The notes below the pieces were generated by a model. That model was not told the DNA's origin and searched no databases. It saw nothing but the letters and a program-made list of their open reading frames with translations. Below are positions 1 to 64,000 of a DNA stretch of 64,000 nucleotides, in pieces (position 1 is the first letter of the stretch; every line of letters starts with the position of its first letter). The stretch lies in the IMG/VR virus record IMGVR_UViG_3300017957_001843, positions 1-64,000 of that record; one strand, written 5' to 3'. Origin of the DNA: a virus. A program made the position numbers and the translations under genes.

Positions 1-458
1 GAGGTTAATGAATATTCAAAATCAACTTCTCCACCGTCAATATATGTAATATATTCATTTGAGTACCAAACTTTAGGACCGTGTGCTCCGAAACTTTCTA
101 AGTATTTTTCTTTTACAGGAGTATAATTTTTAAAAAACCGTGTCAACGTTCCTTCATTACAATTATATACAGGAATGTTAAATGTACAATCTCTTTGTGT
201 ATCAATATGTGCCGGTAATTGCCCTGGTTCAAATTTCATAAGTTTTATAAAATCTTTTAATTTAGGATGTTTATCTCTTATATCTTGTAGGTACTTATAG
301 TCTTTGACTTGTAATACATTTTCATCTGTATACCTTAATGCTAGTGGTGCCGGAGCATCTATCCAGTCTTGAGTAATCCATTGTGTTCCTAATTCAACAA
401 AGAAATTTATATCAATATCACTTTTACTAAACTCTTTTACATATTGATTATGAATCAT
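1..458 (-). CDS. Partial cupin/2OG-Fe(II) oxygenase-like protein (3' end outside window)
   Basis: Only the first 152 codons lie in the window; the reading frame is open to the left edge. The ATG at 458-456 overlaps the stop of the preceding gene as ATGA, which fixes the start and suggests translational coupling. Around residues 77-95 a conserved-looking block FEPGQLPAHID places H84 and D86 as an HxD pair, the usual first two iron ligands of double-stranded beta-helix oxygenases; the expected distal His and Arg would lie near or beyond the edge. It is the third protein of this type in the operon (with 455-973 and 2584-3198), but the three are clearly diverged. Family assignment is from the HxD context only, and the substrate is unknown. 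It could be a non-catalytic cupin. Confidence 0.6.
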   Translation of the reverse strand, partial: MIHNQYVKEFSKSDIDINFFVELGTQWITQDWIDAPAPLALRYTDENVLQVKDYKYLQDIRDKHPKLKDFIKLMKFEPGQLPAHIDTQRDCTFNIPVYNCNEGTLTRFFKNYTPVKEKYLESFGAHGPKVWYSNEYITYIDGGEVDFEYSLT

Positions 459-973
459 ATGATTAATCCTTTTAATTTTTTATTATATATTTCGCAAACT
501 TCTTCGTATGGTTCTTCAAAACACAACTGAAAAACTATTCTAGGACTTTTGTCGTTGTATTCTACGTTATGAAAACACCCACCAGTATTTAATATTGCTC
601 CGCAATTATGGTATCCTACACTACAAACAAAATTTTCATTATCATCATAAAACATAGTTTTACTTGCAGTTGGTGCTAATGGAAAATTAATTACAGTTTG
701 CCTAGGCATATATAAATTTTCATATTCGTTATAACGATTACGATCTTTATGTATTTTACTTCCTGTTTCTGTTACACGTAATAATTGGCACACACAATTT
801 ATACCTTTAGGTTTAAAATGCTGAATTGTACTAGGTAGTTTAAAAAAACTTATTTTATAACTTATGTCTACAAATGCATCTGTGGCTAGTGCATACTCAA
901 GTAACGAATCTCTTGTTACTTGTGATAAAGCATATTGTACTTGTTTATAATATGGATCATAACTCTGTAGCAT
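455..973 (-). CDS. Cupin/2OG-Fe(II) oxygenase-like protein (aspartyl-hydroxylase-like fold)
   Basis: A 172-residue protein. The visible motif set is H75-x-D77 (in GSKIHKDRNRY), a later H135 (in GGCFHNVEY) and R145 (in SPRIVFQLCF), which is the HxD...H...R layout of Fe(II)/2-oxoglutarate oxygenases of the aspartyl/asparaginyl-hydroxylase-like cupin type. Such enzymes hydroxylate protein side chains or small molecules. The start ATG at 973-971 overlaps the end of the aminotransferase gene by 17 bases and its stop overlaps the next gene as ATGA, so it belongs to the coupled operon 3198-1. Assignment rests on motif spacing, not on an alignment, and the target is not indicated. Confidence 0.65.
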   Translation of the reverse strand: MLQSYDPYYKQVQYALSQVTRDSLLEYALATDAFVDISYKISFFKLPSTIQHFKPKGINCVCQLLRVTETGSKIHKDRNRYNEYENLYMPRQTVINFPLAPTASKTMFYDDNENFVCSVGYHNCGAILNTGGCFHNVEYNDKSPRIVFQLCFEEPYEEVCEIYNKKLKGLII

Positions 974-1793
974 ATTCTTTCTTTTTATTTTCGTATTTTT
1001 CTTGTAACAGCTTTGTTACTACTCCAGTTTTTTGTGTTTCTGTAATGCCGCCGCTTGAACTAGTAATAAAAATTTCATCAGCATTATGAAACATTGTTGT
1101 TGTAATAGGCATACGTTTAAAAGTTATATTATTTTCTTTTGCTATATCTTCAACGACACTCATAGTAATACCTTTAAGAACATTATTATTTGCTGTTTTA
1201 ATTACTCCGTCTTTGACAATGCCAACGTTAAATCCAGGGCCTTCTGTTACAAATCCATTTGTATCTACTAAAACTGTAGTGTCGTACTCTTCTGGTTTAT
1301 TTCGCTGACTCATTGTAAGTTCAATCCAGGCCATATTCTTATATTGTTGACCATAGTAATCATCGTTAACACGATTTGTATCTTGATCTAAGTATAATTT
1401 AACTTGCGGATTTTTTGCAATAGGATAACTAGGTTTAATATACATTGCAAAATGTGTAGGACAATTTTCTAAATCTCTTGGATTTCCGCTGGGAGGAAAA
1501 CCTCTCCAGATAATAAACCATACAAACGCATTGTCAATAGGATTACGCTTTGCAAGTTCTTTTATAATTTCTAAAGGATCTACATCAGGTATAGTTAGTC
1601 CATAACGTTCTGCACTGGCTTTAAATCTTCCTAAATGCCTATCATAACAAAATGCTTTGCCGTCATAGACCGGCATAACATCGTAAGTAGCATCACAGTG
1701 TATAAAACCAAAGTCAAGTATAGAAGGGCCTATATCTCTTAATGGTAAGTATTCACCGTTTTTATATGCAATTAAATCTAAAACATCATTCAT
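957..1793 (-). CDS. Class IV PLP-dependent aminotransferase (BCAT/D-amino-acid aminotransferase/ADC lyase-like)
   Basis: A 278-residue protein with the full class IV fold pattern: an N-terminal NGEYLPLRD element, an SILDFGF block, RHLGRFKASA near residues 52-60, the likely PLP lysine K152 in QQYKNMAW, and the phosphate/PLP region VTEGPGFNVGIVKDG with E184. In this fold type the lysine carries PLP and the enzyme moves an amino group between an amino acid and a keto acid, or cleaves aminodeoxychorismate; the sequence does not settle which. I chose the ATG at 1793 rather than a TTG one codon earlier because it gives the 8-base ATGAATGA overlap with the upstream stop, a junction seen repeatedly in this block. 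In context it could supply an amino group for a modified sugar or amino-acid product. Confidence 0.85.
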   Translation of the reverse strand: MNDVLDLIAYKNGEYLPLRDIGPSILDFGFIHCDATYDVMPVYDGKAFCYDRHLGRFKASAERYGLTIPDVDPLEIIKELAKRNPIDNAFVWFIIWRGFPPSGNPRDLENCPTHFAMYIKPSYPIAKNPQVKLYLDQDTNRVNDDYYGQQYKNMAWIELTMSQRNKPEEYDTTVLVDTNGFVTEGPGFNVGIVKDGVIKTANNNVLKGITMSVVEDIAKENNITFKRMPITTTMFHNADEIFITSSSGGITETQKTGVVTKLLQEKYENKKKEYATEL

Positions 1794-2043
1794 CAAAATG
1801 TACCTTTCGTAATTGCGGATCGTCAGGCAATTTTTGCTTCAGTGTTTTCAAACGATTTATTCTCCATTCAAGGAGTTTAAAATCTAACACCCAAGGAAAA
1901 ATTGCGTGTATTAAACTTCCTATTGTTATAAAAAGTAAAAAGAAAAATTCCCCTATCGCTAAACGGAAATGCCACCAATAGCCAGCGTCTTCGCGACCAG
2001 CTTTAGCCTTAGCTTCTTTAAGGTGGGCAAAATTAAACCACAT
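1786..2043 (-). CDS. Small membrane protein, possibly DUF6356-like
   Basis: An 85-residue protein with one clear hydrophobic segment, about residues 26-53 (FRLAIGEFFFLLFITIGSLIHAIFP divided by few polar residues), flanked by a basic N-terminal part and a charged C-terminal tail. The pattern of an aromatic HFRLAIG followed by a hydrophobic stretch ending in LIHAIFPW recalls the small DUF6356 family of proteobacteria; that is recollection of a pattern, not a search. It overlaps both neighbours (11 and 8 bases), so it is a real operon member despite its size. It might anchor a partner enzyme at the inner membrane, but no function can be read from it. Confidence 0.65.
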   Translation of the reverse strand: MWFNFAHLKEAKAKAGREDAGYWWHFRLAIGEFFFLLFITIGSLIHAIFPWVLDFKLLEWRINRLKTLKQKLPDDPQLRKVHFDE

Positions 2044-2587
2044 ATTTGTTCTGTATCCTTTCTCTACGTTTTTTATATTCTTGAATATTTAATTTCCATA
2101 AATTTTGTTTTGTATAATATAATTCTATTTCTCCTTTGTCTTCTAATATACCTTGCTTTGCTAATAATCCCATTAATCGATGATTCCTAGCAGCTTTGCC
2201 GTTAGAATGATCGTTATATAGATTTGTTGTCATATAAAGATTATCACTTGGACACCAATCTATAAACAAAGGTATAAACTCTCTCTGTGTTAAACTATTC
2301 CAATCTCCTTTACCTAGACCTTTAAAACTATCTGTATGAGGTAATTCGCATCCTCTAAAAAGTATTCTCCAAGCATCATTAGAAACTTCAGGTAAAGGAT
2401 GACATCCTGCAACTGCTATAATTTCTTCATCTCTAATTGCACACCAATATTCTCCTTGTGTTTTACACCAAATTAATTTCATTGCACGAAAGCTAGAGTT
2501 ATTTTCATATCCTAAATCTTTACATTTATTACAAAATACTTGTAACATATCAAGATGTTTATCTTGTATTTTTTCTATCTTAATCAT
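2033..2587 (-). CDS. GNAT-like acyltransferase, weak similarity
   Basis: A 184-residue protein. The N-terminal MIKIEKIQDKHLDMLQVFCN followed by a strand containing YWCAIRDEEIIAVAGCHPLP resembles the first half of GNAT acetyltransferases (alpha1-alpha2, then beta strands with the substrate loop). The central section has LYMTTNLYNDHSNGKAARNHRLMGLLAKQG, where the acetyl-CoA loop and following helix would be expected. The canonical Q/RxxGxG/A motif is not clear, so acetyl-CoA binding is uncertain. The ATG overlaps the upstream stop as ATGA. If it is an acyltransferase, it would fit with the aminotransferase as an amino-then-acyl modification pair, which is inference. Confidence 0.5.
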   Translation of the reverse strand: MIKIEKIQDKHLDMLQVFCNKCKDLGYENNSSFRAMKLIWCKTQGEYWCAIRDEEIIAVAGCHPLPEVSNDAWRILFRGCELPHTDSFKGLGKGDWNSLTQREFIPLFIDWCPSDNLYMTTNLYNDHSNGKAARNHRLMGLLAKQGILEDKGEIELYYTKQNLWKLNIQEYKKRRERIQNKYVV

Positions 2588-3198
2588 AGTACTTGAAAAT
2601 TATGAACAGTATTTAAAAAAGTACGTTCATTTAATTTTACATTAATTACTAACCAATAACTAGGGTCTTTTTTTGTATTAAAAAGTTCGTGTTCTTTAGC
2701 AGTATCAATAAAATACAATCCTCCAGATTCCCAATTTAATAACTTTCCTTCTAAAATAAAGTTACACGGATTAACTAAAGGAGATATTAATCTAAAACTA
2801 TCTAGCTTTGTTCCTCTAAAATCTCTATGTTTAGGAAAAAATCCGCCAGGTCCTAATTTTAAAATGTGTGTTCTAAATATATCTCCCTTCCAAGGATCTA
2901 ATATTTTTTTCAAATCTTCATTTTCATAAACCGGAGTTGGGACACAAAAATCTTCTTCTTCGTATGTTGTACCATTTTCTTTATTATATTCGTGTAAACT
3001 ATCTAGATCAGGGATACCACTTATTCCGCCATCTAGACTAGTAATACTCAGTCCTTGCCTATTATTCGGTAAACGTCTAGGGTTATACTGTACGTACTCA
3101 AAGTTTTCTTCAGTCCAATCTACAATTTTGCGGCCAGGAGCATAAAACTTTAATTGGTTAACTTTGCCATAAGTTACAAGGGTGTTATAGAGTTGCAT
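2584..3198 (-). CDS. Aspartyl/asparaginyl beta-hydroxylase-like cupin oxygenase
   Basis: A 204-residue protein and the first gene of the leftmost minus-strand operon. The block RTHILKLGPGGFFPKHRDFRG gives H124 and D126 as the HxD iron pair, and DTAKEHELFN gives H170 as the third ligand; the order and spacing match aspartyl/asparaginyl hydroxylase-type cupins, which use Fe(II) and 2-oxoglutarate. The preceding region has conserved-looking SLDGGISGIPDLDSLHEY. A basic residue for 2-oxoglutarate binding is less clear. The start lies 67 bases from the divergent radical SAM gene at 3266; a TATAAT sequence ends three bases before the ATG, without a good -35 element. Substrate unknown. Confidence 0.7.
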   Translation of the reverse strand: MQLYNTLVTYGKVNQLKFYAPGRKIVDWTEENFEYVQYNPRRLPNNRQGLSITSLDGGISGIPDLDSLHEYNKENGTTYEEEDFCVPTPVYENEDLKKILDPWKGDIFRTHILKLGPGGFFPKHRDFRGTKLDSFRLISPLVNPCNFILEGKLLNWESGGLYFIDTAKEHELFNTKKDPSYWLVINVKLNERTFLNTVHNFQVL

Positions 3199-3253
3199 AC
3201 TATTATATATCGTATTTTTCAGTCAGTACTAGCCGTATTGAGTTATATACACA

Positions 3254-3261
3254 TATAAATA
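3254..3261 (+). promoter_or_regulatory. T4-type late promoter-like TATAAATA
   Basis: A perfect match to the T4 late promoter core TATAAATA, in the short divergent gap between 3198 and 3266 and oriented towards the plus-strand radical SAM pair. It ends only four bases before the GTG start at 3266, so if it is used as in T4 the transcript would begin at about the start codon. In AT-rich DNA a chance match is possible. Confidence 0.4.
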
Positions 3262-3265
3262 AATT

Positions 3266-4255
3266 GTGATTATAGAATCGATTTCAAAAAATAACTGGTT
3301 TACAGACTACACTGTACAATGGCGTCCAATTATGATGTGCAATTATGATTGTAGTTATTGTAGTCCGACAAGTCATTTAGCAATTGAAAAACGAAGCATA
3401 CCTACTGCTAATGATCTTATTAAAGCAGCAAAAAATCTTAGAAACGCAATTCCTAAAGACAAAGAAACAATGGTTGTTATTACGGGTGGAGAGCCATTTT
3501 TAATCAAAGATATACACTTATGGTTAGAATATTTGTTAGACAATAATTTTTATATAATGATATTTACAAATAGTAGTCTAAATGAAGAAACTTACAAAAA
3601 GTGTAAAAAAGTTTTTTCAAATAAAAAATTACTTTTTAAAATGAGCTTTCATCCTGAATTTGCAGACATAGATAAATTTGCAACACTGGCAAATAATATA
3701 CAAAAATTAGGTGCAAAAGTAGAAATACGTGCAATGTTAGCAAATAAAATGTTTGATAAGATTGATGAATTAGAATCTAAAACAAATGTAGATTTTATTA
3801 GACTTCCTGTTTTTCCGTTATATAATAAAAAAGAAAATAAAGTAAACCCTATAAACAGTAGCAGCAGAAACTTAAAAGACTATTACCAAACAGCTGACGA
3901 CGGAAAACTAAACTATTTTACAAAAGACGAATTACAAAAACTTAAACAATACGAAGATGTTGACCCGCCAGATTACTTAAAAATAAAAATAAACGATAAT
4001 ATAGATTACAGTGCAGATAAAATAGTTTTGCAAGGAAAAAATATTTTTAAAGGTTGGAAATGTAGTGTTGTACAACGAAAACTGGTTATTAAACCAAATG
4101 GTGATTTACACTATGGTATATGTAATAACGAAGGAGTTTTTGGAAATATCTATGATGAAAATTTAGATCTATTTTCCAAAAAATTTACCACCTGTAATGC
4201 TCCGCTTTGTGGAGTAATAGAAGAAGTTATGTTAGAAAAATATAAAGATGTATAA
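3266..4255 (+). CDS. Radical SAM protein with C-terminal SPASM-like cysteines
   Basis: A 329-residue protein with the radical SAM cluster motif CxxxCxxC at C25, C29 and C32 (CNYDCSYC), preceded by the WFTDYTVQWRP lead-in typical of this family, and the SAM-binding GGEP motif (VITGGEPFL) around residue 73. Near the C-terminus WKCSVVQRKLVIKPNG and later CNAPLCG supply cysteines of the SPASM/twitch type for an auxiliary Fe-S cluster. Such enzymes cleave SAM to start radical chemistry on peptides or sugars. The start is GTG; an in-frame TAA lies two codons earlier, so only ATT or GTG can serve unless the N-terminus is shorter, and the motif spacing requires the early start. The stop overlaps the next gene by 8 bases (ATGTATAA). 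Confidence 0.85.
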   Translation: MIIESISKNNWFTDYTVQWRPIMMCNYDCSYCSPTSHLAIEKRSIPTANDLIKAAKNLRNAIPKDKETMVVITGGEPFLIKDIHLWLEYLLDNNFYIMIFTNSSLNEETYKKCKKVFSNKKLLFKMSFHPEFADIDKFATLANNIQKLGAKVEIRAMLANKMFDKIDELESKTNVDFIRLPVFPLYNKKENKVNPINSSSRNLKDYYQTADDGKLNYFTKDELQKLKQYEDVDPPDYLKIKINDNIDYSADKIVLQGKNIFKGWKCSVVQRKLVIKPNGDLHYGICNNEGVFGNIYDENLDLFSKKFTTCNAPLCGVIEEVMLEKYKDV

Positions 4256-5345
4256 TAAAGTAGAACACATACACTTAGAGCCAACTAGCGAATGTAACGC
4301 TAGATGTCCAATGTGCGAGCGCACATATGAAACTACATTAGAAACACACCCTTGCTTAAAAGTCACAGAGTGGAAAAGCAACGATCTAGATAAAATCTTA
4401 GATGATCCGTTTTTTAAAGATGTAAAAATTATACATATAAATGGAAACTATGGAGATATTGTAAGCCATTCTCACCCTAAAGAATTGTTAAATGTCATTA
4501 TAAAAAGAAATATTGCATTGCATATCAATACCAATGGCGGAGCATTAAATACTGAATTTTGGAAATGGTTAGGCTCGTACGAGAGAGCACTAGTTGAGTT
4601 TGATATAGACGGTTTAGAAGATACTCATCATTTGTATAGACGTAACACAAGATTTGATATTGTAATAAAAAATGCAAAAGCATATATCGATGCCGGAGGC
4701 AAAGCTAAATGGGCTATGAATGGATTTAAGCACAATGAACATCAGGTTGAAGAATGCAGAGAATTAGCTAAAGATTTAGGCTTCAGTCAGTTTTACTACA
4801 GACCTTCAAGTAGGTGGATGTGGTCAAGCAAACTAGATATTTTAGATAAAAATTACAATTTTGCATACAGTATCGAGCCTGCAAAAGAATTCCAAGATCT
4901 TGCAAGTAAATTACCTTACTACAAATCAAGACCTCCTGAAGCATATAAAAACAAAATATACAATAAACGTGTTCCTTTAGTAGAAACTAACTGTAATGTA
5001 AATTGTAAGGTTATAGGTGAAAAAAGTATATACAAGCTAGAGTCAGTATACATAAGTTCTGATCAGCGGTTATGGCCGTGTTGCTGGATGCACCTTGACG
5101 ATATTAGATCAGACTGGAAGGAAAATAAAGGCGGATTTGAAAGTTTGTTTAGAGACAAGGATAGAGATTTTAATAATTTGTTAAAAAATTCTGTTTCTAA
5201 AATGTTAGAAAACGGATTGTTTAAACGTATAAGCGATAGTTGGAATACTAATAATGTTTTATACGAGTGTGCAAGGACCTGTAAAGATAAAAATAACTTT
5301 CAAATGCAGACATCAGTAAGCTCTCACAACGATCTTAAAAAGTAA
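4248..5345 (+). CDS. SPASM-type radical SAM protein
   Basis: A 365-residue protein with C16, C20 and C23 (CNARCPMC) for the SAM-binding Fe-S cluster, the HINTNGG and FDIDGLEDTHHLYRRN strand motifs, and a C-terminal cysteine cluster (NCNVNCK, then WPCCWMH, then CARTC) that fits an auxiliary-cluster SPASM domain. It is clearly paralogous to the protein at 14369-15592: both share the IDGLEDTxHLYRRN and NEHQxEExxE motifs and the same C-terminal layout. It is coupled to the preceding gene by an 8-base overlap and converges tail to tail with the class B radical SAM gene, the two coding regions overlapping by 11 bases. Substrate unknown. Confidence 0.85.
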   Translation: MYNKVEHIHLEPTSECNARCPMCERTYETTLETHPCLKVTEWKSNDLDKILDDPFFKDVKIIHINGNYGDIVSHSHPKELLNVIIKRNIALHINTNGGALNTEFWKWLGSYERALVEFDIDGLEDTHHLYRRNTRFDIVIKNAKAYIDAGGKAKWAMNGFKHNEHQVEECRELAKDLGFSQFYYRPSSRWMWSSKLDILDKNYNFAYSIEPAKEFQDLASKLPYYKSRPPEAYKNKIYNKRVPLVETNCNVNCKVIGEKSIYKLESVYISSDQRLWPCCWMHLDDIRSDWKENKGGFESLFRDKDRDFNNLLKNSVSKMLENGLFKRISDSWNTNNVLYECARTCKDKNNFQMQTSVSSHNDLKK

Positions 5346-6810
5346 AACTTTTTATAATTTTTACTACTTCTTCATTTTGATCTTCATATTCTTCTAAATA
5401 TTTACGTCCTATGTTAAAAGATTTTCCGCTCACAGTTGGTTTTTCATATAAACCTAGCTCTATTGCTCTATTTAAAAATATAAAATGTCTTTCTATTCTT
5501 TTTTTGTAATCGTTTTCTTTACTTTCCCATTCAAAATAATTAGTGATATTATGTATGTCATAATCTTCTGAATTGATATATACCGGTGTACCTGGAATCA
5601 TAATCATAGGATGGTCAGAAGCAACAGTTTGAACAACTTCAGGATATTCTGCAAACATCTCTAATATTTTAAGTGTGTCTTGAAAATCTTCTTCTGTTTC
5701 TGTTGGAAATCCGACAAACATTAACGGAGTAAATTTTAAACCTACTTTTTTCATTTCTTCTAAATGAAATCTAACTGCTTCGTTAGAAAAAGGCTTACCT
5801 ATTTCTTTTCTTATTTTTTCACTTCCGGATTCTATCCCTACACTAACTGTCTTTAACCCAGCTGCTATCATTTTAGAAAATATTGTAGGATCTGTTTGCC
5901 GTATTTCTCTAAATATAAATTGTCCGTTGAACTTAAATTCGACTCCAGTTTCTTCTGTAAACTTTGCTATTACTTCTAACATTTTTACAAATTCTTTTTG
6001 ATTACCATTGATTAAACTGTCTGTGAATCTAAACCTTTTAATATTATGTTGGTGATACAAATGAATCATTTCATTTGCTATTCGTTCTCCTGATTTCCAT
6101 AAAAATTTACGCCATAACAAAGGTACATTACAAAATGCACAGTTTCTAACACATCCCCTTGATCCGCTTATATATAATAGAGGATTATTTTTGTATAAGC
6201 TAAAATCTATTCCAGTATAATCTGCATAAGGAATAGTTTCTCGATCAAAATTATTATCAAAATCATAATTGTTTATTCCAGGATAATCTTTAACTCCTTC
6301 TAGATACTTCACAATAGAAATTTCGGCATCACCTGATATAAAATCGTCAATACGTTTCATTCTTTTTAATCTATCTATTACTTCTACTACACCGTCGTGA
6401 GATGTAGTCAAGGCTGGGCCTCCTAAAACAATCTTAACATTAGGATTCTTTTCTTTTATAACCTTTGTTACTAAAAAAATACTAGGAAAACTCCAGTATG
6501 AAAAAACAGTTATTCCTATTATCTTTGGTTTTTTTGGAGCAATATATTTTTTATAGTACCGATTTATTTCTTTAGTATACTGTCTTTCTATTTTTAAAAC
6601 AAGATCTTTGTCTATTAATGTAGTGTCAGATACATTCCAAATATATCCCATTTTTGTATCAATAGTTTGTTTATAAAACCAAGCATTAAAATCTAAAAAT
6701 TCACTTTTATACCCAGCAGATTTTACACAACCATTGAGCTGAGCAACTGCAAGAATTGGACCTTGCACTTCTAATTTAGGAACTGTCATAAAGAGTATAT
6801 CAAGTGCCAT
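5335..6810 (-). CDS. Class B (BchE-like) radical SAM protein with N-terminal B12-binding-like domain
   Basis: A 491-residue protein. Residues 1-180 look like a Rossmann-type B12-binding domain (IIGITVFSYWSFPS, IVLGGPALTTSHDG, DFISGDAEISIVKYL), and the radical SAM core follows with C220, C224 and C227 (CVRNCAFC), the FRFTDSLIN and VSVGIESGSEKIRKEIGK motifs and MFVGFPTETEEDFQDT. This is the architecture of cobalamin-associated radical SAM enzymes (BchE/MiaB-like outline), many of which are methyltransferases or ring-forming enzymes. The DxHxxG motif that binds B12 base-off is not visible, so cobalamin use is uncertain. It is the last gene of the 11593-5335 operon, with four bases between it and the preceding gene. 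Confidence 0.85.
   Translation of the reverse strand: MALDILFMTVPKLEVQGPILAVAQLNGCVKSAGYKSEFLDFNAWFYKQTIDTKMGYIWNVSDTTLIDKDLVLKIERQYTKEINRYYKKYIAPKKPKIIGITVFSYWSFPSIFLVTKVIKEKNPNVKIVLGGPALTTSHDGVVEVIDRLKRMKRIDDFISGDAEISIVKYLEGVKDYPGINNYDFDNNFDRETIPYADYTGIDFSLYKNNPLLYISGSRGCVRNCAFCNVPLLWRKFLWKSGERIANEMIHLYHQHNIKRFRFTDSLINGNQKEFVKMLEVIAKFTEETGVEFKFNGQFIFREIRQTDPTIFSKMIAAGLKTVSVGIESGSEKIRKEIGKPFSNEAVRFHLEEMKKVGLKFTPLMFVGFPTETEEDFQDTLKILEMFAEYPEVVQTVASDHPMIMIPGTPVYINSEDYDIHNITNYFEWESKENDYKKRIERHFIFLNRAIELGLYEKPTVSGKSFNIGRKYLEEYEDQNEEVVKIIKSFTF
5337..5353. terminator. Possible bidirectional hairpin at convergent gene ends
   Basis: AAAAAGT, a three-base AAA loop and ACTTTTT form a 7-bp AT-rich stem across the overlapping ends of the genes at 4248-5345 and 5335-6810. 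A run of T on the plus strand and of A on the other side would give a U-tract in either direction. The stem has one GC pair, so it is weak, and termination is inference. Confidence 0.35.
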
Positions 6811-6814
6811 AATT

Positions 6815-7696
6815 TTATTTTATTTCTACCTTTACTAAGTTTCTTTGTAAAATAACTTTTAAAAAATCTTCTGATATGTTTTTTTGTAATATACCTAATG
6901 GAATATGTCCTATACTGTTTTTCGGATCGTGAATATTAATCCCGCCTTCTACCATCCATTTTTTACAAGCTTTAATTTCTTTTTCTTGGTTATAGATTGT
7001 ATTTGCTTGTAATTGAAAAAAGAAACTAGGACTATATTCTTTCAACACTACAGCAGTTTTAGGTGTTCTCCCACTTTTCATAGTTTTTAAAAAATCTTCC
7101 CCCAATGCATTATAATTTAAATATACTACATAAGGTTCTATATAAGGACTATATAGACTGTAATCTTTTTCATCAAACGCTATTTTTTTAACATTAGGAA
7201 CTTTTGATATAGGATCTACAACTCTAAATCTTACCCTCGGTGTTAAGTATTTATTACTAAGTTCGTCAGCTAATTTTTCAGAATGATGTATATGATCATT
7301 AAAGTTATCTCTGAGGCGTGTTGCTTCCTTTTTTGATAAATTACCGTTAGATATCCAATCATTATTAGCACTAATAGATTCGTATATAAAATGTAATTCG
7401 CTAAGATCGTTTATACTGAAAGAGACCTTTCCGGCATCTATTGTATATTTAAAAGGTACTGTATCAGGTATATGACTATTGATATGTGTAATTGTGTTGC
7501 TTAATTTTTTAAATTCAGTGCCATACTCAAATCCGCTTAAGGTAAGCTGATATTCATAATTAGAATTATTAATAACTTCTTGGAGTTGTTTACACCATTT
7601 ATCAATAAAATAATTTTCAAATAATTTTATTTCAATAATATTTTTATATACTTCTTTATCTATATTTTTTTCAAAATGTAAGTTTAATACTTTCAT
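6815..7696 (-). CDS. Conserved-looking protein of unknown function
   Basis: A 293-residue protein that I do not recognise. It is soluble by composition, with no signal peptide or membrane segment and few cysteines. It has a mixed alpha/beta look, with an internal basic/acidic helix (ATRLRDNFNDHIHHSEKLADELSNKY) and a C-terminal region with repeated aromatic residues (EYSPSFFFQL). The HINSHIPDT and DHIHHSE stretches hold several histidines, but no known metal motif is clear. It starts with an ATGA overlap with the methyltransferase-like gene and ends four bases before the class B radical SAM gene, so it may work with either; a partner or substrate-binding role is only a guess. Confidence 0.6.
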   Translation of the reverse strand: MKVLNLHFEKNIDKEVYKNIIEIKLFENYFIDKWCKQLQEVINNSNYEYQLTLSGFEYGTEFKKLSNTITHINSHIPDTVPFKYTIDAGKVSFSINDLSELHFIYESISANNDWISNGNLSKKEATRLRDNFNDHIHHSEKLADELSNKYLTPRVRFRVVDPISKVPNVKKIAFDEKDYSLYSPYIEPYVVYLNYNALGEDFLKTMKSGRTPKTAVVLKEYSPSFFFQLQANTIYNQEKEIKACKKWMVEGGINIHDPKNSIGHIPLGILQKNISEDFLKVILQRNLVKVEIK

Positions 7697-8376
7697 TTTA
7701 CTCCAATCCTCATAAATCTTGTATACTTAGATAATTTAAGTTCCCCTTGATAGTATACATTCTGCATAGGAGTAGTTCTACTAAAATCGTCTAGATCTAT
7801 GCAACAATTTATGTGTTCTGGTAAATCGAAGTAATTATTAGTTTGTAATATTACAATTGTTCCTGTTGGTATGTTTTCATACCATTGTTTAAAATTTTCA
7901 ATGTGTTCACAACTAGTATTAATAATAGTATCAGGCATTTCTGTAAGATTCAAACTACTTCCATCGGCTCTGTAGGTAATGTGTGTAGTAGGATATTCCA
8001 TATCAAGAATATCTATAGTGCTTGCTTTAAACTGCCAGCCATCCATTACCCAAGGTCTATTCATATTATCAGCTATAGATGCACAACTACTATCAATATC
8101 AAAGCTACGTATTTTTTCAAATTTATCTTTTGCACGTTCAAACATTAAACTAGCAAGTGTACCATACCAACCCGCACATATAAAAACAGTACCTAAATTA
8201 GATGGCAAATTTTCAACAAGCCATAGTTTACTTTCTAATTGTCCTAAACTAAAAGCATCTACCATAGCAGTTTCACTTTCAGGAAACATATTAAGAGTAC
8301 GCTTTAGTTGTGAAACTACTTTATTTTCAGGATAAAGATATTCTAATCCATTAAGTAGATTAACTGTATTGCTCAT
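7693..8376 (-). CDS. SAM-dependent methyltransferase-like protein (Rossmann fold)
   Basis: A 227-residue protein with the outline of a class I methyltransferase: a first strand and loop VFICAGWYGTLASL, an acidic second strand end SFDIDSSC (D at the ribose-binding position), then PDTIINTSCEHI and a later strand TIVILQTNNY. The first loop is not a standard GxGxG, so SAM binding is probable rather than sure. An upstream TTG codon could extend it by one residue, but the ATG at 8376 is preceded by AAGGAG seven bases upstream, which fixes the start. It overlaps the end of the GT-A repeat protein by 17 bases and the next gene by ATGA. It could add a methyl group to the product of this operon. Confidence 0.6.
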   Translation of the reverse strand: MSNTVNLLNGLEYLYPENKVVSQLKRTLNMFPESETAMVDAFSLGQLESKLWLVENLPSNLGTVFICAGWYGTLASLMFERAKDKFEKIRSFDIDSSCASIADNMNRPWVMDGWQFKASTIDILDMEYPTTHITYRADGSSLNLTEMPDTIINTSCEHIENFKQWYENIPTGTIVILQTNNYFDLPEHINCCIDLDDFSRTTPMQNVYYQGELKLSKYTRFMRIGVK

Positions 8377-9985
8377 CAAATTGCTCCTTTAACCAGTCGA
8401 AATTATTTATTAACTGAAGATCATTGCTATTAGAAAGGCCAAACTCGCGGCCAGCCCTAGCACCGGCAAGAGCGTAGGAACCGTAAGGTCTGTCTTCTCC
8501 AATTGTACACCACGTTTCAAGTCTTTGTTCTGTTTCTTCATTTTTCTGCCTATCAATTATTTTACTACTAAGTTTTGCACACTCTCTAAATGCACTTTTC
8601 CAAGTGTTAAAAGGATCTGTATTAAATGCTGTAATATTTGATATTTCTTGTATTGCATTAAACTTACCACTTATACTTGTAGTCATATCAGGTTTACTAG
8701 TGTCCATATTCAGTGTTTCTTTTCTCGGAAATAATTTTACACCTCCGTATCCGTATACAAGATCATTTATAGGATTTTTTGATCTCCAAACAAAAACATT
8801 ATCTTTTTTCCATAACGGAACTTGATAATCAAACTTAAAAGTATCAACCATTTGTGCATCACCGTCTACAATCCAAATCATTGGTGTATCACAAATTTTT
8901 GCTGCCTCAATATGTGCTTGGTGTATTCCTTTTACTCCGTGTACACGTTTTGTTTTTGGATACTTTTTACATAAATTTTGATAATTTTCATCTGCATTAG
9001 GTTCTTGGTAACTTATAAAAACAATATCATACGGCTTAGGTGTACTAGCTATAATATCGTTTTCTTTTTTATTAACAACAAATCCGTAATCCCATTCTCT
9101 TTGACTTATTTCACATTGTTTGCTGCACAAAATTATACCATCAAAATAAATACCATTTTTAAAAATATGGTTGCTTTCTCTATCATATTTGTTATCGTGT
9201 GTAAAATACAAATCAAAATCGAAATCTTCTGCTACATTAACGTGTGAAGGTATAATCCAAAACATTTCAGTAGTAGATTTTTCTAAAACTTCTTTGTATT
9301 CTTCATATGTATCTGCTTTATAAATGTCATATTTTTTAGGATAACACGCAATAGTATTCCATTCTTTTCTATTTACGAAGTGTCTATACTCGATTTCATT
9401 TTTTGTTACAGGAGCAAATTTACTACACAAATATATTCCTAATCTATTATTTCCTTCAACTTCTTGTAAAAAACTATGGTTTTGTTGTCTATCTATTGTT
9501 TCAAAATGATTTATATAAAAGTTATTTGTAAATTCTTTGTCAACATTTATATTTGGACTACTCATCCAAAATAAATCAGTCGAAGTATTTTCTAATGCAT
9601 AACAATAATCTTCATAAGTTTCTATTTCAAATATATCAAAAGGTTTAGGAGTACTAGCTTTAATATCTACTTCTTTTTTATTTTGAAAAATTCGGGTAGA
9701 AAATTCTTTATCAGTTACATTAACACTTTTCGGAAATAAGCAAATACCATCATAATGTATATCATTTAAAAAGACGTGAATATATTCTTTGCTCCAATCA
9801 TCCGGTTCATAATCAAACAAAAACGATTCTAGTGGAATTGTATCTTGCCAAACTACCCAAAACATTTTTGTAAAAACTTTGCGTTTAGCTTTTTCAAAAG
9901 AATCTGTACGTTTGGCTGTTACAAAACGTTCCTTTAATTTTTTCCAGTTATCGTCATTGTTGCCTATATAAACAATATCATACAT
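8360..9985 (-). CDS. GT-A glycosyltransferase-like protein with three N-terminal degenerate repeats
   Basis: A 541-residue protein. The C-terminal part, residues 319-541, starts YDIVFISYQEPNADENY and holds a D374-G-D376 motif (WIVDGDAQ), an NGxxYGxGG-like stretch and a conserved end, and it is a paralogue of 20761-21681. Three units of about 100-118 residues precede it (about 1-115, 116-218, 219-318), each with a YDI or FDI start, a MFWxxxxxxNV-type motif and an FVNKKE-like end. They resemble the front of the GT domain without the DxD. The start ATG at 9985 follows from the 8-base overlap with the dehydrogenase stop and from the match of MYDIVYI to paralogue starts; a longer version from 10048 is less likely. 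Donor and acceptor are unknown. Confidence 0.7.
   Translation of the reverse strand: MYDIVYIGNNDDNWKKLKERFVTAKRTDSFEKAKRKVFTKMFWVVWQDTIPLESFLFDYEPDDWSKEYIHVFLNDIHYDGICLFPKSVNVTDKEFSTRIFQNKKEVDIKASTPKPFDIFEIETYEDYCYALENTSTDLFWMSSPNINVDKEFTNNFYINHFETIDRQQNHSFLQEVEGNNRLGIYLCSKFAPVTKNEIEYRHFVNRKEWNTIACYPKKYDIYKADTYEEYKEVLEKSTTEMFWIIPSHVNVAEDFDFDLYFTHDNKYDRESNHIFKNGIYFDGIILCSKQCEISQREWDYGFVVNKKENDIIASTPKPYDIVFISYQEPNADENYQNLCKKYPKTKRVHGVKGIHQAHIEAAKICDTPMIWIVDGDAQMVDTFKFDYQVPLWKKDNVFVWRSKNPINDLVYGYGGVKLFPRKETLNMDTSKPDMTTSISGKFNAIQEISNITAFNTDPFNTWKSAFRECAKLSSKIIDRQKNEETEQRLETWCTIGEDRPYGSYALAGARAGREFGLSNSNDLQLINNFDWLKEQFDEQYS
8384..8389 (-). promoter_or_regulatory. Ribosome binding site AAGGAG for the methyltransferase-like gene
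   Basis: AAGGAG on the minus strand, seven bases before the ATG at 8376-8374, lies inside the end of the preceding gene. It decides in favour of ATG over the TTG one codon earlier. Confidence 0.7.
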
Positions 9986-11111
9986 TATGTCTAGTATTTC
10001 CGTAATGGACAAATCTGTTTGGGCCAGCATAAGATCTCCAAGGATCAAACACTGTATAATTACCGGGTTCTATATCATCAGTTTCGTGTACTCTTACAAC
10101 TACCATAGGACTATCTTCTACTATCCGACCGCCTAGCTCTTTAACATAATATTGCACTAGCAAACTATAACTACCGTCTGTATATTCTACTCCAGGCTTG
10201 TAACTGTCGCTACTAAACTTTATTTTATTTCCGTACTTGAGAATTTCAATAGCCATATTACGAGCCTGCTGCTCTCGTGCATTCATTACACTGTCAAATA
10301 TATCATATCCCAAATGTAACTGATCAGCCATATAACGTAGCGCAATATTATCTCGTGGATGACAAGCACCACCGTCTCCCATTCCTGCCTTCATATAGCT
10401 AGGACCCATAATACGCTGTGTACTATCCTTTAATGCATTAGTTACTACATCTACATTAATATTACCTTGTTGTATTGCAACGTCTTGGATCATATTTACT
10501 AATCCAATCTTAGTGCTAATAAATGTATTATAAAACACTTTTATGCACTCGCATTCGTCCCAGGTGCCAATAACATAACGAGGGTTGTTTTCCATTATAG
10601 TTTTATAAAAGTCAACAAGTTGTTTAGCATCGCCAGTTTCTGTACCGTCTTCAGTACCAATCATTATCATTTCTGGATTGACCATATCCCACGCAACAGT
10701 TCCCATTGCAATTAAATAAGGGTTATAAACAAATCGAGTATTTGTTACTAATGGTTCTAGTTCTCTACGGACTGTTCCTGGCAATACAGTGCTTATAAGA
10801 ACAAGCAATTGGTCGTTGTTCATATGCTTGTTACACTCAGTAAGAACTTCTTTGACGATAGAATAGTCAAAATCTTTTGGTTCTAAATGCGCTGTTGGAG
10901 CTCGGCCGTCATAGTCAGGATCGTGAGGAGTTGGAACAGCAACAAATACAATGTCTCTGCCATTTACTGCTCCTGCTATAGTAGGAAACTGATCAACATT
11001 GTTAGTCTTACACTTTTTAATATCATAACCCGTTACATCGTGTCCTTTGCTTGCTATAACTTCTGCACACGGTAATCCTAATTTACCTAATCCTATAAAA
11101 CATATCTTCAT
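9978..11111 (-). CDS. UDP-glucose/UDP-GlcNAc/ManNAc 6-dehydrogenase-like protein
   Basis: A 377-residue protein with the UDP-sugar dehydrogenase layout: an N-terminal NAD-binding G7-x-G9-x-x-G12 (FIGLGKLG), VAVPTPHD and STVLPGT blocks, the central ECIKVFYNTFISTKI helix with the Lys and Asn of this family, and GDGGACHPRD with the catalytic cysteine. The family uses two NAD+ to oxidise the C6 hydroxyl of a nucleotide sugar to a carboxylate. The ATG at 11111 overlaps the upstream stop as ATGA, so five residues of a longer reading are excluded. It is slightly shorter than bacterial UGDH. It would supply a uronic-type sugar for the glycosyltransferases nearby; the exact sugar cannot be told. Confidence 0.85.
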   Translation of the reverse strand: MKICFIGLGKLGLPCAEVIASKGHDVTGYDIKKCKTNNVDQFPTIAGAVNGRDIVFVAVPTPHDPDYDGRAPTAHLEPKDFDYSIVKEVLTECNKHMNNDQLLVLISTVLPGTVRRELEPLVTNTRFVYNPYLIAMGTVAWDMVNPEMIMIGTEDGTETGDAKQLVDFYKTIMENNPRYVIGTWDECECIKVFYNTFISTKIGLVNMIQDVAIQQGNINVDVVTNALKDSTQRIMGPSYMKAGMGDGGACHPRDNIALRYMADQLHLGYDIFDSVMNAREQQARNMAIEILKYGNKIKFSSDSYKPGVEYTDGSYSLLVQYYVKELGGRIVEDSPMVVVRVHETDDIEPGNYTVFDPWRSYAGPNRFVHYGNTRHNV

Positions 11112-11593
11112 AACATTACCTGCCATACTCCATACTTATATGTATCTGCCAATGGCACTGTATATTCATCTATTCTGGATCGTGTAAGTTGTACAGCAAT
11201 GGAGACCTTTTTAAGATGTTTATTTTTTCTTAATTTATAGCTGCTTAGTTCTCTTGCATCGTTTGTACATATTGGATAATGAAATCCAGTATAAATTAAG
11301 TGTTCTATATTATTTCGTTTGATATACTTTTTTAGTACTGTTGGACTAAGTGTTGACAAATCAAAATCTATATCTAACAAAGGATGCGGGTCATTTGGAG
11401 AAACATAATTTATTTCTATAATTTTAGCACCTTGTTTTTTAAGATCGTGTAATCGCTGATTTAGATAAGACACAAACGCATCATTTGTATATTTTTCTTC
11501 GTCATACCTATAAGAATTTTTAGGTAATCCTACATCTATTACTACAATACCAATATTTTTATAGTTGGTTATATTTTCCTTTAAATACTGCAT
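11108..11593 (-). CDS. Isochorismatase-like cysteine hydrolase-fold protein
   Basis: A 161-residue protein. An early strand GIVVIDVG puts D20 where the isochorismatase-like superfamily has its catalytic Asp, LNQRLHDLKKQGAKIIEINYV matches the next helix and strand, and IEHLIYTGFHYPICTND places C109 at the nucleophile position. The Lys of the usual Asp-Lys-Cys triad is not obvious, and the protein is short for the family, so activity is uncertain. It is the first gene of the 11593-5335 operon; a TATAAATA sequence lies nine bases upstream. No substrate is indicated. Confidence 0.55.
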   Translation of the reverse strand: MQYLKENITNYKNIGIVVIDVGLPKNSYRYDEEKYTNDAFVSYLNQRLHDLKKQGAKIIEINYVSPNDPHPLLDIDFDLSTLSPTVLKKYIKRNNIEHLIYTGFHYPICTNDARELSSYKLRKNKHLKKVSIAVQLTRSRIDEYTVPLADTYKYGVWQVML

Positions 11594-11602
11594 AGCATAA
11601 GG

Positions 11603-11610
11603 TATTTATA
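11603..11610 (-). promoter_or_regulatory. T4-type late promoter-like TATAAATA
   Basis: A perfect TATAAATA on the minus strand in the 17-base gap between the divergent starts at 11593 and 11611. It points to the isochorismatase-like operon and ends nine bases before its ATG, which would leave a leader of only a few bases. On the plus strand the same bases contain TATAAT merging into the ATG of the other gene. Confidence 0.4.
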
Positions 11611-12444
11611 ATGTATGTATATATTGATTTCGGAGATATGGTTATACCTGTTAATTTGTGTGACACTCCTTATAAAAAACATCTAATAGATAATTTAAAT
11701 AGCATTGAAGATTGGAGGGCAAAAAGTTTATCTCGTCCTACAGTAAAGGAATATAATGACAAAGTAGTAAACGACAACTGGTCCATTTTACACGAGTATT
11801 ATTATAAACTTTGCCAAATACTACAAACACCGCCAAAGTATAATTTGCCTAACAAATTTGATAATACAAATTATTATCTTAATATACTACATAGATACTT
11901 TACAACTGCACGTACACATAAAACGTGGGACAATAAACATTTCGATATGAATGAAGAAATATACGATTTAATAAATGGCTTGAATGATTCGGTGCATATA
12001 ATTGAAACGTATACCAGCAATTCGATTATAGAAGCATACAAAAGTAAACCAGTCCGTTGGTTAGAATTAATCGGAACACCTGAAAACAACGATAATTTGT
12101 TAAAAGTAGACGACTATCCTGAATATACGTCTCAAAATTATAATGTTTATGCAATAAAACAAATAACTGGTAAAGACTTTATTACTTCGTTTTTTGATAA
12201 CGATACAGCAAATGCTTGGGATATACAAAATTTTCATATTACATATATAGGATTTTGTATAGATGTATTTGGAGACTTTAAAAGAATATGGAGTGACGAA
12301 AGATTTATTAAATGGCTAGAACAATCTAATTACAACGGCAAAGTAGGTTATTTTCCTGTCGGAAACATAAAGGGCAAACACCTAAGATATTTACAGAAAA
12401 ATTTCAAAAAAATTAATACAAAAACTTTATCAGTTTATCTTTAA
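11611..12444 (+). CDS. Protein of unknown function
   Basis: A 277-residue protein that I do not recognise, and the only plus-strand gene between 5345 and 64000. It is rich in aromatic and acidic residues (HRYFTTARTHKTWDNKHFDMNEE, DFITSFFDNDTANAWDIQNFHITYIGF) and has no signal peptide, membrane segment or clear catalytic motif. It starts 17 bases from the divergent gene at 11593 and its last 32 bases overlap the convergent end of the glycosyltransferase-like gene. The DIDVFGDFKRIWSDERFIKWLE-like region suggests a globular enzyme or a binding protein. No ribosome binding site is seen before the ATG. Confidence 0.6.
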   Translation: MYVYIDFGDMVIPVNLCDTPYKKHLIDNLNSIEDWRAKSLSRPTVKEYNDKVVNDNWSILHEYYYKLCQILQTPPKYNLPNKFDNTNYYLNILHRYFTTARTHKTWDNKHFDMNEEIYDLINGLNDSVHIIETYTSNSIIEAYKSKPVRWLELIGTPENNDNLLKVDDYPEYTSQNYNVYAIKQITGKDFITSFFDNDTANAWDIQNFHITYIGFCIDVFGDFKRIWSDERFIKWLEQSNYNGKVGYFPVGNIKGKHLRYLQKNFKKINTKTLSVYL

Positions 12445-13585
12445 TAATATTTTTTGTAGGCTGTTTTAAAAAAAGATCTTGGTTGTGTTTACATTTTTCT
12501 AAAATGTGTTTATCTATATCTATGTCTCTTTTTAAATTTTCTATAACAATACGCAATTGTTGCTTTGTATCCGTTTGTTCATCATAATTTTCATTAAATA
12601 GTTCAGGAAAAGTTTCGTATCCTAAACTTCTCAAATATTCAAGAGTTCCGCTAGTGCCGTGTAATAAAAATGGATGCCCCATTAATATAGGTTTGTATGT
12701 TTTTTCAGTAATAAATTTTATTTTGTTACCAGTGTATGTTTCACTTACTAAACTATATTTTGTTTTTAAATACAAATCTTTATCTGAATGTTGATCGTTA
12801 TTCGGATCGTCGAGAGGTAATAAAAGTTTTTTTGGTACAACTTTTTTGACTAATTTATACTCAGACTGATCGTAATTATACCAATAATCAAAATCTTCTT
12901 TAGATAGTATATTTGATTCGTGCCAAAGGTTACTTACTAAATTATTATCTAATAATTTATGTTTATGAATATAATATATAAGAGCTTGTTTGTTTGGCCT
13001 CATTCTTTTATTGAAATTTAAAAAATTTTTATTTTTTACTGCTTTTTGGTGTTCACTAATAATTTGATCATAATTATTTCCGCTTATTTTTAAATGTCTA
13101 AACAAATGCATTATTTCAAAAATGTCAATTCCTAAAACATTAATCTTACTCCAGTAATCATCATTATATTTTTTATGATTATTAGCAGCATCAAGATCTC
13201 CGCAAATATAGTAAACTTTTTCAGGAGGAATATCTTTTTCTAGTAAAAAATCTTTTAACTTATTCCATCTATATTTCCAAAAATAAAATGGTGTTGCTTC
13301 GGTTGCTTGATATAATAACAAAAAGATATCGTTATTATCTTTAATCTTAGACCATATTTCTTCAGGTAATCTATATAAATCAGAATATTCTGTTGGAAAC
13401 ATTAAATTAAATTTTATAAAACTTTTTGACGAATACGTTGTAGTATACTTATAGCTTATATTAACTGATTTTAACAACCATTCGAAACTCCAACAATCAC
13501 TAGGATTGCTAGGAGTAAATGTTGTTTCCAAATCATTATATTTAGAAAAATCATAATCATTATCTAGATATAAAAAATTCAACAA
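12413..13585 (-). CDS. Exostosin/GT-B-like glycosyltransferase-like protein
   Basis: A 390-residue protein. The C-terminal motif set SLVSETYTG, KFITEKTYKPILMGHPFLLHG, LEYLRSLGYETFPE and FNENYD is characteristic of a family of phage and bacterial glycosyltransferase-like proteins, with the E-K-T-x-K-P segment resembling the nucleotide-sugar site of exostosin/fucosyltransferase-type GT-B folds. The N-terminal half (SPSDCWSFEWLLKSV, NDIFLLLYQATEATPF) looks like the acceptor-side Rossmann domain. The start codon is TTG (two in a row), eight bases after the SGNH gene stop and preceded by AGGTAAG. It is the last gene of the 24321-12413 operon and converges on 11611-12444. Substrates are not indicated. 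Confidence 0.6.
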   Translation of the reverse strand: MLNFLYLDNDYDFSKYNDLETTFTPSNPSDCWSFEWLLKSVNISYKYTTTYSSKSFIKFNLMFPTEYSDLYRLPEEIWSKIKDNNDIFLLLYQATEATPFYFWKYRWNKLKDFLLEKDIPPEKVYYICGDLDAANNHKKYNDDYWSKINVLGIDIFEIMHLFRHLKISGNNYDQIISEHQKAVKNKNFLNFNKRMRPNKQALIYYIHKHKLLDNNLVSNLWHESNILSKEDFDYWYNYDQSEYKLVKKVVPKKLLLPLDDPNNDQHSDKDLYLKTKYSLVSETYTGNKIKFITEKTYKPILMGHPFLLHGTSGTLEYLRSLGYETFPELFNENYDEQTDTKQQLRIVIENLKRDIDIDKHILEKCKHNQDLFLKQPTKNIIKDKLIKFLY

Positions 13586-13593
13586 TATCTTAC

Positions 13594-14382
13594 CTACCTT
13601 ACTATTTCTTTTGTAATTCTGTTTGCAAACTCAGTATGTCTTTCTTCCGGAGGATGTCCAAAGCCACAATGATCATTTTGTTGCATTTCAATATAACCGT
13701 TATATAAAAATTTATCTTTATGTTTTTGTTTTATGTAATAATACAAATCTTTTACTATATAATGTATATTATTGTCATCAAAATCATTTTGTGGATCACA
13801 AATTGGACGCATAAACTGTACATACACATTATCATTTAAGTTTAGTATATTTTCAACTGTTTTTAAATAATTTACAATAAAATTATTATACGACCATAAA
13901 TATTCCAAATTCCATTTTACTACTTCTTTTGGTACTTTACCTAAATAATTTAAATTTGTTAATGCTGTTGTATAAGTATCATTGCTCGGCCATTTAAGTA
14001 TACGAGTATATTGTGTAAGGCCTAATAATATTAAATCACCTTTTCGAAAATCTTTTTGGAAAAATTTAAACATTTCTAAAAAATGTTCGTCTATTCCTGT
14101 GCCGCCTTTAGCTAAATTTAAAAAGTCTAAATCTAAATTTTTTGCTAGTTTAGCTGCCCAAGAAGAATTTAAATTTTTATGCTTCTGATCTTTTATTAGT
14201 TCTTGATATGTTATATTGTCGTCATTACGCAAATTATAAAAACCACTGAGCCCATTTTTTATTTTTAACTCTTTACATTTTTCGTAATTCAAATTTAAAA
14301 TTTTATGATCGTTTAATTCATCACCGGCAGTCCAACTACATCCAAAAGCAACAATACGATTATAATTTTCAAGATTTATCAT
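13594..14382 (-). CDS. SGNH/GDSL hydrolase-like protein
   Basis: A 262-residue protein whose early block RIVAFGCSWTAGDE has the nucleophile S16 in a GxS context, LAKGGTGIDEH supplies a Gly block, and GFGHPPEERHTEFANRI near the C-terminus fits the catalytic D/E-x-x-H block, the usual SGNH order. Such enzymes remove or transfer acyl esters on sugars, lipids or peptidoglycan. The ATG at 14382 (MINLENY) gives a 14-base overlap with the previous gene and places the motif near the N-terminus; a start 13 codons earlier would overlap more and is less likely. Within a glycosylation operon it could trim or add O-acetyl groups on a sugar. Confidence 0.65.
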   Translation of the reverse strand: MINLENYNRIVAFGCSWTAGDELNDHKILNLNYEKCKELKIKNGLSGFYNLRNDDNITYQELIKDQKHKNLNSSWAAKLAKNLDLDFLNLAKGGTGIDEHFLEMFKFFQKDFRKGDLILLGLTQYTRILKWPSNDTYTTALTNLNYLGKVPKEVVKWNLEYLWSYNNFIVNYLKTVENILNLNDNVYVQFMRPICDPQNDFDDNNIHYIVKDLYYYIKQKHKDKFLYNGYIEMQQNDHCGFGHPPEERHTEFANRITKEIVR

Positions 14383-15592
14383 TTCTCGAGTATATCCTAT
14401 CAATTTCGCTATTACTGCCACAAGTCATTGCACAATAAGATAACTTTCCTTGAGAATATTTTTCTTTTGTCCAAGTTTCTGTATATACCTTATCTAAATA
14501 ACCATTTTTAATTATTTCGTTTATATTAGTCTTTTTAAGATCAAACTTGTCAATACCAAACTTACGTATATGTACACGTAATTGGGTATCTTCATATAAA
14601 TCAATAGAGCTATCTACTCTTGTACCTACATAACAACAAGGAAATACAATACCATTGCAACTTACATATATTTCACTTCTTTGATCTTTCAAGCAACTTT
14701 TACAATTTATTTCCATATCTTGGTACTGAAGAAGATATGTATTCCAGTGTGGTAATTCTTCCTCAACAAAAGTATCAACTCTATGCTCAACTTTAGGATG
14801 GTAACCTTTTTTAATATCTTTCAAATAACCTAAATCTTTTTTTGGTTCAACATCTCGGTTAATTTTTTGAAAATCAGTCCTGTTTAAAAAATCTAAATTT
14901 GTTGGAGGGTCAATTATATATTCTAAATTTCCGTCTCTATCATAGACACCTTTTGATTTTAATTCCCCATTTTTGAGTGTATCGAATCCTAATGCTCTTT
15001 TAATTTCAATATCTCTAAAGCCTAATAGTTTACTATATTCTTTTGCTTCTTCAATTTGATGTTCATTATAACCGAACACAAGAAATTCCCACCGTGCTCT
15101 TGCCCCCGTTGACAAATATGCTTTTACATTTTCCATTAGTTTAGACCACTTTACATTTCGTCTATATAAATGATTAGTATCTTCTAGTCCATCAATACTA
15201 AATGTAACCCGATGATCAGTGTTTTTAGAAACTAGTTTTTCTCCAAAACTTTTCCAAAAGTTAGCATCTCTCATTCCTCCATTAGTATGATATACTATTG
15301 TACAGCGCGGAGCAGTCTCTTGAATATATTCTGTGATTTCTATAATATCTTTAGCCATCATTGGATCACCGTGAGTACCACAAAATAGTATTCTAAGCAT
15401 ATTTTTCATAAATTCGGGTGGGAACCAAGTTTTAAATTGATCAATTGAAATCGATTCTAATTTCAAATCTGGTCTTGTCCTAGCAGTAGAATCTACAAAC
15501 CTAGGACACATAGGACAAGCAGCATTACAATAGTTGCTAAGTTCTATATGCATATGTGTTACTGTAGATTTACTCCACTCAAAATTTTTCAT
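14369..15592 (-). CDS. SPASM-type radical SAM protein
   Basis: A 407-residue protein with C22, C26 and C29 (CNAACPMC), the strand motifs FCGTHGDPMM, VYHTNGGMRD and FSIDGLEDTNHLYRRN, and a C-terminal set of cysteines (NCKSCLKD, FPCCYVG, YCAMTCG) that fits an auxiliary Fe-S cluster domain. It is a paralogue of 4248-5345 although that gene lies on the other strand about 10 kb away, which suggests duplication and relocation. The ATGA overlap with the twitch gene upstream couples translation. FCGTHGDP replaces the commoner GGEP. The substrate cannot be read from the sequence. Confidence 0.85.
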   Translation of the reverse strand: MKNFEWSKSTVTHMHIELSNYCNAACPMCPRFVDSTARTRPDLKLESISIDQFKTWFPPEFMKNMLRILFCGTHGDPMMAKDIIEITEYIQETAPRCTIVYHTNGGMRDANFWKSFGEKLVSKNTDHRVTFSIDGLEDTNHLYRRNVKWSKLMENVKAYLSTGARARWEFLVFGYNEHQIEEAKEYSKLLGFRDIEIKRALGFDTLKNGELKSKGVYDRDGNLEYIIDPPTNLDFLNRTDFQKINRDVEPKKDLGYLKDIKKGYHPKVEHRVDTFVEEELPHWNTYLLQYQDMEINCKSCLKDQRSEIYVSCNGIVFPCCYVGTRVDSSIDLYEDTQLRVHIRKFGIDKFDLKKTNINEIIKNGYLDKVYTETWTKEKYSQGKLSYCAMTCGSNSEIDRIYSRNDKS

Positions 15593-16767
15593 ATTTTGTA
15601 TCCATTCTTTTTCATAAGGGTATAAAACTCTGGAAAGGTTTTACTAAATGACTGTCCTCTATATTCGTCTTGCATTTTTGTTACTTCTAAAAATCTATCC
15701 CAATGTTCTTCTTTATATGGTTCAGAATTCATAAAATTTATAATACTGTTTACCCAATACTTTTCATTGATAGTTTCAAGTTTAGTTTGGACTGCCTTTT
15801 TAATTTCAGGCGGTAAATTTTTAATACAATAATGATGCGGTCCAAAAACTAAATTTAAATATATATTTCTAGTATGTGGTAAAAATTCATTGTACATTTC
15901 ATCTATATAATAAACGTTTAATGTGCTAATCGTATTACAAATACTTACATTAAATTTTGGCATCTCTTTAGAAATACTAATTAATTTCAGTAAGTTAGAT
16001 TTTACTGTATCCCAATCTGCAGGATATCTAACATAATTTAGCTTATCTTTTACTCCGTCAATACTAAAATCAATATCTATACCTTTAAAATGTTTTAAGA
16101 TATTATATTTTTCATCGTCCCAAATAGTTCCATTTGTATTGTAGTGTAATGTAATGTTTTTTGCTATGTCTTTTTCTATTGCATACTCCAACATTTCCCA
16201 TTGTTTTTTAACAAGGAAAGGTTCACCACCATAAAAATCAATATGAAGAACGTGTTCTAAATTATTTTCAAATTCTTTCCAAAACTTACTATCATCATCA
16301 AATGCGTGATTAAATCTTTTTAACCATTCTTTATATTCTGGTTGACTACCTTTAAAGAATTTTAAATCGAACCATTCTTTGTTCCAGAAACTACTATTAA
16401 AAGGTCCACAAGTACGACACTTAATATTGCAAGTAGTACCCATATTAATATCTAATAACTGAAAAGTACCATCTATTTTATTTGCAGTATGACGTTCATT
16501 GTCTCTAAGTCTTTTACTTTTTTTGCCTGCTTCTTCTTCTGACCAACAGTGTTTGCAAGCAGGATGTTTTTTACCTTTATTAAAGGCTTTTATAATTTTT
16601 TTTCTAGTTTTTGAATTAGCAATTTCAGTAAAAGTATTATCTTTTACATTAAGCGGATTGTCATTATCGTCAAAATAATTTTCAGACATCATACAACAGG
16701 CTTTACACGACCCATCTGTGTTAATTCTTAAACCTTTTTTTAAATTTACGCACTCTAACTGATTCAT
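15589..16767 (-). CDS. Twitch-domain radical SAM protein
   Basis: A 392-residue protein in which an N-terminal cysteine-rich part (C6, C21, C24, C25, then C71 and C74 in ACKHCW) precedes the SAM-cluster motif C113, C117 and C120 (CNIKCRTC). This order, auxiliary-cluster cysteines before the radical SAM core, is the pattern of twitch-domain radical SAM proteins. FYGGEPFLVKKQWEML and YNTNGTIW are the next core motifs, with DIDFSIDGV after them. It overlaps both neighbours by ATGA junctions. The number of cysteines suggests at least two Fe-S clusters. Confidence 0.85.
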   Translation of the reverse strand: MNQLECVNLKKGLRINTDGSCKACCMMSENYFDDNDNPLNVKDNTFTEIANSKTRKKIIKAFNKGKKHPACKHCWSEEEAGKKSKRLRDNERHTANKIDGTFQLLDINMGTTCNIKCRTCGPFNSSFWNKEWFDLKFFKGSQPEYKEWLKRFNHAFDDDSKFWKEFENNLEHVLHIDFYGGEPFLVKKQWEMLEYAIEKDIAKNITLHYNTNGTIWDDEKYNILKHFKGIDIDFSIDGVKDKLNYVRYPADWDTVKSNLLKLISISKEMPKFNVSICNTISTLNVYYIDEMYNEFLPHTRNIYLNLVFGPHHYCIKNLPPEIKKAVQTKLETINEKYWVNSIINFMNSEPYKEEHWDRFLEVTKMQDEYRGQSFSKTFPEFYTLMKKNGYKI

Positions 16768-17948
16768 AAGTATTTTCTTATCTCCGGAAATATGTCAGTT
16801 AAAGACTCGTTTCTACGATCATCTAACCATTTTGTTCTTTCAACAAATTTGTTCCATAAATCCGGAGAACCCTTTTCTTTTAAATTATTTAATAAAGCTT
16901 CAAATTTTTCTGGATATTTTTCATACCATTTACTATTTAAAATTTTCTTAATTGCTTGTTTTTTTAATTTTTGTGGCAAAACTTTAGGCTGCAAATATTC
17001 CGGATATACTAATAATTGAGGGTAAACATTTGATGTCATTACCCAAGGTTCGATGTCAATTTCATCAAAAAATTCTGTAATATAAAATGCATTATAAATC
17101 ATCCAAGTAGAGTTTACAACAACTTCTTTATTACTGCCAAAATGTTCTACTATTTTATTTAAATTATTTTTTACTTTAACATCGTTGTAACCAGATCTGA
17201 TGTATTCTCCCAAAGACCCTAAACCATCTAGACTAACGCTATATGTTACTCTAGAAAAGTTTTTCCACATATCAATTATATTATATTTTCCATATTTTAT
17301 AATGCTGCCATTACTTTGGTAATATAATTCAGGATGTAAATCATTTTTTATACACCAATCTAAAAATTCATAGTGTTCTTTTTGCACTAGCGGTTCTCCG
17401 CCAGCAAAATACACATACTTTATGTTTTTTAAATATTCATAATTATCATCGCAATATTTTACAATATCTGGAATACTAGTTAATGTATCGAGAGGTGGAT
17501 TAATTGTATCTTCATACCATTTAGTACTTGCTCCAGCACCACACATTCTACATTTATAATTGCACACGTTACTAAATCTAACATCAAAATACAATATATC
17601 TACATCATAATATCCGTCAGATTGTGTATTGCTAATTATTTTTTGTTCTAGTTCAGCAGTAAGATACTTTGTATTGCTATGCTTCCTTGCACTATGATTT
17701 CCATATTTTTCTAAAATATAGCATTTTTCGCAATTTTTTATTTTTTTATCTGCAAGCATATCTTTTCTAATACGCTTAAAATCTTTATTGTTTAATGCTT
17801 CATTTATACTTGTATCTTTTGCATTAACAAAATTATCTTCTTTAGAAAACTTTTTAGCCATACAGCAAGGTATAACAGTTCCTTCTGTTTCTACGTGTAA
17901 ATGCATCCAAGGTAATACACAAAAATATGGTTTATCTTTTAAACTCAT
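16764..17948 (-). CDS. Twitch-domain radical SAM protein
   Basis: A 394-residue protein with the N-terminal pattern FCVLPWMHLHVETEGTV and C10, C28 and C29, C73 and C76, then the core motif C129, C133 and C136 (CNYKCRMC), FAGGEPLVQKEHYEFL, QSNGSI and SVSLDGLGSLGEYIRSG. It has the typical twitch architecture. The first 40 residues (W14, H16 and the PCC pair) are strongly family-like. It overlaps the upstream gene by 17 bases and the next by ATGA. It is less similar to 15589-16767 than the pair 17932 and 19334 are to each other. Confidence 0.85.
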   Translation of the reverse strand: MSLKDKPYFCVLPWMHLHVETEGTVIPCCMAKKFSKEDNFVNAKDTSINEALNNKDFKRIRKDMLADKKIKNCEKCYILEKYGNHSARKHSNTKYLTAELEQKIISNTQSDGYYDVDILYFDVRFSNVCNYKCRMCGAGASTKWYEDTINPPLDTLTSIPDIVKYCDDNYEYLKNIKYVYFAGGEPLVQKEHYEFLDWCIKNDLHPELYYQSNGSIIKYGKYNIIDMWKNFSRVTYSVSLDGLGSLGEYIRSGYNDVKVKNNLNKIVEHFGSNKEVVVNSTWMIYNAFYITEFFDEIDIEPWVMTSNVYPQLLVYPEYLQPKVLPQKLKKQAIKKILNSKWYEKYPEKFEALLNNLKEKGSPDLWNKFVERTKWLDDRRNESLTDIFPEIRKYL

Positions 17949-19341
17949 TGTATACCTCTTTGCAAGTCTCTAAAAAATTCTTATATAAAGGAAACGTATT
18001 TGTAAAGTTTAAATTACTGCGTTTATCATAATCTGTAAAAAATACATAAAAATCTCGTCTGCCTCGACTAATTAAATCTGAAGTAATCTTTTGAGATCCG
18101 TCATAAAAATAATCTCTTACTCTTTTAAATTTTTCGTATTCGTGCTGGCTAAATTTAAAGGTATCGCCACCATCACTTCTTAAATTTTTATTGATAAACT
18201 GTAAATCATCGTCTAAATATTTTCCAAATTCATTAGGTAAGATATTAATCATCCAATGTGGCGGCTCTTTAAGGTAAGGAGTATCAAAACCAAGCATTTG
18301 TCTATGATCGTTTTCTGTATTGTATTTTTGTCTTAGCTCTAGTATTTTTTCTAATAAAGGTCTAAAATATGCAACAGCAAGAACATTATATGTAATCATA
18401 ATACTTACAGGAGAATTTGTAGTTGTAATAAAGGTATCTAAATTTTTCTCCCAAAGTTTGCAATCAAGACCTCGACGCATATATTCTGCTTGTTCGCCCC
18501 AACTATCTATACTTGTATATAATCTAAATGATTTAATTTTATTTTCATCGAGGAGTTTTTTTACACGTTCGCTTAATCTTTTAACTTTGTTATGAGTTAC
18601 TCCTAAATTACTATTCATATTAATTTCTAATTCAGGTGCAGGTTCTCTATCTAACAAGTCTAACATTTTAAAAATATTAGAACTCATTAAAGGTTCTCCG
18701 CCTGTTAGTCTCAAAACTCTAAGATCATTTTTTAAATCAGGCCACCAATCCCAAAATGCAGTAACATATGGATTTTCTTCCTCATTTTGATAAAAATGTC
18801 CTTCTTTATCTAAAAATTCTATACCATACTGGTTATATGTTAAATCATAGTTACCGTGTTTTTTTATTTCGTCTACCCATAAACTACTAGCCTGAGGGCA
18901 ACAATAACCGCATTTAAAATTACAACCGTTACCAAAACTTAATTCTAAAAATCTAGGATTAATATTTTTATCCCACGGCATTGTTTTTATTAAATCAATA
19001 TCGTCCTTAACCCAAGAACTGGCACTATGAAACATTCTATCACTAAAATGTTCTCCTGGTAAATCTTCAATATTCCAACAGTAATAACATTCTTCAGGCC
19101 GGCCGCCTTCTAACATTGTCTTACGCTGCATTTTCTTATAGTTTGTATTGTGCAATGCACTAGGATCATTTAAAACTTCTTCAAGGGGAATATGATGAGG
19201 GCGCGGATGATAACAACTATGATTATCACCTGTTTGCAAGTATAATGTTTCGTTTAACCATTTCATTGCACAGAAGCCAGGGCCTACTTCATTTAGCTTG
19301 TCCCTTGTGCGCTTTACGTGATCCATATATCCGTCACTCAT
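17932..19341 (-). CDS. Twitch-domain radical SAM protein (long form)
   Basis: A 469-residue protein with N-terminal C24, C43, C85 and C88 and the core motif C140, C144 and C147 (CNFKCGYC), followed by RLTGGEPLMSSNIFKML and TSIDSWGEQAEYMRRG. The HSCYHPRPHHIPLEEV and DPSALHNT blocks are nearly identical to those of 19334-20764, so the two are tandem paralogues. Its end keeps an FPLYKNF motif also found in its paralogue. An 8-base overlap, ATGAGTGA, links it to the previous gene. Substrate unknown. Confidence 0.85.
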   Translation of the reverse strand: MSDGYMDHVKRTRDKLNEVGPGFCAMKWLNETLYLQTGDNHSCYHPRPHHIPLEEVLNDPSALHNTNYKKMQRKTMLEGGRPEECYYCWNIEDLPGEHFSDRMFHSASSWVKDDIDLIKTMPWDKNINPRFLELSFGNGCNFKCGYCCPQASSLWVDEIKKHGNYDLTYNQYGIEFLDKEGHFYQNEEENPYVTAFWDWWPDLKNDLRVLRLTGGEPLMSSNIFKMLDLLDREPAPELEINMNSNLGVTHNKVKRLSERVKKLLDENKIKSFRLYTSIDSWGEQAEYMRRGLDCKLWEKNLDTFITTTNSPVSIMITYNVLAVAYFRPLLEKILELRQKYNTENDHRQMLGFDTPYLKEPPHWMINILPNEFGKYLDDDLQFINKNLRSDGGDTFKFSQHEYEKFKRVRDYFYDGSQKITSDLISRGRRDFYVFFTDYDKRSNLNFTNTFPLYKNFLETCKEVYNEFKR

Positions 19342-20764
19342 TCGTTAACTCCTTGCATTCATTTATAAATTTTTCAAATGTAGGGAATACTACTTGTATA
19401 TTTGTATTCCTTCTCTTGTCGTGTTCTGTAAAATATAGATAAAAATTCTTTTTAGCGATATCTTCTAACGGTGGCGGCATCTTATCACAAGCCCAGTCAT
19501 ACAAACGTTTTACTCTATCAACTTCGAAATCTTTAAAACCTTTATATCTATTTTCTTTAGTTTCTTTATTTGCTTCCATAAACTCTATGCTATTTAATAA
19601 AGGCTGTAACATCTCTTTTGATGCTAACTTCATACTCATCCAGTTTGGATCGTGTAACATAGGAGTATCAAACCATATTAACTGTCTATTAGTATTAAAT
19701 TCTTGCCTCATTTTTAATATATTTTGAATATATACTTCCCAATTAGGCAAACTTAAAATATTAGCAGTAACTATAAATGTTAAACTATGCTTATCACTCT
19801 TATTAAGGTAGTCACATACATTTTTATACAATGTATTAAAATTCATTCCATTTCGAATGTATTCTGCTTGTTCTCCCCAACTATCTAAACTGCAATATAA
19901 CATAAAGTGCTCAATAGCATCTTTATCAGTAATTTCTTTTAGAGAAGTTAAAAACTTACTCCATTGTTCGCCTGGCGGGCAGCAATTACTTGTTATACTT
20001 AAATGTAATTGTTTGTGTGGGTTATTTTTTACATAATCAAACACCTTAAATGTATTTTTATCCATTAAAGGTTCACCGCCTGTCATACGAAATGTTTTTA
20101 ATTTAGAATATATTTCAGGAAACCATTTCCAAAATGCTTCTACATATGGATTATTCGGACTGTTATCTATTTTCAAACTGTCTACATAAGAAGGATGATT
20201 GTGTTCTTTGTCATATAATTTGTATGCGCCATATTTTTTTGTTTCTTTTAGCCATTCTGTTGATAACGAAGGGCTACAATATGCACATTTTAAATTACAA
20301 GCCTGATTAAAGTTTACTTCAACATATCTTGGTACAGGATTGCCTGTGGCTCCTTCCTTTAATGCTTCTTCAAATATTCCTTCTTCAATTACATCTAAAC
20401 TTCTATAAGCTCTATCACTAATATTACCTTGATCTTCTAATGCCCAACAGAATTCACATTCTTTAGGACGTTCTCCGTTTAGCATCTTTGCACGTTGTTC
20501 TTTTTTATGCTTTGTATTATGTAAAGCACTTGGATCTTGTTGCAATTCAGTTAAAGGTATATGGTGACTTAACGGATGATAACAACTATGTGTGCGGCCA
20601 GTAGGAATATGTATGCTTACATTAAACCATTTAGCAAGACAAAAGCTAGGACTTATATTATTAAGTTTATCTTCTAATAGTTTAATATCTTCAAAATATA
20701 CACTTTTGTATGCAGTACTAGTTGAATCTGTTTTTACCTTATCACCTTTTTGGTTATCGCTCAT
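19334..20764 (-). CDS. Twitch-domain radical SAM protein (long form)
   Basis: A 476-residue tandem paralogue of 17932-19341. It has a longer N-terminus (about 20 extra residues), C42, C61, C103 and C106 in the same spacing, and the core motif C156, C160 and C163 (CNLKCAYC), then RMTGGEPLMDKNTFKVF and CSLDSWGEQAEYIRNG. The HxSCYHPxxHHIPL and DPSALHNT blocks and the YLYFTEHDKRRNTN-type tail are shared. The ATG overlaps the GT-A-like gene stop as ATGA. As the first radical SAM gene in the operon it follows directly after the glycosyltransferase-like gene, consistent with sugar or glycopeptide modification, but this is inference. Confidence 0.85.
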   Translation of the reverse strand: MSDNQKGDKVKTDSTSTAYKSVYFEDIKLLEDKLNNISPSFCLAKWFNVSIHIPTGRTHSCYHPLSHHIPLTELQQDPSALHNTKHKKEQRAKMLNGERPKECEFCWALEDQGNISDRAYRSLDVIEEGIFEEALKEGATGNPVPRYVEVNFNQACNLKCAYCSPSLSTEWLKETKKYGAYKLYDKEHNHPSYVDSLKIDNSPNNPYVEAFWKWFPEIYSKLKTFRMTGGEPLMDKNTFKVFDYVKNNPHKQLHLSITSNCCPPGEQWSKFLTSLKEITDKDAIEHFMLYCSLDSWGEQAEYIRNGMNFNTLYKNVCDYLNKSDKHSLTFIVTANILSLPNWEVYIQNILKMRQEFNTNRQLIWFDTPMLHDPNWMSMKLASKEMLQPLLNSIEFMEANKETKENRYKGFKDFEVDRVKRLYDWACDKMPPPLEDIAKKNFYLYFTEHDKRRNTNIQVVFPTFEKFINECKELTNE

Positions 20765-21681
20765 TCTTTTTCCAAAAATCTATCAGACATTCTCATAGGA
20801 TTTTGGTAAATTTCTTTAAAAAATTTACTCTGAGAACCGCTTAGTGGTATTTCTGCTATAGGAATGTCGAGTTTATCTATAAGCAAGGCACCTAATTTTT
20901 CTATTTCATCGTTTATATTTTCTTCCGTGATGTCTTTACTAATTTTATCCCAATGCTCATTTAAATATTCAAAATCACGTACATTTATATAATCCCAATC
21001 TGTACACATTGTTTTGTACAACCCTTCTCTTGCACCATAAACTGCCCATAATCCGTTTTCTACGTCAGCACCTACCATTAACCAGATATACAATCGGTGT
21101 AGGTTCTTCCAATGATTTTTGTAAAAGTCTTCTGGAGAAACACGCACACCTCTGTCCAGTGCCATTTTAACACCTTCACGAAAACCTGCTCTCCAGGCTT
21201 GATGAGGAGTTGCATTATTGTGTACATCACAATATACTCCTTCCATTTGTATATATTTTATATCCCAGCAAAAATCTACTTGTGCGTGTTGATTTCTAGG
21301 ATCAGCATTTTCGTGTGTTCTCATTCTAAGTACATAGTCTTTAGGCCAACATTTTAAACCGCCATTTCCATAAATTAATCCATTTATCATATTATTTCCG
21401 GCCCAGCTAATAACGCAGTTTGATAAATCTTCGTTTTCGTCAAAATCTATTGTTTGGTTTAGAAAATCTTGTCTAACAATATTGTCGCCGTCAACTGTAA
21501 TGAACCTATCTGTTTCACTAAGTTCTGCACACGCTTTATGTGCTGCATCCGAACCTTCTACACCGTGTACACGTTTAGCCCAAGGAACTTTACTACACAA
21601 GTCTGCATAGTTTTTTTCTGCGTTAGGTTCATCATATGAAAGATATATGATATCATAGTCTAATACTTTGAATTTTGTCAT
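20761..21681 (-). CDS. GT-A glycosyltransferase-like protein
   Basis: A 306-residue protein starting YDIIYLSYDEPNAEKNY, with D64-G-D66 (ITVDGDNIV) at the position of the metal-binding DxD of GT-A folds, an RVHGVEGSDAAHKAC motif and a GLIYGNGGLKCWPKD block. It shares all of these with the last domain of 8360-9985, so the two are paralogues. The last 100 residues (WAVYGAREGLYKTM and a helical tail) are also similar. It begins with an ATGA overlap with the unknown gene upstream and ends with an ATGA overlap with the first radical SAM gene. Sugar and acceptor are unknown. Confidence 0.65.
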   Translation of the reverse strand: MTKFKVLDYDIIYLSYDEPNAEKNYADLCSKVPWAKRVHGVEGSDAAHKACAELSETDRFITVDGDNIVRQDFLNQTIDFDENEDLSNCVISWAGNNMINGLIYGNGGLKCWPKDYVLRMRTHENADPRNQHAQVDFCWDIKYIQMEGVYCDVHNNATPHQAWRAGFREGVKMALDRGVRVSPEDFYKNHWKNLHRLYIWLMVGADVENGLWAVYGAREGLYKTMCTDWDYINVRDFEYLNEHWDKISKDITEENINDEIEKLGALLIDKLDIPIAEIPLSGSQSKFFKEIYQNPMRMSDRFLEKE

Positions 21682-22295
21682 TGTCTCACTTCAAAATTAT
21701 ACTTGTCAAAATACTTAGCGGTATAAATGCTTACGTCAGTTGGATTTATATTACCATCTACTTGATCTGTAACATTTACCTTTTCTTCATACAGTAAAGA
21801 TTGATAACCAATCTTGATTGTGTTATGTAGAACATTAGGATCATTTTTGTCTGTAATACTAAAATTCATAACCAAATCAAATACAAATTTGCTCTCTAAT
21901 TCTAGCTGTTCTAATCTTTTATCTTGGTCTAAGTAAATATACCATTCATCTTTGTAATTGGATATTGTTAGATCAGCATCGGGAACATTTTGTGGTATAT
22001 TGTACAATCTATCTCTAACATTAGGAATCTTTATTTTTTCGATTTGATCTGTAACTTCTAATCTATTTTCAATAGGATTAAACGTAACTATAAAATCATC
22101 TAATCTACGCAGGCCTTTTTGAATGTCTTTAACATCGTCATAGTTTACATATATTGAATGATAACCAGGAGTTTCTTCTTCTTGATTGCATATTTTTATA
22201 ATTTTACCATTATCGGGATCAAAATAAACGTGCATACCAACATTACTTTTTGATACTTCTAAATTCTTAATAAACTTTTGTAGGTTGTTTATCAT
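21678..22295 (-). CDS. Protein of unknown function
   Basis: A 205-residue protein that I do not recognise. The early part has GMHVYFDPDNGKIIKICNQ and the middle YKDEWYIYLDQDKRLEQLELE, suggesting a mostly beta protein with short helices; it is soluble, with no signal peptide, membrane segment or cysteine pairs. It sits between two GT-A-like genes with ATGA overlaps on both sides, so its product is made with theirs and may be a partner or scaffold. Similar short beta-rich proteins in phages can be structural, but nothing here supports that choice. Confidence 0.6.
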   Translation of the reverse strand: MINNLQKFIKNLEVSKSNVGMHVYFDPDNGKIIKICNQEEETPGYHSIYVNYDDVKDIQKGLRRLDDFIVTFNPIENRLEVTDQIEKIKIPNVRDRLYNIPQNVPDADLTISNYKDEWYIYLDQDKRLEQLELESKFVFDLVMNFSITDKNDPNVLHNTIKIGYQSLLYEEKVNVTDQVDGNINPTDVSIYTAKYFDKYNFEVRQ

Positions 22296-23128
22296 TTTAT
22301 ATTCTCCATATATGTATTCAACATATAAGGTTTAACAAAATCTTTTTCTGTATAGTGCAAAATACCAGTCTGTTGGAAATTACCAATTTTTAACTGTCCT
22401 TTTTGATTCATATATACATCTACACAATCTTGCCAATTTGATTTTGGTTTAAGCCAATCTTGTATCTGAGACTTCATATGCACAAAATTAGGAAAACTAG
22501 CAACTTTATTTGTAATTTTGTCTTCACAATCTAGGATTATAGTTACAATTGCACTACAAACATCTATACTACACCAAGAAGGTCTGTTATCTTTTAGAAA
22601 AATTTCGTAAAATTTTTGCCAATTTTGAACTACAAATTCTAGCCACTTATAAAATTTGTGTGCAAAATCTCCTTTTTCAAAGTAATGAAAGCCACTATAT
22701 AAATTTGGTAGATTATTAGAAGTAAAAGTTTTCCTATAATAATCATTTTCTATTAGTGTTCCTCTATATGTATACACTTTGTTTGTAAAAAACATTTCGT
22801 AGTTATCAAGAAAATTCCACCAACTAGATATGTTTTGTAATATTAAAATATCAGTATCAAGAACAATAGTTTTATCGTAGGGCGACATATGGTAAATTTT
22901 CCATCGATTTTGAATTTTCCACTCAAAATCAACTGCATCATCGTTCCATATGATAGGAATAATATTGTCGAACAAATCTACATATTTTGCAGGTACAGCA
23001 TCATCTGTAATTATACTGATAAGCTCGTTAGGATTATGTTTTTTTAAACTTAGTGCTAATAAACAAGCCTGTTGAACATAATCAACTTTTTCGTTGTTTT
23101 GCGCAAGAACAACAATACCTTTAGTCAT
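22292..23128 (-). CDS. GT-A glycosyltransferase-like protein
   Basis: A 278-residue protein with GT-A outline: the N-terminal strand KGIVVLAQNN, ISIITDD, and D91-T-D93 in TIVLDTDILIL at the DxD position that binds metal and nucleotide-sugar in GT8-like and related families. It is a paralogue of 23121-23972; both begin MTKG with the same ATG/TTG-ACTAA overlap. NLYSGFHYFEKG would be the acceptor loop and ILHYTEKDFVKPY the C-terminal metal-site region with a histidine. The donor sugar is unknown. Confidence 0.65.
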   Translation of the reverse strand: MTKGIVVLAQNNEKVDYVQQACLLALSLKKHNPNELISIITDDAVPAKYVDLFDNIIPIIWNDDAVDFEWKIQNRWKIYHMSPYDKTIVLDTDILILQNISSWWNFLDNYEMFFTNKVYTYRGTLIENDYYRKTFTSNNLPNLYSGFHYFEKGDFAHKFYKWLEFVVQNWQKFYEIFLKDNRPSWCSIDVCSAIVTIILDCEDKITNKVASFPNFVHMKSQIQDWLKPKSNWQDCVDVYMNQKGQLKIGNFQQTGILHYTEKDFVKPYMLNTYMENIK

Positions 23129-23972
23129 AGCCTACCTCGTCAATTATTCTATTAAGACTAAATTTGTTCATTACGTGTATACTTTGTCCTTTAGTACGCA
23201 AAGGAGTATATTCTCCAACATATTTGTCTTTTTCTACTAAAAAAATAAATTCAGTGTCATTTAGTTTCCATAAAATGTCTCTGTCTGTTGTATATAAATG
23301 TCTACCAGGAAGTTCAGAAATAAAACTACCTTTAGAAAATCCGTTCATTATATGTCCAGCAATGCTAAAAGCAAAATCATTTCTAAATAATGTGCTTGCT
23401 AGTTGATACACTGTACAATAATGATTCCAATTTTCCTGTATGTGTTTTATTAAATCAAAATATATTTTGTTCAATTTAGTTTTTCTAAAAAATACAACTG
23501 TTGCCCAATAAAAATCTATACTATAATCGCTTATATGATCAAACTCTCTTTCATCTCTTACTTTTGCTATGTCATCGGATTTTCTAAACATTTGTAAATC
23601 ATTTGGTGAATCAAAACAATTTGCAAGTAGACTATTAGAAATAATGTAGTCTGTGTCTAACAACAAAGTTTCTTCATATGGAGATAAGTCATATGCATCT
23701 ACTCTATAGTTATTTTTAAAATTTAATTTTTTGCTAGTAAGAGTGCCATCATAATAATCACGTTTGTTAGGTCCATCGTCTCGATAGTCTATTTTTATAA
23801 TATTATCAAAAGTATCTTCAGGAAACTGTTCTTCAAGATACAAGACACTGTCTGTAATAATACTTACAGGTATATTAAGATATTTTTTAATTCTATTTGC
23901 AAGGAAAACTGCCTGTTTTACATAATCAATAGTATCATTATTTCTTGCAATTAACAATGCCCCTTTAGTCAA
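23121..23972 (-). CDS. GT-A glycosyltransferase-like protein (TTG start)
   Basis: A 283-residue paralogue of 22292-23128 with KGALLIARNN, VSIITDSV and D106-T-D108 (TLLLDTDYI). The start codon is TTG. It is supported because MTKGALLIARNN aligns with MTKGIVVLAQNN of the neighbour and because both genes have the same 8-base junction with the preceding stop (TTGACTAA here, ATGACTAA there). SIDFYWATVVFFRKTK would be the acceptor-side region and GQSIHVMNKF the late histidine site. Possible early step in a multi-sugar assembly with its neighbour; that is inference. Confidence 0.65.
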   Translation of the reverse strand: MTKGALLIARNNDTIDYVKQAVFLANRIKKYLNIPVSIITDSVLYLEEQFPEDTFDNIIKIDYRDDGPNKRDYYDGTLTSKKLNFKNNYRVDAYDLSPYEETLLLDTDYIISNSLLANCFDSPNDLQMFRKSDDIAKVRDEREFDHISDYSIDFYWATVVFFRKTKLNKIYFDLIKHIQENWNHYCTVYQLASTLFRNDFAFSIAGHIMNGFSKGSFISELPGRHLYTTDRDILWKLNDTEFIFLVEKDKYVGEYTPLRTKGQSIHVMNKFSLNRIIDEVGYD

Positions 23973-24321
23973 TTTCTAAACCCACTAATCCTTCTACAGA
24001 TCTATTCTTTTTTAGATTTTGATATTCAACAAAATAGTTGTTAGATGCGCTAAAATATGTATCTAGTATTTCAGAATTGAATTCTTCAATATTATCTATT
24101 TGTAAAGGTATACTATTATCATCAACTAAAATTATTTCATCTTGCTTAAAAGCTATCATAGTACTACAAAAATTAATAAGTTCTTTAGTAACAGTAAACT
24201 GACATCCGTTGTAAAAGAAAATTAAATCTTCTAGATATTTCTCTTTCAGTAAACGCTTTTGGTTATTTAATGTAACCATATAGTTAGAAAATTCAATTGC
24301 TTTTTCTAATCTTTCGTCCAT
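23965..24321 (-). CDS. Small protein of unknown function, first gene of the accessory operon
   Basis: A 118-residue protein with a helical N-terminal half (KAIEFSNYMVTLNNQKRLLKEKYLEDLIFF), then a mixed half ending NNYFVEYQNLKKNRSVEGLVGLEID. It has no membrane segment or known motif. The ATG at 24321 is preceded by AGGAG with a seven-base spacer, the best ribosome binding site in the accessory region, and by a strong promoter. Its stop overlaps the TTG of the glycosyltransferase gene. As first gene of a 12-gene operon it might be regulatory or an adapter, but I cannot assign it. Confidence 0.6.
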   Translation of the reverse strand: MDERLEKAIEFSNYMVTLNNQKRLLKEKYLEDLIFFYNGCQFTVTKELINFCSTMIAFKQDEIILVDDNSIPLQIDNIEEFNSEILDTYFSASNNYFVEYQNLKKNRSVEGLVGLEID

Positions 24322-24346
24322 ATTGACACTCCTATAAGATTATAGT

Positions 24347-24375
24347 AGTATATAACAAAAAAATGCTTTTGTCAA
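24347..24375 (-). promoter_or_regulatory. Sigma70 promoter (TTGACA, 17 bp, TATACT)
   Basis: On the minus strand TTGACA at 24375-24370 and TATACT at 24352-24347 are separated by exactly 17 bases, a near-consensus bacterial housekeeping promoter. It lies 25 bases before the ATG of the 118-residue gene, with AGGAG between them. It would let host RNA polymerase read the accessory operon early in infection, in contrast to the AATAAATA elements of the tail genes. Confidence 0.8.
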
Positions 24376-24386
24376 GAAAGATCTGA

Positions 24387-25106
24387 CTACAGATTTCTTT
24401 GGTGATCAGTAAACTTGTTACCTTGTGTGTCCTCGCCCCGCCAATACCTTTTTCCTACACCGTGAGGTTTTTGCGTGTCAGGACCGCCACGTTCTTTACC
24501 TGCGTTTATCATTTCTTGTTGCTCGTTTTTTACTTCTTCAATTGCATTATAATTTTCAGCAAGATCAATTTCAAAATTGTCTACAAAATATCTAGGTATT
24601 GGTAACACTGCACTGATTATATCACCTTTCTTGACATTTACTTTTACATTAGGAGTTAATATTTTTAAATTAAATGTAAAATCTCTGCGTAGATTGTCTG
24701 TTTCTACAACAGCAGTCATATTAGAAAGATTAGGTGTAAAATAATTAGGCGGATTAATCACCATTAAATTTATGCCTTTGGGTGTTTTGAAAGTGAATCT
24801 ATTTTGTACCGTAATCAACCCACTACCAAAATGCGCACTAATATGTTGTTTATCTGTACCTTCACTATCTATAATTACATCATTAGGAGCATCGCCGCCA
24901 TTCCAAATCGCACTAAAATTAGTTGTGCTTTTTATAGCAAATCCATACTGATTGCCTATTACTACTGGTAAACAATGTACTACGTGTTTATTGATCCAAT
25001 TTCTAGTTTTTTTGCCCTTGAGAGGTTCTACAATTTCTAAGTAATCGTTTTTATGTAAATCATTTTCTGGTACTATCAGTATTTTATTTTGAGGTACATT
25101 AATCAT
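24387..25106 (-). CDS. DUF6065 family protein
   Basis: A 239-residue protein. The ordered motifs CLPVVIGNQYGF, AIWNGGD, HFGSGLITVQNRFTFKTP, GINLMVINPPNYF, TAVVETDN, RRDFTFNLKI, VKKGDIISAVLPIP and the C-terminal KRYWRGEDTQGN match, from memory, the DUF6065 family found in proteobacteria and marine phages; its function is not known. It is predicted soluble and beta-rich. It overlaps the prolyl hydroxylase-like gene by 8 bases and lies directly behind the tail fibre genes, so it may be co-transcribed with them. The C-terminal tail is rich in polar residues. A hairpin-like sequence overlaps its stop codon. Confidence 0.7.
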   Translation of the reverse strand: MINVPQNKILIVPENDLHKNDYLEIVEPLKGKKTRNWINKHVVHCLPVVIGNQYGFAIKSTTNFSAIWNGGDAPNDVIIDSEGTDKQHISAHFGSGLITVQNRFTFKTPKGINLMVINPPNYFTPNLSNMTAVVETDNLRRDFTFNLKILTPNVKVNVKKGDIISAVLPIPRYFVDNFEIDLAENYNAIEEVKNEQQEMINAGKERGGPDTQKPHGVGKRYWRGEDTQGNKFTDHQRNL

Positions 25107-25626
25107 CTTTTGTTAAAAATAAAACTATTGTATATCTTTCTCCACTAGTAACTTCACTGACTCCGTGTAGATACTCTTTTGTTCCTTTGAACTGTACAAG
25201 AGTGCCCGGAACAGTCTTAGGTTCAATGTTTTGATTTGGAAAAAATATTTGTCCGCCTTTGTAATCGCTATTTAGATAGATCAAAACACTATAATGTCTA
25301 TTTGGATACGGATGCGGAGATCCGTCTAGATTTTCACAATCTGCGTGAGGTGGATCTAGTTTATCTCCTTTGCGCCACCTAACAATTTGACAAGTTTCTA
25401 CAAAACTTTTTTGTTTTTCATTTGCTTCTATCAATTTTACAATACGATCTTGGATATCTTTTATTTGTGCTAAAACATTTGGATTTGTTATTAAGTTGTA
25501 GTGTATAAATTTTTCACTCCAATGATCATTTGTAACAACCCAATCGGAAGTTGTTTTTGCATAGTTACAAATATCAGTGGTAGTTTGTTCGTCTAAAAAA
25601 TTATTGTCAATGTAAATATCCTGCAT
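25099..25626 (-). CDS. Prolyl 4-hydroxylase-like 2OG-Fe(II) oxygenase
   Basis: A 175-residue protein with the P4H-type layout: H94-x-D96 (DPPHADCE), then HYSVLIYLNSDYKGGQIFF, H154 (EYLHGVSEV) and R164 in SGERYTIVLFL. H94, D96 and H154 bind Fe(II), and R164 would hold 2-oxoglutarate. Family members hydroxylate proline in proteins (collagen-like or HIF-like) or other substrates. The gene begins 42 bases after the stop of the 1795-residue fibre protein, which carries three long polyproline tracts; no terminator lies between them. Acting on those tracts is my inference; the sequence proves only the family and the adjacency. The length fits phage P4H-like proteins. Confidence 0.85.
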   Translation of the reverse strand: MQDIYIDNNFLDEQTTTDICNYAKTTSDWVVTNDHWSEKFIHYNLITNPNVLAQIKDIQDRIVKLIEANEKQKSFVETCQIVRWRKGDKLDPPHADCENLDGSPHPYPNRHYSVLIYLNSDYKGGQIFFPNQNIEPKTVPGTLVQFKGTKEYLHGVSEVTSGERYTIVLFLTKDD

Positions 25627-25668
25627 ACATTATATATTAGTATATGCAGGATATTTTATATAATTTGA

Positions 25669-28600
25669 CTAAAACGAAGGTAAACCTCCCCCGGTAATAG
25701 TGAAGGTTGTGCTTGCACTTCCGGCTCCTGTTTGTGCAACACCTACTGAATAACTTCCTACTGGGAATGTTGCGTCTATAAAATCGTTACCACTAGAATT
25801 AGTAGTTCTAGATCCACTTGTATAGAAAGTACCATTTCTGTATACAGCATAAGAATAACTTGTATTAGGTATGCCTCCTGTTACACTAGCAATAGCCGTA
25901 GTACCAACCACGGATACAGATATCCCAATCTGATAGGACGGTGGAGGTGGCGGCGGTGGTGGTGGCGGAGGTGGTGGTGGCGGAGGTGGCGGAGGTGGCG
26001 GAGGTGGTGGTGGTGGAACCGAAGCCGTCACCGTTATACTGTCCGATGCTAATGTTGTTTTTGATCCAAACCAATCGTTCACCAAATATATTGTAAAATT
26101 ACCAGTAGAACTAAATGTTTGTGGTAAACTACCTGGATTTTGTGTTGGTGCAAACGCTCCTATATAACTACCGTCTCTATAATATGCAAGATATACATCT
26201 GTTCCGTTTGACCAACTCCAAGATGCAGTAAATGTAGTACTATTAACAACTCCACTAGAAGGCGAAATAGCATAACTTCCACTAGCTGGTGGTGGTGGTG
26301 GCGGTGGGGGTGGCGGTGGGGGTGGCGGTGGCGGAGGTGCAGCCACCACTGAAAGATTTGCAGTTACTGACACACTTTGGCTTTGGCCGTTTTCGTCTGT
26401 ATATGTCACAAATGCGCCGCCGACATATGTTCCTGTTTGAGCTAATATGACACTAAGAGAATGAGCACTTGTAGTTGTGCTTGATGATGTAACTGATCCA
26501 CTAGGATTTCTAATATATGTGTAACTACTATTTCCAGTAAATCCTAGATTAGGCTGGTAATAGAACGTACCTGTGTCGCCAACATAATGAGGTGCAGATG
26601 ATGTTACAGTTACACTCGGTGTTGGTGCAGCTACAGGTGCATTTGCAATAGGAATAGTATCTGATGCAGTTGCATAACTTGTAGTTCCACTAGAGTTTGT
26701 GTAAGCTGTTGCAATACTTGCTCTCCAATTGCCTGTGCCGCTTAATACTTCGTGAAGTAGTGTTCCACTAGCAGCAGTAGAATTTGTAACTGAAGTGCTC
26801 GAGCTCGGTGGATAAATTGCTGCATAAGAGCTGTTTCCTCCTCCTCTAGAAAAATTAGCAGCTATCGTGTCGCCTATTATACCCGATGGTTCATCAAATG
26901 CTATAGAGGGCGTCGGAACAACCACTGCTGCACTTGCTGTCATTGTTGCATCTGCACCTGTTGCTAAATTAGGATCATTTCTGTTAAAAACAGCTATAGA
27001 TGCTGTATATGTTCCTACGACACTAGCAGTACCAGAATCAGATCCACTATTTTGTGTGCTATTATAGATCTGCTGGCCATTAGGGTCAGTAACAGATACG
27101 ATTGTACCAAATATTGTTTCGTTATTATTTGCATCCCAACTCATAGTGTAATTTGTAGAATTAACTGTACCTGTAGTTGGAGACCAACTTATGCTAGGAG
27201 TGTTTGGGCTAGGATTTGAAGGTGTTGTACTTGTATCTCCTACTGTTGTTGATGTTGTAGCTACTGCACTTCCACCGCTGGTTGCACTTACTACTACCTG
27301 GAATGATTCTTGCCCTTCTGTAGTTTGATCAGCTGTAGGAGATATTGAAAATTGTCCTGTATTATTATTAATAGTAAATGAACCACTTGTAGAACTAAAA
27401 TCTGCACTTGAAGTTGTGAGGTTATTTATACGCCAATATAGTGAAGTTCCGTTTGGTATTCCTGATGTTGTAACTGTATATGTTCCAGAACTACCTTCAC
27501 TAATTACATTACCCGCAGGTCCTGTAATCGAATAACTAGGTGCTGCTGTTGATACTGATGCTGTCCTAGTGTTGCCTGTAGAACTAAAGTTTAATGTTGC
27601 AGCACAATTAGGATAAACAGAAGTTGCTATAGCTACTAAACTTGTATTACCTAGTGAATTTGTATTTCCGCTACCTACAATTTGTGAAAAACCAGAAGTA
27701 TTTGTAATAGTAAATGTATCAAACGGTGTAGCATTAGTCACATATATTCCTACTTCGCCGTTTATTCCGGGATCTATGGCTACCATTTGCACATTTTCAT
27801 TCACTGCTGCTGTAACCGTAAAACTTATATTTGCTCCTGTATCAAGGAAATTTGCAGGAGATAGGTTATAATTTCTTGTACCCGGTGTATTAATAACAGC
27901 AGATAGAGACCAATTACCGTTGGCATCAAAATTGTCTGCGAGGGTGTCGCTTCCTGATATAGTAAATGAACTGTTTGGTCTGCCACCTGTTGCGCTAAGT
28001 GTAACTGTATCGCCTGTAACAGGATTAGTAGGAGATACAGATAACGAAACTGTATACGTATCAGTAACTGTATAATTTAACGTAACACTACCACTATTGT
28101 CATCTGTAAATGTAATACTGTAGTTGCCTGCGGGAGAACTTTGTACTTGTATACCTGCTGCAACTCCTGACGAGTTAAAATTACCTAAATTAAAACCATT
28201 GGCATAAAAATTTCCATTAGGAAATCCACCGCTCAACGAAACTTCTCTATTTGCTCCAGTAGCACCTGTTGTAATTGTAAAATTATTTCTATCCAATTGA
28301 AGATTAGATGTTACAGTCTGTGAAGCACTAGCTGTTGAAGGATTTCCTGTACTAAAAGTTGCTACCGCATTATATGTTCCAGGAGAAATGTGGTTACGTG
28401 ACCAAGTTCCTAAACCACTTGAATTTAATGATATAGTATTAGACTGATTAATCAGCAAAGGACTTGTGTGAGAAGTGTTTATAGTAACTGATTGGAAGGG
28501 ATCTCCAGAAACAGAAATGTTAAATGGCGTATTAGCTCTAATAGTAGAAGGCATAGTAATACTATTATTAGGATTGTCATTGTCTAATAAATCTAAAGAG

Positions 28601-31056
28601 GCACTAGCACTGTCTCCGCTGTCTCTGTGCGTCCAAGTAAATGTGATAGTTTTGTTGCCGTCATTTATGCTATCATCTTCAGTCTGCTTAACTATGCCAA
28701 CATACCCACTATTTACTCCTCCGCTTTGTGTTTCGCTCCCTGTCAAACTTGCATATGTAGATGTAAAATCATTAGAATTAACCCCACTAATACTCCAATC
28801 AAAAATATCACCAGAACTATAACCAGTAGTAGCGATCTGTGCAATAAATACTCCGCCTTCTGTGATGCTAGTTATAGATTGTGAATTCTGGGTAAATGAA
28901 GGAGTGATACTTTTTGCAACAGGCGTTGTTGAAGTGTCTTGTATTGTTGCAAATTTAGCATTTGAAACATTATTAGGTCCACTTACTCGTGTCCCGAAAA
29001 TTTCTGATCCTTCAGTTGTGGAATCTGCAACAGTTGTTCTAGTAAATGTGTATGTACCGTCGCCTGTGTTTGGTAGATTAGTTATTGTAACTGCTGCTGA
29101 GCCGCTCATTACACCGCCAACAAAGTCTGCTGCAACAGCATTTGTTCCACTAGTTGCATTTACATTAGACCAACTTACGTTTCCTGTTGATGATGACCAA
29201 TTACTTACTGTACCTGTATATGTGTATGTGTTATATGTAGTTTCGTTACCAATAGTCGGTGATGTGTAACCAGTATCAACAGATAAATCATTGTTTACTG
29301 TGGGTATGTTATTGTCAACGCCTGCGCCCGTCCAATAAATTTTATAACTTTGACCATCACCTTCAGCTTTTAGTGCAGTAAAATCAAAAGTTCTATTTAC
29401 AGCACGAAAATCAAGTACACTTTGAGGGATAACACTAATAGGAACTGTCAATGATGCAGGACTTGCACCTAAACTATACGTTTTAGTTGCAGATCCGGAT
29501 GTTGAACTTATACCGTCTACTGAAACATCCCAAGCCGTTGGTCTGCCAGTTTCTTGTACTGTAACATTTCCGCTTGCATTGCCTGTGCTTGTAAGAGTAA
29601 TATTAGTAGTAGAGCTTGTTCCTATTTGCACATCGCCTATATCCCACGCTGTTGATTGTGTTAAGTATGAACTAGGTGAAACATCAAATGTAAACACTTG
29701 CGGAGGAGGTGGTGGCGGTGGTGGCGGTGGTGGCGGAGGTGGCGCAACACTAGTATCATTTATTGTCATACTAATGCTATCTTTTCCATTATCTAAACTT
29801 AGAGTAAGTGTTTCAGACCCTTCTGTAATTTGATCTGCTACAGGACTTATTACAACTGAATTAGTTGTACCTACAACAAAAGATCCTTGTAACGGAATAC
29901 CTAAATCAGCCTGTGAAGTTCCTGTAATAGTATAAGGAATTACTGTACCATTAGATACGTTACTAGTAGACAATGTTATGCTTGCGCTACTGCCTTCGTT
30001 TACATTACTTGCAGACCTACTCAAATTGTAAGTAGCAACAGGCGGCTGCGATGCACTTAGCTCAACAATGTTACTTCCTACAGGTACATCTGCTGATCCA
30101 TATACCACTGTGTTATAAGTCTGCCCGTTAATATCTACAGATCCGTTTGGTATAAGTAATTGTGCGCTACTGGTCCAATTACCAAATACAGGCTCATCTA
30201 TACTGAATCCGCCTGGACTAGGATCAGCAAAATTTACTTTAAATTGTATAGTCCTTGAATCTACATCTAGTGCATACAATTCATATTGACTTAAATTATA
30301 AGTGCCTCCTGCATTTTTACTGTAGCAAAGTTGGTAGCTACTACTAAGGTTAGTTGCACCAACATTTTGTCCATTACCTACGCCGGCATTGCTAAAAGTT
30401 CTATCACCTTTAAAACTTACAACTCCCATACTTTGCATTTCTGTTTGCCAGTCCACAGTTTTTTGTTGTGATCCTGTATAACTTACACTTGCACTAAATC
30501 TTACCTCACCCCCTGCGTTAAAAAAATGACGGCGAGTTTCGTCTGTAGGGAAAGTAATCGTAAAAATATGGTTAATAAAACTAGTCCATTGACCATTTAC
30601 AGAATTTAAATATGTGCTGGTAATTTGATTGCCACTGGAATTATTCAAATCAGCAACATTTGCTTGTCCTACTGTATCTATCTCAAATCTATCATTTTCG
30701 ATTTGAGTCATTAAATTTTCTAAATTTTGTATATAAGTAAGTTCTACAAGCTCAGCGTCATTGGGATTGTTGACAAAGTCTCCTACAACAAAATCATTTA
30801 CTGAAACATTTCCAGCACCTAATTGGTGTGCTCTACATCTAATTAAATCTATGTATAAGTCTTCGTATTGTTGTGCAGTGATTTTATCACTAGAAGGAGG
30901 CGCAACAGATCTTGTTCCGTCTACATTTTGAGATGCATTAAGTGTTTCACCATACCCAAAGTCGGGTGCTGCTGTTAAAGATGTCCCTAGTACTTTTTCT
31001 AGCCTATCCTGTAGGCTGTTAAAGCGAGACGCTAAAATCGTTGTAGTTGTTGCCAT
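25669..31056 (-). CDS. Tail fibre/adhesin-like protein with Calx-beta/Ig-like repeats and polyproline tracts
   Basis: A 1795-residue protein. The N-terminal 200 residues (LQDRLEKVLG, FGYGETLNASQNV, LIRCRAHQLGAGNVSV, and HIFTITFPTDETRRHFFN) match the head of 31113-36068. The rest is a series of beta-sandwich-like repeats, several with the Calx-beta-like pattern VNEGSSA...F.V....ITEGSETL.L, others Ig-like. Runs of 14, 17 and 26 prolines lie between domains. There is no transmembrane segment or signal peptide. This modular head-repeat-linker layout fits a phage fibre with exchangeable domains. A late promoter-like GAATAAATA precedes it by 23 bases. The receptor is unknown. The Calx-beta call is from motif pattern only. 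Confidence 0.75.
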   Translation of the reverse strand: MATTTTILASRFNSLQDRLEKVLGTSLTAAPDFGYGETLNASQNVDGTRSVAPPSSDKITAQQYEDLYIDLIRCRAHQLGAGNVSVNDFVVGDFVNNPNDAELVELTYIQNLENLMTQIENDRFEIDTVGQANVADLNNSSGNQITSTYLNSVNGQWTSFINHIFTITFPTDETRRHFFNAGGEVRFSASVSYTGSQQKTVDWQTEMQSMGVVSFKGDRTFSNAGVGNGQNVGATNLSSSYQLCYSKNAGGTYNLSQYELYALDVDSRTIQFKVNFADPSPGGFSIDEPVFGNWTSSAQLLIPNGSVDINGQTYNTVVYGSADVPVGSNIVELSASQPPVATYNLSRSASNVNEGSSASITLSTSNVSNGTVIPYTITGTSQADLGIPLQGSFVVGTTNSVVISPVADQITEGSETLTLSLDNGKDSISMTINDTSVAPPPPPPPPPPPPPPQVFTFDVSPSSYLTQSTAWDIGDVQIGTSSTTNITLTSTGNASGNVTVQETGRPTAWDVSVDGISSTSGSATKTYSLGASPASLTVPISVIPQSVLDFRAVNRTFDFTALKAEGDGQSYKIYWTGAGVDNNIPTVNNDLSVDTGYTSPTIGNETTYNTYTYTGTVSNWSSSTGNVSWSNVNATSGTNAVAADFVGGVMSGSAAVTITNLPNTGDGTYTFTRTTVADSTTEGSEIFGTRVSGPNNVSNAKFATIQDTSTTPVAKSITPSFTQNSQSITSITEGGVFIAQIATTGYSSGDIFDWSISGVNSNDFTSTYASLTGSETQSGGVNSGYVGIVKQTEDDSINDGNKTITFTWTHRDSGDSASASLDLLDNDNPNNSITMPSTIRANTPFNISVSGDPFQSVTINTSHTSPLLINQSNTISLNSSGLGTWSRNHISPGTYNAVATFSTGNPSTASASQTVTSNLQLDRNNFTITTGATGANREVSLSGGFPNGNFYANGFNLGNFNSSGVAAGIQVQSSPAGNYSITFTDDNSGSVTLNYTVTDTYTVSLSVSPTNPVTGDTVTLSATGGRPNSSFTISGSDTLADNFDANGNWSLSAVINTPGTRNYNLSPANFLDTGANISFTVTAAVNENVQMVAIDPGINGEVGIYVTNATPFDTFTITNTSGFSQIVGSGNTNSLGNTSLVAIATSVYPNCAATLNFSSTGNTRTASVSTAAPSYSITGPAGNVISEGSSGTYTVTTSGIPNGTSLYWRINNLTTSSADFSSTSGSFTINNNTGQFSISPTADQTTEGQESFQVVVSATSGGSAVATTSTTVGDTSTTPSNPSPNTPSISWSPTTGTVNSTNYTMSWDANNNETIFGTIVSVTDPNGQQIYNSTQNSGSDSGTASVVGTYTASIAVFNRNDPNLATGADATMTASAAVVVPTPSIAFDEPSGIIGDTIAANFSRGGGNSSYAAIYPPSSSTSVTNSTAASGTLLHEVLSGTGNWRASIATAYTNSSGTTSYATASDTIPIANAPVAAPTPSVTVTSSAPHYVGDTGTFYYQPNLGFTGNSSYTYIRNPSGSVTSSSTTTSAHSLSVILAQTGTYVGGAFVTYTDENGQSQSVSVTANLSVVAAPPPPPPPPPPPPPPPPPASGSYAISPSSGVVNSTTFTASWSWSNGTDVYLAYYRDGSYIGAFAPTQNPGSLPQTFSSTGNFTIYLVNDWFGSKTTLASDSITVTASVPPPPPPPPPPPPPPPPPPPPPPPPPPSYQIGISVSVVGTTAIASVTGGIPNTSYSYAVYRNGTFYTSGSRTTNSSGNDFIDATFPVGSYSVGVAQTGAGSASTTFTITGGGLPSF
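25939..26016 (-). repeat. Codon-level proline microsatellite, 26 prolines
   Basis: Seventy-eight bases coding 26 consecutive prolines with mixed CCA, CCT, CCG codons near the C-terminal end of the fibre protein. Slippage in multiples of three bases would change linker length without a frameshift. It is the longest of the three tracts. Confidence 0.9.
26287..26337 (-). repeat. Codon-level proline microsatellite, 17 prolines
   Basis: Fifty-one bases coding 17 consecutive prolines between two beta-rich domains, in the same gene as the 26- and 14-proline tracts. Confidence 0.9.
29701..29742 (-). repeat. Codon-level proline microsatellite, 14 prolines
   Basis: Forty-two bases coding 14 consecutive prolines after a Calx-beta-like domain ending VAPP, about one quarter into the fibre protein. 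Confidence 0.9.
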
Positions 31057-31068
31057 TAACTTTCTCTT

Positions 31069-31098
31069 AGTTGCTAGTGTATTTATTCAAAAGCAACT
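31069..31098. repeat. 7-bp inverted repeat framing the late promoter-like element
   Basis: AGTTGCT at 31069-31075 and AGCAACT at 31092-31098 flank the GAATAAATA element. A stem of seven pairs with a 16-base loop is possible in either strand. Without a U-tract it is not a typical terminator; it may be chance. Confidence 0.4.
31080..31088 (-). promoter_or_regulatory. Late promoter-like GAATAAATA
   Basis: GAATAAATA on the minus strand, 23 bases before the ATG of the 1795-residue fibre gene. It lies in the 16-base loop of a 7-bp inverted repeat (AGTTGCT/AGCAACT). The same element recurs at 37580, 42281 and, as GATAAATA, at 61696, always in front of tail genes. Confidence 0.6.
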
Positions 31099-31112
31099 TC
31101 AACGATTTTTTA

Positions 31113-34100
31113 CTATCTTATATCAATGCCAGTTTCAACAACTATAACACTTTGTGATACAGTTGTACCGTCTACCTGTAATGATGCTTTCACTTGCCTA
31201 GTCGGCTGTCCGTCGTTTACACCCATTACATAACCCGGAACATATATACTTCCTGATCCTGTCGAAGTTGTAAAAGTTTGATCAAGCCATATGTTATTAC
31301 CCACCATATCTTGTATAATGACTCTAAAGTTTGTGCCACCGCCGGTTGTATAGCTCCAAGCTACAAGGTCTCCTGCTCCATAAATAGTCAGCGGACTACC
31401 AAAGGTAATTGTTCCATCTGGTGTAGGTGTAGTAATAACTTCTACTGATGTACTATCTATCAATACTTCTTTTGTGATTGAATCATACAAATTGTAATTC
31501 CACACGCCAAGAGTATCCGGAGCATTTACTGTAAACGATCCTCCAGCACTAGTTAAAGCAATTAGCTGTGCTATTGGTCCAGTTACCGGATCTACAAATT
31601 CTAAATAAACTTGAGATCCTGGAGCATTTTGCACTGACCAAGTATATGTAAGATCTGTATCACTATATGCAACAGCAGGTAAAACTGTAAGAGATCCTGT
31701 AGCAGCTTGTTCTGCAAGTTCATACGTTGCATCAGCAATAAATTTACCATTCACAAACAACTCGAATGTATAGGTTCCAGTTCCGTTTTGAAGTGTACGA
31801 GATTTAGAGCCACTTGTGCCTACATTTTCTAACTGATTATCTCTTTGCACTAATGCACCATTTGGACCTATTATCTGTACATAGATGCTAGTTGCACCAG
31901 TTGTGCTCCAGGAGTATGTTGCTTCATTATTTCCTGAACCTGCTGCAACTGATATACTACCAGTAACTTGTTCAGTTATTGTTAGTGCTGCACTATCGAC
32001 CACGGGTCCTATTTGACTATTTGCGTGTGCATTTACAAGATACTCGCCTGTAGACAATAATTCAGTTATATTAATTGAAGTACCATTGCCACTTACTGTA
32101 GTTGGTCCTAGGAGACTTCCGTCTCCACTTGCATCATATACACTCCACCATATAGATGTTCCGTCTGCAACATCAGTTGTTGCTAGATCATAAGTAGCAG
32201 ATTGTCCCTCCTGAACAGTTTGTGTTGCAGGTGTTATGATATAAGTTGGGGTAGGTGCAGGTGCTTCTTCACGCTGTATCGTTAGTGTAAATTCTGGATA
32301 ATTGCCGCTGTAACCAGGAGAAACAAATGCATATTTCACTCTATATGTTGTATTGTCATCATCTGGTACCGTTGCTGCTACACCTATATCTGCTGTATTG
32401 TAGTTTGCAGCGTATTGTAGCGTTCCGCTCGTTGGTGAAACAGCAGCATAAACGCCTGTTGGTTTTTCACTTACATAAGCTGACCAATCAAGGGGTAGTT
32501 GCCTTGGAGAGCTGCCTTCATCCTTGTATAATTTGAAAGTTGTTGAAGGTGTATGGCTTCCAGTCGCAGGAATAGTTATAGTCTCACTGGAGGTACTTAA
32601 ATAAAGAGGAGTGTCTTCAACTTGTGGTTGTTCCACTGTAACATATTTTGTATCTGTGTTAACTCCTGGATAGCTATATGATATAGTATAGGTAATTTCT
32701 CCAGGTTCGGGTTCTGTAATTTGAACACTTGCATTGCCTAAATTATTAAAAGTTCCACTAATTAGTCCTGACCCAGATCCGTTTATAGTCCACGTTGTAT
32801 TAGGTTGACCGCCTGTTGCTGTTATAGTGAAAGGTACATCTTCGGTTACTGTACCAGGAACTGTCCATACCACATCACTAGGCGGAGTTGTTGCGTCTTC
32901 ATATGAAATATAAATTGTTTTTAGATTACTACCGTTTGGAGTAGTACGCAACACAGTGCCAAATCTTTCTGCATCTGCTATTCCGTCGTCAGCAAGGGTT
33001 CTAGAAAACTGTGCTGTGTTGTTTTGTATTGTAATCGAACCATTCATTGCACCGTCAGTAAAATCATTTCCGTTAACACTTTGAACAGCCTGCCCTGATT
33101 TGTGTGCCCAATAAAGAGTTGTACCGTTTGCTACATTCGTTGTAGTAACAGTAAAGGTTACTGTTTCACCTTCTGTCATAGATGACTTATCTGCTGACAT
33201 ATCATAAGTGGGTGTTGTATCCACTTCAGGAGTGACTCTTACAGGATAGCTAATAGATGTACCTGCAGTATGTCTTATTAATAGACTCATATTTACCTGT
33301 GTATCGCTATTAATAATAGCACCTATTTTAATGCTTTTCATAGCTAGGGGAGTAACTAAAAATGGAAAATTTATTGCACTGTTGGATGGGTTTGATACCG
33401 TCAATGCGCCCTGTGAAGGATACTGGGGTATAATATCGGTTACTGAAACATTACCACCTATGGAATATATATCAATGGTAGCAAATCCTGTATCCCCAGG
33501 AGGTAAAGTAAGGTTTGTACTTGCAGGTGCTACTTTAAGTTCTGGAGTTTCTGGTGGCTCTACTTCTATTTCAACATATGAAATTTGAATTGCGCCGTCG
33601 CCGCCGCTGTTAAATCCTGTAGACGATCCGCCGCTTGCGCCGCCACCGCCGCCATATGTTCCGCCAGTTGCCCCAGATCCAGAGTTTCCTCCAGCACTGC
33701 CGCCGCCTGGTGAACCTGATTGCCCTGCTGCACCAAAAGTGCCCGTGCTGTCAAGTTGTTGGTTAAAACCAACACCGCCGCCACCTCCAGCATCAAGGCT
33801 AGGACTTGATGATCCTGAGCCACCACCACCACCGCCGGCACCTGCGCCGCCGTTGCTGCCGTTAGTTGCTAGTATACCTGAAATGCTGCGGCCACCGTTA
33901 CCTCCGTCTCCGCCGTTGGCATTAAGTCCTCCGGCGCCACCGCCGCCGCCTCCACCATAGGTATAATAGCCGCTTCCACCTCGACCACCGTTGCCGCCTG
34001 CTGATCCAGGAGATACAAATCCTCCAGGAGTTCCGCCAGACGATAAAACTGTGTTATCTAAAATTTTGCCGCCTGCGCCTCCGCCTGAGGCTCTAAGAAA

Positions 34101-36068
34101 ACTGCTGGAACTCCACCAAGTAGATTCGCCTGCGCCACCTGCGGCTCCGCCTGCACCAACATCTACATTAAATTCCAATCCAGCAGTAGGTCGAGTATAT
34201 GTATATTCGGCATAGCCGCCACCACCGCCACCGCCGGCGCCGTTATTTTGACCAGAACCGCCACCGCCAATAACTTTGACTGTTAAGGTTTCGAGATTTC
34301 CAGGAACTCTATAATAATAGCTACCAGGTCCTCTAGTTACACTAGGGCTAGTATTTGGTATTTCTGTACGCACATTTGTTGGGAATGAGCTATCAGTGAT
34401 CCTAGTCCTTGCTTCTGGTGGTTTGTTAAGCACAATTGTACCGTTAATACTACCTGTTCTTATTTGTACATCAAACGCTTCAGGTCCTTCTAGTAAATTG
34501 TCAGGTCTAGTTATTAAAATAAATGATCCAGTATTGTTATTAATTGTAAATGAACCGCTAGGTGTTTCTGCAAAATCATCTTCGCTTATGTTACCTTCAG
34601 CCTGGAATACTGTGTAAAATAATTCTGTTCCATCATCGAGATTGGTAGTAGTGACAGTATATAATACTGTTGCATTATCTTCGTCAACAACATTTGTATT
34701 TGCACTAACTGCATAAGTAGGATCTGGAGCTTCTACAGTACCTAAACTATCATCTATGATTGTAATTGCACCTGTTTGGGCAACCTGGGTAGTTCTTTCT
34801 ATGTTTGTAAATAATCTCAAACGGAAAGATTCACTACCTTCGGTAATTGCATCTGCTCTTATGTTTCTATTTACTGTTCTTTCAGCCTGTGTATATGAAG
34901 ATGTAATTGTAACACTACCTTGCAGTGTATTATCCTCAAAATCTGCTGCTGTAATATTGCCACTTAATATTTGTGTGTCCCAATATAGTGTCACAGGAAA
35001 ATCTACATTTACTGCCTGTACTATGTAATCTACACTAGAATATTGTCCATTAGCAACATTTCCAATTTCATACTGATCTCTTGCTGTAGTAATACCGAAA
35101 GAATATTCTGGATTCTTATTCACTTCGGGGGGAATCTCATAACCTGATAGTGATGTTTCAGTGTATAATGAAGGAGACTTAACACTAACATAGTTACCTA
35201 CTGCTCTATAAACTTGTATGTTGCTTTCTAACTTTCCGTCAACGTTGTTGTCATAATTAGATCCTGTAGACGAATCATTGAAATCTACTTTGAATTCAAT
35301 CTTTTTATCATCTACTTGTCTAGCTTTTATAGAATAGTTATTAGATGCATAAAGACTACTATAAGTTCCGCGGCCACTTTTTTGAAAGATTGTCTGGAAG
35401 CTAGTTGTTAAGTCATAATTACCAATGTATGTCTGCGGAACGTTGCCTACAGTAGTTGTTGTATATCCAAAAGATACAGTGCCTACATCATTACACAAAT
35501 CAGCCCAGTCTAATCCTTTTGCATTTCTTGCTCCAACATTTGCAGTAGAAAAACGTATTTGTCCGCCTGTATTAAAAAAATGTCTTCTATGATTAGCATC
35601 ATCAAAAGTGACTGTAAAAATGTGTGATATTACATCATTCCATCTTGCAGATCTATTATCTGTTAACTCTAATTTTTGCTCAGCCTGTGAAGGATGAATA
35701 TTAAATTTATCTGATTCTACTTGGGATATTAAATCTTCAAAATCTTCAAATCCTTTTAACTCACCCTCAGGATCTGTAGAAACTAAACCATCATCATTAA
35801 CAAATTGGCTTGTGTCTTCAGCAATTGTATTTAAATTGGCTGTAACCCTTGCAATACTTAAATCGCCTGGTCCTACTTGGTGCACCCTTGCATTTAAAAT
35901 ATCTGTATAAATGTTGTTTATATCAGAAGCTCTAATAATACCGTCTGTGGCATTAACTTGAGAACTGGCTAATGTTTGTCCGTAGCCATTTTGGCCCGAT
36001 CCTTCTCCATATACTAACGCAATCCTATTTTGCAGGTTATTAATATCAGCTGCTTGGATATTAGCCAT
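31113..36068 (-). CDS. Tail fibre/adhesin-like protein with glycine-rich domain
   Basis: A 1651-residue protein. Its head (NNLQNRIALVYG, GQNGYGQTLASSQV, NARVHQVGPGDLS, and HIFTVTFDDANHRRHFFN) is shared with the 1795-residue fibre. After Calx-beta-like repeats comes a glycine-rich section (about residues 599-833) that begins YYYRVPGNLETLTVKVIGGGG and alternates Gly runs with Ser, Asn, Ala and aromatic residues, as in the glycine-rich domains of many fibres and, by analogy, the polyglycine adhesin gp38 of T-even phages. The C-terminal half holds more Ig-like repeats (VTVEQPQVED, TFELFVNGK). This is a likely receptor-binding candidate. The last 491 residues carry no enzyme motif. AAGGAA precedes the ATG. 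Confidence 0.75.
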   Translation of the reverse strand: MANIQAADINNLQNRIALVYGEGSGQNGYGQTLASSQVNATDGIIRASDINNIYTDILNARVHQVGPGDLSIARVTANLNTIAEDTSQFVNDDGLVSTDPEGELKGFEDFEDLISQVESDKFNIHPSQAEQKLELTDNRSARWNDVISHIFTVTFDDANHRRHFFNTGGQIRFSTANVGARNAKGLDWADLCNDVGTVSFGYTTTTVGNVPQTYIGNYDLTTSFQTIFQKSGRGTYSSLYASNNYSIKARQVDDKKIEFKVDFNDSSTGSNYDNNVDGKLESNIQVYRAVGNYVSVKSPSLYTETSLSGYEIPPEVNKNPEYSFGITTARDQYEIGNVANGQYSSVDYIVQAVNVDFPVTLYWDTQILSGNITAADFEDNTLQGSVTITSSYTQAERTVNRNIRADAITEGSESFRLRLFTNIERTTQVAQTGAITIIDDSLGTVEAPDPTYAVSANTNVVDEDNATVLYTVTTTNLDDGTELFYTVFQAEGNISEDDFAETPSGSFTINNNTGSFILITRPDNLLEGPEAFDVQIRTGSINGTIVLNKPPEARTRITDSSFPTNVRTEIPNTSPSVTRGPGSYYYRVPGNLETLTVKVIGGGGSGQNNGAGGGGGGGYAEYTYTRPTAGLEFNVDVGAGGAAGGAGESTWWSSSSFLRASGGGAGGKILDNTVLSSGGTPGGFVSPGSAGGNGGRGGSGYYTYGGGGGGGAGGLNANGGDGGNGGRSISGILATNGSNGGAGAGGGGGGSGSSSPSLDAGGGGGVGFNQQLDSTGTFGAAGQSGSPGGGSAGGNSGSGATGGTYGGGGGASGGSSTGFNSGGDGAIQISYVEIEVEPPETPELKVAPASTNLTLPPGDTGFATIDIYSIGGNVSVTDIIPQYPSQGALTVSNPSNSAINFPFLVTPLAMKSIKIGAIINSDTQVNMSLLIRHTAGTSISYPVRVTPEVDTTPTYDMSADKSSMTEGETVTFTVTTTNVANGTTLYWAHKSGQAVQSVNGNDFTDGAMNGSITIQNNTAQFSRTLADDGIADAERFGTVLRTTPNGSNLKTIYISYEDATTPPSDVVWTVPGTVTEDVPFTITATGGQPNTTWTINGSGSGLISGTFNNLGNASVQITEPEPGEITYTISYSYPGVNTDTKYVTVEQPQVEDTPLYLSTSSETITIPATGSHTPSTTFKLYKDEGSSPRQLPLDWSAYVSEKPTGVYAAVSPTSGTLQYAANYNTADIGVAATVPDDDNTTYRVKYAFVSPGYSGNYPEFTLTIQREEAPAPTPTYIITPATQTVQEGQSATYDLATTDVADGTSIWWSVYDASGDGSLLGPTTVSGNGTSINITELLSTGEYLVNAHANSQIGPVVDSAALTITEQVTGSISVAAGSGNNEATYSWSTTGATSIYVQIIGPNGALVQRDNQLENVGTSGSKSRTLQNGTGTYTFELFVNGKFIADATYELAEQAATGSLTVLPAVAYSDTDLTYTWSVQNAPGSQVYLEFVDPVTGPIAQLIALTSAGGSFTVNAPDTLGVWNYNLYDSITKEVLIDSTSVEVITTPTPDGTITFGSPLTIYGAGDLVAWSYTTGGGTNFRVIIQDMVGNNIWLDQTFTTSTGSGSIYVPGYVMGVNDGQPTRQVKASLQVDGTTVSQSVIVVETGIDIR

Positions 36069-36077
36069 AACAATTCC

Positions 36078-37553
36078 TTATACTTTTAGAACACATTCTA
36101 CTAATTTTTCATCTTCATCGTTATTTGTTTCCAATGCAATTCCGACTAAAGCATTTGATTGTATAGTAGTACAAACTCCTTCATCCCAAGCATACACAGC
36201 TTGACCTTTGGATACTGGGCCTTTTATCCTTACCGGAACTCTCCCTTTCAAAGCAATAGCTTGGCCGTCTGCTTCTGAATTCATCAAATATGCAGGCTTT
36301 TCTGAAATAACACCTATGCACAAATCGCTAGTTTTTGCAGGCCTTGTTTCTTCATCTCCGCCTACTGCCATTGCTGTTCCTACAGGACATTCACAACAGG
36401 TGGTATATTTTTCTGCTAAGTCGGCATATCTAGCCTGTGTAGCTGTACCTTGAAACAAATTAGCAACAATATTTCCGTCTGCTGTACGCACAGCAACAGT
36501 ATTATTAGAAAGCAATTGACTTCCTGTTGCATATTGGCCTGTTGCATATTTTAATTTATCTGCGTTGTCTGCTGTTCCTCTTAAATTTGTTGCATATACT
36601 TCGTTCCATCTAAGATCAGCAGTACCTATATCAAAAGAATTATCAGAACCAGGTTTAATTCCTATAGAATCAACACGCCCAATTTCTTCTGTAGTTCCTA
36701 GGTTATTAGTTACTCTCCAAATTATACTTTGTGTAGGTAAAGTATTTTCTAATATTCCATTGTTATCTGCAACATACATTCTAAATTCATTATTATTTCC
36801 TATTGTTATACCATCGTTAGGAAAATTTGTTACACCAGTAAATGTTGCGCCATCTCTTAATAAAAATTCGGTTACTGCTTTTCCATCTAATTTAGCTGCA
36901 TTAGAAGCAGTACCGTGGAATTCATACTCTCTATCAGGAATTCCTGCACTATTTGTCACACCATTATCAACTAATTGTGTCCATTTCAAAGTTACACCTT
37001 TTCTAACAGTGTCAAAACCGGCAATAGCATTACTAGGATCAATAGAAAATTCTTTTGAACTTATGATAGTGACAACCTCATCTTCTACAGTAGAAGCTAT
37101 ACAAGTATATGTTTCGCCATCAAGTCCTAAAATATCAAGGCTGACCATTTGTGTAAGTCCTTCGCCTGCGTTTTGAGGACCAATCAGTACATAAACTGCA
37201 CCATTATACACATATAATTGATCATTACCTGAATCCCACCAAAAATCGCCAACAGTTGAACCAGTGGGTTGAGAATCAGCTGCATTAGCACCTCCGGATG
37301 TTTTCCAAGTATTACCATCATAGAATTTTAATTTTGTAGCAGCACTGTCATACCAAATTTGTCCGCTTAATGGTCTTGGCGGAGCAACTGTACCTGAAAA
37401 GTTTTCTAAAAGATACAAAAAGTTTTCATTTTGTATTTCTCCGTACCCGGCATAATTTTTACCTATAAACTTAAGATCTGTTGTTTGATCTAAAGTACCA
37501 TCCTCTACATTGGTTAATATAGTATTGTTAAATCTATCTATTTGGTAAGCCAT
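36078..37553 (-). CDS. Phage tail fibre-type protein with head module and C-terminal repeat-type domain
   Basis: A 491-residue protein. The N-terminal module NYAGYGEIQNENFLYLLENF, PLSGQIWYDS and LKFYDGNTWKTSGG is shared with 37591-39519 and 39521-41650. The middle has DIGTADLRWNEVYATNLRG, which recurs in many phage fibres. The end (RYADLAEKYTTC, GVISEKPAYLMNS, LKGRVPVRIKGPVSKG) looks like the conserved C-terminal domain of cyanophage fibre-type proteins; by position and size it may be a folding or self-cleaving chaperone domain of the kind seen in other fibres, which is inference. A late promoter-like element lies 26 bases before the ATG. Confidence 0.7.
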   Translation of the reverse strand: MAYQIDRFNNTILTNVEDGTLDQTTDLKFIGKNYAGYGEIQNENFLYLLENFSGTVAPPRPLSGQIWYDSAATKLKFYDGNTWKTSGGANAADSQPTGSTVGDFWWDSGNDQLYVYNGAVYVLIGPQNAGEGLTQMVSLDILGLDGETYTCIASTVEDEVVTIISSKEFSIDPSNAIAGFDTVRKGVTLKWTQLVDNGVTNSAGIPDREYEFHGTASNAAKLDGKAVTEFLLRDGATFTGVTNFPNDGITIGNNNEFRMYVADNNGILENTLPTQSIIWRVTNNLGTTEEIGRVDSIGIKPGSDNSFDIGTADLRWNEVYATNLRGTADNADKLKYATGQYATGSQLLSNNTVAVRTADGNIVANLFQGTATQARYADLAEKYTTCCECPVGTAMAVGGDEETRPAKTSDLCIGVISEKPAYLMNSEADGQAIALKGRVPVRIKGPVSKGQAVYAWDEGVCTTIQSNALVGIALETNNDEDEKLVECVLKV

Positions 37554-37579
37554 TCTTGTTAACCCCTAGTGCTATATGT

Positions 37580-37588
37580 TATTTATTC
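37580..37588 (-). promoter_or_regulatory. Late promoter-like GAATAAATA
   Basis: GAATAAATA on the minus strand, 26 bases before the ATG of the 491-residue fibre gene, in the gap after the 642-residue gene. A 6-bp repeat TTATTC/GAATAA overlaps it. Confidence 0.6.
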
Positions 37589-37590
37589 GT

Positions 37591-39519
37591 TTAAAATGAA
37601 TAAGGTGATGTTGTACTTACGTGATCCCAAGTTGTTCCATTTGATGAGAAAGTCATAAGTGTCCTTGTTGGTGTAAGTATAACACTACCACTTGCTGTAT
37701 TAGATGCTACAATATCTTGTACAACTGATTCATTTTGTGTTCCATTTGAGTCTACATCTAGTGCAGACTTTGTTAGTACACCAGACGTATCTGGTGATAA
37801 AGTTACACTAACGTCTATACCTTCTACTATTGCTCCAGCATAAGATGTAGCGTGAACTTTTGCATTTTTTCCTATGTTAATAGTGTGTGCAGGATACATA
37901 GATTGTATAATAGTAGCAACATTATTTTCCAATGTTGCTCCTGTTCCTAAACCTGTAATATCCATACTAAACACAATAGGCTCTTCGGCAATTGAACTAT
38001 CTACATAGTTTTTCGTTGCCGCGTCTTGAAGATCTGTTGGATCAGCTATTCCTGTAATTTTTTGTGAATCTTGAACTGCAATATCACCTGCTGCTGTGAT
38101 GTTTATGCCATTATTTGAAACAATGGCAAATGTTCCTGCAGAGGGAGATGCTGTTATAGTAGCGCCATCTAAATTTATATCGTCAACATTTAACTCTACT
38201 AATGTTCCTATTCTAACTAAATCATCTGCATACAGTATATTAGATAAACTGTCATTAGTAAGTTTATCCTGGCCGCCTATTTTATAGGCCCTAGTATTAT
38301 CGCTCAAATCAGCATTTACATTTGATGTCCAAGAATTTGTAGCATTTATCCAAGTCCAATTTTTATCGCCCATATCAGAAGTAGATAGTATCAAACCGCC
38401 GTCATCTGCATTAGCCCCTGTCACAACGTTTCCGTCTGATGTTTTAGCAAGTTCGATATTTTTATCTTCTACTCTTAATGTAGCAACGTCTATACTTGTA
38501 GTTTCACCTTCAACTAACAAGTTTCCTGTTACTCTTAAGTCACCGTCTACATCTAAAGTATACTCAGGCAATCTAGACGAAGTACCTGTTGCATCTTTTG
38601 TAAAAATACCTACACGTTCTGTACTTGCATCAATATAAATTGCATCTACTGTAACACTTCCTGCTTGACTAGACTTAACACGTAAACTAATATCTTCGTC
38701 TGTAATTTGATTTTCTATATAAAATCTAGGACCAACTATACGCTGCACAACGTTTTGTGATAAACCTAATGTAATACCACCATTATTTGATACAGTCAGT
38801 GTTCCAGTAGTTGTGCCATTTGACGTTGAAGGTAAAAATGAGTCAGCTGTTCTAACAACACCACCTGCTGTTACTAGAGCATTAGCAGACTCAGCAATAC
38901 CTCTGTATTTAAAATTGTCTTTATCTACAATATTAAACCCTTTGTAGATAATACCATCAGGATTTGCATCAGTAATTAATCCTGTAATTCTTTGACTATA
39001 AGTAGGAGTAAATTCTAGCTCACTAACCACAGCGACTATTATCCCTCCTACATAAAGACTTGCAATAGTTCTCGATCTGCTTTGAGTATCAAGAATACTT
39101 TCTACTTTGAATCCTGTTTCTTGTTGTGTAGCTGTATATCCAGGACCTACTAATATTAAATCGTTACCGTCATAAGCATAAAATTGATTATTAAGATTGT
39201 CTATCCATAAATCTCCTGCAACCATAGTAGGCGATTCGTCTTGAACAAATGGGCCACCAGATGCTTTCCACTGTTGTCCGTCGTAAACTTTAAGCCTTTT
39301 ATCACTTTTATCCCACCATACTTGCCCTTCTAACGGATTACTTGGTGCAGACGTACTTGAAAAACTTTCTAACAACCTTATAAAATTTTCGTTAAATGCT
39401 TCGCCGTAACCAGTATAATTTTTTCCTACCAACGTTAAATTTGTAGTAGTGTTATCTATTTGACCATCTACTAAGTCTGTAAGTATAGTTCCGTCTGTTT
39501 TATTAAGTTGATAGCTCAT
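37591..39519 (-). CDS. Phage tail fibre-type protein with shared head module
   Basis: A 642-residue protein. The head NYTGYGEAFNENFIRLLESF, PLEGQVWWDKSD and LKVYDGQQWKASGG repeats the module of its two neighbours. The middle has DLRVTGNLLVEGETTSIDVATLRVEDKNIEL and WTWINATNSW, patterns common in cyanophage fibre proteins, and the end is beta-rich with no collar domain. It starts one base after the 709-residue gene, so the two are made from one message. The function is probably a fibre or baseplate appendage; the evidence is the family-like repeats and the context. Confidence 0.7.
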   Translation of the reverse strand: MSYQLNKTDGTILTDLVDGQIDNTTTNLTLVGKNYTGYGEAFNENFIRLLESFSSTSAPSNPLEGQVWWDKSDKRLKVYDGQQWKASGGPFVQDESPTMVAGDLWIDNLNNQFYAYDGNDLILVGPGYTATQQETGFKVESILDTQSRSRTIASLYVGGIIVAVVSELEFTPTYSQRITGLITDANPDGIIYKGFNIVDKDNFKYRGIAESANALVTAGGVVRTADSFLPSTSNGTTTGTLTVSNNGGITLGLSQNVVQRIVGPRFYIENQITDEDISLRVKSSQAGSVTVDAIYIDASTERVGIFTKDATGTSSRLPEYTLDVDGDLRVTGNLLVEGETTSIDVATLRVEDKNIELAKTSDGNVVTGANADDGGLILSTSDMGDKNWTWINATNSWTSNVNADLSDNTRAYKIGGQDKLTNDSLSNILYADDLVRIGTLVELNVDDINLDGATITASPSAGTFAIVSNNGINITAAGDIAVQDSQKITGIADPTDLQDAATKNYVDSSIAEEPIVFSMDITGLGTGATLENNVATIIQSMYPAHTINIGKNAKVHATSYAGAIVEGIDVSVTLSPDTSGVLTKSALDVDSNGTQNESVVQDIVASNTASGSVILTPTRTLMTFSSNGTTWDHVSTTSPYSF

Positions 39520-39520
39520 T

Positions 39521-41650
39521 TTATTGTCCAGTATAAATTATATAATTGACAGCTAGATAAGGATTCATAATATTCAATGGTGCACCTACAAATTCCGGAT
39601 TTTCCTCTGTACCTAAATTTCTAAAGTCACCTGTTCCTGTGACACCACCTCCGTCTACGCCGCCGCTAGATGAAAGACCCTGTGTGCCGCCTAATCCTGG
39701 TTCTACTGTTAATGTAATTGCATTATCATCAGAAGGTTCTCCTGCTGCTTCTCTAATTGCATAGTATTGGTTACCGCTAGGTCCTTCTAAATCGTGTTCG
39801 TGCTCAGGCAAATTAGTATCTCTAATTGTTATTTCTTCTGCCCCTGCATTTCCGCCAATTTGATCTGCTGCCTGAGATGTTACTCTGTTAGCAGATATAT
39901 CATTCATATTATCTAAACCTAGTGCAAATCTACCTCTAAAATCAGGTAAGCCGAAAGTTGTTGCACCATTATTTGCAAGTAAAGTTCTATCCTTAAATGA
40001 ATAGCCAATAGCTTCAAATAGTATGCTATAATCTGCAATATTAACTACTGCTCCGTCACAAAATAACCAACCATTAGGTAATGCTATACCTCCGAATGGT
40101 ACAATTACACCTGCAGGAACTAAAGGAATTGTGTTTAGAAAAGTACTTTTCTTAACTTTATAAACGCCGGATGTGTAACCGCCACTAGTATTTAATTTAT
40201 TGATTAGTATTTCGTCTTCATTGCTTGAAAAAGGTAATGAATCTTTATTAGAAATAAAACTGTTTGATATACTTAAATTGAATGTCTTGTTAGTTCCTCC
40301 TGTTTGTCCATCAAACTCGAAACTTACATTTTCTACATCTCCTGTAGCTTGAAATGTAGTTGCTGTTGCTAATCTATCTGCAGATCCTGCTCTACCACTA
40401 ACTGTGCCACTGACGTTACCTTGTATATTTCCAAAGAAAGTTGTGGCGTGTATTTCTTCATATTTCGAAGTGCTACTACCGATATTACGTGTACCGCTGC
40501 CATCAGGAACAATATTGCCGGAAGTAATTACTCCTGCACCGTCTCCAGTTCCCATTGATAAGTCGCCGCCAACAAATAAGTTTCTACCAATTGCTGCGCC
40601 ACCTTTTGTAACAAGTGTTCCTGTATTGAGATCATTTGCTTGAAATGTCGTGTCTATTAATATTTGCCCTGTAGTAGGATCACCTGTTCTTGAATTAACT
40701 TTTAACGTACCTTTTAGATCTAGCTCTTCTTCAGGTGCAGCAGTGTTAATACCAATTAATCCTCTTGCATCTACTCTTAAAACATTTGAATATGTAGTTC
40801 CATTTAACATTCTTACGTCTAAAGATGCACCACTACTATTTTGTTGTATTACTGCACTTTGGTTTTCAACTTGCAAACTTAATTGTCCACTAGAACCTAT
40901 AGAAACACCATCATCATTTCTTACATTAAGTTTAAAATTAGATGACGTTTCAGAATCAGCACGTAAAAAATTACTTGCAGGTATAGTTTGGCCGCCTATA
41001 ACAAGGGCATCTGCTTTTTCTGCTACGCCAAAATATTTTAAATCTTCTGTGCCAACTAACGGACTAGAGCTTAGATTTATACCAGCACCTATAGTCGCAA
41101 ATCCCGGTATTGATGTTTTTGGTGTGAATGCTTGACTACTAATTATTATTGCATTATTATTTCTTACTTTGATAACAAAAACACTATACGTAACATCATC
41201 GATGCCCACAATCGATTCTGTTTGGCCGCCAGTAAGTAATCCATCACTAAAGTCCGGACCAACTAAGATCCAGCCTGCTCCTGTAAACAAATATAACTGC
41301 TGTGTTTCTGTATTAACCCAAAGATCGCCCCTTGTTGAGTTTGCTACATCTGGTTCATTTGTTGCTTTTTTTACACCATTAGCTGCAACCCAAGTTGTGC
41401 CATCATATAATTTAAGTTGATTAACCCCGTCGCTAATATCATACCATAATTGCCCTTCGACAGGCCTTTCTGGTGCATTTTCATTTGCAAAGTTTTCTAA
41501 TAGATGTAAGAAGTTTTCATTTATAGATGCGCCATATCCTGTATATCCTTTGCCTGGATAAGATAAAGATGTTTCTTGGTTCAATGAATTGTCTTCAATA
41601 ACAATACTTCCTTTGTTAACACTATCGGTGTATCTAATTTCGTATGCCAT
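39521..41650 (-). CDS. Phage tail fibre-type protein with tail collar domain
   Basis: A 709-residue protein. The head module (GYTGYGASINENFLHLLENF, PVEGQLWYDISD, LKLYDGTTWVAANG) matches the two following genes. The section VPFGGIALPNGWLFCDG and IADYSILFEAIGYSF, ending TTFGLPDFRGRFALGLD, is a phage tail collar domain (about residues 517-580), known from short and long tail fibres. The rest is beta-rich repeats (FVGGDLSMGTGDG, HATTFFGNIQGNVSG). AAGGAGTAG stands before the ATG, a good ribosome binding site, ten bases after the 200-residue gene. It probably contacts the host or the whisker area; the receptor is unknown. Confidence 0.8.
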   Translation of the reverse strand: MAYEIRYTDSVNKGSIVIEDNSLNQETSLSYPGKGYTGYGASINENFLHLLENFANENAPERPVEGQLWYDISDGVNQLKLYDGTTWVAANGVKKATNEPDVANSTRGDLWVNTETQQLYLFTGAGWILVGPDFSDGLLTGGQTESIVGIDDVTYSVFVIKVRNNNAIIISSQAFTPKTSIPGFATIGAGINLSSSPLVGTEDLKYFGVAEKADALVIGGQTIPASNFLRADSETSSNFKLNVRNDDGVSIGSSGQLSLQVENQSAVIQQNSSGASLDVRMLNGTTYSNVLRVDARGLIGINTAAPEEELDLKGTLKVNSRTGDPTTGQILIDTTFQANDLNTGTLVTKGGAAIGRNLFVGGDLSMGTGDGAGVITSGNIVPDGSGTRNIGSSTSKYEEIHATTFFGNIQGNVSGTVSGRAGSADRLATATTFQATGDVENVSFEFDGQTGGTNKTFNLSISNSFISNKDSLPFSSNEDEILINKLNTSGGYTSGVYKVKKSTFLNTIPLVPAGVIVPFGGIALPNGWLFCDGAVVNIADYSILFEAIGYSFKDRTLLANNGATTFGLPDFRGRFALGLDNMNDISANRVTSQAADQIGGNAGAEEITIRDTNLPEHEHDLEGPSGNQYYAIREAAGEPSDDNAITLTVEPGLGGTQGLSSSGGVDGGGVTGTGDFRNLGTEENPEFVGAPLNIMNPYLAVNYIIYTGQ

Positions 41651-41660
41651 TATCTACTCC

Positions 41661-42263
41661 TTACCCTGCCAAACTCTGTACACGTACCGTATAATCAATT
41701 TGTATAAGCCTATTAAGAGATTTTTGTACAGGATGGAAAATTACGTGTGTCAAAAGTCTGCCTTCGCCGTCTGCAGAATAACTTCTAAGGCCTAACTCGT
41801 CAAATACATAGGCGTTATTTTGGCTTGATGCTGTATCAAATGCATCTTGGCCGTCTGGTTCGCCGTAATCTAACAAGCAACTTACTAAAATGTCTGTATA
41901 GTTTACACCGCTTAAATGTCTTACTTCGGTCTTGTTGCGTACAGGATCAGTATTGTTAACACTACGTTCATCTACAACTTTTTTGTATGTTTGATTATAT
42001 AACGTAGCGTTTGAACCAGTGCTATTTGGTGTCAAATATGTAATTATACCAGTAGGATCAACACTAGTTCCGCCATTTCCAAAGGCCATTTCATTTATAA
42101 ATCCTTGGCCCTGGTTAGCTAAACTCTCTGCTAATGCAATACTCATATTTTCATAATGAATTGCATTACGTTTATTAATATAAACCTGTTGTGTTTCAGG
42201 ATCATATATTTTTATATGTCCTTGCACTAGTATTCCGCTGTTGTCTTGCATTTTATCGCTCAT
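41661..42263 (-). CDS. Small virion structural protein
   Basis: A 200-residue protein, with GILVQGHIKIYDPETQQVY, a beta-rich start, then ALAESLANQGQGFINEMAFGNGG and EVRHLSGVNYTDILVSCLLDYGEPDGQD, and an end that looks like a beta barrel (YVFDELGLRSYS, RLIQIDYTVRVQ). The pattern is like that of cyanophage structural proteins seen between the baseplate and fibre genes; I cannot match it to a T4 gp number. A late promoter-like element lies 17 bases before the ATG and AGGA is the likely ribosome binding site. Position suggests a baseplate or fibre attachment component. Confidence 0.6.
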   Translation of the reverse strand: MSDKMQDNSGILVQGHIKIYDPETQQVYINKRNAIHYENMSIALAESLANQGQGFINEMAFGNGGTSVDPTGIITYLTPNSTGSNATLYNQTYKKVVDERSVNNTDPVRNKTEVRHLSGVNYTDILVSCLLDYGEPDGQDAFDTASSQNNAYVFDELGLRSYSADGEGRLLTHVIFHPVQKSLNRLIQIDYTVRVQSLAG

Positions 42264-42280
42264 TTGATTTTCCTATACTG

Positions 42281-42289
42281 TATTTATTC
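42281..42289 (-). promoter_or_regulatory. Late promoter-like GAATAAATA overlapping the stop of the giant gene
   Basis: GAATAAATA on the minus strand, 17 bases before the ATG of the 200-residue gene. The GAA TAA part is the last codon and stop of the 5270-residue protein, so the promoter is packed into the coding end. Confidence 0.6.
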
Positions 42290-45200
42290 AGGCAGTTCAG
42301 ATGTTCCTGCACGTAAGAATCTACTTATACTATTGTCCGACTCTCCTAATGTTTCGTTGTTTTGTGTCCATAATTTACCTTGCTTTTTAACAATGCTTAT
42401 TACAGTTCCTTCAATTGGAATTTCACGTAAAACAATACTTTGGCTTATAGGGTCAAATTTTACGTCAGGATCAATTGTCACATCACCTTCTGGACTATCT
42501 TGTTCAAATATTGGTAGATATCTTTTCTGTTCTTGTTTGTCCATACGTTTGCCGCCTACAAAAACCTCAATTTCGTCAATGAATGCAGTCGGATCTGTAA
42601 TTTGATAGACTCTACTTAATCCATCACTTGTAAAGTTTTGAACTATCGAAGTGTCTCTATAAGGAACTGTTTTACTTATGTTTTGATCGTAAACTTTTGT
42701 ACCTATATTGTAAACGTCTTTTATTCCTGTTCCAAGTGTGCCTCTGCGCAATTGTCTAAGTATATTGTTTTCCTTGACAAAGTATTCTATTCTTTCACCG
42801 TCTATAAAAATTATACCTGGTAAATTTTGGGACTTATTCGGTTCAGAAAGATTTTCTCCACTTACTAATTCAATGCGTAAATCATATTGATTTAATGGAG
42901 CTGCAAGTGTTGTTGCAGCAGCATCTAATCTTTTAAAATGTGTTCTATTTAAAATATCTTTAAATTGTCTATAAGCAAATTTGCTTTCACTTGCTTCAGC
43001 TGTAAAGTGCATAATATCTAAAACATCATCGGGTTGTGGAATTTCTTTTAATATTACTTTATCTTTAACTTCGTTGAGTGTATAATCAACTTCAGCCGAC
43101 AATAATGTGCCATTTTTTATTACCCATACATATTTAGAATCAATTGCTGGCTTGCGAAGTTCTATCTCACCTACTGTAAGCCTATTGTATGTAATATAAT
43201 CATTACTATCAACATTTAATGTTGTTCTAGAAACTACATCATAATTCATTCTTTCTATTTCTAATATATCGTGATTGCTGAATTGATATATTTCTATTTC
43301 GCTTTCATCAGCAGGTGGATTTGTTAATGTTACTGTAGTTGGACTTGTTAGTGTGTATTCTCCGTCAGTAATAACGTAAATTTCTAAGGAGTCTCCTGGA
43401 TTTCCTACATCATCTGCTAGTACAACACTACTATTAGCAATATCAAATCGCCATTGTAATTCTTCTACAGTTATTAAAGATCCGTTTAAAAATACTACAA
43501 TATCAGTTGTAAGTAGCGATCCTGAAGGCTGTTGGAAGACTTCAAGGGCAAATTCACGTTGTCTATTTTCTGGTATTGTATATTGAATATTATATCCAGG
43601 TGATAAAATATTATTATCTACTTTAACAATTAAGTTATATTGAGTCGGTTTACTATAAAACGGTGCTGAACTTAATTCAAAATTAGTCTCTGTACCATCT
43701 CCTAAGAATGTATCTTTCTTCAATTGACTATAATTTACAATAGAATTTCCAGCAAATATTGCAATATATACTAAACTATCTTCTGGAGGTGCTGTATCAA
43801 AATCTACAACTAAATTACTATTAGAACTATCTTCTCCAAATGTAACTTCTTGTTTTACACCATCTATACTTGCATACACAGAGATATCTTCTTGTAGTCT
43901 AACATTAGTTGCAAAATGTCTGTTGACACCGTCACCAAAATATGAATTATAGTCTAGAATACTTTGTCCTGCTTGTGACATTGTAACAATGTTCAACGCT
44001 GCGCCTTCTTGCCATATTTCTATATCTGTTACAACAGATCTAATGACTACAACATTATTATTCCAATCTATATCGTAATCTTCACCTTGTGTTAAAATAG
44101 TATTATCTATTTTTACAAATACACTATCTACTGTTCCGGGAGCTACACCTAAATTATAAACGTTTTGTGATTCTACAATTCTATAATTTTGTAAAAATAT
44201 TTTACCTTGGCCGCTGCCATCTCTTGTGTAAACCTTAATATCTAACGTATCAAACACCTGTCCAGGCACTAATTCTTCTGGACCTGCTTGTGCAGCTTCA
44301 CTAATAAATCCGTCACCATCAGTAATGATATCTTCAGCATTTATCCCAGTTGCAGTAGTGTAGGCTAAATCGCCGCCTGATAATTGTGTATCATAACTAT
44401 TAGTGTCAGGTAAAATACTACCGTCGCTTGTTGTTTTTCTAACTATTAAAGTATCACCGTCTAATAATACAACACCAAGATCTTGTAAATTTATAATATC
44501 TGTTGTGCCGTCTCCTGTAATACTTTGTATAATTGCATTTGTGTTTGTTACAGGAAGTGTAGTTCCAAAATTTGGATCGTCTAATCTTACAAAAGGATTA
44601 GGGTTAGGTTCCTGTGAGCTGTAAGATCTTCTATAAACATTATACTCTACACCATTTTCTAGTGGCTTGGTTAATTGAACTGCAATTGTAGACTGATCTG
44701 CTGTGAAAACTTCGTCTTCAAATTGATCGTCGAACTCGTCCCATAGGTCCGTATACCAACCTTTTCTATCCCAGCCAGATATTCCAACAAATGCATAACT
44801 TCTAACTTCTACACCGCCATAGTCTACGCCTGTCATAAGTTGTGCCAGATCCTTACCATACATATCAGATAACGGATTATATGCAAATTGTATTCTATCT
44901 TCTGCTCCTAACATACTTAACGGTATTTGATACTGTACTGTAATAGTATCTCCTAGTGCAGGAGGAGTTGTAAATATTATCTTACCTCTTGAACGTGTAT
45001 ATGATTTTGAGTTATCTATAATATTTTCGTATGTATACTTGCTTCTTAATTGCTCTATTTCATTTACAAAAACTTTTACTTTTGAATTATCTAGTTCTAT
45101 TGGAAATGGTAGATCAAATACAGTTTTATTGTTTGTTCCTTCAAAAGTTTCACTCTTTTGTATAGTCTGGAAGAAATAGTCTCCTAATAATCTATCAAAC

Positions 45201-48200
45201 TTTACAACTATATGCGGAGATCTTACAACACCGTTACCTAAGACTGCAACTGCTTTTGCATCTGTGCCATTTTCGTCTTTTGACCCTTCAATTGTTACAG
45301 TTGGCAAACTTGTATATCCATTACCAGGATTTGTAACAATTATTTTTGTAATCTTTCCATAACCCAAAACTGCTTTTGCTGTTGCACCAGCGCCACCTCC
45401 GCCGGAAATTTTTACTACCGGAGTAAATGTATATTCAGAGCCGCTGTCAGCTATTTCAATATCTTTAATTTGATAGCCAAAATTATCTCTCCAATGCTTT
45501 CTTGGATAGACCAAAGTATTAGTTTCATCTCCAACTAAATTATTTGTTACAAGTGTAGTATTACTAGACCTTATATTTCCTGAAGTAGTATCATAATAAG
45601 GTGAAAGGTCAAAATCAGTTAAAACACTTCCAGTAGGTTCTACGTGATCATAACTATCAACAAATTTCCTTATATTAGTGCTATAGGGTTTAACTTCTTT
45701 GACATATTCTTCATAGTCTTCAAGATTACTATACTTAAATGTGGGTGTCATTTCTAACATACCTAATTTATGTGTAGCTGATATGAAACTTGTTTTGAAA
45801 AACCAATCTACATTAGTTTGTTCAGACAGGATATATCTTAAACTTGCAAAGAATAGCTGATTATATTCAATTTCAATATCACCAATGAATATATCATCTC
45901 TAATTGTTTCTAGAATAATTCTTAATTCTCTAACAGGATTTGTATCATAAAATGCACTATCAAAACTTTTGTTATCATAACCTATGTCATTATTTGCAAA
46001 ATCATACAAGCTCGATGCAAGCTCTATAGTTCCATTTTGTCTGCCGATGGTCTTATAGTTTATTGTATAGTCTTCAGTATTTTCATTAGATATTTTTTCT
46101 AATAGGATCCAACCGCCAGATCCTACATTTTCTATTTTGACAACATCTCCTATCGTATCATCTAACGCCGCTAATTGATAAGAATTTTGGACAGCATAAT
46201 CTATATCTGTAAATTGATTATATCCCTCAGCATAATAATCTACATAATTCCAATATAAACTTACATCATAAGATTGTATTGCTGTTCTTAGCCAATTTTT
46301 TTGTACTTCGTTATATTCATATATCGTCCATTTATTAAATGCTGTGCTATCTGCATTTACAAGGACACTAAATTTTCTTAACTTTATGGCTACATTATCA
46401 TTATATCCGACTCCTTGTGAAACAACATCAACATTTGTAATTTGTCCAAGGTTATTAATAGATATTTCAAAAACAGCACCTGATCCGTCACCTTCTATTT
46501 GATAACTAGGTTCAATTTTATATCCTCTGCCGGGATCTGTAATTTCGACACGTAAAATTTTTCCGTTTACAACTATAGGTGTAAGTTTGGCAGGAGTGAC
46601 TCTATTTGTGCTTACAAATTCTAATTCGTCAAAGGTATCAATTGCAAGATCATATCGGCCTGTAAATGTGCTTGGAGCATTTTCTTTTTGCAAAAGATTG
46701 TTTATATTTTTTTCATCTACAATAGGAGATTGTGAACAAACAAAGTTAATTCTTTCTACTGTTTGCTTTAATGCTTCTATCCTATTAACAAAAATACTTT
46801 GTCTTGGTTTATTTTGAATGCCAATCCTTTTTGCAGGGGAAATTTTTGGATCAGGTACAGGACGCAAAGTACTGTCAACACCTATTAAGCTATCAAACCA
46901 TTTAAGTTCTATATCTTTATTAGGCTTGCTTGAGCTTAAATTCTCCGAAATTATCTGGTATTGTGTATGTTCATTTTGTTCTTTGCCAACTTCTTCTTTA
47001 TACTTGATGTTTAACACAATGTCATCCGAAGTAATAATCTTATCTAGATTATTAATAACAAGCTTGTTTTCTGCAATTAAACTAACATATCTATAACCTG
47101 ATTGTCTAGGTCTTGCAATTAATTGGACCATATTTCTAAGATTTAATTTTCTATTAGGCAAATTTGGTACAGTTTGTTTGTTTTCTACCCAGAAATAATA
47201 TTTTGTACTAAAAGTTTGACTGACTTGATCATATTCTAGTTTTGCACTATACTTTGTATCTCCATAAATTGCTGTGCCGCTTATTCCTAGAGAAAGGCCA
47301 TTATCTGTATCTGCTAATTGATTCCATTGGCTAGGCAAATAGTCACTTTCAACCCACTCATATATGTCAATTGTTGCTCCAGGTAATAATCTATTCCATT
47401 CATTTCTTTGGAAGGTAGTAGATCCTTGGTATGGGAAACTAAATCTTGCAGTGCTAACATTCCACCAAACTTGTCCAACATAACTAGCACCCCAGAATAA
47501 TTTAGGATCAACGTCTTTATCTGCAATTGGACCTACATTGTATTTTGCAGGATCATAATTTAGTTTGTATGTTAATTCTTGGTCTACTATACCTGCAATT
47601 TTACCTTGTATTGGATCAATATAATCAATATAAGATATTATTTCATTTGATCTTTTATTGTAAACAAACATACCGTCTATTTTATCAAGGTCTACAGGAA
47701 GTCGGCTAGATCTAAGTGACGTCCAACTCTTTGTATTTTTTACTTTTCTATAGTCTATAACAAAGCCGCGTTCATTGCCTATAACATTTTGTGCATAAGG
47801 TAATCCTACGTATATATGATTTCCTTGTGATAAAATATTATCACCAAAATTCTCTCTTTGATTAGGATACAGTAATTGTTCCGAATATATCAAACCATTA
47901 CCGATATCTTCAAAAATGTAAACAGTGCCTTTGTCTACTTTCCTATTAGCAAAAGTTGTAAAGTTTTTATCAAAAGTAGTAGCATCTCTTTCTTCACTAT
48001 CAGTATCCAAAATATAGTTAATTTCATTTAACCTATTGACATAAGTGTCAAATCTAGTAGGAATTACCATATCACCATTTAAACTAGAAATAGCTAAATT
48101 TTCATTGCTATAATCTAAGCTATATCCAAATCTTTCTACTTCTTCATTATTAGGAGATTGTAAAGTAAATGTAGGTGCTGTAACTCCGTTATCTTCTATA

Positions 48201-51200
48201 CCAAATTTGTTTGCATTATAATCGTAACTGTAAATCCAAACAGCTCCTTGGTCTATCTTATTCGCATCATCATAAGGAACACTTACTGCTATCGAGCTCC
48301 CGTCGGGTTTCAAAGATATTGAATTTGCCCATAAATTTTGATCAACATATACATCAGGTGTTTCTGAATCATTGTCGTGATCTTTCAGTACATAACTACT
48401 ACTTGGTGCCTTTATAATTTGTTTTAAATTATATTTCTTTTGTTCTAAATTATAAACAGCAATTGCTGATTCAAATGTGCTATCAGATAACATTTGTTTT
48501 GTTTTTACAATTAAAGTTTCGCCGTTTTCGCTTACATCAAATGCATCTGCAAATTGTTCAATATTTTCAATTGGATCATACACTTGTTCAAATAGTGTTG
48601 CGAAACCTGTAAGATTTGGAAGATAACCTAGGTAATCAATACTATCAATCTGCGATTCCCAAGAAGTATTTGTTAAACTAGGCGCATCTGCTCCTGCACT
48701 AATATTTGTAAGAGCTTTCCAGAATGTACCGTCTTGTAAGACAATATTGTTTTCTGCATAAGAATACAAATCATTAAATTGTCCTCTGTACTGTTCGTCT
48801 TTGCCTCTTCTCCAAGAAATATTGTTCCATAATACAGGATTTCGTATATCTTCTTCAGCTGACGAAGCAATATCTTTGTTTGCACGGAAATAATCATCTT
48901 TGAATATTACTACATCACCTTTTGTATACGCCGCATCTAATTTATATCCTCCTGTCAAATTAACAGTAGTATCAACACCTTGATTATATATTTCTATTGC
49001 TCCAGGATTTGTGCGCCATTCATATGGATCATTACGCGAATCACCCGAAGGCTCGTTAGATATAAACAGTGTGTATAACTCATTATTTTTACTAATTTTT
49101 ACTTTTGATCCAAAACGCTTATCTTTACCGGCATATTCTGATGCTATTGCAATCTGGAACTGATAAAGTCCTGTATTGTCTCTTCTATAAATTGAAACTA
49201 CACCCTGATTCTCGTATCCGCCAGTTCCGAATCTATCAGCCGGTATATTAAAAACCTGTGTATAATCTTTGTTAAGACTGTACGGAGCATTCTGTAATCT
49301 ATCAATTCCACTAAGTGTATCTTCATTAAAAAAGAAATATTCTTGATCAATTATAGGTATTACATCATTCCAATTTTTGCTAACAGGAAAATTCCTACCA
49401 GCATCTATTAATAATAATTTTCCTATTATAGAGTTTCCAATTGCAATGTCGTCATCAACACTATCTACTGTGCCTATTACTTGATCAGGATCTCCTGCAC
49501 CTCTTAGTGAAGGATTACTTAAACGTTTTATTTGGTATCTACCTATATTAGTCTGTTGTTCAAAATTGCCGGGTTGTAAATCTGTCCTTACTTTAACATA
49601 TACTCTTACTCTATTAAAGTTTCTTTGATAAAATACTACTTCTGCTGCACTAGTTGTGTTACTTGTAAGTGCAAGGCCGCCAAAGCCGTCTCTCGGAGTT
49701 TGGACATCGACTAGTATATCTCCAATTTCTGGTTCGAACACATCGCCTTGGAAGTCAAATTCTGTAAACTCAAAATCAATGAATCCGTCCCATATATCTT
49801 CGACTAGTTGATTTTTCGTCAAGTCATTAATACTAATACCACTTGTTGTAATATCATAGTCAGGATTATCAAAAAATTTCATTCCAAAAGTTTGATTTGG
49901 ATCTTGTAAAAATCTTGCATACAGTTCGTCTGAATATTCTTTAGCAGCCCTTATAACCAGTTTGGTGCTAGGACGGGCAAGCTCTGTACCGCCATTATCG
50001 CCTGTATAGGCTAAATGAGAAATAAAACTAGCTTGGTTTTTACGATTTATATAAGGCCCTATCGTACCTATTGCATCTTGTATATTGCTATACAAATTAA
50101 TAGGATGTTGCTCTACAATTTCGCTTGCTAATCTTACATCAACATAAACTAAACCTCTGCCCACATCATAATAAGTTGAATTATTTCTATATGTAAATTC
50201 TTCACCAGCAAATGTAGTTGTAGTATAACCACTTGTAGGTGCTTCTGAAGTCCTGTACGTTTTGAATAACCAATATCCGCCCACAGCGTCTGTAGTCGCA
50301 TAGGTGTTTTCTTCAGTATAAAATCCTACAAAGTCGTCGTTACTTGTATATAATTCTCCTGTTACGCTAAATGTACCATTAGCATTTATTATGTAAATTA
50401 CTGCACTATCTTCATTTTTAGCAGTATAATATACTTCACCTGCGCCTGTGTCTGTAACTACCCTATCACCGATAGTCGGTAAAGTAACAAAAGCATCAAT
50501 GTAAAAAATATGATCAACTTTTTCATTGATAATATGTTCTTGTCTTAAAAATTCAGGAGTAATTTCAGTTATTTGGTTGTTAAATGGATAATAATTGTCA
50601 AGTGTAGGATACGTAAAACTTCTTATATTCCACGCTAAACTTACGCCGTCACCTACATCAGTACCATTATACATATCAGCTGGTGCTCTAACTAAGAAGT
50701 GGTCAACAATATTATTAGGCAATCCGGGATCACCTGCTACAAGTAATGTTAGACTTGTACTATCAGCATCTGCTTCTTCGGTAATATCAATGTAAGAATC
50801 AAAAGTTGAAAATGGTTGATCTTCAATACGAGGTAAAATATTTCTATTTGCCCTCCATAGAGATTCTCTATATCTTACTATATCACCTTTTACATATGAT
50901 GTGTCAGGATCGAAATCTCCCTTGTATCTTGTCTTTACATAACTAGCATTTGGGGCGCCTATTGCTAGATATTCTCCGTCAATGGATACATCTATTGATT
51001 GTCCAAAATTACTGTATATTGGATCAAAATATGCAAACGGATTATCTTCCTGTACCCAATATTCAGCTATTTCTGCATCGCTAAACACATTGCCACTAGT
51101 ATGAGATTGGACAGATTTCCAATATGTGCGTGTACTATCTATATCGTAAACAACAATAGTGTTTCTTCGATATAAAGTATTAGGTAACCAAGGTCTGATT

Positions 51201-54200
51201 CTATCAGGCGGAAATATACTTTGATCAACTTGTAGTAAATTACTGTCACTTCCTCTTCTATAATAATCTACTTTGCCGTTTTTATCTTTGCCGGAAGATA
51301 CAAAGAAATTTTTATTATCGCCAGTTACAGCCATACTATCAGAAAATCCTTGATCTTCATCATCATAATCACTTATGTTAATAATAGATTGATGAAGTTT
51401 GTATGCAGGGTTATTTTCAATTACTTTCCAGTCACCATTTTCATAATCCTCAATCCAGAATTTTTGTTTATCATATATTTTTGATTGTGCTAGTAGATTT
51501 GCTGTTTCTACATTTTCTGTCCTAACATTTCTTAACTTAGTAACAATGTAATTTTTTCCTGTAAAGGTTTCTGGTTGGTTACCCGAAATGGTGCTAAAAC
51601 GTATTTTATCTAGCTTTATACTTTCAACTTTGTAAAATCCAGTTAGGTTAAATTCATCTGCACCTTTAACACCTATAAAGTCGCCTTCTTTTACATTACC
51701 ACCGGCCCAGCGATCTACTTTTAATTCCCATATAGGATCTCCGTCATCATTTGCAGTCAACGTCTCGGTTAATTCTTGACCGTACACGTCGGCTTCAATA
51801 TGTTGATACACTGCCCAAGGATTATTTCCTGTTTCTACTACCCAAATGTAGTCTCCAATAGCTAATTGATTTACATCTCCATCGGGCAACTCGCTTTCGG
51901 TGCCTGCTACAAATGTAACATCTTCTTCGTTAACAAAACCTCCTGATTTAATAATCTCTTCTGTTAAAATCTTTGTAGGAAATGGTTTATGATTATATTC
52001 CAACGGAGTGTCGTACATTTGAAAAGGTAATATTCTATAGTGTCTGTCAAAATTTGTATCAGGTAAAGATTGCACAAGTTCTATAGCCTGAGGAGACTCC
52101 TGTATTTTATCTTCTTTGAAGTTTATTTCTATTTGTTTTTTATTATCAACATTACCATATCTTCCTACTTGTAAAGCCCATTCTTCGTAGAATTCTAAAG
52201 TATTTTCTCCTGCTGTACCGAGAGATTTGAAAAGCTTATCTAAAGCATTTTGTGTCCCTTTATCTTGGATATATCCTTGATAAAATTTATACTGACTTAC
52301 ATCATCAGGAATAATATTTGCAAGATATTGACGTTTTTGAAATCCTGTCAATTGCTTTGCCATTTGTTGTAAATTTATATCAAACCCTTGCGTGTCTAAA
52401 CTGTAAAAATCTGTAAACTGGTTAATTCTATAATCAAAATTTGTTATTAATTCTGACTCGGGCTTTTCTGATAATCTATACCAATCGTTACTATTAAATG
52501 TACTAGAACCTGGAACATTTTTTGTTGCCACATAATAGAATTGCTTGTACTTTACTAAAGTACCTATATCATAATCTTTCCAAGTTGTCCAATCTGTAAC
52601 TTTTGCATCATCAAAAACAAATCCCGGTATGTTTAAACTACCATTCCAATCTGCAGCTCTATAACCTGTAACTTTAATTCGCTCTTGTCTATACCCAGTT
52701 GAAGGTTGGAAAATAATATCATTAAAAACTGTGTTGTTATCAATCAATACAACGTGTTCTTTATGTACCAAAGGCAACACAGCACTATACAAACCTTCAG
52801 TCTCATTATTAGTTTGTATACCGAAGCTATTTTTATCTCTCAGTAAACTTGTAAATTCTCTAGACAATGGTTCTCCATTTGCTTGTAAAATAGAGTAAGG
52901 ATAAAAATCATCATTTATGTTATCAACAACAAGATAATCTTTTTGGAAATTAAATCTATTAGCAGCAGGCGACAATGTTATAACTGTTCCGGACGCCCAG
53001 CCTTGTGTTGTCCAGAACAAAAATTCTTTACAAATTTGATCCCAATCGTTTACAATGCCTTCGCCTTCTACAAAGTTGAAATCAAATCCTATCTCTTTGA
53101 GATATTCACCATAACCTAACAAAAAGTCTACTACTTCTTGTGAATTTTTAAGTGTTTGCCCGTAAGGAATAGATAAGGTTTCATTTTTATCAAAATTACG
53201 TTTGAACAAAGCTGTCTTGCCGCCAACTGTTGGAACTTCAGGTAATTTTACTAAATTAGTTGTAGTGAAAGATTCACCTGTTGTGTGAGTTTTTGTAACT
53301 CTGTAAAAATTATTCACGTATTCTACTATTGTATCTTTTACATATAGTTTTTCTGCTTCCCAATCTGTAGTCGCTTCAGATACTCCGCCAACTGACACTG
53401 GAACTGCTTTACTACCTATAATAGGTGCATAGTAGTTAAAAAACGGATTTTCGTTATTATATCCACGTATCGTAAATCCGCTGGCTCTCTTTTCTACAAC
53501 TACTCCGCTATAAGATGCTACAAACTGAGGAGAACTTGTGTTAAAGAATATTTCATAGTTTTCTGGAGGTATGTAAATACCTCCATCTTCTAATTGTTGT
53601 TGAGGACTTCTGCTATCTAGAATTAAGTTCAGCTTTGTTTTATCACTAAAGCTTCCTAGTTTAAATCCTAATTGATTTGTAATTGACAAAACTTCTTGTT
53701 GATAATCATTGTATACTGTAAGAATATCACTTGCTACTAAATTGTAGATGTAATTAACAAGTCCGGACGTTGAAATCCGTAAATTATCTGCAAAGGTATT
53801 AGGAAAAATTATTTTATTTGTTGTTAAATTTTTTCCTGTTTCTTTATAAACCTGTTGACCTGCAAGGTTAGTAATTGTTCTCGATACATCAAAGCCTTTT
53901 CCTAATGTATCTGAAGGCTTGTTTAAAATTAAGCTGGTAATAATAGCGAATGGATAATCCGAACTTCTTCTCCAGGCAGTTTCTACAGGAGATTCGTCGC
54001 CAAAACTAAAATTATTTGTACTTTGTCTTTGAACAAACTGATTCACATAACCACTTCTTTGTGGTGCTTTTACAAACCCTTTTGTATCAACAGGAATGTG
54101 ACTTGTGATATTAGGTTTAGCATATTTCTCAGTGTATCTTACATTCCCCGGTTCTGCAATTTTTCCTACTTCGATATCTCTCCATAAAATTAAATTATCA

Positions 54201-57200
54201 GATGTGTAAGGAGCAGGACCATACACAGTATCCCACCATTTAGGTTTTCTTTTGATGCCAAGTATTTCCCAAGGATGAGAATGTGGACGATCTGTGCCAA
54301 AAGCTCTTTTGTAAACGCCTCTCCAGAATCCAGGCAAAAGCTTACCATTAGGATCTAATGCAGATGAATAATTGTATGTAAACGGATTTGTTCTATCGTA
54401 GAAAAAATTATCAGTATAATCAGCATCAACAAATGTTAGCCATTTTTTGAAAAACTGTAGTAATGAACCATTTACTTCTGACCTATCAAATTCATTATCA
54501 CCTTTATCGTTGCCTTCAAATGCATCTATATCTATACCGGTTTTATCATAGTCAACTTTGATATTGTTGAAGATACGTTTTTCTAGTTCTAATAATAATT
54601 CATCTCTAAAATCCAAATATGCTCTAACATAACTGCCGTCGTGTCCTCTAATCATAGGTATGCCTACAGGATACGCATCTATTTCTATGTTGTCATTTAC
54701 ACCGTGGAAGCCACCAGTATCAGGCATATACAAGTTCCTGTTATGACCTTTAATTTGATGTATATGGAACGATCCTGTGCCGCCGTTTTCTACGTCTTTA
54801 TCAATAGCTGCTTGTTGTGTAGTAAACACAGGGTAGAACCATCCCCTAATTCCTGCATTCTTAAATCCTTCAGAAACTTCGCCGTATATTTTATACTCCT
54901 TACCATCTACAGAACTTTCTGTTTGATAAGTGTCGTCTAATGTAAGTTCAGGATAGTATTTTGGATATAACCCTAGTTTACTTGGTGTCGGTGAAATGTA
55001 TGATCCGTCAGTAGTTTCATATTCGTATATTTCAATTAAATCATTTTCTATTTGGCCTGCACTGATAATAACATACCCTTGATTGTCAAAAGTATAGTCT
55101 TTTTCAAAAGTAAGTTGTTTTCCGTTTAGATATATGTATACAGACTTAGATGATAATTCTTCTAACCCAAACGAATTTGTAAGTGCATACTGTGTGATTC
55201 TTGAATCTAATACCCGATAATCTATTTTGTTGTAAGGTCCATAACCTAACATATCTGAAAAATAGAAGGGTTGAGATTTTACTTTATCTTTATTGATAGC
55301 TGCAAGTATTTTATCAACGTGTTGTTTTGTTTCTCCATCAAATCCTAAAGTTGTTGCAGTATCTAAAAACACTCTTTTGAATCTGTTGTATTCAGTATTT
55401 GCATATTTAATTGCTTTAATCAAATTGTATTTTTTATTTGTTATATGATATAACGGCAGATTGATAGGCGCAGCGTGTTTAACAAATCGTTTTCCGTATT
55501 TGTTTATATTACCAAGGTCTCTGATATTTCCTCTACCAGGAAATACTCCTTTAAAGTCATTGATTTCACCGACCATACTATCAACGTGGTCAATAACTTC
55601 GCCCAATGTAAATTCTGATATGTCTTCGTTTAACGGATTTCTATCTAAGTTGATAGGAACTTCGTAGTATCCATTATTATTTTTTTGCGATTTACTATCT
55701 GATTTTACAAGCAAAACATCATTTACAGATAAATTAGATGTAAATCGTATCAACGCTCTCTGGTTAATCCTGTTTATTGTGTAATCAACATTCTTATATT
55801 GTAATTTGTTATTTACATATACAATTAATCGTAAGTCATTTAAATCGCCTGCATTATTATATACTCTCACAGCAAAATCATTTACTTGTGATATGTCTAC
55901 AATTCTTTGATCAATCACCCATTGTTTACTTTGAATAGGCTGCGATGACCAGCCATTGACATAATCAAATTCTGTTCTAGTTTTGTATTTGCGTAAAAAT
56001 GCAATGTCAGTGTTCACTGTTACAATTTGTTCATTTTCCTGTATAGTAAATGAATCATTTTGCAGATTAAATTCAAAAACAATGTCACCTGAGTTTTCTA
56101 ATGATCTGTAAGTTAGCGGAAATCCTAATTCGTCGTCTTCTGTTCCTTGGCCTTGTTTGTAAGAAAATATTTTTGTTCCCTTAAACGTAGAAGAATTAAA
56201 CACATCTAAATCGCCATAGGGGTTACCTTGAGGACAACACAAATCAAACATAGGAGATTGATTAATCTTATTTTTTACTTGTGCAAGTGCCCATTCATTG
56301 TTATGATAATGATAAATTTGTCCGCTGTTTTTATTACCTTGTTTTACTAAAACATTTTCTAAAGATAAAGGCGTAGTGTCTTCAGTTTCTACTAAAGATA
56401 TTTGACGCCTATTGTTGATTGTTATAAACTTAACTTCGTAAATTTTACCTCTAACTATTAAATCTGTATCAGCAGCAAACAATACTCGCATACCTTCTGC
56501 AAGTTCAATACCGTCTACATTATATCCAATAGTTCCTTCGATAGTAGAAAATACATCACGTGTAAACGTATCTATAAGATCAACGTCTTGTTTGGCTTCA
56601 ACACCATAATCGTAAAGTTTCAGCCCTGCATTAAATTCAATTATCGGTCTTTTAGCTCTAAAATTTTCATCTATATTAATAGGTAAATTATTATATGTAT
56701 AACTTTTTTCTATTACATCTTTATGAAACCACTTATTATACCTAGACCAAGAGTTTTTATCTTTAGCTGCACGATTTATAATAATATAATCTTTGTCTTG
56801 CGCATACGAGCTTGCATTTGAAAATGGTAAAACATCAAATGCATCGCTGTCATAAGGTACTAAAACATCTTGATTGTAAACAGCCGGAATCAATAGATCC
56901 TTTTCATTTATTAAGACAATTTTGTCTCCTACACCTTCTACATACCACAAGTCTTCTTCGTATTTTTTAGGTGTAATATTGCCTTGAAATTTAATTTTCA
57001 TTCCGTTTGATAATTCAACACCGTTTGCACTAGTATATTGTTTTTTACCTAAAACTTCGTTGCCAACATCTAAAAATGTATTTTCTTCTATATCATATAT
57101 TCTAATAACACCGCTTGTATCTTGGTCATTTTTTGAAACATAATATAATCTATCTGGTGCACTAAAAGGTATTGTAAATTCAATGGTGCCTCTTTCAATG

Positions 57201-58096
57201 TATGCTGTTGCTACTTCTTCTCCGTCTTCGCCTAATTTTCTTATACCATCAGGATAAAGAGTGCTTACATTTTCTCCTTCTTCGAATTCAATGCTACCAC
57301 TATCAGGTAAAACAATAAACTCACCTGTATCGTAACTTAAATTATTTGCATCATACAAACTGCCATCAAACAAGCCGTTGTCTCTAAGTCCTTCAGTGCC
57401 TGCGGTTATAACAGCAGTTCCGGGAGTAAATGATCTACTAATAGCAATAGCCATAGGATGTCCTGGCGCATCTATTTCAAATCTATAAGTTTGACCTCTA
57501 TAAAGTTTTATAGAGGGGTTACTTACAAAACCGTCATTAAATATATACGTTGTATTATCGCCTTGATCTGACGTTGTTACAGTGTATGTGCTTGTAACTT
57601 CTTGACTTTGTCCTCGTACTGGCACAGATAAAGGACCAGTAGGTGCCCAATAGTATTCTCTAAAATTAACAAACTTATCCCAATCAATATGCGGGTTCCA
57701 ACTATAATATTCTGAACTGTTTAATCTACTGTGGTTTTTTGTATTAGCACCAAAATAATTTAATGTGCCAATATAGTCATTATAATCTTTATAAAAAGTA
57801 ACATTATTAGACTCGTCTTTTATTACAGTTGCAGGTTCGAGCTGATATGCTTCTCTAGAATCGTTTACATCATTCAAATAATTATCAGAGGGGTTAAATG
57901 ACTTTGCAGTTTTACGTCCTACATAATCATTTAATTTTTCAGCAACGCCGGGCTGTATAAGTTGATCTATTGTTCCTTGTAAGAATTTTTTATTTGTAAC
58001 ACTGCGGAAAAATTTAGGAATAAAATCACTAGCAGTACGGTTTTGTTCTCCGTCAGCTGGCAATGCACTTTCATTCTGTTCGTCGTTGTAAGACAT
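42284..58096 (-). CDS. Giant (5270-residue) virion structural protein, baseplate-region
   Basis: A single uninterrupted reading frame of 5270 codons, the largest in the window. It begins DFIPKFFRSVTNKKFLQGTIDQL, a start I associate with large cyanophage structural proteins. A beta-sandwich with PSIKLYRGQTYRFEIDAPGHP lies at about residues 160-260. At least five Y-x-K-x-D/N-x-V-x-Y motifs of carbohydrate-binding CBM5/12 style are spread along it (LYVKDTIVEY, YDIGTLVKY, SYVKGDIVRY, AYTKGDVVIF, LYRRNTIVVY), with FG-GAP-like repeats (GEYLAIGAPNASYV, SSIAVSVPYDD) and GxGYxxxPxVxIxG-type repeats near the end. T4 gp7 stands at the same place and is far smaller. It overlaps gp6 by one base (TAATG). 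Virion location is inferred from context. Confidence 0.75.
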   Translation of the reverse strand: MSYNDEQNESALPADGEQNRTASDFIPKFFRSVTNKKFLQGTIDQLIQPGVAEKLNDYVGRKTAKSFNPSDNYLNDVNDSREAYQLEPATVIKDESNNVTFYKDYNDYIGTLNYFGANTKNHSRLNSSEYYSWNPHIDWDKFVNFREYYWAPTGPLSVPVRGQSQEVTSTYTVTTSDQGDNTTYIFNDGFVSNPSIKLYRGQTYRFEIDAPGHPMAIAISRSFTPGTAVITAGTEGLRDNGLFDGSLYDANNLSYDTGEFIVLPDSGSIEFEEGENVSTLYPDGIRKLGEDGEEVATAYIERGTIEFTIPFSAPDRLYYVSKNDQDTSGVIRIYDIEENTFLDVGNEVLGKKQYTSANGVELSNGMKIKFQGNITPKKYEEDLWYVEGVGDKIVLINEKDLLIPAVYNQDVLVPYDSDAFDVLPFSNASSYAQDKDYIIINRAAKDKNSWSRYNKWFHKDVIEKSYTYNNLPINIDENFRAKRPIIEFNAGLKLYDYGVEAKQDVDLIDTFTRDVFSTIEGTIGYNVDGIELAEGMRVLFAADTDLIVRGKIYEVKFITINNRRQISLVETEDTTPLSLENVLVKQGNKNSGQIYHYHNNEWALAQVKNKINQSPMFDLCCPQGNPYGDLDVFNSSTFKGTKIFSYKQGQGTEDDELGFPLTYRSLENSGDIVFEFNLQNDSFTIQENEQIVTVNTDIAFLRKYKTRTEFDYVNGWSSQPIQSKQWVIDQRIVDISQVNDFAVRVYNNAGDLNDLRLIVYVNNKLQYKNVDYTINRINQRALIRFTSNLSVNDVLLVKSDSKSQKNNNGYYEVPINLDRNPLNEDISEFTLGEVIDHVDSMVGEINDFKGVFPGRGNIRDLGNINKYGKRFVKHAAPINLPLYHITNKKYNLIKAIKYANTEYNRFKRVFLDTATTLGFDGETKQHVDKILAAINKDKVKSQPFYFSDMLGYGPYNKIDYRVLDSRITQYALTNSFGLEELSSKSVYIYLNGKQLTFEKDYTFDNQGYVIISAGQIENDLIEIYEYETTDGSYISPTPSKLGLYPKYYPELTLDDTYQTESSVDGKEYKIYGEVSEGFKNAGIRGWFYPVFTTQQAAIDKDVENGGTGSFHIHQIKGHNRNLYMPDTGGFHGVNDNIEIDAYPVGIPMIRGHDGSYVRAYLDFRDELLLELEKRIFNNIKVDYDKTGIDIDAFEGNDKGDNEFDRSEVNGSLLQFFKKWLTFVDADYTDNFFYDRTNPFTYNYSSALDPNGKLLPGFWRGVYKRAFGTDRPHSHPWEILGIKRKPKWWDTVYGPAPYTSDNLILWRDIEVGKIAEPGNVRYTEKYAKPNITSHIPVDTKGFVKAPQRSGYVNQFVQRQSTNNFSFGDESPVETAWRRSSDYPFAIITSLILNKPSDTLGKGFDVSRTITNLAGQQVYKETGKNLTTNKIIFPNTFADNLRISTSGLVNYIYNLVASDILTVYNDYQQEVLSITNQLGFKLGSFSDKTKLNLILDSRSPQQQLEDGGIYIPPENYEIFFNTSSPQFVASYSGVVVEKRASGFTIRGYNNENPFFNYYAPIIGSKAVPVSVGGVSEATTDWEAEKLYVKDTIVEYVNNFYRVTKTHTTGESFTTTNLVKLPEVPTVGGKTALFKRNFDKNETLSIPYGQTLKNSQEVVDFLLGYGEYLKEIGFDFNFVEGEGIVNDWDQICKEFLFWTTQGWASGTVITLSPAANRFNFQKDYLVVDNINDDFYPYSILQANGEPLSREFTSLLRDKNSFGIQTNNETEGLYSAVLPLVHKEHVVLIDNNTVFNDIIFQPSTGYRQERIKVTGYRAADWNGSLNIPGFVFDDAKVTDWTTWKDYDIGTLVKYKQFYYVATKNVPGSSTFNSNDWYRLSEKPESELITNFDYRINQFTDFYSLDTQGFDINLQQMAKQLTGFQKRQYLANIIPDDVSQYKFYQGYIQDKGTQNALDKLFKSLGTAGENTLEFYEEWALQVGRYGNVDNKKQIEINFKEDKIQESPQAIELVQSLPDTNFDRHYRILPFQMYDTPLEYNHKPFPTKILTEEIIKSGGFVNEEDVTFVAGTESELPDGDVNQLAIGDYIWVVETGNNPWAVYQHIEADVYGQELTETLTANDDGDPIWELKVDRWAGGNVKEGDFIGVKGADEFNLTGFYKVESIKLDKIRFSTISGNQPETFTGKNYIVTKLRNVRTENVETANLLAQSKIYDKQKFWIEDYENGDWKVIENNPAYKLHQSIINISDYDDEDQGFSDSMAVTGDNKNFFVSSGKDKNGKVDYYRRGSDSNLLQVDQSIFPPDRIRPWLPNTLYRRNTIVVYDIDSTRTYWKSVQSHTSGNVFSDAEIAEYWVQEDNPFAYFDPIYSNFGQSIDVSIDGEYLAIGAPNASYVKTRYKGDFDPDTSYVKGDIVRYRESLWRANRNILPRIEDQPFSTFDSYIDITEEADADSTSLTLLVAGDPGLPNNIVDHFLVRAPADMYNGTDVGDGVSLAWNIRSFTYPTLDNYYPFNNQITEITPEFLRQEHIINEKVDHIFYIDAFVTLPTIGDRVVTDTGAGEVYYTAKNEDSAVIYIINANGTFSVTGELYTSNDDFVGFYTEENTYATTDAVGGYWLFKTYRTSEAPTSGYTTTTFAGEEFTYRNNSTYYDVGRGLVYVDVRLASEIVEQHPINLYSNIQDAIGTIGPYINRKNQASFISHLAYTGDNGGTELARPSTKLVIRAAKEYSDELYARFLQDPNQTFGMKFFDNPDYDITTSGISINDLTKNQLVEDIWDGFIDFEFTEFDFQGDVFEPEIGDILVDVQTPRDGFGGLALTSNTTSAAEVVFYQRNFNRVRVYVKVRTDLQPGNFEQQTNIGRYQIKRLSNPSLRGAGDPDQVIGTVDSVDDDIAIGNSIIGKLLLIDAGRNFPVSKNWNDVIPIIDQEYFFFNEDTLSGIDRLQNAPYSLNKDYTQVFNIPADRFGTGGYENQGVVSIYRRDNTGLYQFQIAIASEYAGKDKRFGSKVKISKNNELYTLFISNEPSGDSRNDPYEWRTNPGAIEIYNQGVDTTVNLTGGYKLDAAYTKGDVVIFKDDYFRANKDIASSAEEDIRNPVLWNNISWRRGKDEQYRGQFNDLYSYAENNIVLQDGTFWKALTNISAGADAPSLTNTSWESQIDSIDYLGYLPNLTGFATLFEQVYDPIENIEQFADAFDVSENGETLIVKTKQMLSDSTFESAIAVYNLEQKKYNLKQIIKAPSSSYVLKDHDNDSETPDVYVDQNLWANSISLKPDGSSIAVSVPYDDANKIDQGAVWIYSYDYNANKFGIEDNGVTAPTFTLQSPNNEEVERFGYSLDYSNENLAISSLNGDMVIPTRFDTYVNRLNEINYILDTDSEERDATTFDKNFTTFANRKVDKGTVYIFEDIGNGLIYSEQLLYPNQRENFGDNILSQGNHIYVGLPYAQNVIGNERGFVIDYRKVKNTKSWTSLRSSRLPVDLDKIDGMFVYNKRSNEIISYIDYIDPIQGKIAGIVDQELTYKLNYDPAKYNVGPIADKDVDPKLFWGASYVGQVWWNVSTARFSFPYQGSTTFQRNEWNRLLPGATIDIYEWVESDYLPSQWNQLADTDNGLSLGISGTAIYGDTKYSAKLEYDQVSQTFSTKYYFWVENKQTVPNLPNRKLNLRNMVQLIARPRQSGYRYVSLIAENKLVINNLDKIITSDDIVLNIKYKEEVGKEQNEHTQYQIISENLSSSKPNKDIELKWFDSLIGVDSTLRPVPDPKISPAKRIGIQNKPRQSIFVNRIEALKQTVERINFVCSQSPIVDEKNINNLLQKENAPSTFTGRYDLAIDTFDELEFVSTNRVTPAKLTPIVVNGKILRVEITDPGRGYKIEPSYQIEGDGSGAVFEISINNLGQITNVDVVSQGVGYNDNVAIKLRKFSVLVNADSTAFNKWTIYEYNEVQKNWLRTAIQSYDVSLYWNYVDYYAEGYNQFTDIDYAVQNSYQLAALDDTIGDVVKIENVGSGGWILLEKISNENTEDYTINYKTIGRQNGTIELASSLYDFANNDIGYDNKSFDSAFYDTNPVRELRIILETIRDDIFIGDIEIEYNQLFFASLRYILSEQTNVDWFFKTSFISATHKLGMLEMTPTFKYSNLEDYEEYVKEVKPYSTNIRKFVDSYDHVEPTGSVLTDFDLSPYYDTTSGNIRSSNTTLVTNNLVGDETNTLVYPRKHWRDNFGYQIKDIEIADSGSEYTFTPVVKISGGGGAGATAKAVLGYGKITKIIVTNPGNGYTSLPTVTIEGSKDENGTDAKAVAVLGNGVVRSPHIVVKFDRLLGDYFFQTIQKSETFEGTNNKTVFDLPFPIELDNSKVKVFVNEIEQLRSKYTYENIIDNSKSYTRSRGKIIFTTPPALGDTITVQYQIPLSMLGAEDRIQFAYNPLSDMYGKDLAQLMTGVDYGGVEVRSYAFVGISGWDRKGWYTDLWDEFDDQFEDEVFTADQSTIAVQLTKPLENGVEYNVYRRSYSSQEPNPNPFVRLDDPNFGTTLPVTNTNAIIQSITGDGTTDIINLQDLGVVLLDGDTLIVRKTTSDGSILPDTNSYDTQLSGGDLAYTTATGINAEDIITDGDGFISEAAQAGPEELVPGQVFDTLDIKVYTRDGSGQGKIFLQNYRIVESQNVYNLGVAPGTVDSVFVKIDNTILTQGEDYDIDWNNNVVVIRSVVTDIEIWQEGAALNIVTMSQAGQSILDYNSYFGDGVNRHFATNVRLQEDISVYASIDGVKQEVTFGEDSSNSNLVVDFDTAPPEDSLVYIAIFAGNSIVNYSQLKKDTFLGDGTETNFELSSAPFYSKPTQYNLIVKVDNNILSPGYNIQYTIPENRQREFALEVFQQPSGSLLTTDIVVFLNGSLITVEELQWRFDIANSSVVLADDVGNPGDSLEIYVITDGEYTLTSPTTVTLTNPPADESEIEIYQFSNHDILEIERMNYDVVSRTTLNVDSNDYITYNRLTVGEIELRKPAIDSKYVWVIKNGTLLSAEVDYTLNEVKDKVILKEIPQPDDVLDIMHFTAEASESKFAYRQFKDILNRTHFKRLDAAATTLAAPLNQYDLRIELVSGENLSEPNKSQNLPGIIFIDGERIEYFVKENNILRQLRRGTLGTGIKDVYNIGTKVYDQNISKTVPYRDTSIVQNFTSDGLSRVYQITDPTAFIDEIEVFVGGKRMDKQEQKRYLPIFEQDSPEGDVTIDPDVKFDPISQSIVLREIPIEGTVISIVKKQGKLWTQNNETLGESDNSISRFLRAGTSELPE

Positions 58097-61000
58097 TAGT
58101 AACTAGATCCTCCGCTGTTAGATGAGCTTGTGTAAGTTGTACTACTGGTCGAAGTTGTACTACTGGTCGAAGTTGTACTACTGGTCGAAGTTGTACTACT
58201 AGTTGAGCTTGTTGCATTTGCACTTGCAATTCCACTTGTTGTAGAAGTAGAAACACTTGTGACTACACTTCCGCTTGCTTGTAATTCTGTAGCTGTAATC
58301 TCATCTATGATTTGTATATCAGAAACTTGCGCTGCACTAATAAAAATTTCATCAAATTCTGATTTTATTTCAAATAGTGATCCAAAACTTTGAGTTTCTT
58401 TTTTTGGAACAATTAAAATACTTTGTAACTTAGGACTTAACGTGTTCATTATGTATGCACTTAGTTCTTGGAAATAGAAAGTTTCTCCAAAGTCCCAATT
58501 TTCTAATTCAAAAAATTTGTCTACAGCAGAGATAATATCTGCTTTTAATTCGTTTTCATTTATGACTAAATTTTTGTTACGCACAATTTTAAAATTAACC
58601 TGCAAATCTTCTTTTGCCTTGCTACCAAACAATATTTTATACTTAACAGGATGATATACTATTTCATCACTTATTGACTTAATTGCATTTATAGAAGATC
58701 CGTAAGATCTTGTCAACACATCATTACTTGTAGGTAAAGGCATTACATCGATTGCACCTTTTATAAATTTACGCATTTCTACATCATAATTTTTTGTAAG
58801 TAGATATGTATCTATTATATTGCTTGCGCTCGGATCGATTCTATAATTATCGTCTGCAACGTGGATGTAATGGAATTTTAAATTGGATCTTCCAGTAAAC
58901 GCTTTATAATCAGTAGAAAGAGTCAAATTTCCTGCGGCTTTATTTAATTTTTTAAATACTTGTTCTTCTACCAAATAAAATACTTGACCTTCTACGTGTG
59001 TAGAGTACGAACCGATTGCATTTTCATTTGTTACAATTTTTACTTCTTGGGTTCCGGCTGTAGTTATTTCATTCGCAAAAAATTTAAAATCTTCTACACC
59101 ATCACTTGTTGTATATTTTTTTTGAAATACCAATTTATTTGCAATATCAATTAAATTGTTATTCTCATCAACTAAATCATTGAAAATATCTAAATTATCT
59201 ACTGCTCCGTCATCATCTAAATCAAAAAACTGCACTTGTATTTTTCTAGTGTCAACATAGCCTTCGGCATCTCTGTAGGCATCACTAATGCTCCATACAT
59301 AATCTTTTGAATATGGTTCGCCACTTGCAGCTTGTCTGTTTATACTTAAAATTTTAATTTGGTCTCTAATAATTTTTCCTGTTTTAGGATCGTAAATTTT
59401 ATCTGCTGCATCAAAGAAAAATCTAATTTCGTTTGCACTTTCAAAAATATATCTTTGATTTCTGTTAGTGATAGTATACTTTTCTCCGTCATTTGTGAAA
59501 TTTAGTAGCCAACTTGAATCTAAATTAGCAGCCGTAGTATCTCCCGATTTACCTAAAGCAAAATCATTTACCGAATTAACATTTTCTGCCAATACAAGTT
59601 TCCACTCTCTAGTAGTTGTATCATATCTTAAAGCAAAATCTTTATAAGAAAACGTTTGATCTATTATTTGTATTTTTAAATCATCACTTAAAACTTTAGA
59701 AAATTTTGCTACAATTGAAACTAATTGGCTGTTATCATTAACTACGTCTGTAAGACTAATATCTCCTATAGTATTCACCACGCTATCGCCTTCATTATTA
59801 ACAACAGAAACTTTTGTCCATTTATATAACGAAGCACCAAATTGTTCAGCATTTGTTGTTAATGTGCCATTTGGTAAAAAGTATTGTTGTGTTTGTCCTT
59901 GCATAGGTGCTTTGAATTTCAACATAGACCCTGTTTCTAAAAATCTAAGATTATTACTTGTAAAGGAAGATACTTTAAATCTATTTGTTGTATCATTTTG
60001 TGATACTAAATTGCCTGTGTTTTCATTTATTGCTTGATACTCGTTTTTCCAAATTGCAGACAAATCAATAGTATCGATTTGAGGAAATTCACTATAATAA
60101 AAATTACGCAAATTTGTAGATTGTATAATACCTTCTATTGTATTATATATTACACCTTCAATATCAGTTTGTGTATTAAACGTAAACGTGGAAGTTGAAT
60201 CATAATATTCTTTGTAAATAACACCATCATCAGCAAATAGGCTTGTGTTAGAATATTTGCCACTTGCATCTATTAAATCAAAATATCTGCTTATACCACT
60301 AGATATCCTGTTCACACTTTTTGTTTTAATAATATCTTGGCTTATTGCTAAAGGCCCTATATTATAATCTTCAGCTGTAATTAATCTGTTTTGCGTATAA
60401 TAAGTTGCAGGAGCATTTTGTTTTATACTTGTATTAGTTTCTGTCGTTGTACTGTTAGAAACAGTATAATTTAGTCTTAGGCCAATTGTTAATTTTTCTA
60501 AATTTCCGGCTCGCCCTTGATAAGGTATTTCAATGTTGACATTACCTATACCATTGGGTGTAACAACCATATTTTTATTTGCACTTGTTCTATAAAAAAC
60601 TTTAAAATTGCCTGCAGGTAAATTTCCAAATACACCGTCACTAAAAACTAAATTTATTCTATCACCTACTCTAGTTGTAACAGCAAATACGTTTCTAATA
60701 CCTTCAAACAAACTATTGTAAATTACATTATTACCTTCAACATTATCTAATCTTGTCCAAGGAGTTGTTTCAAACCCATTTGAATCTGTATTGTACAACC
60801 AAATGTCATCGTTATTAATATTTTCGGCATCAATTGCAATTATCTGATTAGGTGTAGGATTTGTTACATTGAATGTACCTGTATCAAGATTTCCTTGCCT
60901 AAAGTGCATAAAAAATCCAGTGTTTATACTACCTGCTCCTTGACCGTCATCTCTAAACAAAAATGCAGGACTGGTTCCAGGTACAGGAGGTTCTTCTACA

Positions 61001-61671
61001 ATAACATCACCTTGTATATCTGTACTAACAACTTCAAATCTTGTTGAAACGCCTTCTATGTTTTTAGAAAAAGGAAAGATTGCACTGTCTGTATTAGTTG
61101 CATTTATTCTATATTTTTGCGTTTGCACACCGTCAATATTTTGAGCCTTCAAGGGGTTGCCAATTGCATTGTTAGCAGGTAATGCAGCATTTAAGATTTT
61201 TATAAATTGTTCAAAATAGTTTTCATTAGTCTGATCGTTCCATTTTATTACTCTGCCTGACAGTTGTGAACCTGCACTATCAGTTAAATTTTCACTAGTT
61301 TTAACTGTAGTAATTTTCAATAAACCCCTGGCTGGTTGATTTCTTCTAGGATTGTAAGAAAGCATACGTGCTAATCTTAGTATACTTTCACGTCTTTCTG
61401 CAGTTTCAAGGAAATTTTCTCTAGCATTTAGGTCTACACGGAATGATAAGTTTTGCCCAAGGAAAGCAATCATATCAATTAGTGCAAGATATTCACTTGA
61501 CTCAATATAATCATTAAAATCTTCTGGATAGTTTTGACGCAGATAGTTAATCATTGTCCTGCGTAGGTTATCGAAATCATAGCTTTGGAAATCTGCATTC
61601 CTAAAACTTTGGTATATTTTTTTCCAGTCTTCAGCTACAAGTAACCTAGACTGTCTTTCGCTTGAAGACAT
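58096..61671 (-). CDS. 6: Baseplate wedge protein gp6
   Basis: A 1191-residue protein. The N-terminal region MINYLRQNYPEDFNDYIES, LIDMIAFLGQNLSFRVDLNARENFLETA and LRLARMLSYNPRRNQPARG is the characteristic gp6 baseplate wedge start of T4-like and cyanophages; gp6 forms the ring around the hub and links wedge parts. The middle holds beta-rich repeats. The C-terminal tail is Ser/Thr rich and coded by the 18-base tandem repeat, with a Gly-Ser-Tyr end. It is nearly twice the size of T4 gp6 but normal for cyanophage-like gp6. AAGGA lies before the ATG, which follows a late promoter-like element. Confidence 0.9.
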   Translation of the reverse strand: MSSSERQSRLLVAEDWKKIYQSFRNADFQSYDFDNLRRTMINYLRQNYPEDFNDYIESSEYLALIDMIAFLGQNLSFRVDLNARENFLETAERRESILRLARMLSYNPRRNQPARGLLKITTVKTSENLTDSAGSQLSGRVIKWNDQTNENYFEQFIKILNAALPANNAIGNPLKAQNIDGVQTQKYRINATNTDSAIFPFSKNIEGVSTRFEVVSTDIQGDVIVEEPPVPGTSPAFLFRDDGQGAGSINTGFFMHFRQGNLDTGTFNVTNPTPNQIIAIDAENINNDDIWLYNTDSNGFETTPWTRLDNVEGNNVIYNSLFEGIRNVFAVTTRVGDRINLVFSDGVFGNLPAGNFKVFYRTSANKNMVVTPNGIGNVNIEIPYQGRAGNLEKLTIGLRLNYTVSNSTTTETNTSIKQNAPATYYTQNRLITAEDYNIGPLAISQDIIKTKSVNRISSGISRYFDLIDASGKYSNTSLFADDGVIYKEYYDSTSTFTFNTQTDIEGVIYNTIEGIIQSTNLRNFYYSEFPQIDTIDLSAIWKNEYQAINENTGNLVSQNDTTNRFKVSSFTSNNLRFLETGSMLKFKAPMQGQTQQYFLPNGTLTTNAEQFGASLYKWTKVSVVNNEGDSVVNTIGDISLTDVVNDNSQLVSIVAKFSKVLSDDLKIQIIDQTFSYKDFALRYDTTTREWKLVLAENVNSVNDFALGKSGDTTAANLDSSWLLNFTNDGEKYTITNRNQRYIFESANEIRFFFDAADKIYDPKTGKIIRDQIKILSINRQAASGEPYSKDYVWSISDAYRDAEGYVDTRKIQVQFFDLDDDGAVDNLDIFNDLVDENNNLIDIANKLVFQKKYTTSDGVEDFKFFANEITTAGTQEVKIVTNENAIGSYSTHVEGQVFYLVEEQVFKKLNKAAGNLTLSTDYKAFTGRSNLKFHYIHVADDNYRIDPSASNIIDTYLLTKNYDVEMRKFIKGAIDVMPLPTSNDVLTRSYGSSINAIKSISDEIVYHPVKYKILFGSKAKEDLQVNFKIVRNKNLVINENELKADIISAVDKFFELENWDFGETFYFQELSAYIMNTLSPKLQSILIVPKKETQSFGSLFEIKSEFDEIFISAAQVSDIQIIDEITATELQASGSVVTSVSTSTTSGIASANATSSTSSTTSTSSTTSTSSTTSTSSTTYTSSSNSGGSSY
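58135..58206 (-). repeat. 18-bp tandem repeat in the 3' end of gp6
   Basis: Three identical 18-base units AGTTGTACTACTGGTCGA (plus-strand sense) at 58135-58188 and a fourth with two changes at 58189-58206. They code an STTSTS-type hexapeptide repeat. Gain or loss of a unit keeps the frame. Confidence 0.9.
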
Positions 61672-61695
61672 AGCTTTTTCCTTGTTTATTAAAAA

Positions 61696-61703
61696 TATTT
61701 ATC
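61696..61703 (-). promoter_or_regulatory. Late promoter-like GATAAATA
   Basis: GATAAATA on the minus strand, 24 bases before the ATG of gp6, in the gap after gp25. It differs at one position from the GAATAAATA seen at 31080, 37580 and 42281. Confidence 0.55.
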
Positions 61704-61730
61704 TGATCTAAAAAAGTGCGTATATAATTT

Positions 61731-62168
61731 TTACAGCAATCCGTTAGCTTGATCAAACTTAAATTTTAAGGATTCAGATATGTCATAGGGTATAAAAGTT
61801 ACTTCGCATTCAACGCTAATGCCTTGTTCGTAAGTATCAACTATAATTTGATTTGCTTGAAGTCTTTCATCATAATTTACAATATTTGTGACATTTTCTT
61901 GTATAGCTTCTTGTATTGCGGGAGTAAAAGGTTCATACAATAAATCCCAAATAATGCATCCAAATGTCGGATCGGATAATTTTTCACCTTGTCGTATATG
62001 AAAGTGATTGATTAGATCTTGTTTGATAAGCTCAAAATCGTATAGACTAAAACTTTTGTTGTCTGTAGCCAAAGTGCTAAAGCCCCTGTAAGCTCTGCCT
62101 TGTTTTGCAGTTCTATTAGGAGTTTTAACACTAACTCTTTTATATAGATTTTTTTCTAATTCGCTCAT
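61731..62168 (-). CDS. 25: Baseplate wedge protein gp25 (GPW/gp25 family)
   Basis: A 145-residue protein with the GPW/gp25 pattern DFELIKQDLINHFHIRQGEKLSDPTFGCIIWDLLYEPFT and QEAIQENVTNIVNYDERLQ. The GEKLxxPxFG box is the family hallmark. gp25 sits at the top of the wedge beside gp6 and contacts the sheath. The length is close to the T4 protein (132 residues). It starts 12 bases after the gp5-like stop and is separated by 59 bases from gp6, as in related phages. Confidence 0.9.
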   Translation of the reverse strand: MSELEKNLYKRVSVKTPNRTAKQGRAYRGFSTLATDNKSFSLYDFELIKQDLINHFHIRQGEKLSDPTFGCIIWDLLYEPFTPAIQEAIQENVTNIVNYDERLQANQIIVDTYEQGISVECEVTFIPYDISESLKFKFDQANGLL

Positions 62169-62180
62169 ACTGTATTTAAC

Positions 62181-64000
62181 CTATTCAGCTGACCCCGGAT
62201 CATTGTCATCATCGACTCCATCTGCATTAGGAGTACCATCAGCATTTTGTGGTCCTGGTAAGTTTTGTTGATCTTCTGGCTGTACTACTGGATCCTCTAG
62301 ATCGTTTCCTTGTTCTTCGTCAGGATGAGGATATTCTGTTTCGTCTCCATTCGACGGTCCTGCCGGTATAGTTCCGTTCCTTGGGAATGTAAAGGCTCCT
62401 CCTTCTTGTGTATGGGCACTGAAGTGCATAGCATCGTCTAAGCTAGTCCAGGCTCCGCCCCATCCTAATCCGTGCTTGTTTGCAATCTCAAGTGTGTTAG
62501 CAGGCATATCTGTAATAGGAGCATTTGGCGGACGAGGTCTAAAAAATCCATTTACGCCGCCGTCAACCGGATCTGGCCAGTTGATATCTATAGCGGCGCC
62601 GCTGGCGTGACAACTCCAACTTCTTCCTGCTCTAACAGATCTATATGCATAGCCGCCAAGTTTTTTAATTTCATAACCTGTAGCTTCAAACTCATCAAGA
62701 AAATCTTGAAAATTCTTTTGGAAAACTTCTGCAACTTGACAACTTAGTCCTGCTCTTCTAGCATATACTGTAACAAGTTTACCTTGTCCGTTAGGATCAA
62801 ATTGTGCATCACTAGGTGGTGTCGAATTTGGATCATTGTTTACTTGTCCGTCACCTGTTCCTCCACTAAAATCAGCACTTGATCCTGCTGAACCTGTTAC
62901 AGATCTTGAACTATTACTTCGTGCTGTGTTTTTATTAAATGTATCAGGACTTTCGTATCTTTCTGCAGGCACTAGTGTACCTGGCATTTCTCTATCTGTT
63001 TGTTCTTTTTTGAATGCCTGTGGATTTGTATTCTCGTGGTGCATATAAGGCTCGTGTTGGGGAGACCTTGTAAGAATACTTTCGTAAGGAACAGGTTGTT
63101 GAGCGCCAGGAAACATATAAGGAAGCGTGATTGTAGTTAACGGTTCTATTGATAATGCATCTACAGGATCGCTTGCAAGAGTTGCATTTAATGCTGTTAA
63201 TGCAATTATATGATCGTCACCTTCGGTTGCAGACGAACTATTTCCACTGTTCCAATGTATGTCAGTAGCATCTCCTGTTATTCTTGTAGCACCTTGTATG
63301 TTTACTGTGCCGCCTAATGCATTGTGAAAAGTATCTGTTCCAGCAATTAAGTTGTGTGCAGTTCCTGCTTCTTGGAACATTTCAGCTGCACTTATTAAAG
63401 TCATACGAGCTTCGGTTTCGTTAACAAAATTACCTGTTACTTTTAAACTTAAATCTCCTTCAATAACTTTATGATCCCATCCTGTAATTACACCATCCAT
63501 ATTACCATTAATACGGAATCTACAATCTCCACTATCCACTCCTTCACCAGTAGTTGATAGATTATAACTAGCAGATTTATCATATCTTATACCAACAGTT
63601 AAATCGTGCATATTAACGCCAGCATAACGAAATGTACTTGCGCCACTTTTTTGGTGCATTGTAGCGTCAGCTTTTATTCTAATATTTCTATTACTATGTA
63701 AACCGTAATCACCTTTTACTGTAGTTTTCTTTCCTAATCCTACAGTTGTGTCCGATTCTCCGGTAACTGTAAGTCTATAATCTTTTCCAACGTGAATTTT
63801 TGTGTCAAACATACTTTCAAGATGTATTCTGCCACTTTCTTTAGAATCAAAATATTGCTGCTCATCGCTCCATCTTGCAGTTGCTTTCATATTAATATTT
63901 CTGCCAGCTTCGATATTGAAGTCTCTTTCTGCTGTAAAGTTAATGTCATTATCAGACATTACACTTATACTATCCTGTGCGTGAATATCAATTTTACCAT
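62181..64000 (-). CDS. 5: gp5-like baseplate hub/spike protein, C-terminal part, with M15-type peptidase domain (5' end outside window)
   Basis: The frame stays open to the right edge (GKIDIHAQDSISV continues into an internal ATG at 63959), so the real start lies beyond 64000; the internal ATG is not the start. The first part has repeats with IxxxAxxDINFxAERDFNIEAGRNINMK-type beta-helix steps, as in gp5 and VgrG-like spikes. The C-terminal part (about 62350-62790) has SCHASGAAIDINWP and DDAMHFSAH, the HxxxxxxD and H zinc-ligand sites of M15 peptidases, which cut peptidoglycan peptides; T4 gp5 has a lysozyme domain instead. It ends with an acidic, Pro-rich tail. Peptidoglycan cutting during entry is inferred. 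Confidence 0.8.
   Translation of the reverse strand, partial: GKIDIHAQDSISVMSDNDINFTAERDFNIEAGRNINMKATARWSDEQQYFDSKESGRIHLESMFDTKIHVGKDYRLTVTGESDTTVGLGKKTTVKGDYGLHSNRNIRIKADATMHQKSGASTFRYAGVNMHDLTVGIRYDKSASYNLSTTGEGVDSGDCRFRINGNMDGVITGWDHKVIEGDLSLKVTGNFVNETEARMTLISAAEMFQEAGTAHNLIAGTDTFHNALGGTVNIQGATRITGDATDIHWNSGNSSSATEGDDHIIALTALNATLASDPVDALSIEPLTTITLPYMFPGAQQPVPYESILTRSPQHEPYMHHENTNPQAFKKEQTDREMPGTLVPAERYESPDTFNKNTARSNSSRSVTGSAGSSADFSGGTGDGQVNNDPNSTPPSDAQFDPNGQGKLVTVYARRAGLSCQVAEVFQKNFQDFLDEFEATGYEIKKLGGYAYRSVRAGRSWSCHASGAAIDINWPDPVDGGVNGFFRPRPPNAPITDMPANTLEIANKHGLGWGGAWTSLDDAMHFSAHTQEGGAFTFPRNGTIPAGPSNGDETEYPHPDEEQGNDLEDPVVQPEDQQNLPGPQNADGTPNADGVDDDNDPGSAE

Follow-up and report, generated by a model that had tools for sequence, protein, structure and literature searches.

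The minus-strand open reading frame at 42284..58096 of the window (the whole stretch of DNA analysed here, positions 1 to 64,000 of a viral contig of 75,243 bases) is a real gene of 5270 codons, and its product is probably a baseplate virion protein, a wedge scaffold chain replacing the gp7/gp8 layer of T4. On its sequence matches, the protein is a member of an already known family, the T4-like jumbo-phage 'virion structural protein' family PHROG 10938, and not of a new one. What is new is its anatomy, in which two core blocks flank an insertion slot, predicted in the window to hold a closed β-propeller. Since neither homology to T4 wedge proteins nor a solved structure was found by sequence, gene order is the basis for placing the protein in the particle.

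The giant gene and its neighbourhood

The frame starts with ATG and all 5270 codons are open, as the earlier note had it; the strand, which that note left unstated, is minus. The predicted protein has a mass of 597.6 kDa, in place of the ~570 kDa given previously, a pI of 4.6 and four cysteines only. In 36 viral contigs, a set that includes several duplicates (the same virus sampled twice), probes from both the N- and the C-terminus matched within a single uninterrupted frame of 5101-5626 aa, and one of these contigs (G036, 103,879 bp) was identical to the window across both terminal probes. Two further contigs of a sister lineage (G039/G040, L112) have a shorter giant frame of 4693 aa, without roughly residues 4650-4950, and a probe match there crosses an in-frame TAA. 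Among the nearest relatives the frames were mostly 4400-5630 aa long, and in more distant marine contigs mostly 4400-5370 aa, with shorter values often reflecting frames cut at contig ends. Thus, the size that had been called extreme for a virion protein is so in absolute terms, but within this lineage it is the norm.

Across 24 full-length copies every 100-aa bin was conserved, with a mean identity to the window of 0.32-0.74, and both ends carry a strictly conserved sequence (LPKFFRT.ANKKFL at the N-terminus, ARFLRAGTSELPE at the C-terminus). Six pairs were tested for selection: dN/dS over the whole gene was 0.06-0.14, and in each 500-aa bin dN was much smaller than dS. From one end to the other, the gene is therefore under purifying selection. 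Together with the same frame in 36 contigs, the dN/dS values rule out a chance reading frame or an assembly artefact.

The location between gp6 and the fibre genes was likewise confirmed. Directly upstream of the giant gene lies that of a gp6-like baseplate wedge protein of 1191 aa (58096..61671; PHROG 10646, PHROG 219, TIGR02243), and its stop codon is overlapped by one base by the start codon of the giant, which suggests that translation of the two genes is coupled. Further upstream are a gp25-like baseplate wedge protein (61731..62168; Pfam GPW_gp25) and a hub/tail-lysin-like protein with an M15 peptidase (62181..63998; it extends beyond the window and has 931 aa in the complete contig). 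Directly downstream is a conserved 200-aa protein (41661..42263; PHROG 11259), also present in PA5oct, Atu_ph07, RaK2 and SCTP-2, and then three collar/fibre paralogues of 709, 642 and 491 aa with an N-terminal domain in common (36078..41650). All of these genes lie on the minus strand and are transcribed in the order hub/tail-lysin-like, gp25, gp6-like, giant, 200-aa protein and collar/fibre paralogues. The synteny from gp25 through gp6, giant and 200-aa protein to collar was found in the window, in a relative (G032), in PA5oct and in Atu_ph07, and the giant also directly follows the gp6-like gene in PA5oct, Atu_ph07, RaK2, 121Q and CBB. Wherever both were present (159/159 loci), gp6 was upstream of the giant and shared its strand. 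Of 12 larger relatives, 8 hold the T4-type major capsid protein Gp23, which points to affiliation with T4-like myoviruses. With relatives encoded in at least 555 IMG/VR stretches, the lineage carrying the giant is a very common, uncultured T4-like group.

Other features of the region were recorded in passing. The M15 domain of the hub/tail-lysin-like protein is of the D,D-carboxypeptidase kind (window 62181-63998; L002 5182-7977), and T4 gp5 has a lysozyme at its place. Of the three fibre genes at 36078-41650, one has a terminal collar domain and another a terminal Peptidase_G2 autocleavage domain. Two very long fibre-like reading frames (1795 and 1651 aa) at 25669-36068 have a G+C content of 0.38-0.45 vs. 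about 0.32. The window also holds at least six radical-SAM genes, at 3266-5345 (plus strand), at 14369-20764 (minus strand) and weakly also at 5335-6810 (minus strand), with a UDP-glucose dehydrogenase gene beside them (9978-11126).

The jumbo-phage family and its core blocks

PHROG 10938 matched three segments of the giant (E 3.8e-144, 3.6e-96 and 4.7e-56). The family is almost unstudied and is filed in PHROGs under 'head and packaging'. By tblastn, about 58 cultured jumbo-phage records matched the N-terminal segment at about 25-31% identity, among them the PA5oct group, RaK2/K64-1, 121Q/PBECO4, CBB, GAP32, Munch, Atu_ph07, Phosso and SCTP-2, and the cultured homologues measure ~3300-4450 aa, from 3323 aa in 121Q to 4449 aa in Atu_ph07. 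A DNA-level search for the giant in phages gave no match, and an NCBIfam search gave noise only. In Klebsiella phage K64-1 (NC_027399.1) the homologous region carries annotations for many short hypothetical proteins, and in its near relative RaK2 for a single gene; the split annotation possibly reflects alternative frames.

The architecture was mapped by running HMMs, each built on a 300-aa window of the marine relatives, against the giants of six jumbo phages. An N-terminal core block (residues ~20-2150, 51647..58039, seen also by tblastn) is collinear in PA5oct, Atu_ph07, RaK2, 121Q, SCTP-2 and CBB, and a C-terminal core block (residues ~3450-4300, 45197..47749) is common to all six; these and all giant segments below are on the minus strand. 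Within the first block, an AlphaFold2 model compared by VIA-align predicts a cupredoxin-like domain at residues 166-339 (57080..57601; Z 9.8, 98 residues aligned, rmsd 2.2), a part that is variable among relatives and missing in some. Copper binding by this domain was rejected, as the usual motif C..H..M is absent from the sequence. When residues 1-1200 were searched as a whole against PDB folds, cupredoxins filled the list; two phage rows (9k09_U and 9f4b_FA) were of low probability (0.33 and 0.28) and were left unused, and the absence of T4 gp7 from that list proves nothing; in this whole-model search only residues 166-339 were well tested. Searched by sequence, the PDB held no solved structure matching the window, RaK2 or PA5oct giants, and hits to nanobodies and pectin lyase were weak β-rich noise.

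Towards the C-terminus, a GxGY doublet domain (residues 3841-3918, 46343..46576) and a second GxGY domain (residues 4209-4269, 45290..45472; matching PHROG 701 and 460) precede a lineage-specific tail (residues ~4300-5270, 42287..45199), which has repeated 'DYT' β-domains (4335, 4656, 4860, 4985) and finishes in a conserved sequence, RFLRAGTSELPE. In all, at least six 'DYT' β-domains, two GxGY regions and five CBM5/12-like modules are spread along the protein. The previous description of a single giant chain of many small domains, with CBM5/12-like, FG-GAP-like and GxGY motifs, is thus supported.

The insertion slot

Between the core blocks there were only weak homology hits, and the length of the gap differs greatly among members. 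In the window it is filled by residues 2243-3455 (47732..51370), which AlphaFold2, fold search and slot comparison predict to be a closed FG-GAP-type β-propeller with inserts. The AlphaFold2 model of residues 2256-3455, built on 41 sequences, had a pLDDT of 83.8 and a pTM of 0.74, and VIA-align matched it, over the full extent of the model, to WD40 and integrin α propellers (Z 18-19.7; 271-336 aligned residues). Because the reference structures are seven-bladed and seven FG-type motifs are readable in the sequence, the modelled propeller would have seven blades. A nested insert of ~550 aa (residues ~2400-2945, 49262..50899), the start of which holds CBM module 3, is absent from some marine relatives.

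The slot measured 114 aa in RaK2, 255 in PA5oct, 386 in SCTP-2 and 1376 in Atu_ph07, and among marine relatives 412-463 aa in L182/L175, 549 in L191 and 1301 in the window (aligned spans, all approximate). These lengths form a series from nearly empty (RaK2) through a plain propeller of 412-463 aa and a propeller with CBM of 549 aa to the 1301 aa of the window. FG-GAP_2 scores of the slot contents were 50.4 bits in L175, 56.5 in L191 and 22.6 in L182 (cut-off 23); the window slot scored 17.6 bits, below the cut-off of 23, and the slot contents of Atu_ph07, PA5oct and SCTP-2 gave no FG-GAP_2 score over it. The Atu_ph07 slot (L005 22894-27471) is about as long as that of the window and is without an FG-GAP or CBM match.

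The five CBM5/12-like modules occupy residues 1578-1612 (53261..53365), 1835-1869 (52490..52594), 2393-2431 (50804..50920; Pfam PF02839), 3049-3079 (48860..48952) and 3105-3136 (48689..48784), and resemble CBM5/12 (PF02839) in their motif Y..GD.V.Y..N..A. A segment holding two modules, including the third, scored 30.8 bits against PF02839 vs. a cut-off of 26.2; single modules alone reached 20.6-21.4 bits, below that cut-off, and the remaining ones emerged only when the family was searched iteratively, several as short or weak matches. The motifs reported earlier are therefore present, in the sharper form of five modules, and the FG-GAP motifs and CBM modules are now assigned to a closed β-propeller. 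The propeller with its CBM modules is probably a sugar-binding unit. We propose that a closed domain with neighbouring ends would have been inserted into a loop of the core, followed by insertion of CBM modules and the ~550-aa segment (2400-2945) into its blades.

Place in the particle and relation to known systems

Two relatives connect the family to virions. PA5oct gp355 is flagged ESI-MS/MS in its record, and analysis of phAPEC6 virions detected gp245 (381.88 kDa) by 17 unique peptides covering 7.6% of it (PMC7247149). In phAPEC6, which according to that paper is the same species as 121Q, gp245 adjoins a 'baseplate wedge' protein of 131.18 kDa, gp244 (PMC7247149). The masses that we computed for 121Q gp582 (381.87 kDa) and gp583 (131.21 kDa) equal those of gp245 and gp244, identifying gp245 as the homologue of the giant. 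As mass spectrometry records the PA5oct and phAPEC6 members in virions, the window giant is, by analogy, presumably a virion protein as well; the published phAPEC6 data bear on presence, and not on position, copy number or intact length (PMC7247149).

Gene order bears out the earlier statement that the giant stands where T4 has gp7/gp8. That it replaces them is plausible, given that gp7 and gp8 HMMs found the T4 control and nothing in eight relatives and four jumbo phages. As a chain of the wedge, its core would bind the gp6 ring, probably with one chain per wedge, and its C-terminal side may carry the 200-aa protein and the collar-type fibres. It would then be a peripheral wedge scaffold linking the gp6 ring to the fibres and displaying probable glycan-binding domains. 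The propeller and CBM modules might face outwards and, in what is the weakest link of the model, attach to glycans on the host surface when contact is first made.

The giant could instead be a peripheral fibre, whisker or tail decoration, encoded in the baseplate operon and standing outside the wedge. It consists largely of β-domains of fibre kinds (DYT, GxGY, CBM), and phAPEC6, which has a homologue, bears hairy, unassigned fibres on both its tail and its capsid (PMC7247149). However, linkage to gp6 is strict across distant phages, separate collar/fibre genes lie downstream, and the core is common throughout its length, unlike host-recognition fibres, in which the ends are usually the most variable parts. 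Weighing these points, we consider a decoration unlikely.

We give still less credence to a chain in which several T4 wedge proteins (gp7, gp8 and gp9/gp10) are fused, an idea also raised in the earlier note for gp7/gp8. The giant does sit exactly at the gp7-gp9 place, gp7 and gp8 were both undetected elsewhere in the relatives, and the cupredoxin-like domain at 166-339, the sole T4-type link, is also carried by some cyanophage gp9-type connectors. Yet when overlapping 600-aa segments of the giant were compared by hhalign with T4 gp5, gp6, gp8-gp12 and gp53 and with a gp7 family profile, no segment exceeded 3.4% probability, which leaves a fusion unsupported. The sensitivity of this comparison for single T4 sequences is limited, since in calibration the gp6 family of the window was collinear with T4 gp6 over 300 columns at only 16.7% probability (E 0.0015). 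Further, in all members the shared segments make up one core with a single slot, with no trace of formerly separate genes. A polyprotein cut after translation into several virion proteins would account for the extreme length, and peptides covering 7.6% of the phAPEC6 homologue are too few to demonstrate that its chain is intact, but with both ends conserved in all relatives and the frame never split within the core this is very improbable.

We thus retain the wedge scaffold as the preferred reading. T4-like jumbo-phage baseplates are without recognisable gp7 and gp8, and the family that most obviously could form the wedge layer they lack is PHROG 10938. The layout of core plus slot would guide what to seek in baseplate maps and points to the part likely to decide host contact. 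More tentatively, and with doubt prevailing over the proposal as a whole, in this abundant T4-like group a ~600-kDa chain might take the roles of both gp7 and gp8 and bear a sugar-binding propeller/CBM unit for first contact in a lineage-variable slot. If true, host-binding modules would be exchanged within a structural protein of the wedge as well as at the tips of fibres.

Among known systems, the closest are the PHROG 10938 members RaK2 gp465, 121Q gp582 / phAPEC6 gp245, CBB gp236, PA5oct gp355, Atu_ph07 gp180 and SCTP-2 gp140. The window giant has the same post-gp6 position and the same core blocks in the same order, with matches over three stretches; it differs from these six (~3320-4450 aa, about 30% identical) in its 5270 aa, its own C-terminal tail and the predicted propeller with CBM modules in its slot, which was not detected in the six. 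With T4 gp7/gp8 it shares the post-gp6 position and, as we infer, a partner role in the wedge, but it has no detectable sequence relation to them and is five times the length of gp7. The modelled propeller resembles the FG-GAP propeller of the integrin α-chain in fold (Z 19.7 to α-M, 330 residues aligned, rmsd 3.2, 13% identity), and that propeller likewise has domains inserted in its blades. WD40 propellers score equally; the likeness to integrin is one of fold and repeat motif only, and no common function is claimed.
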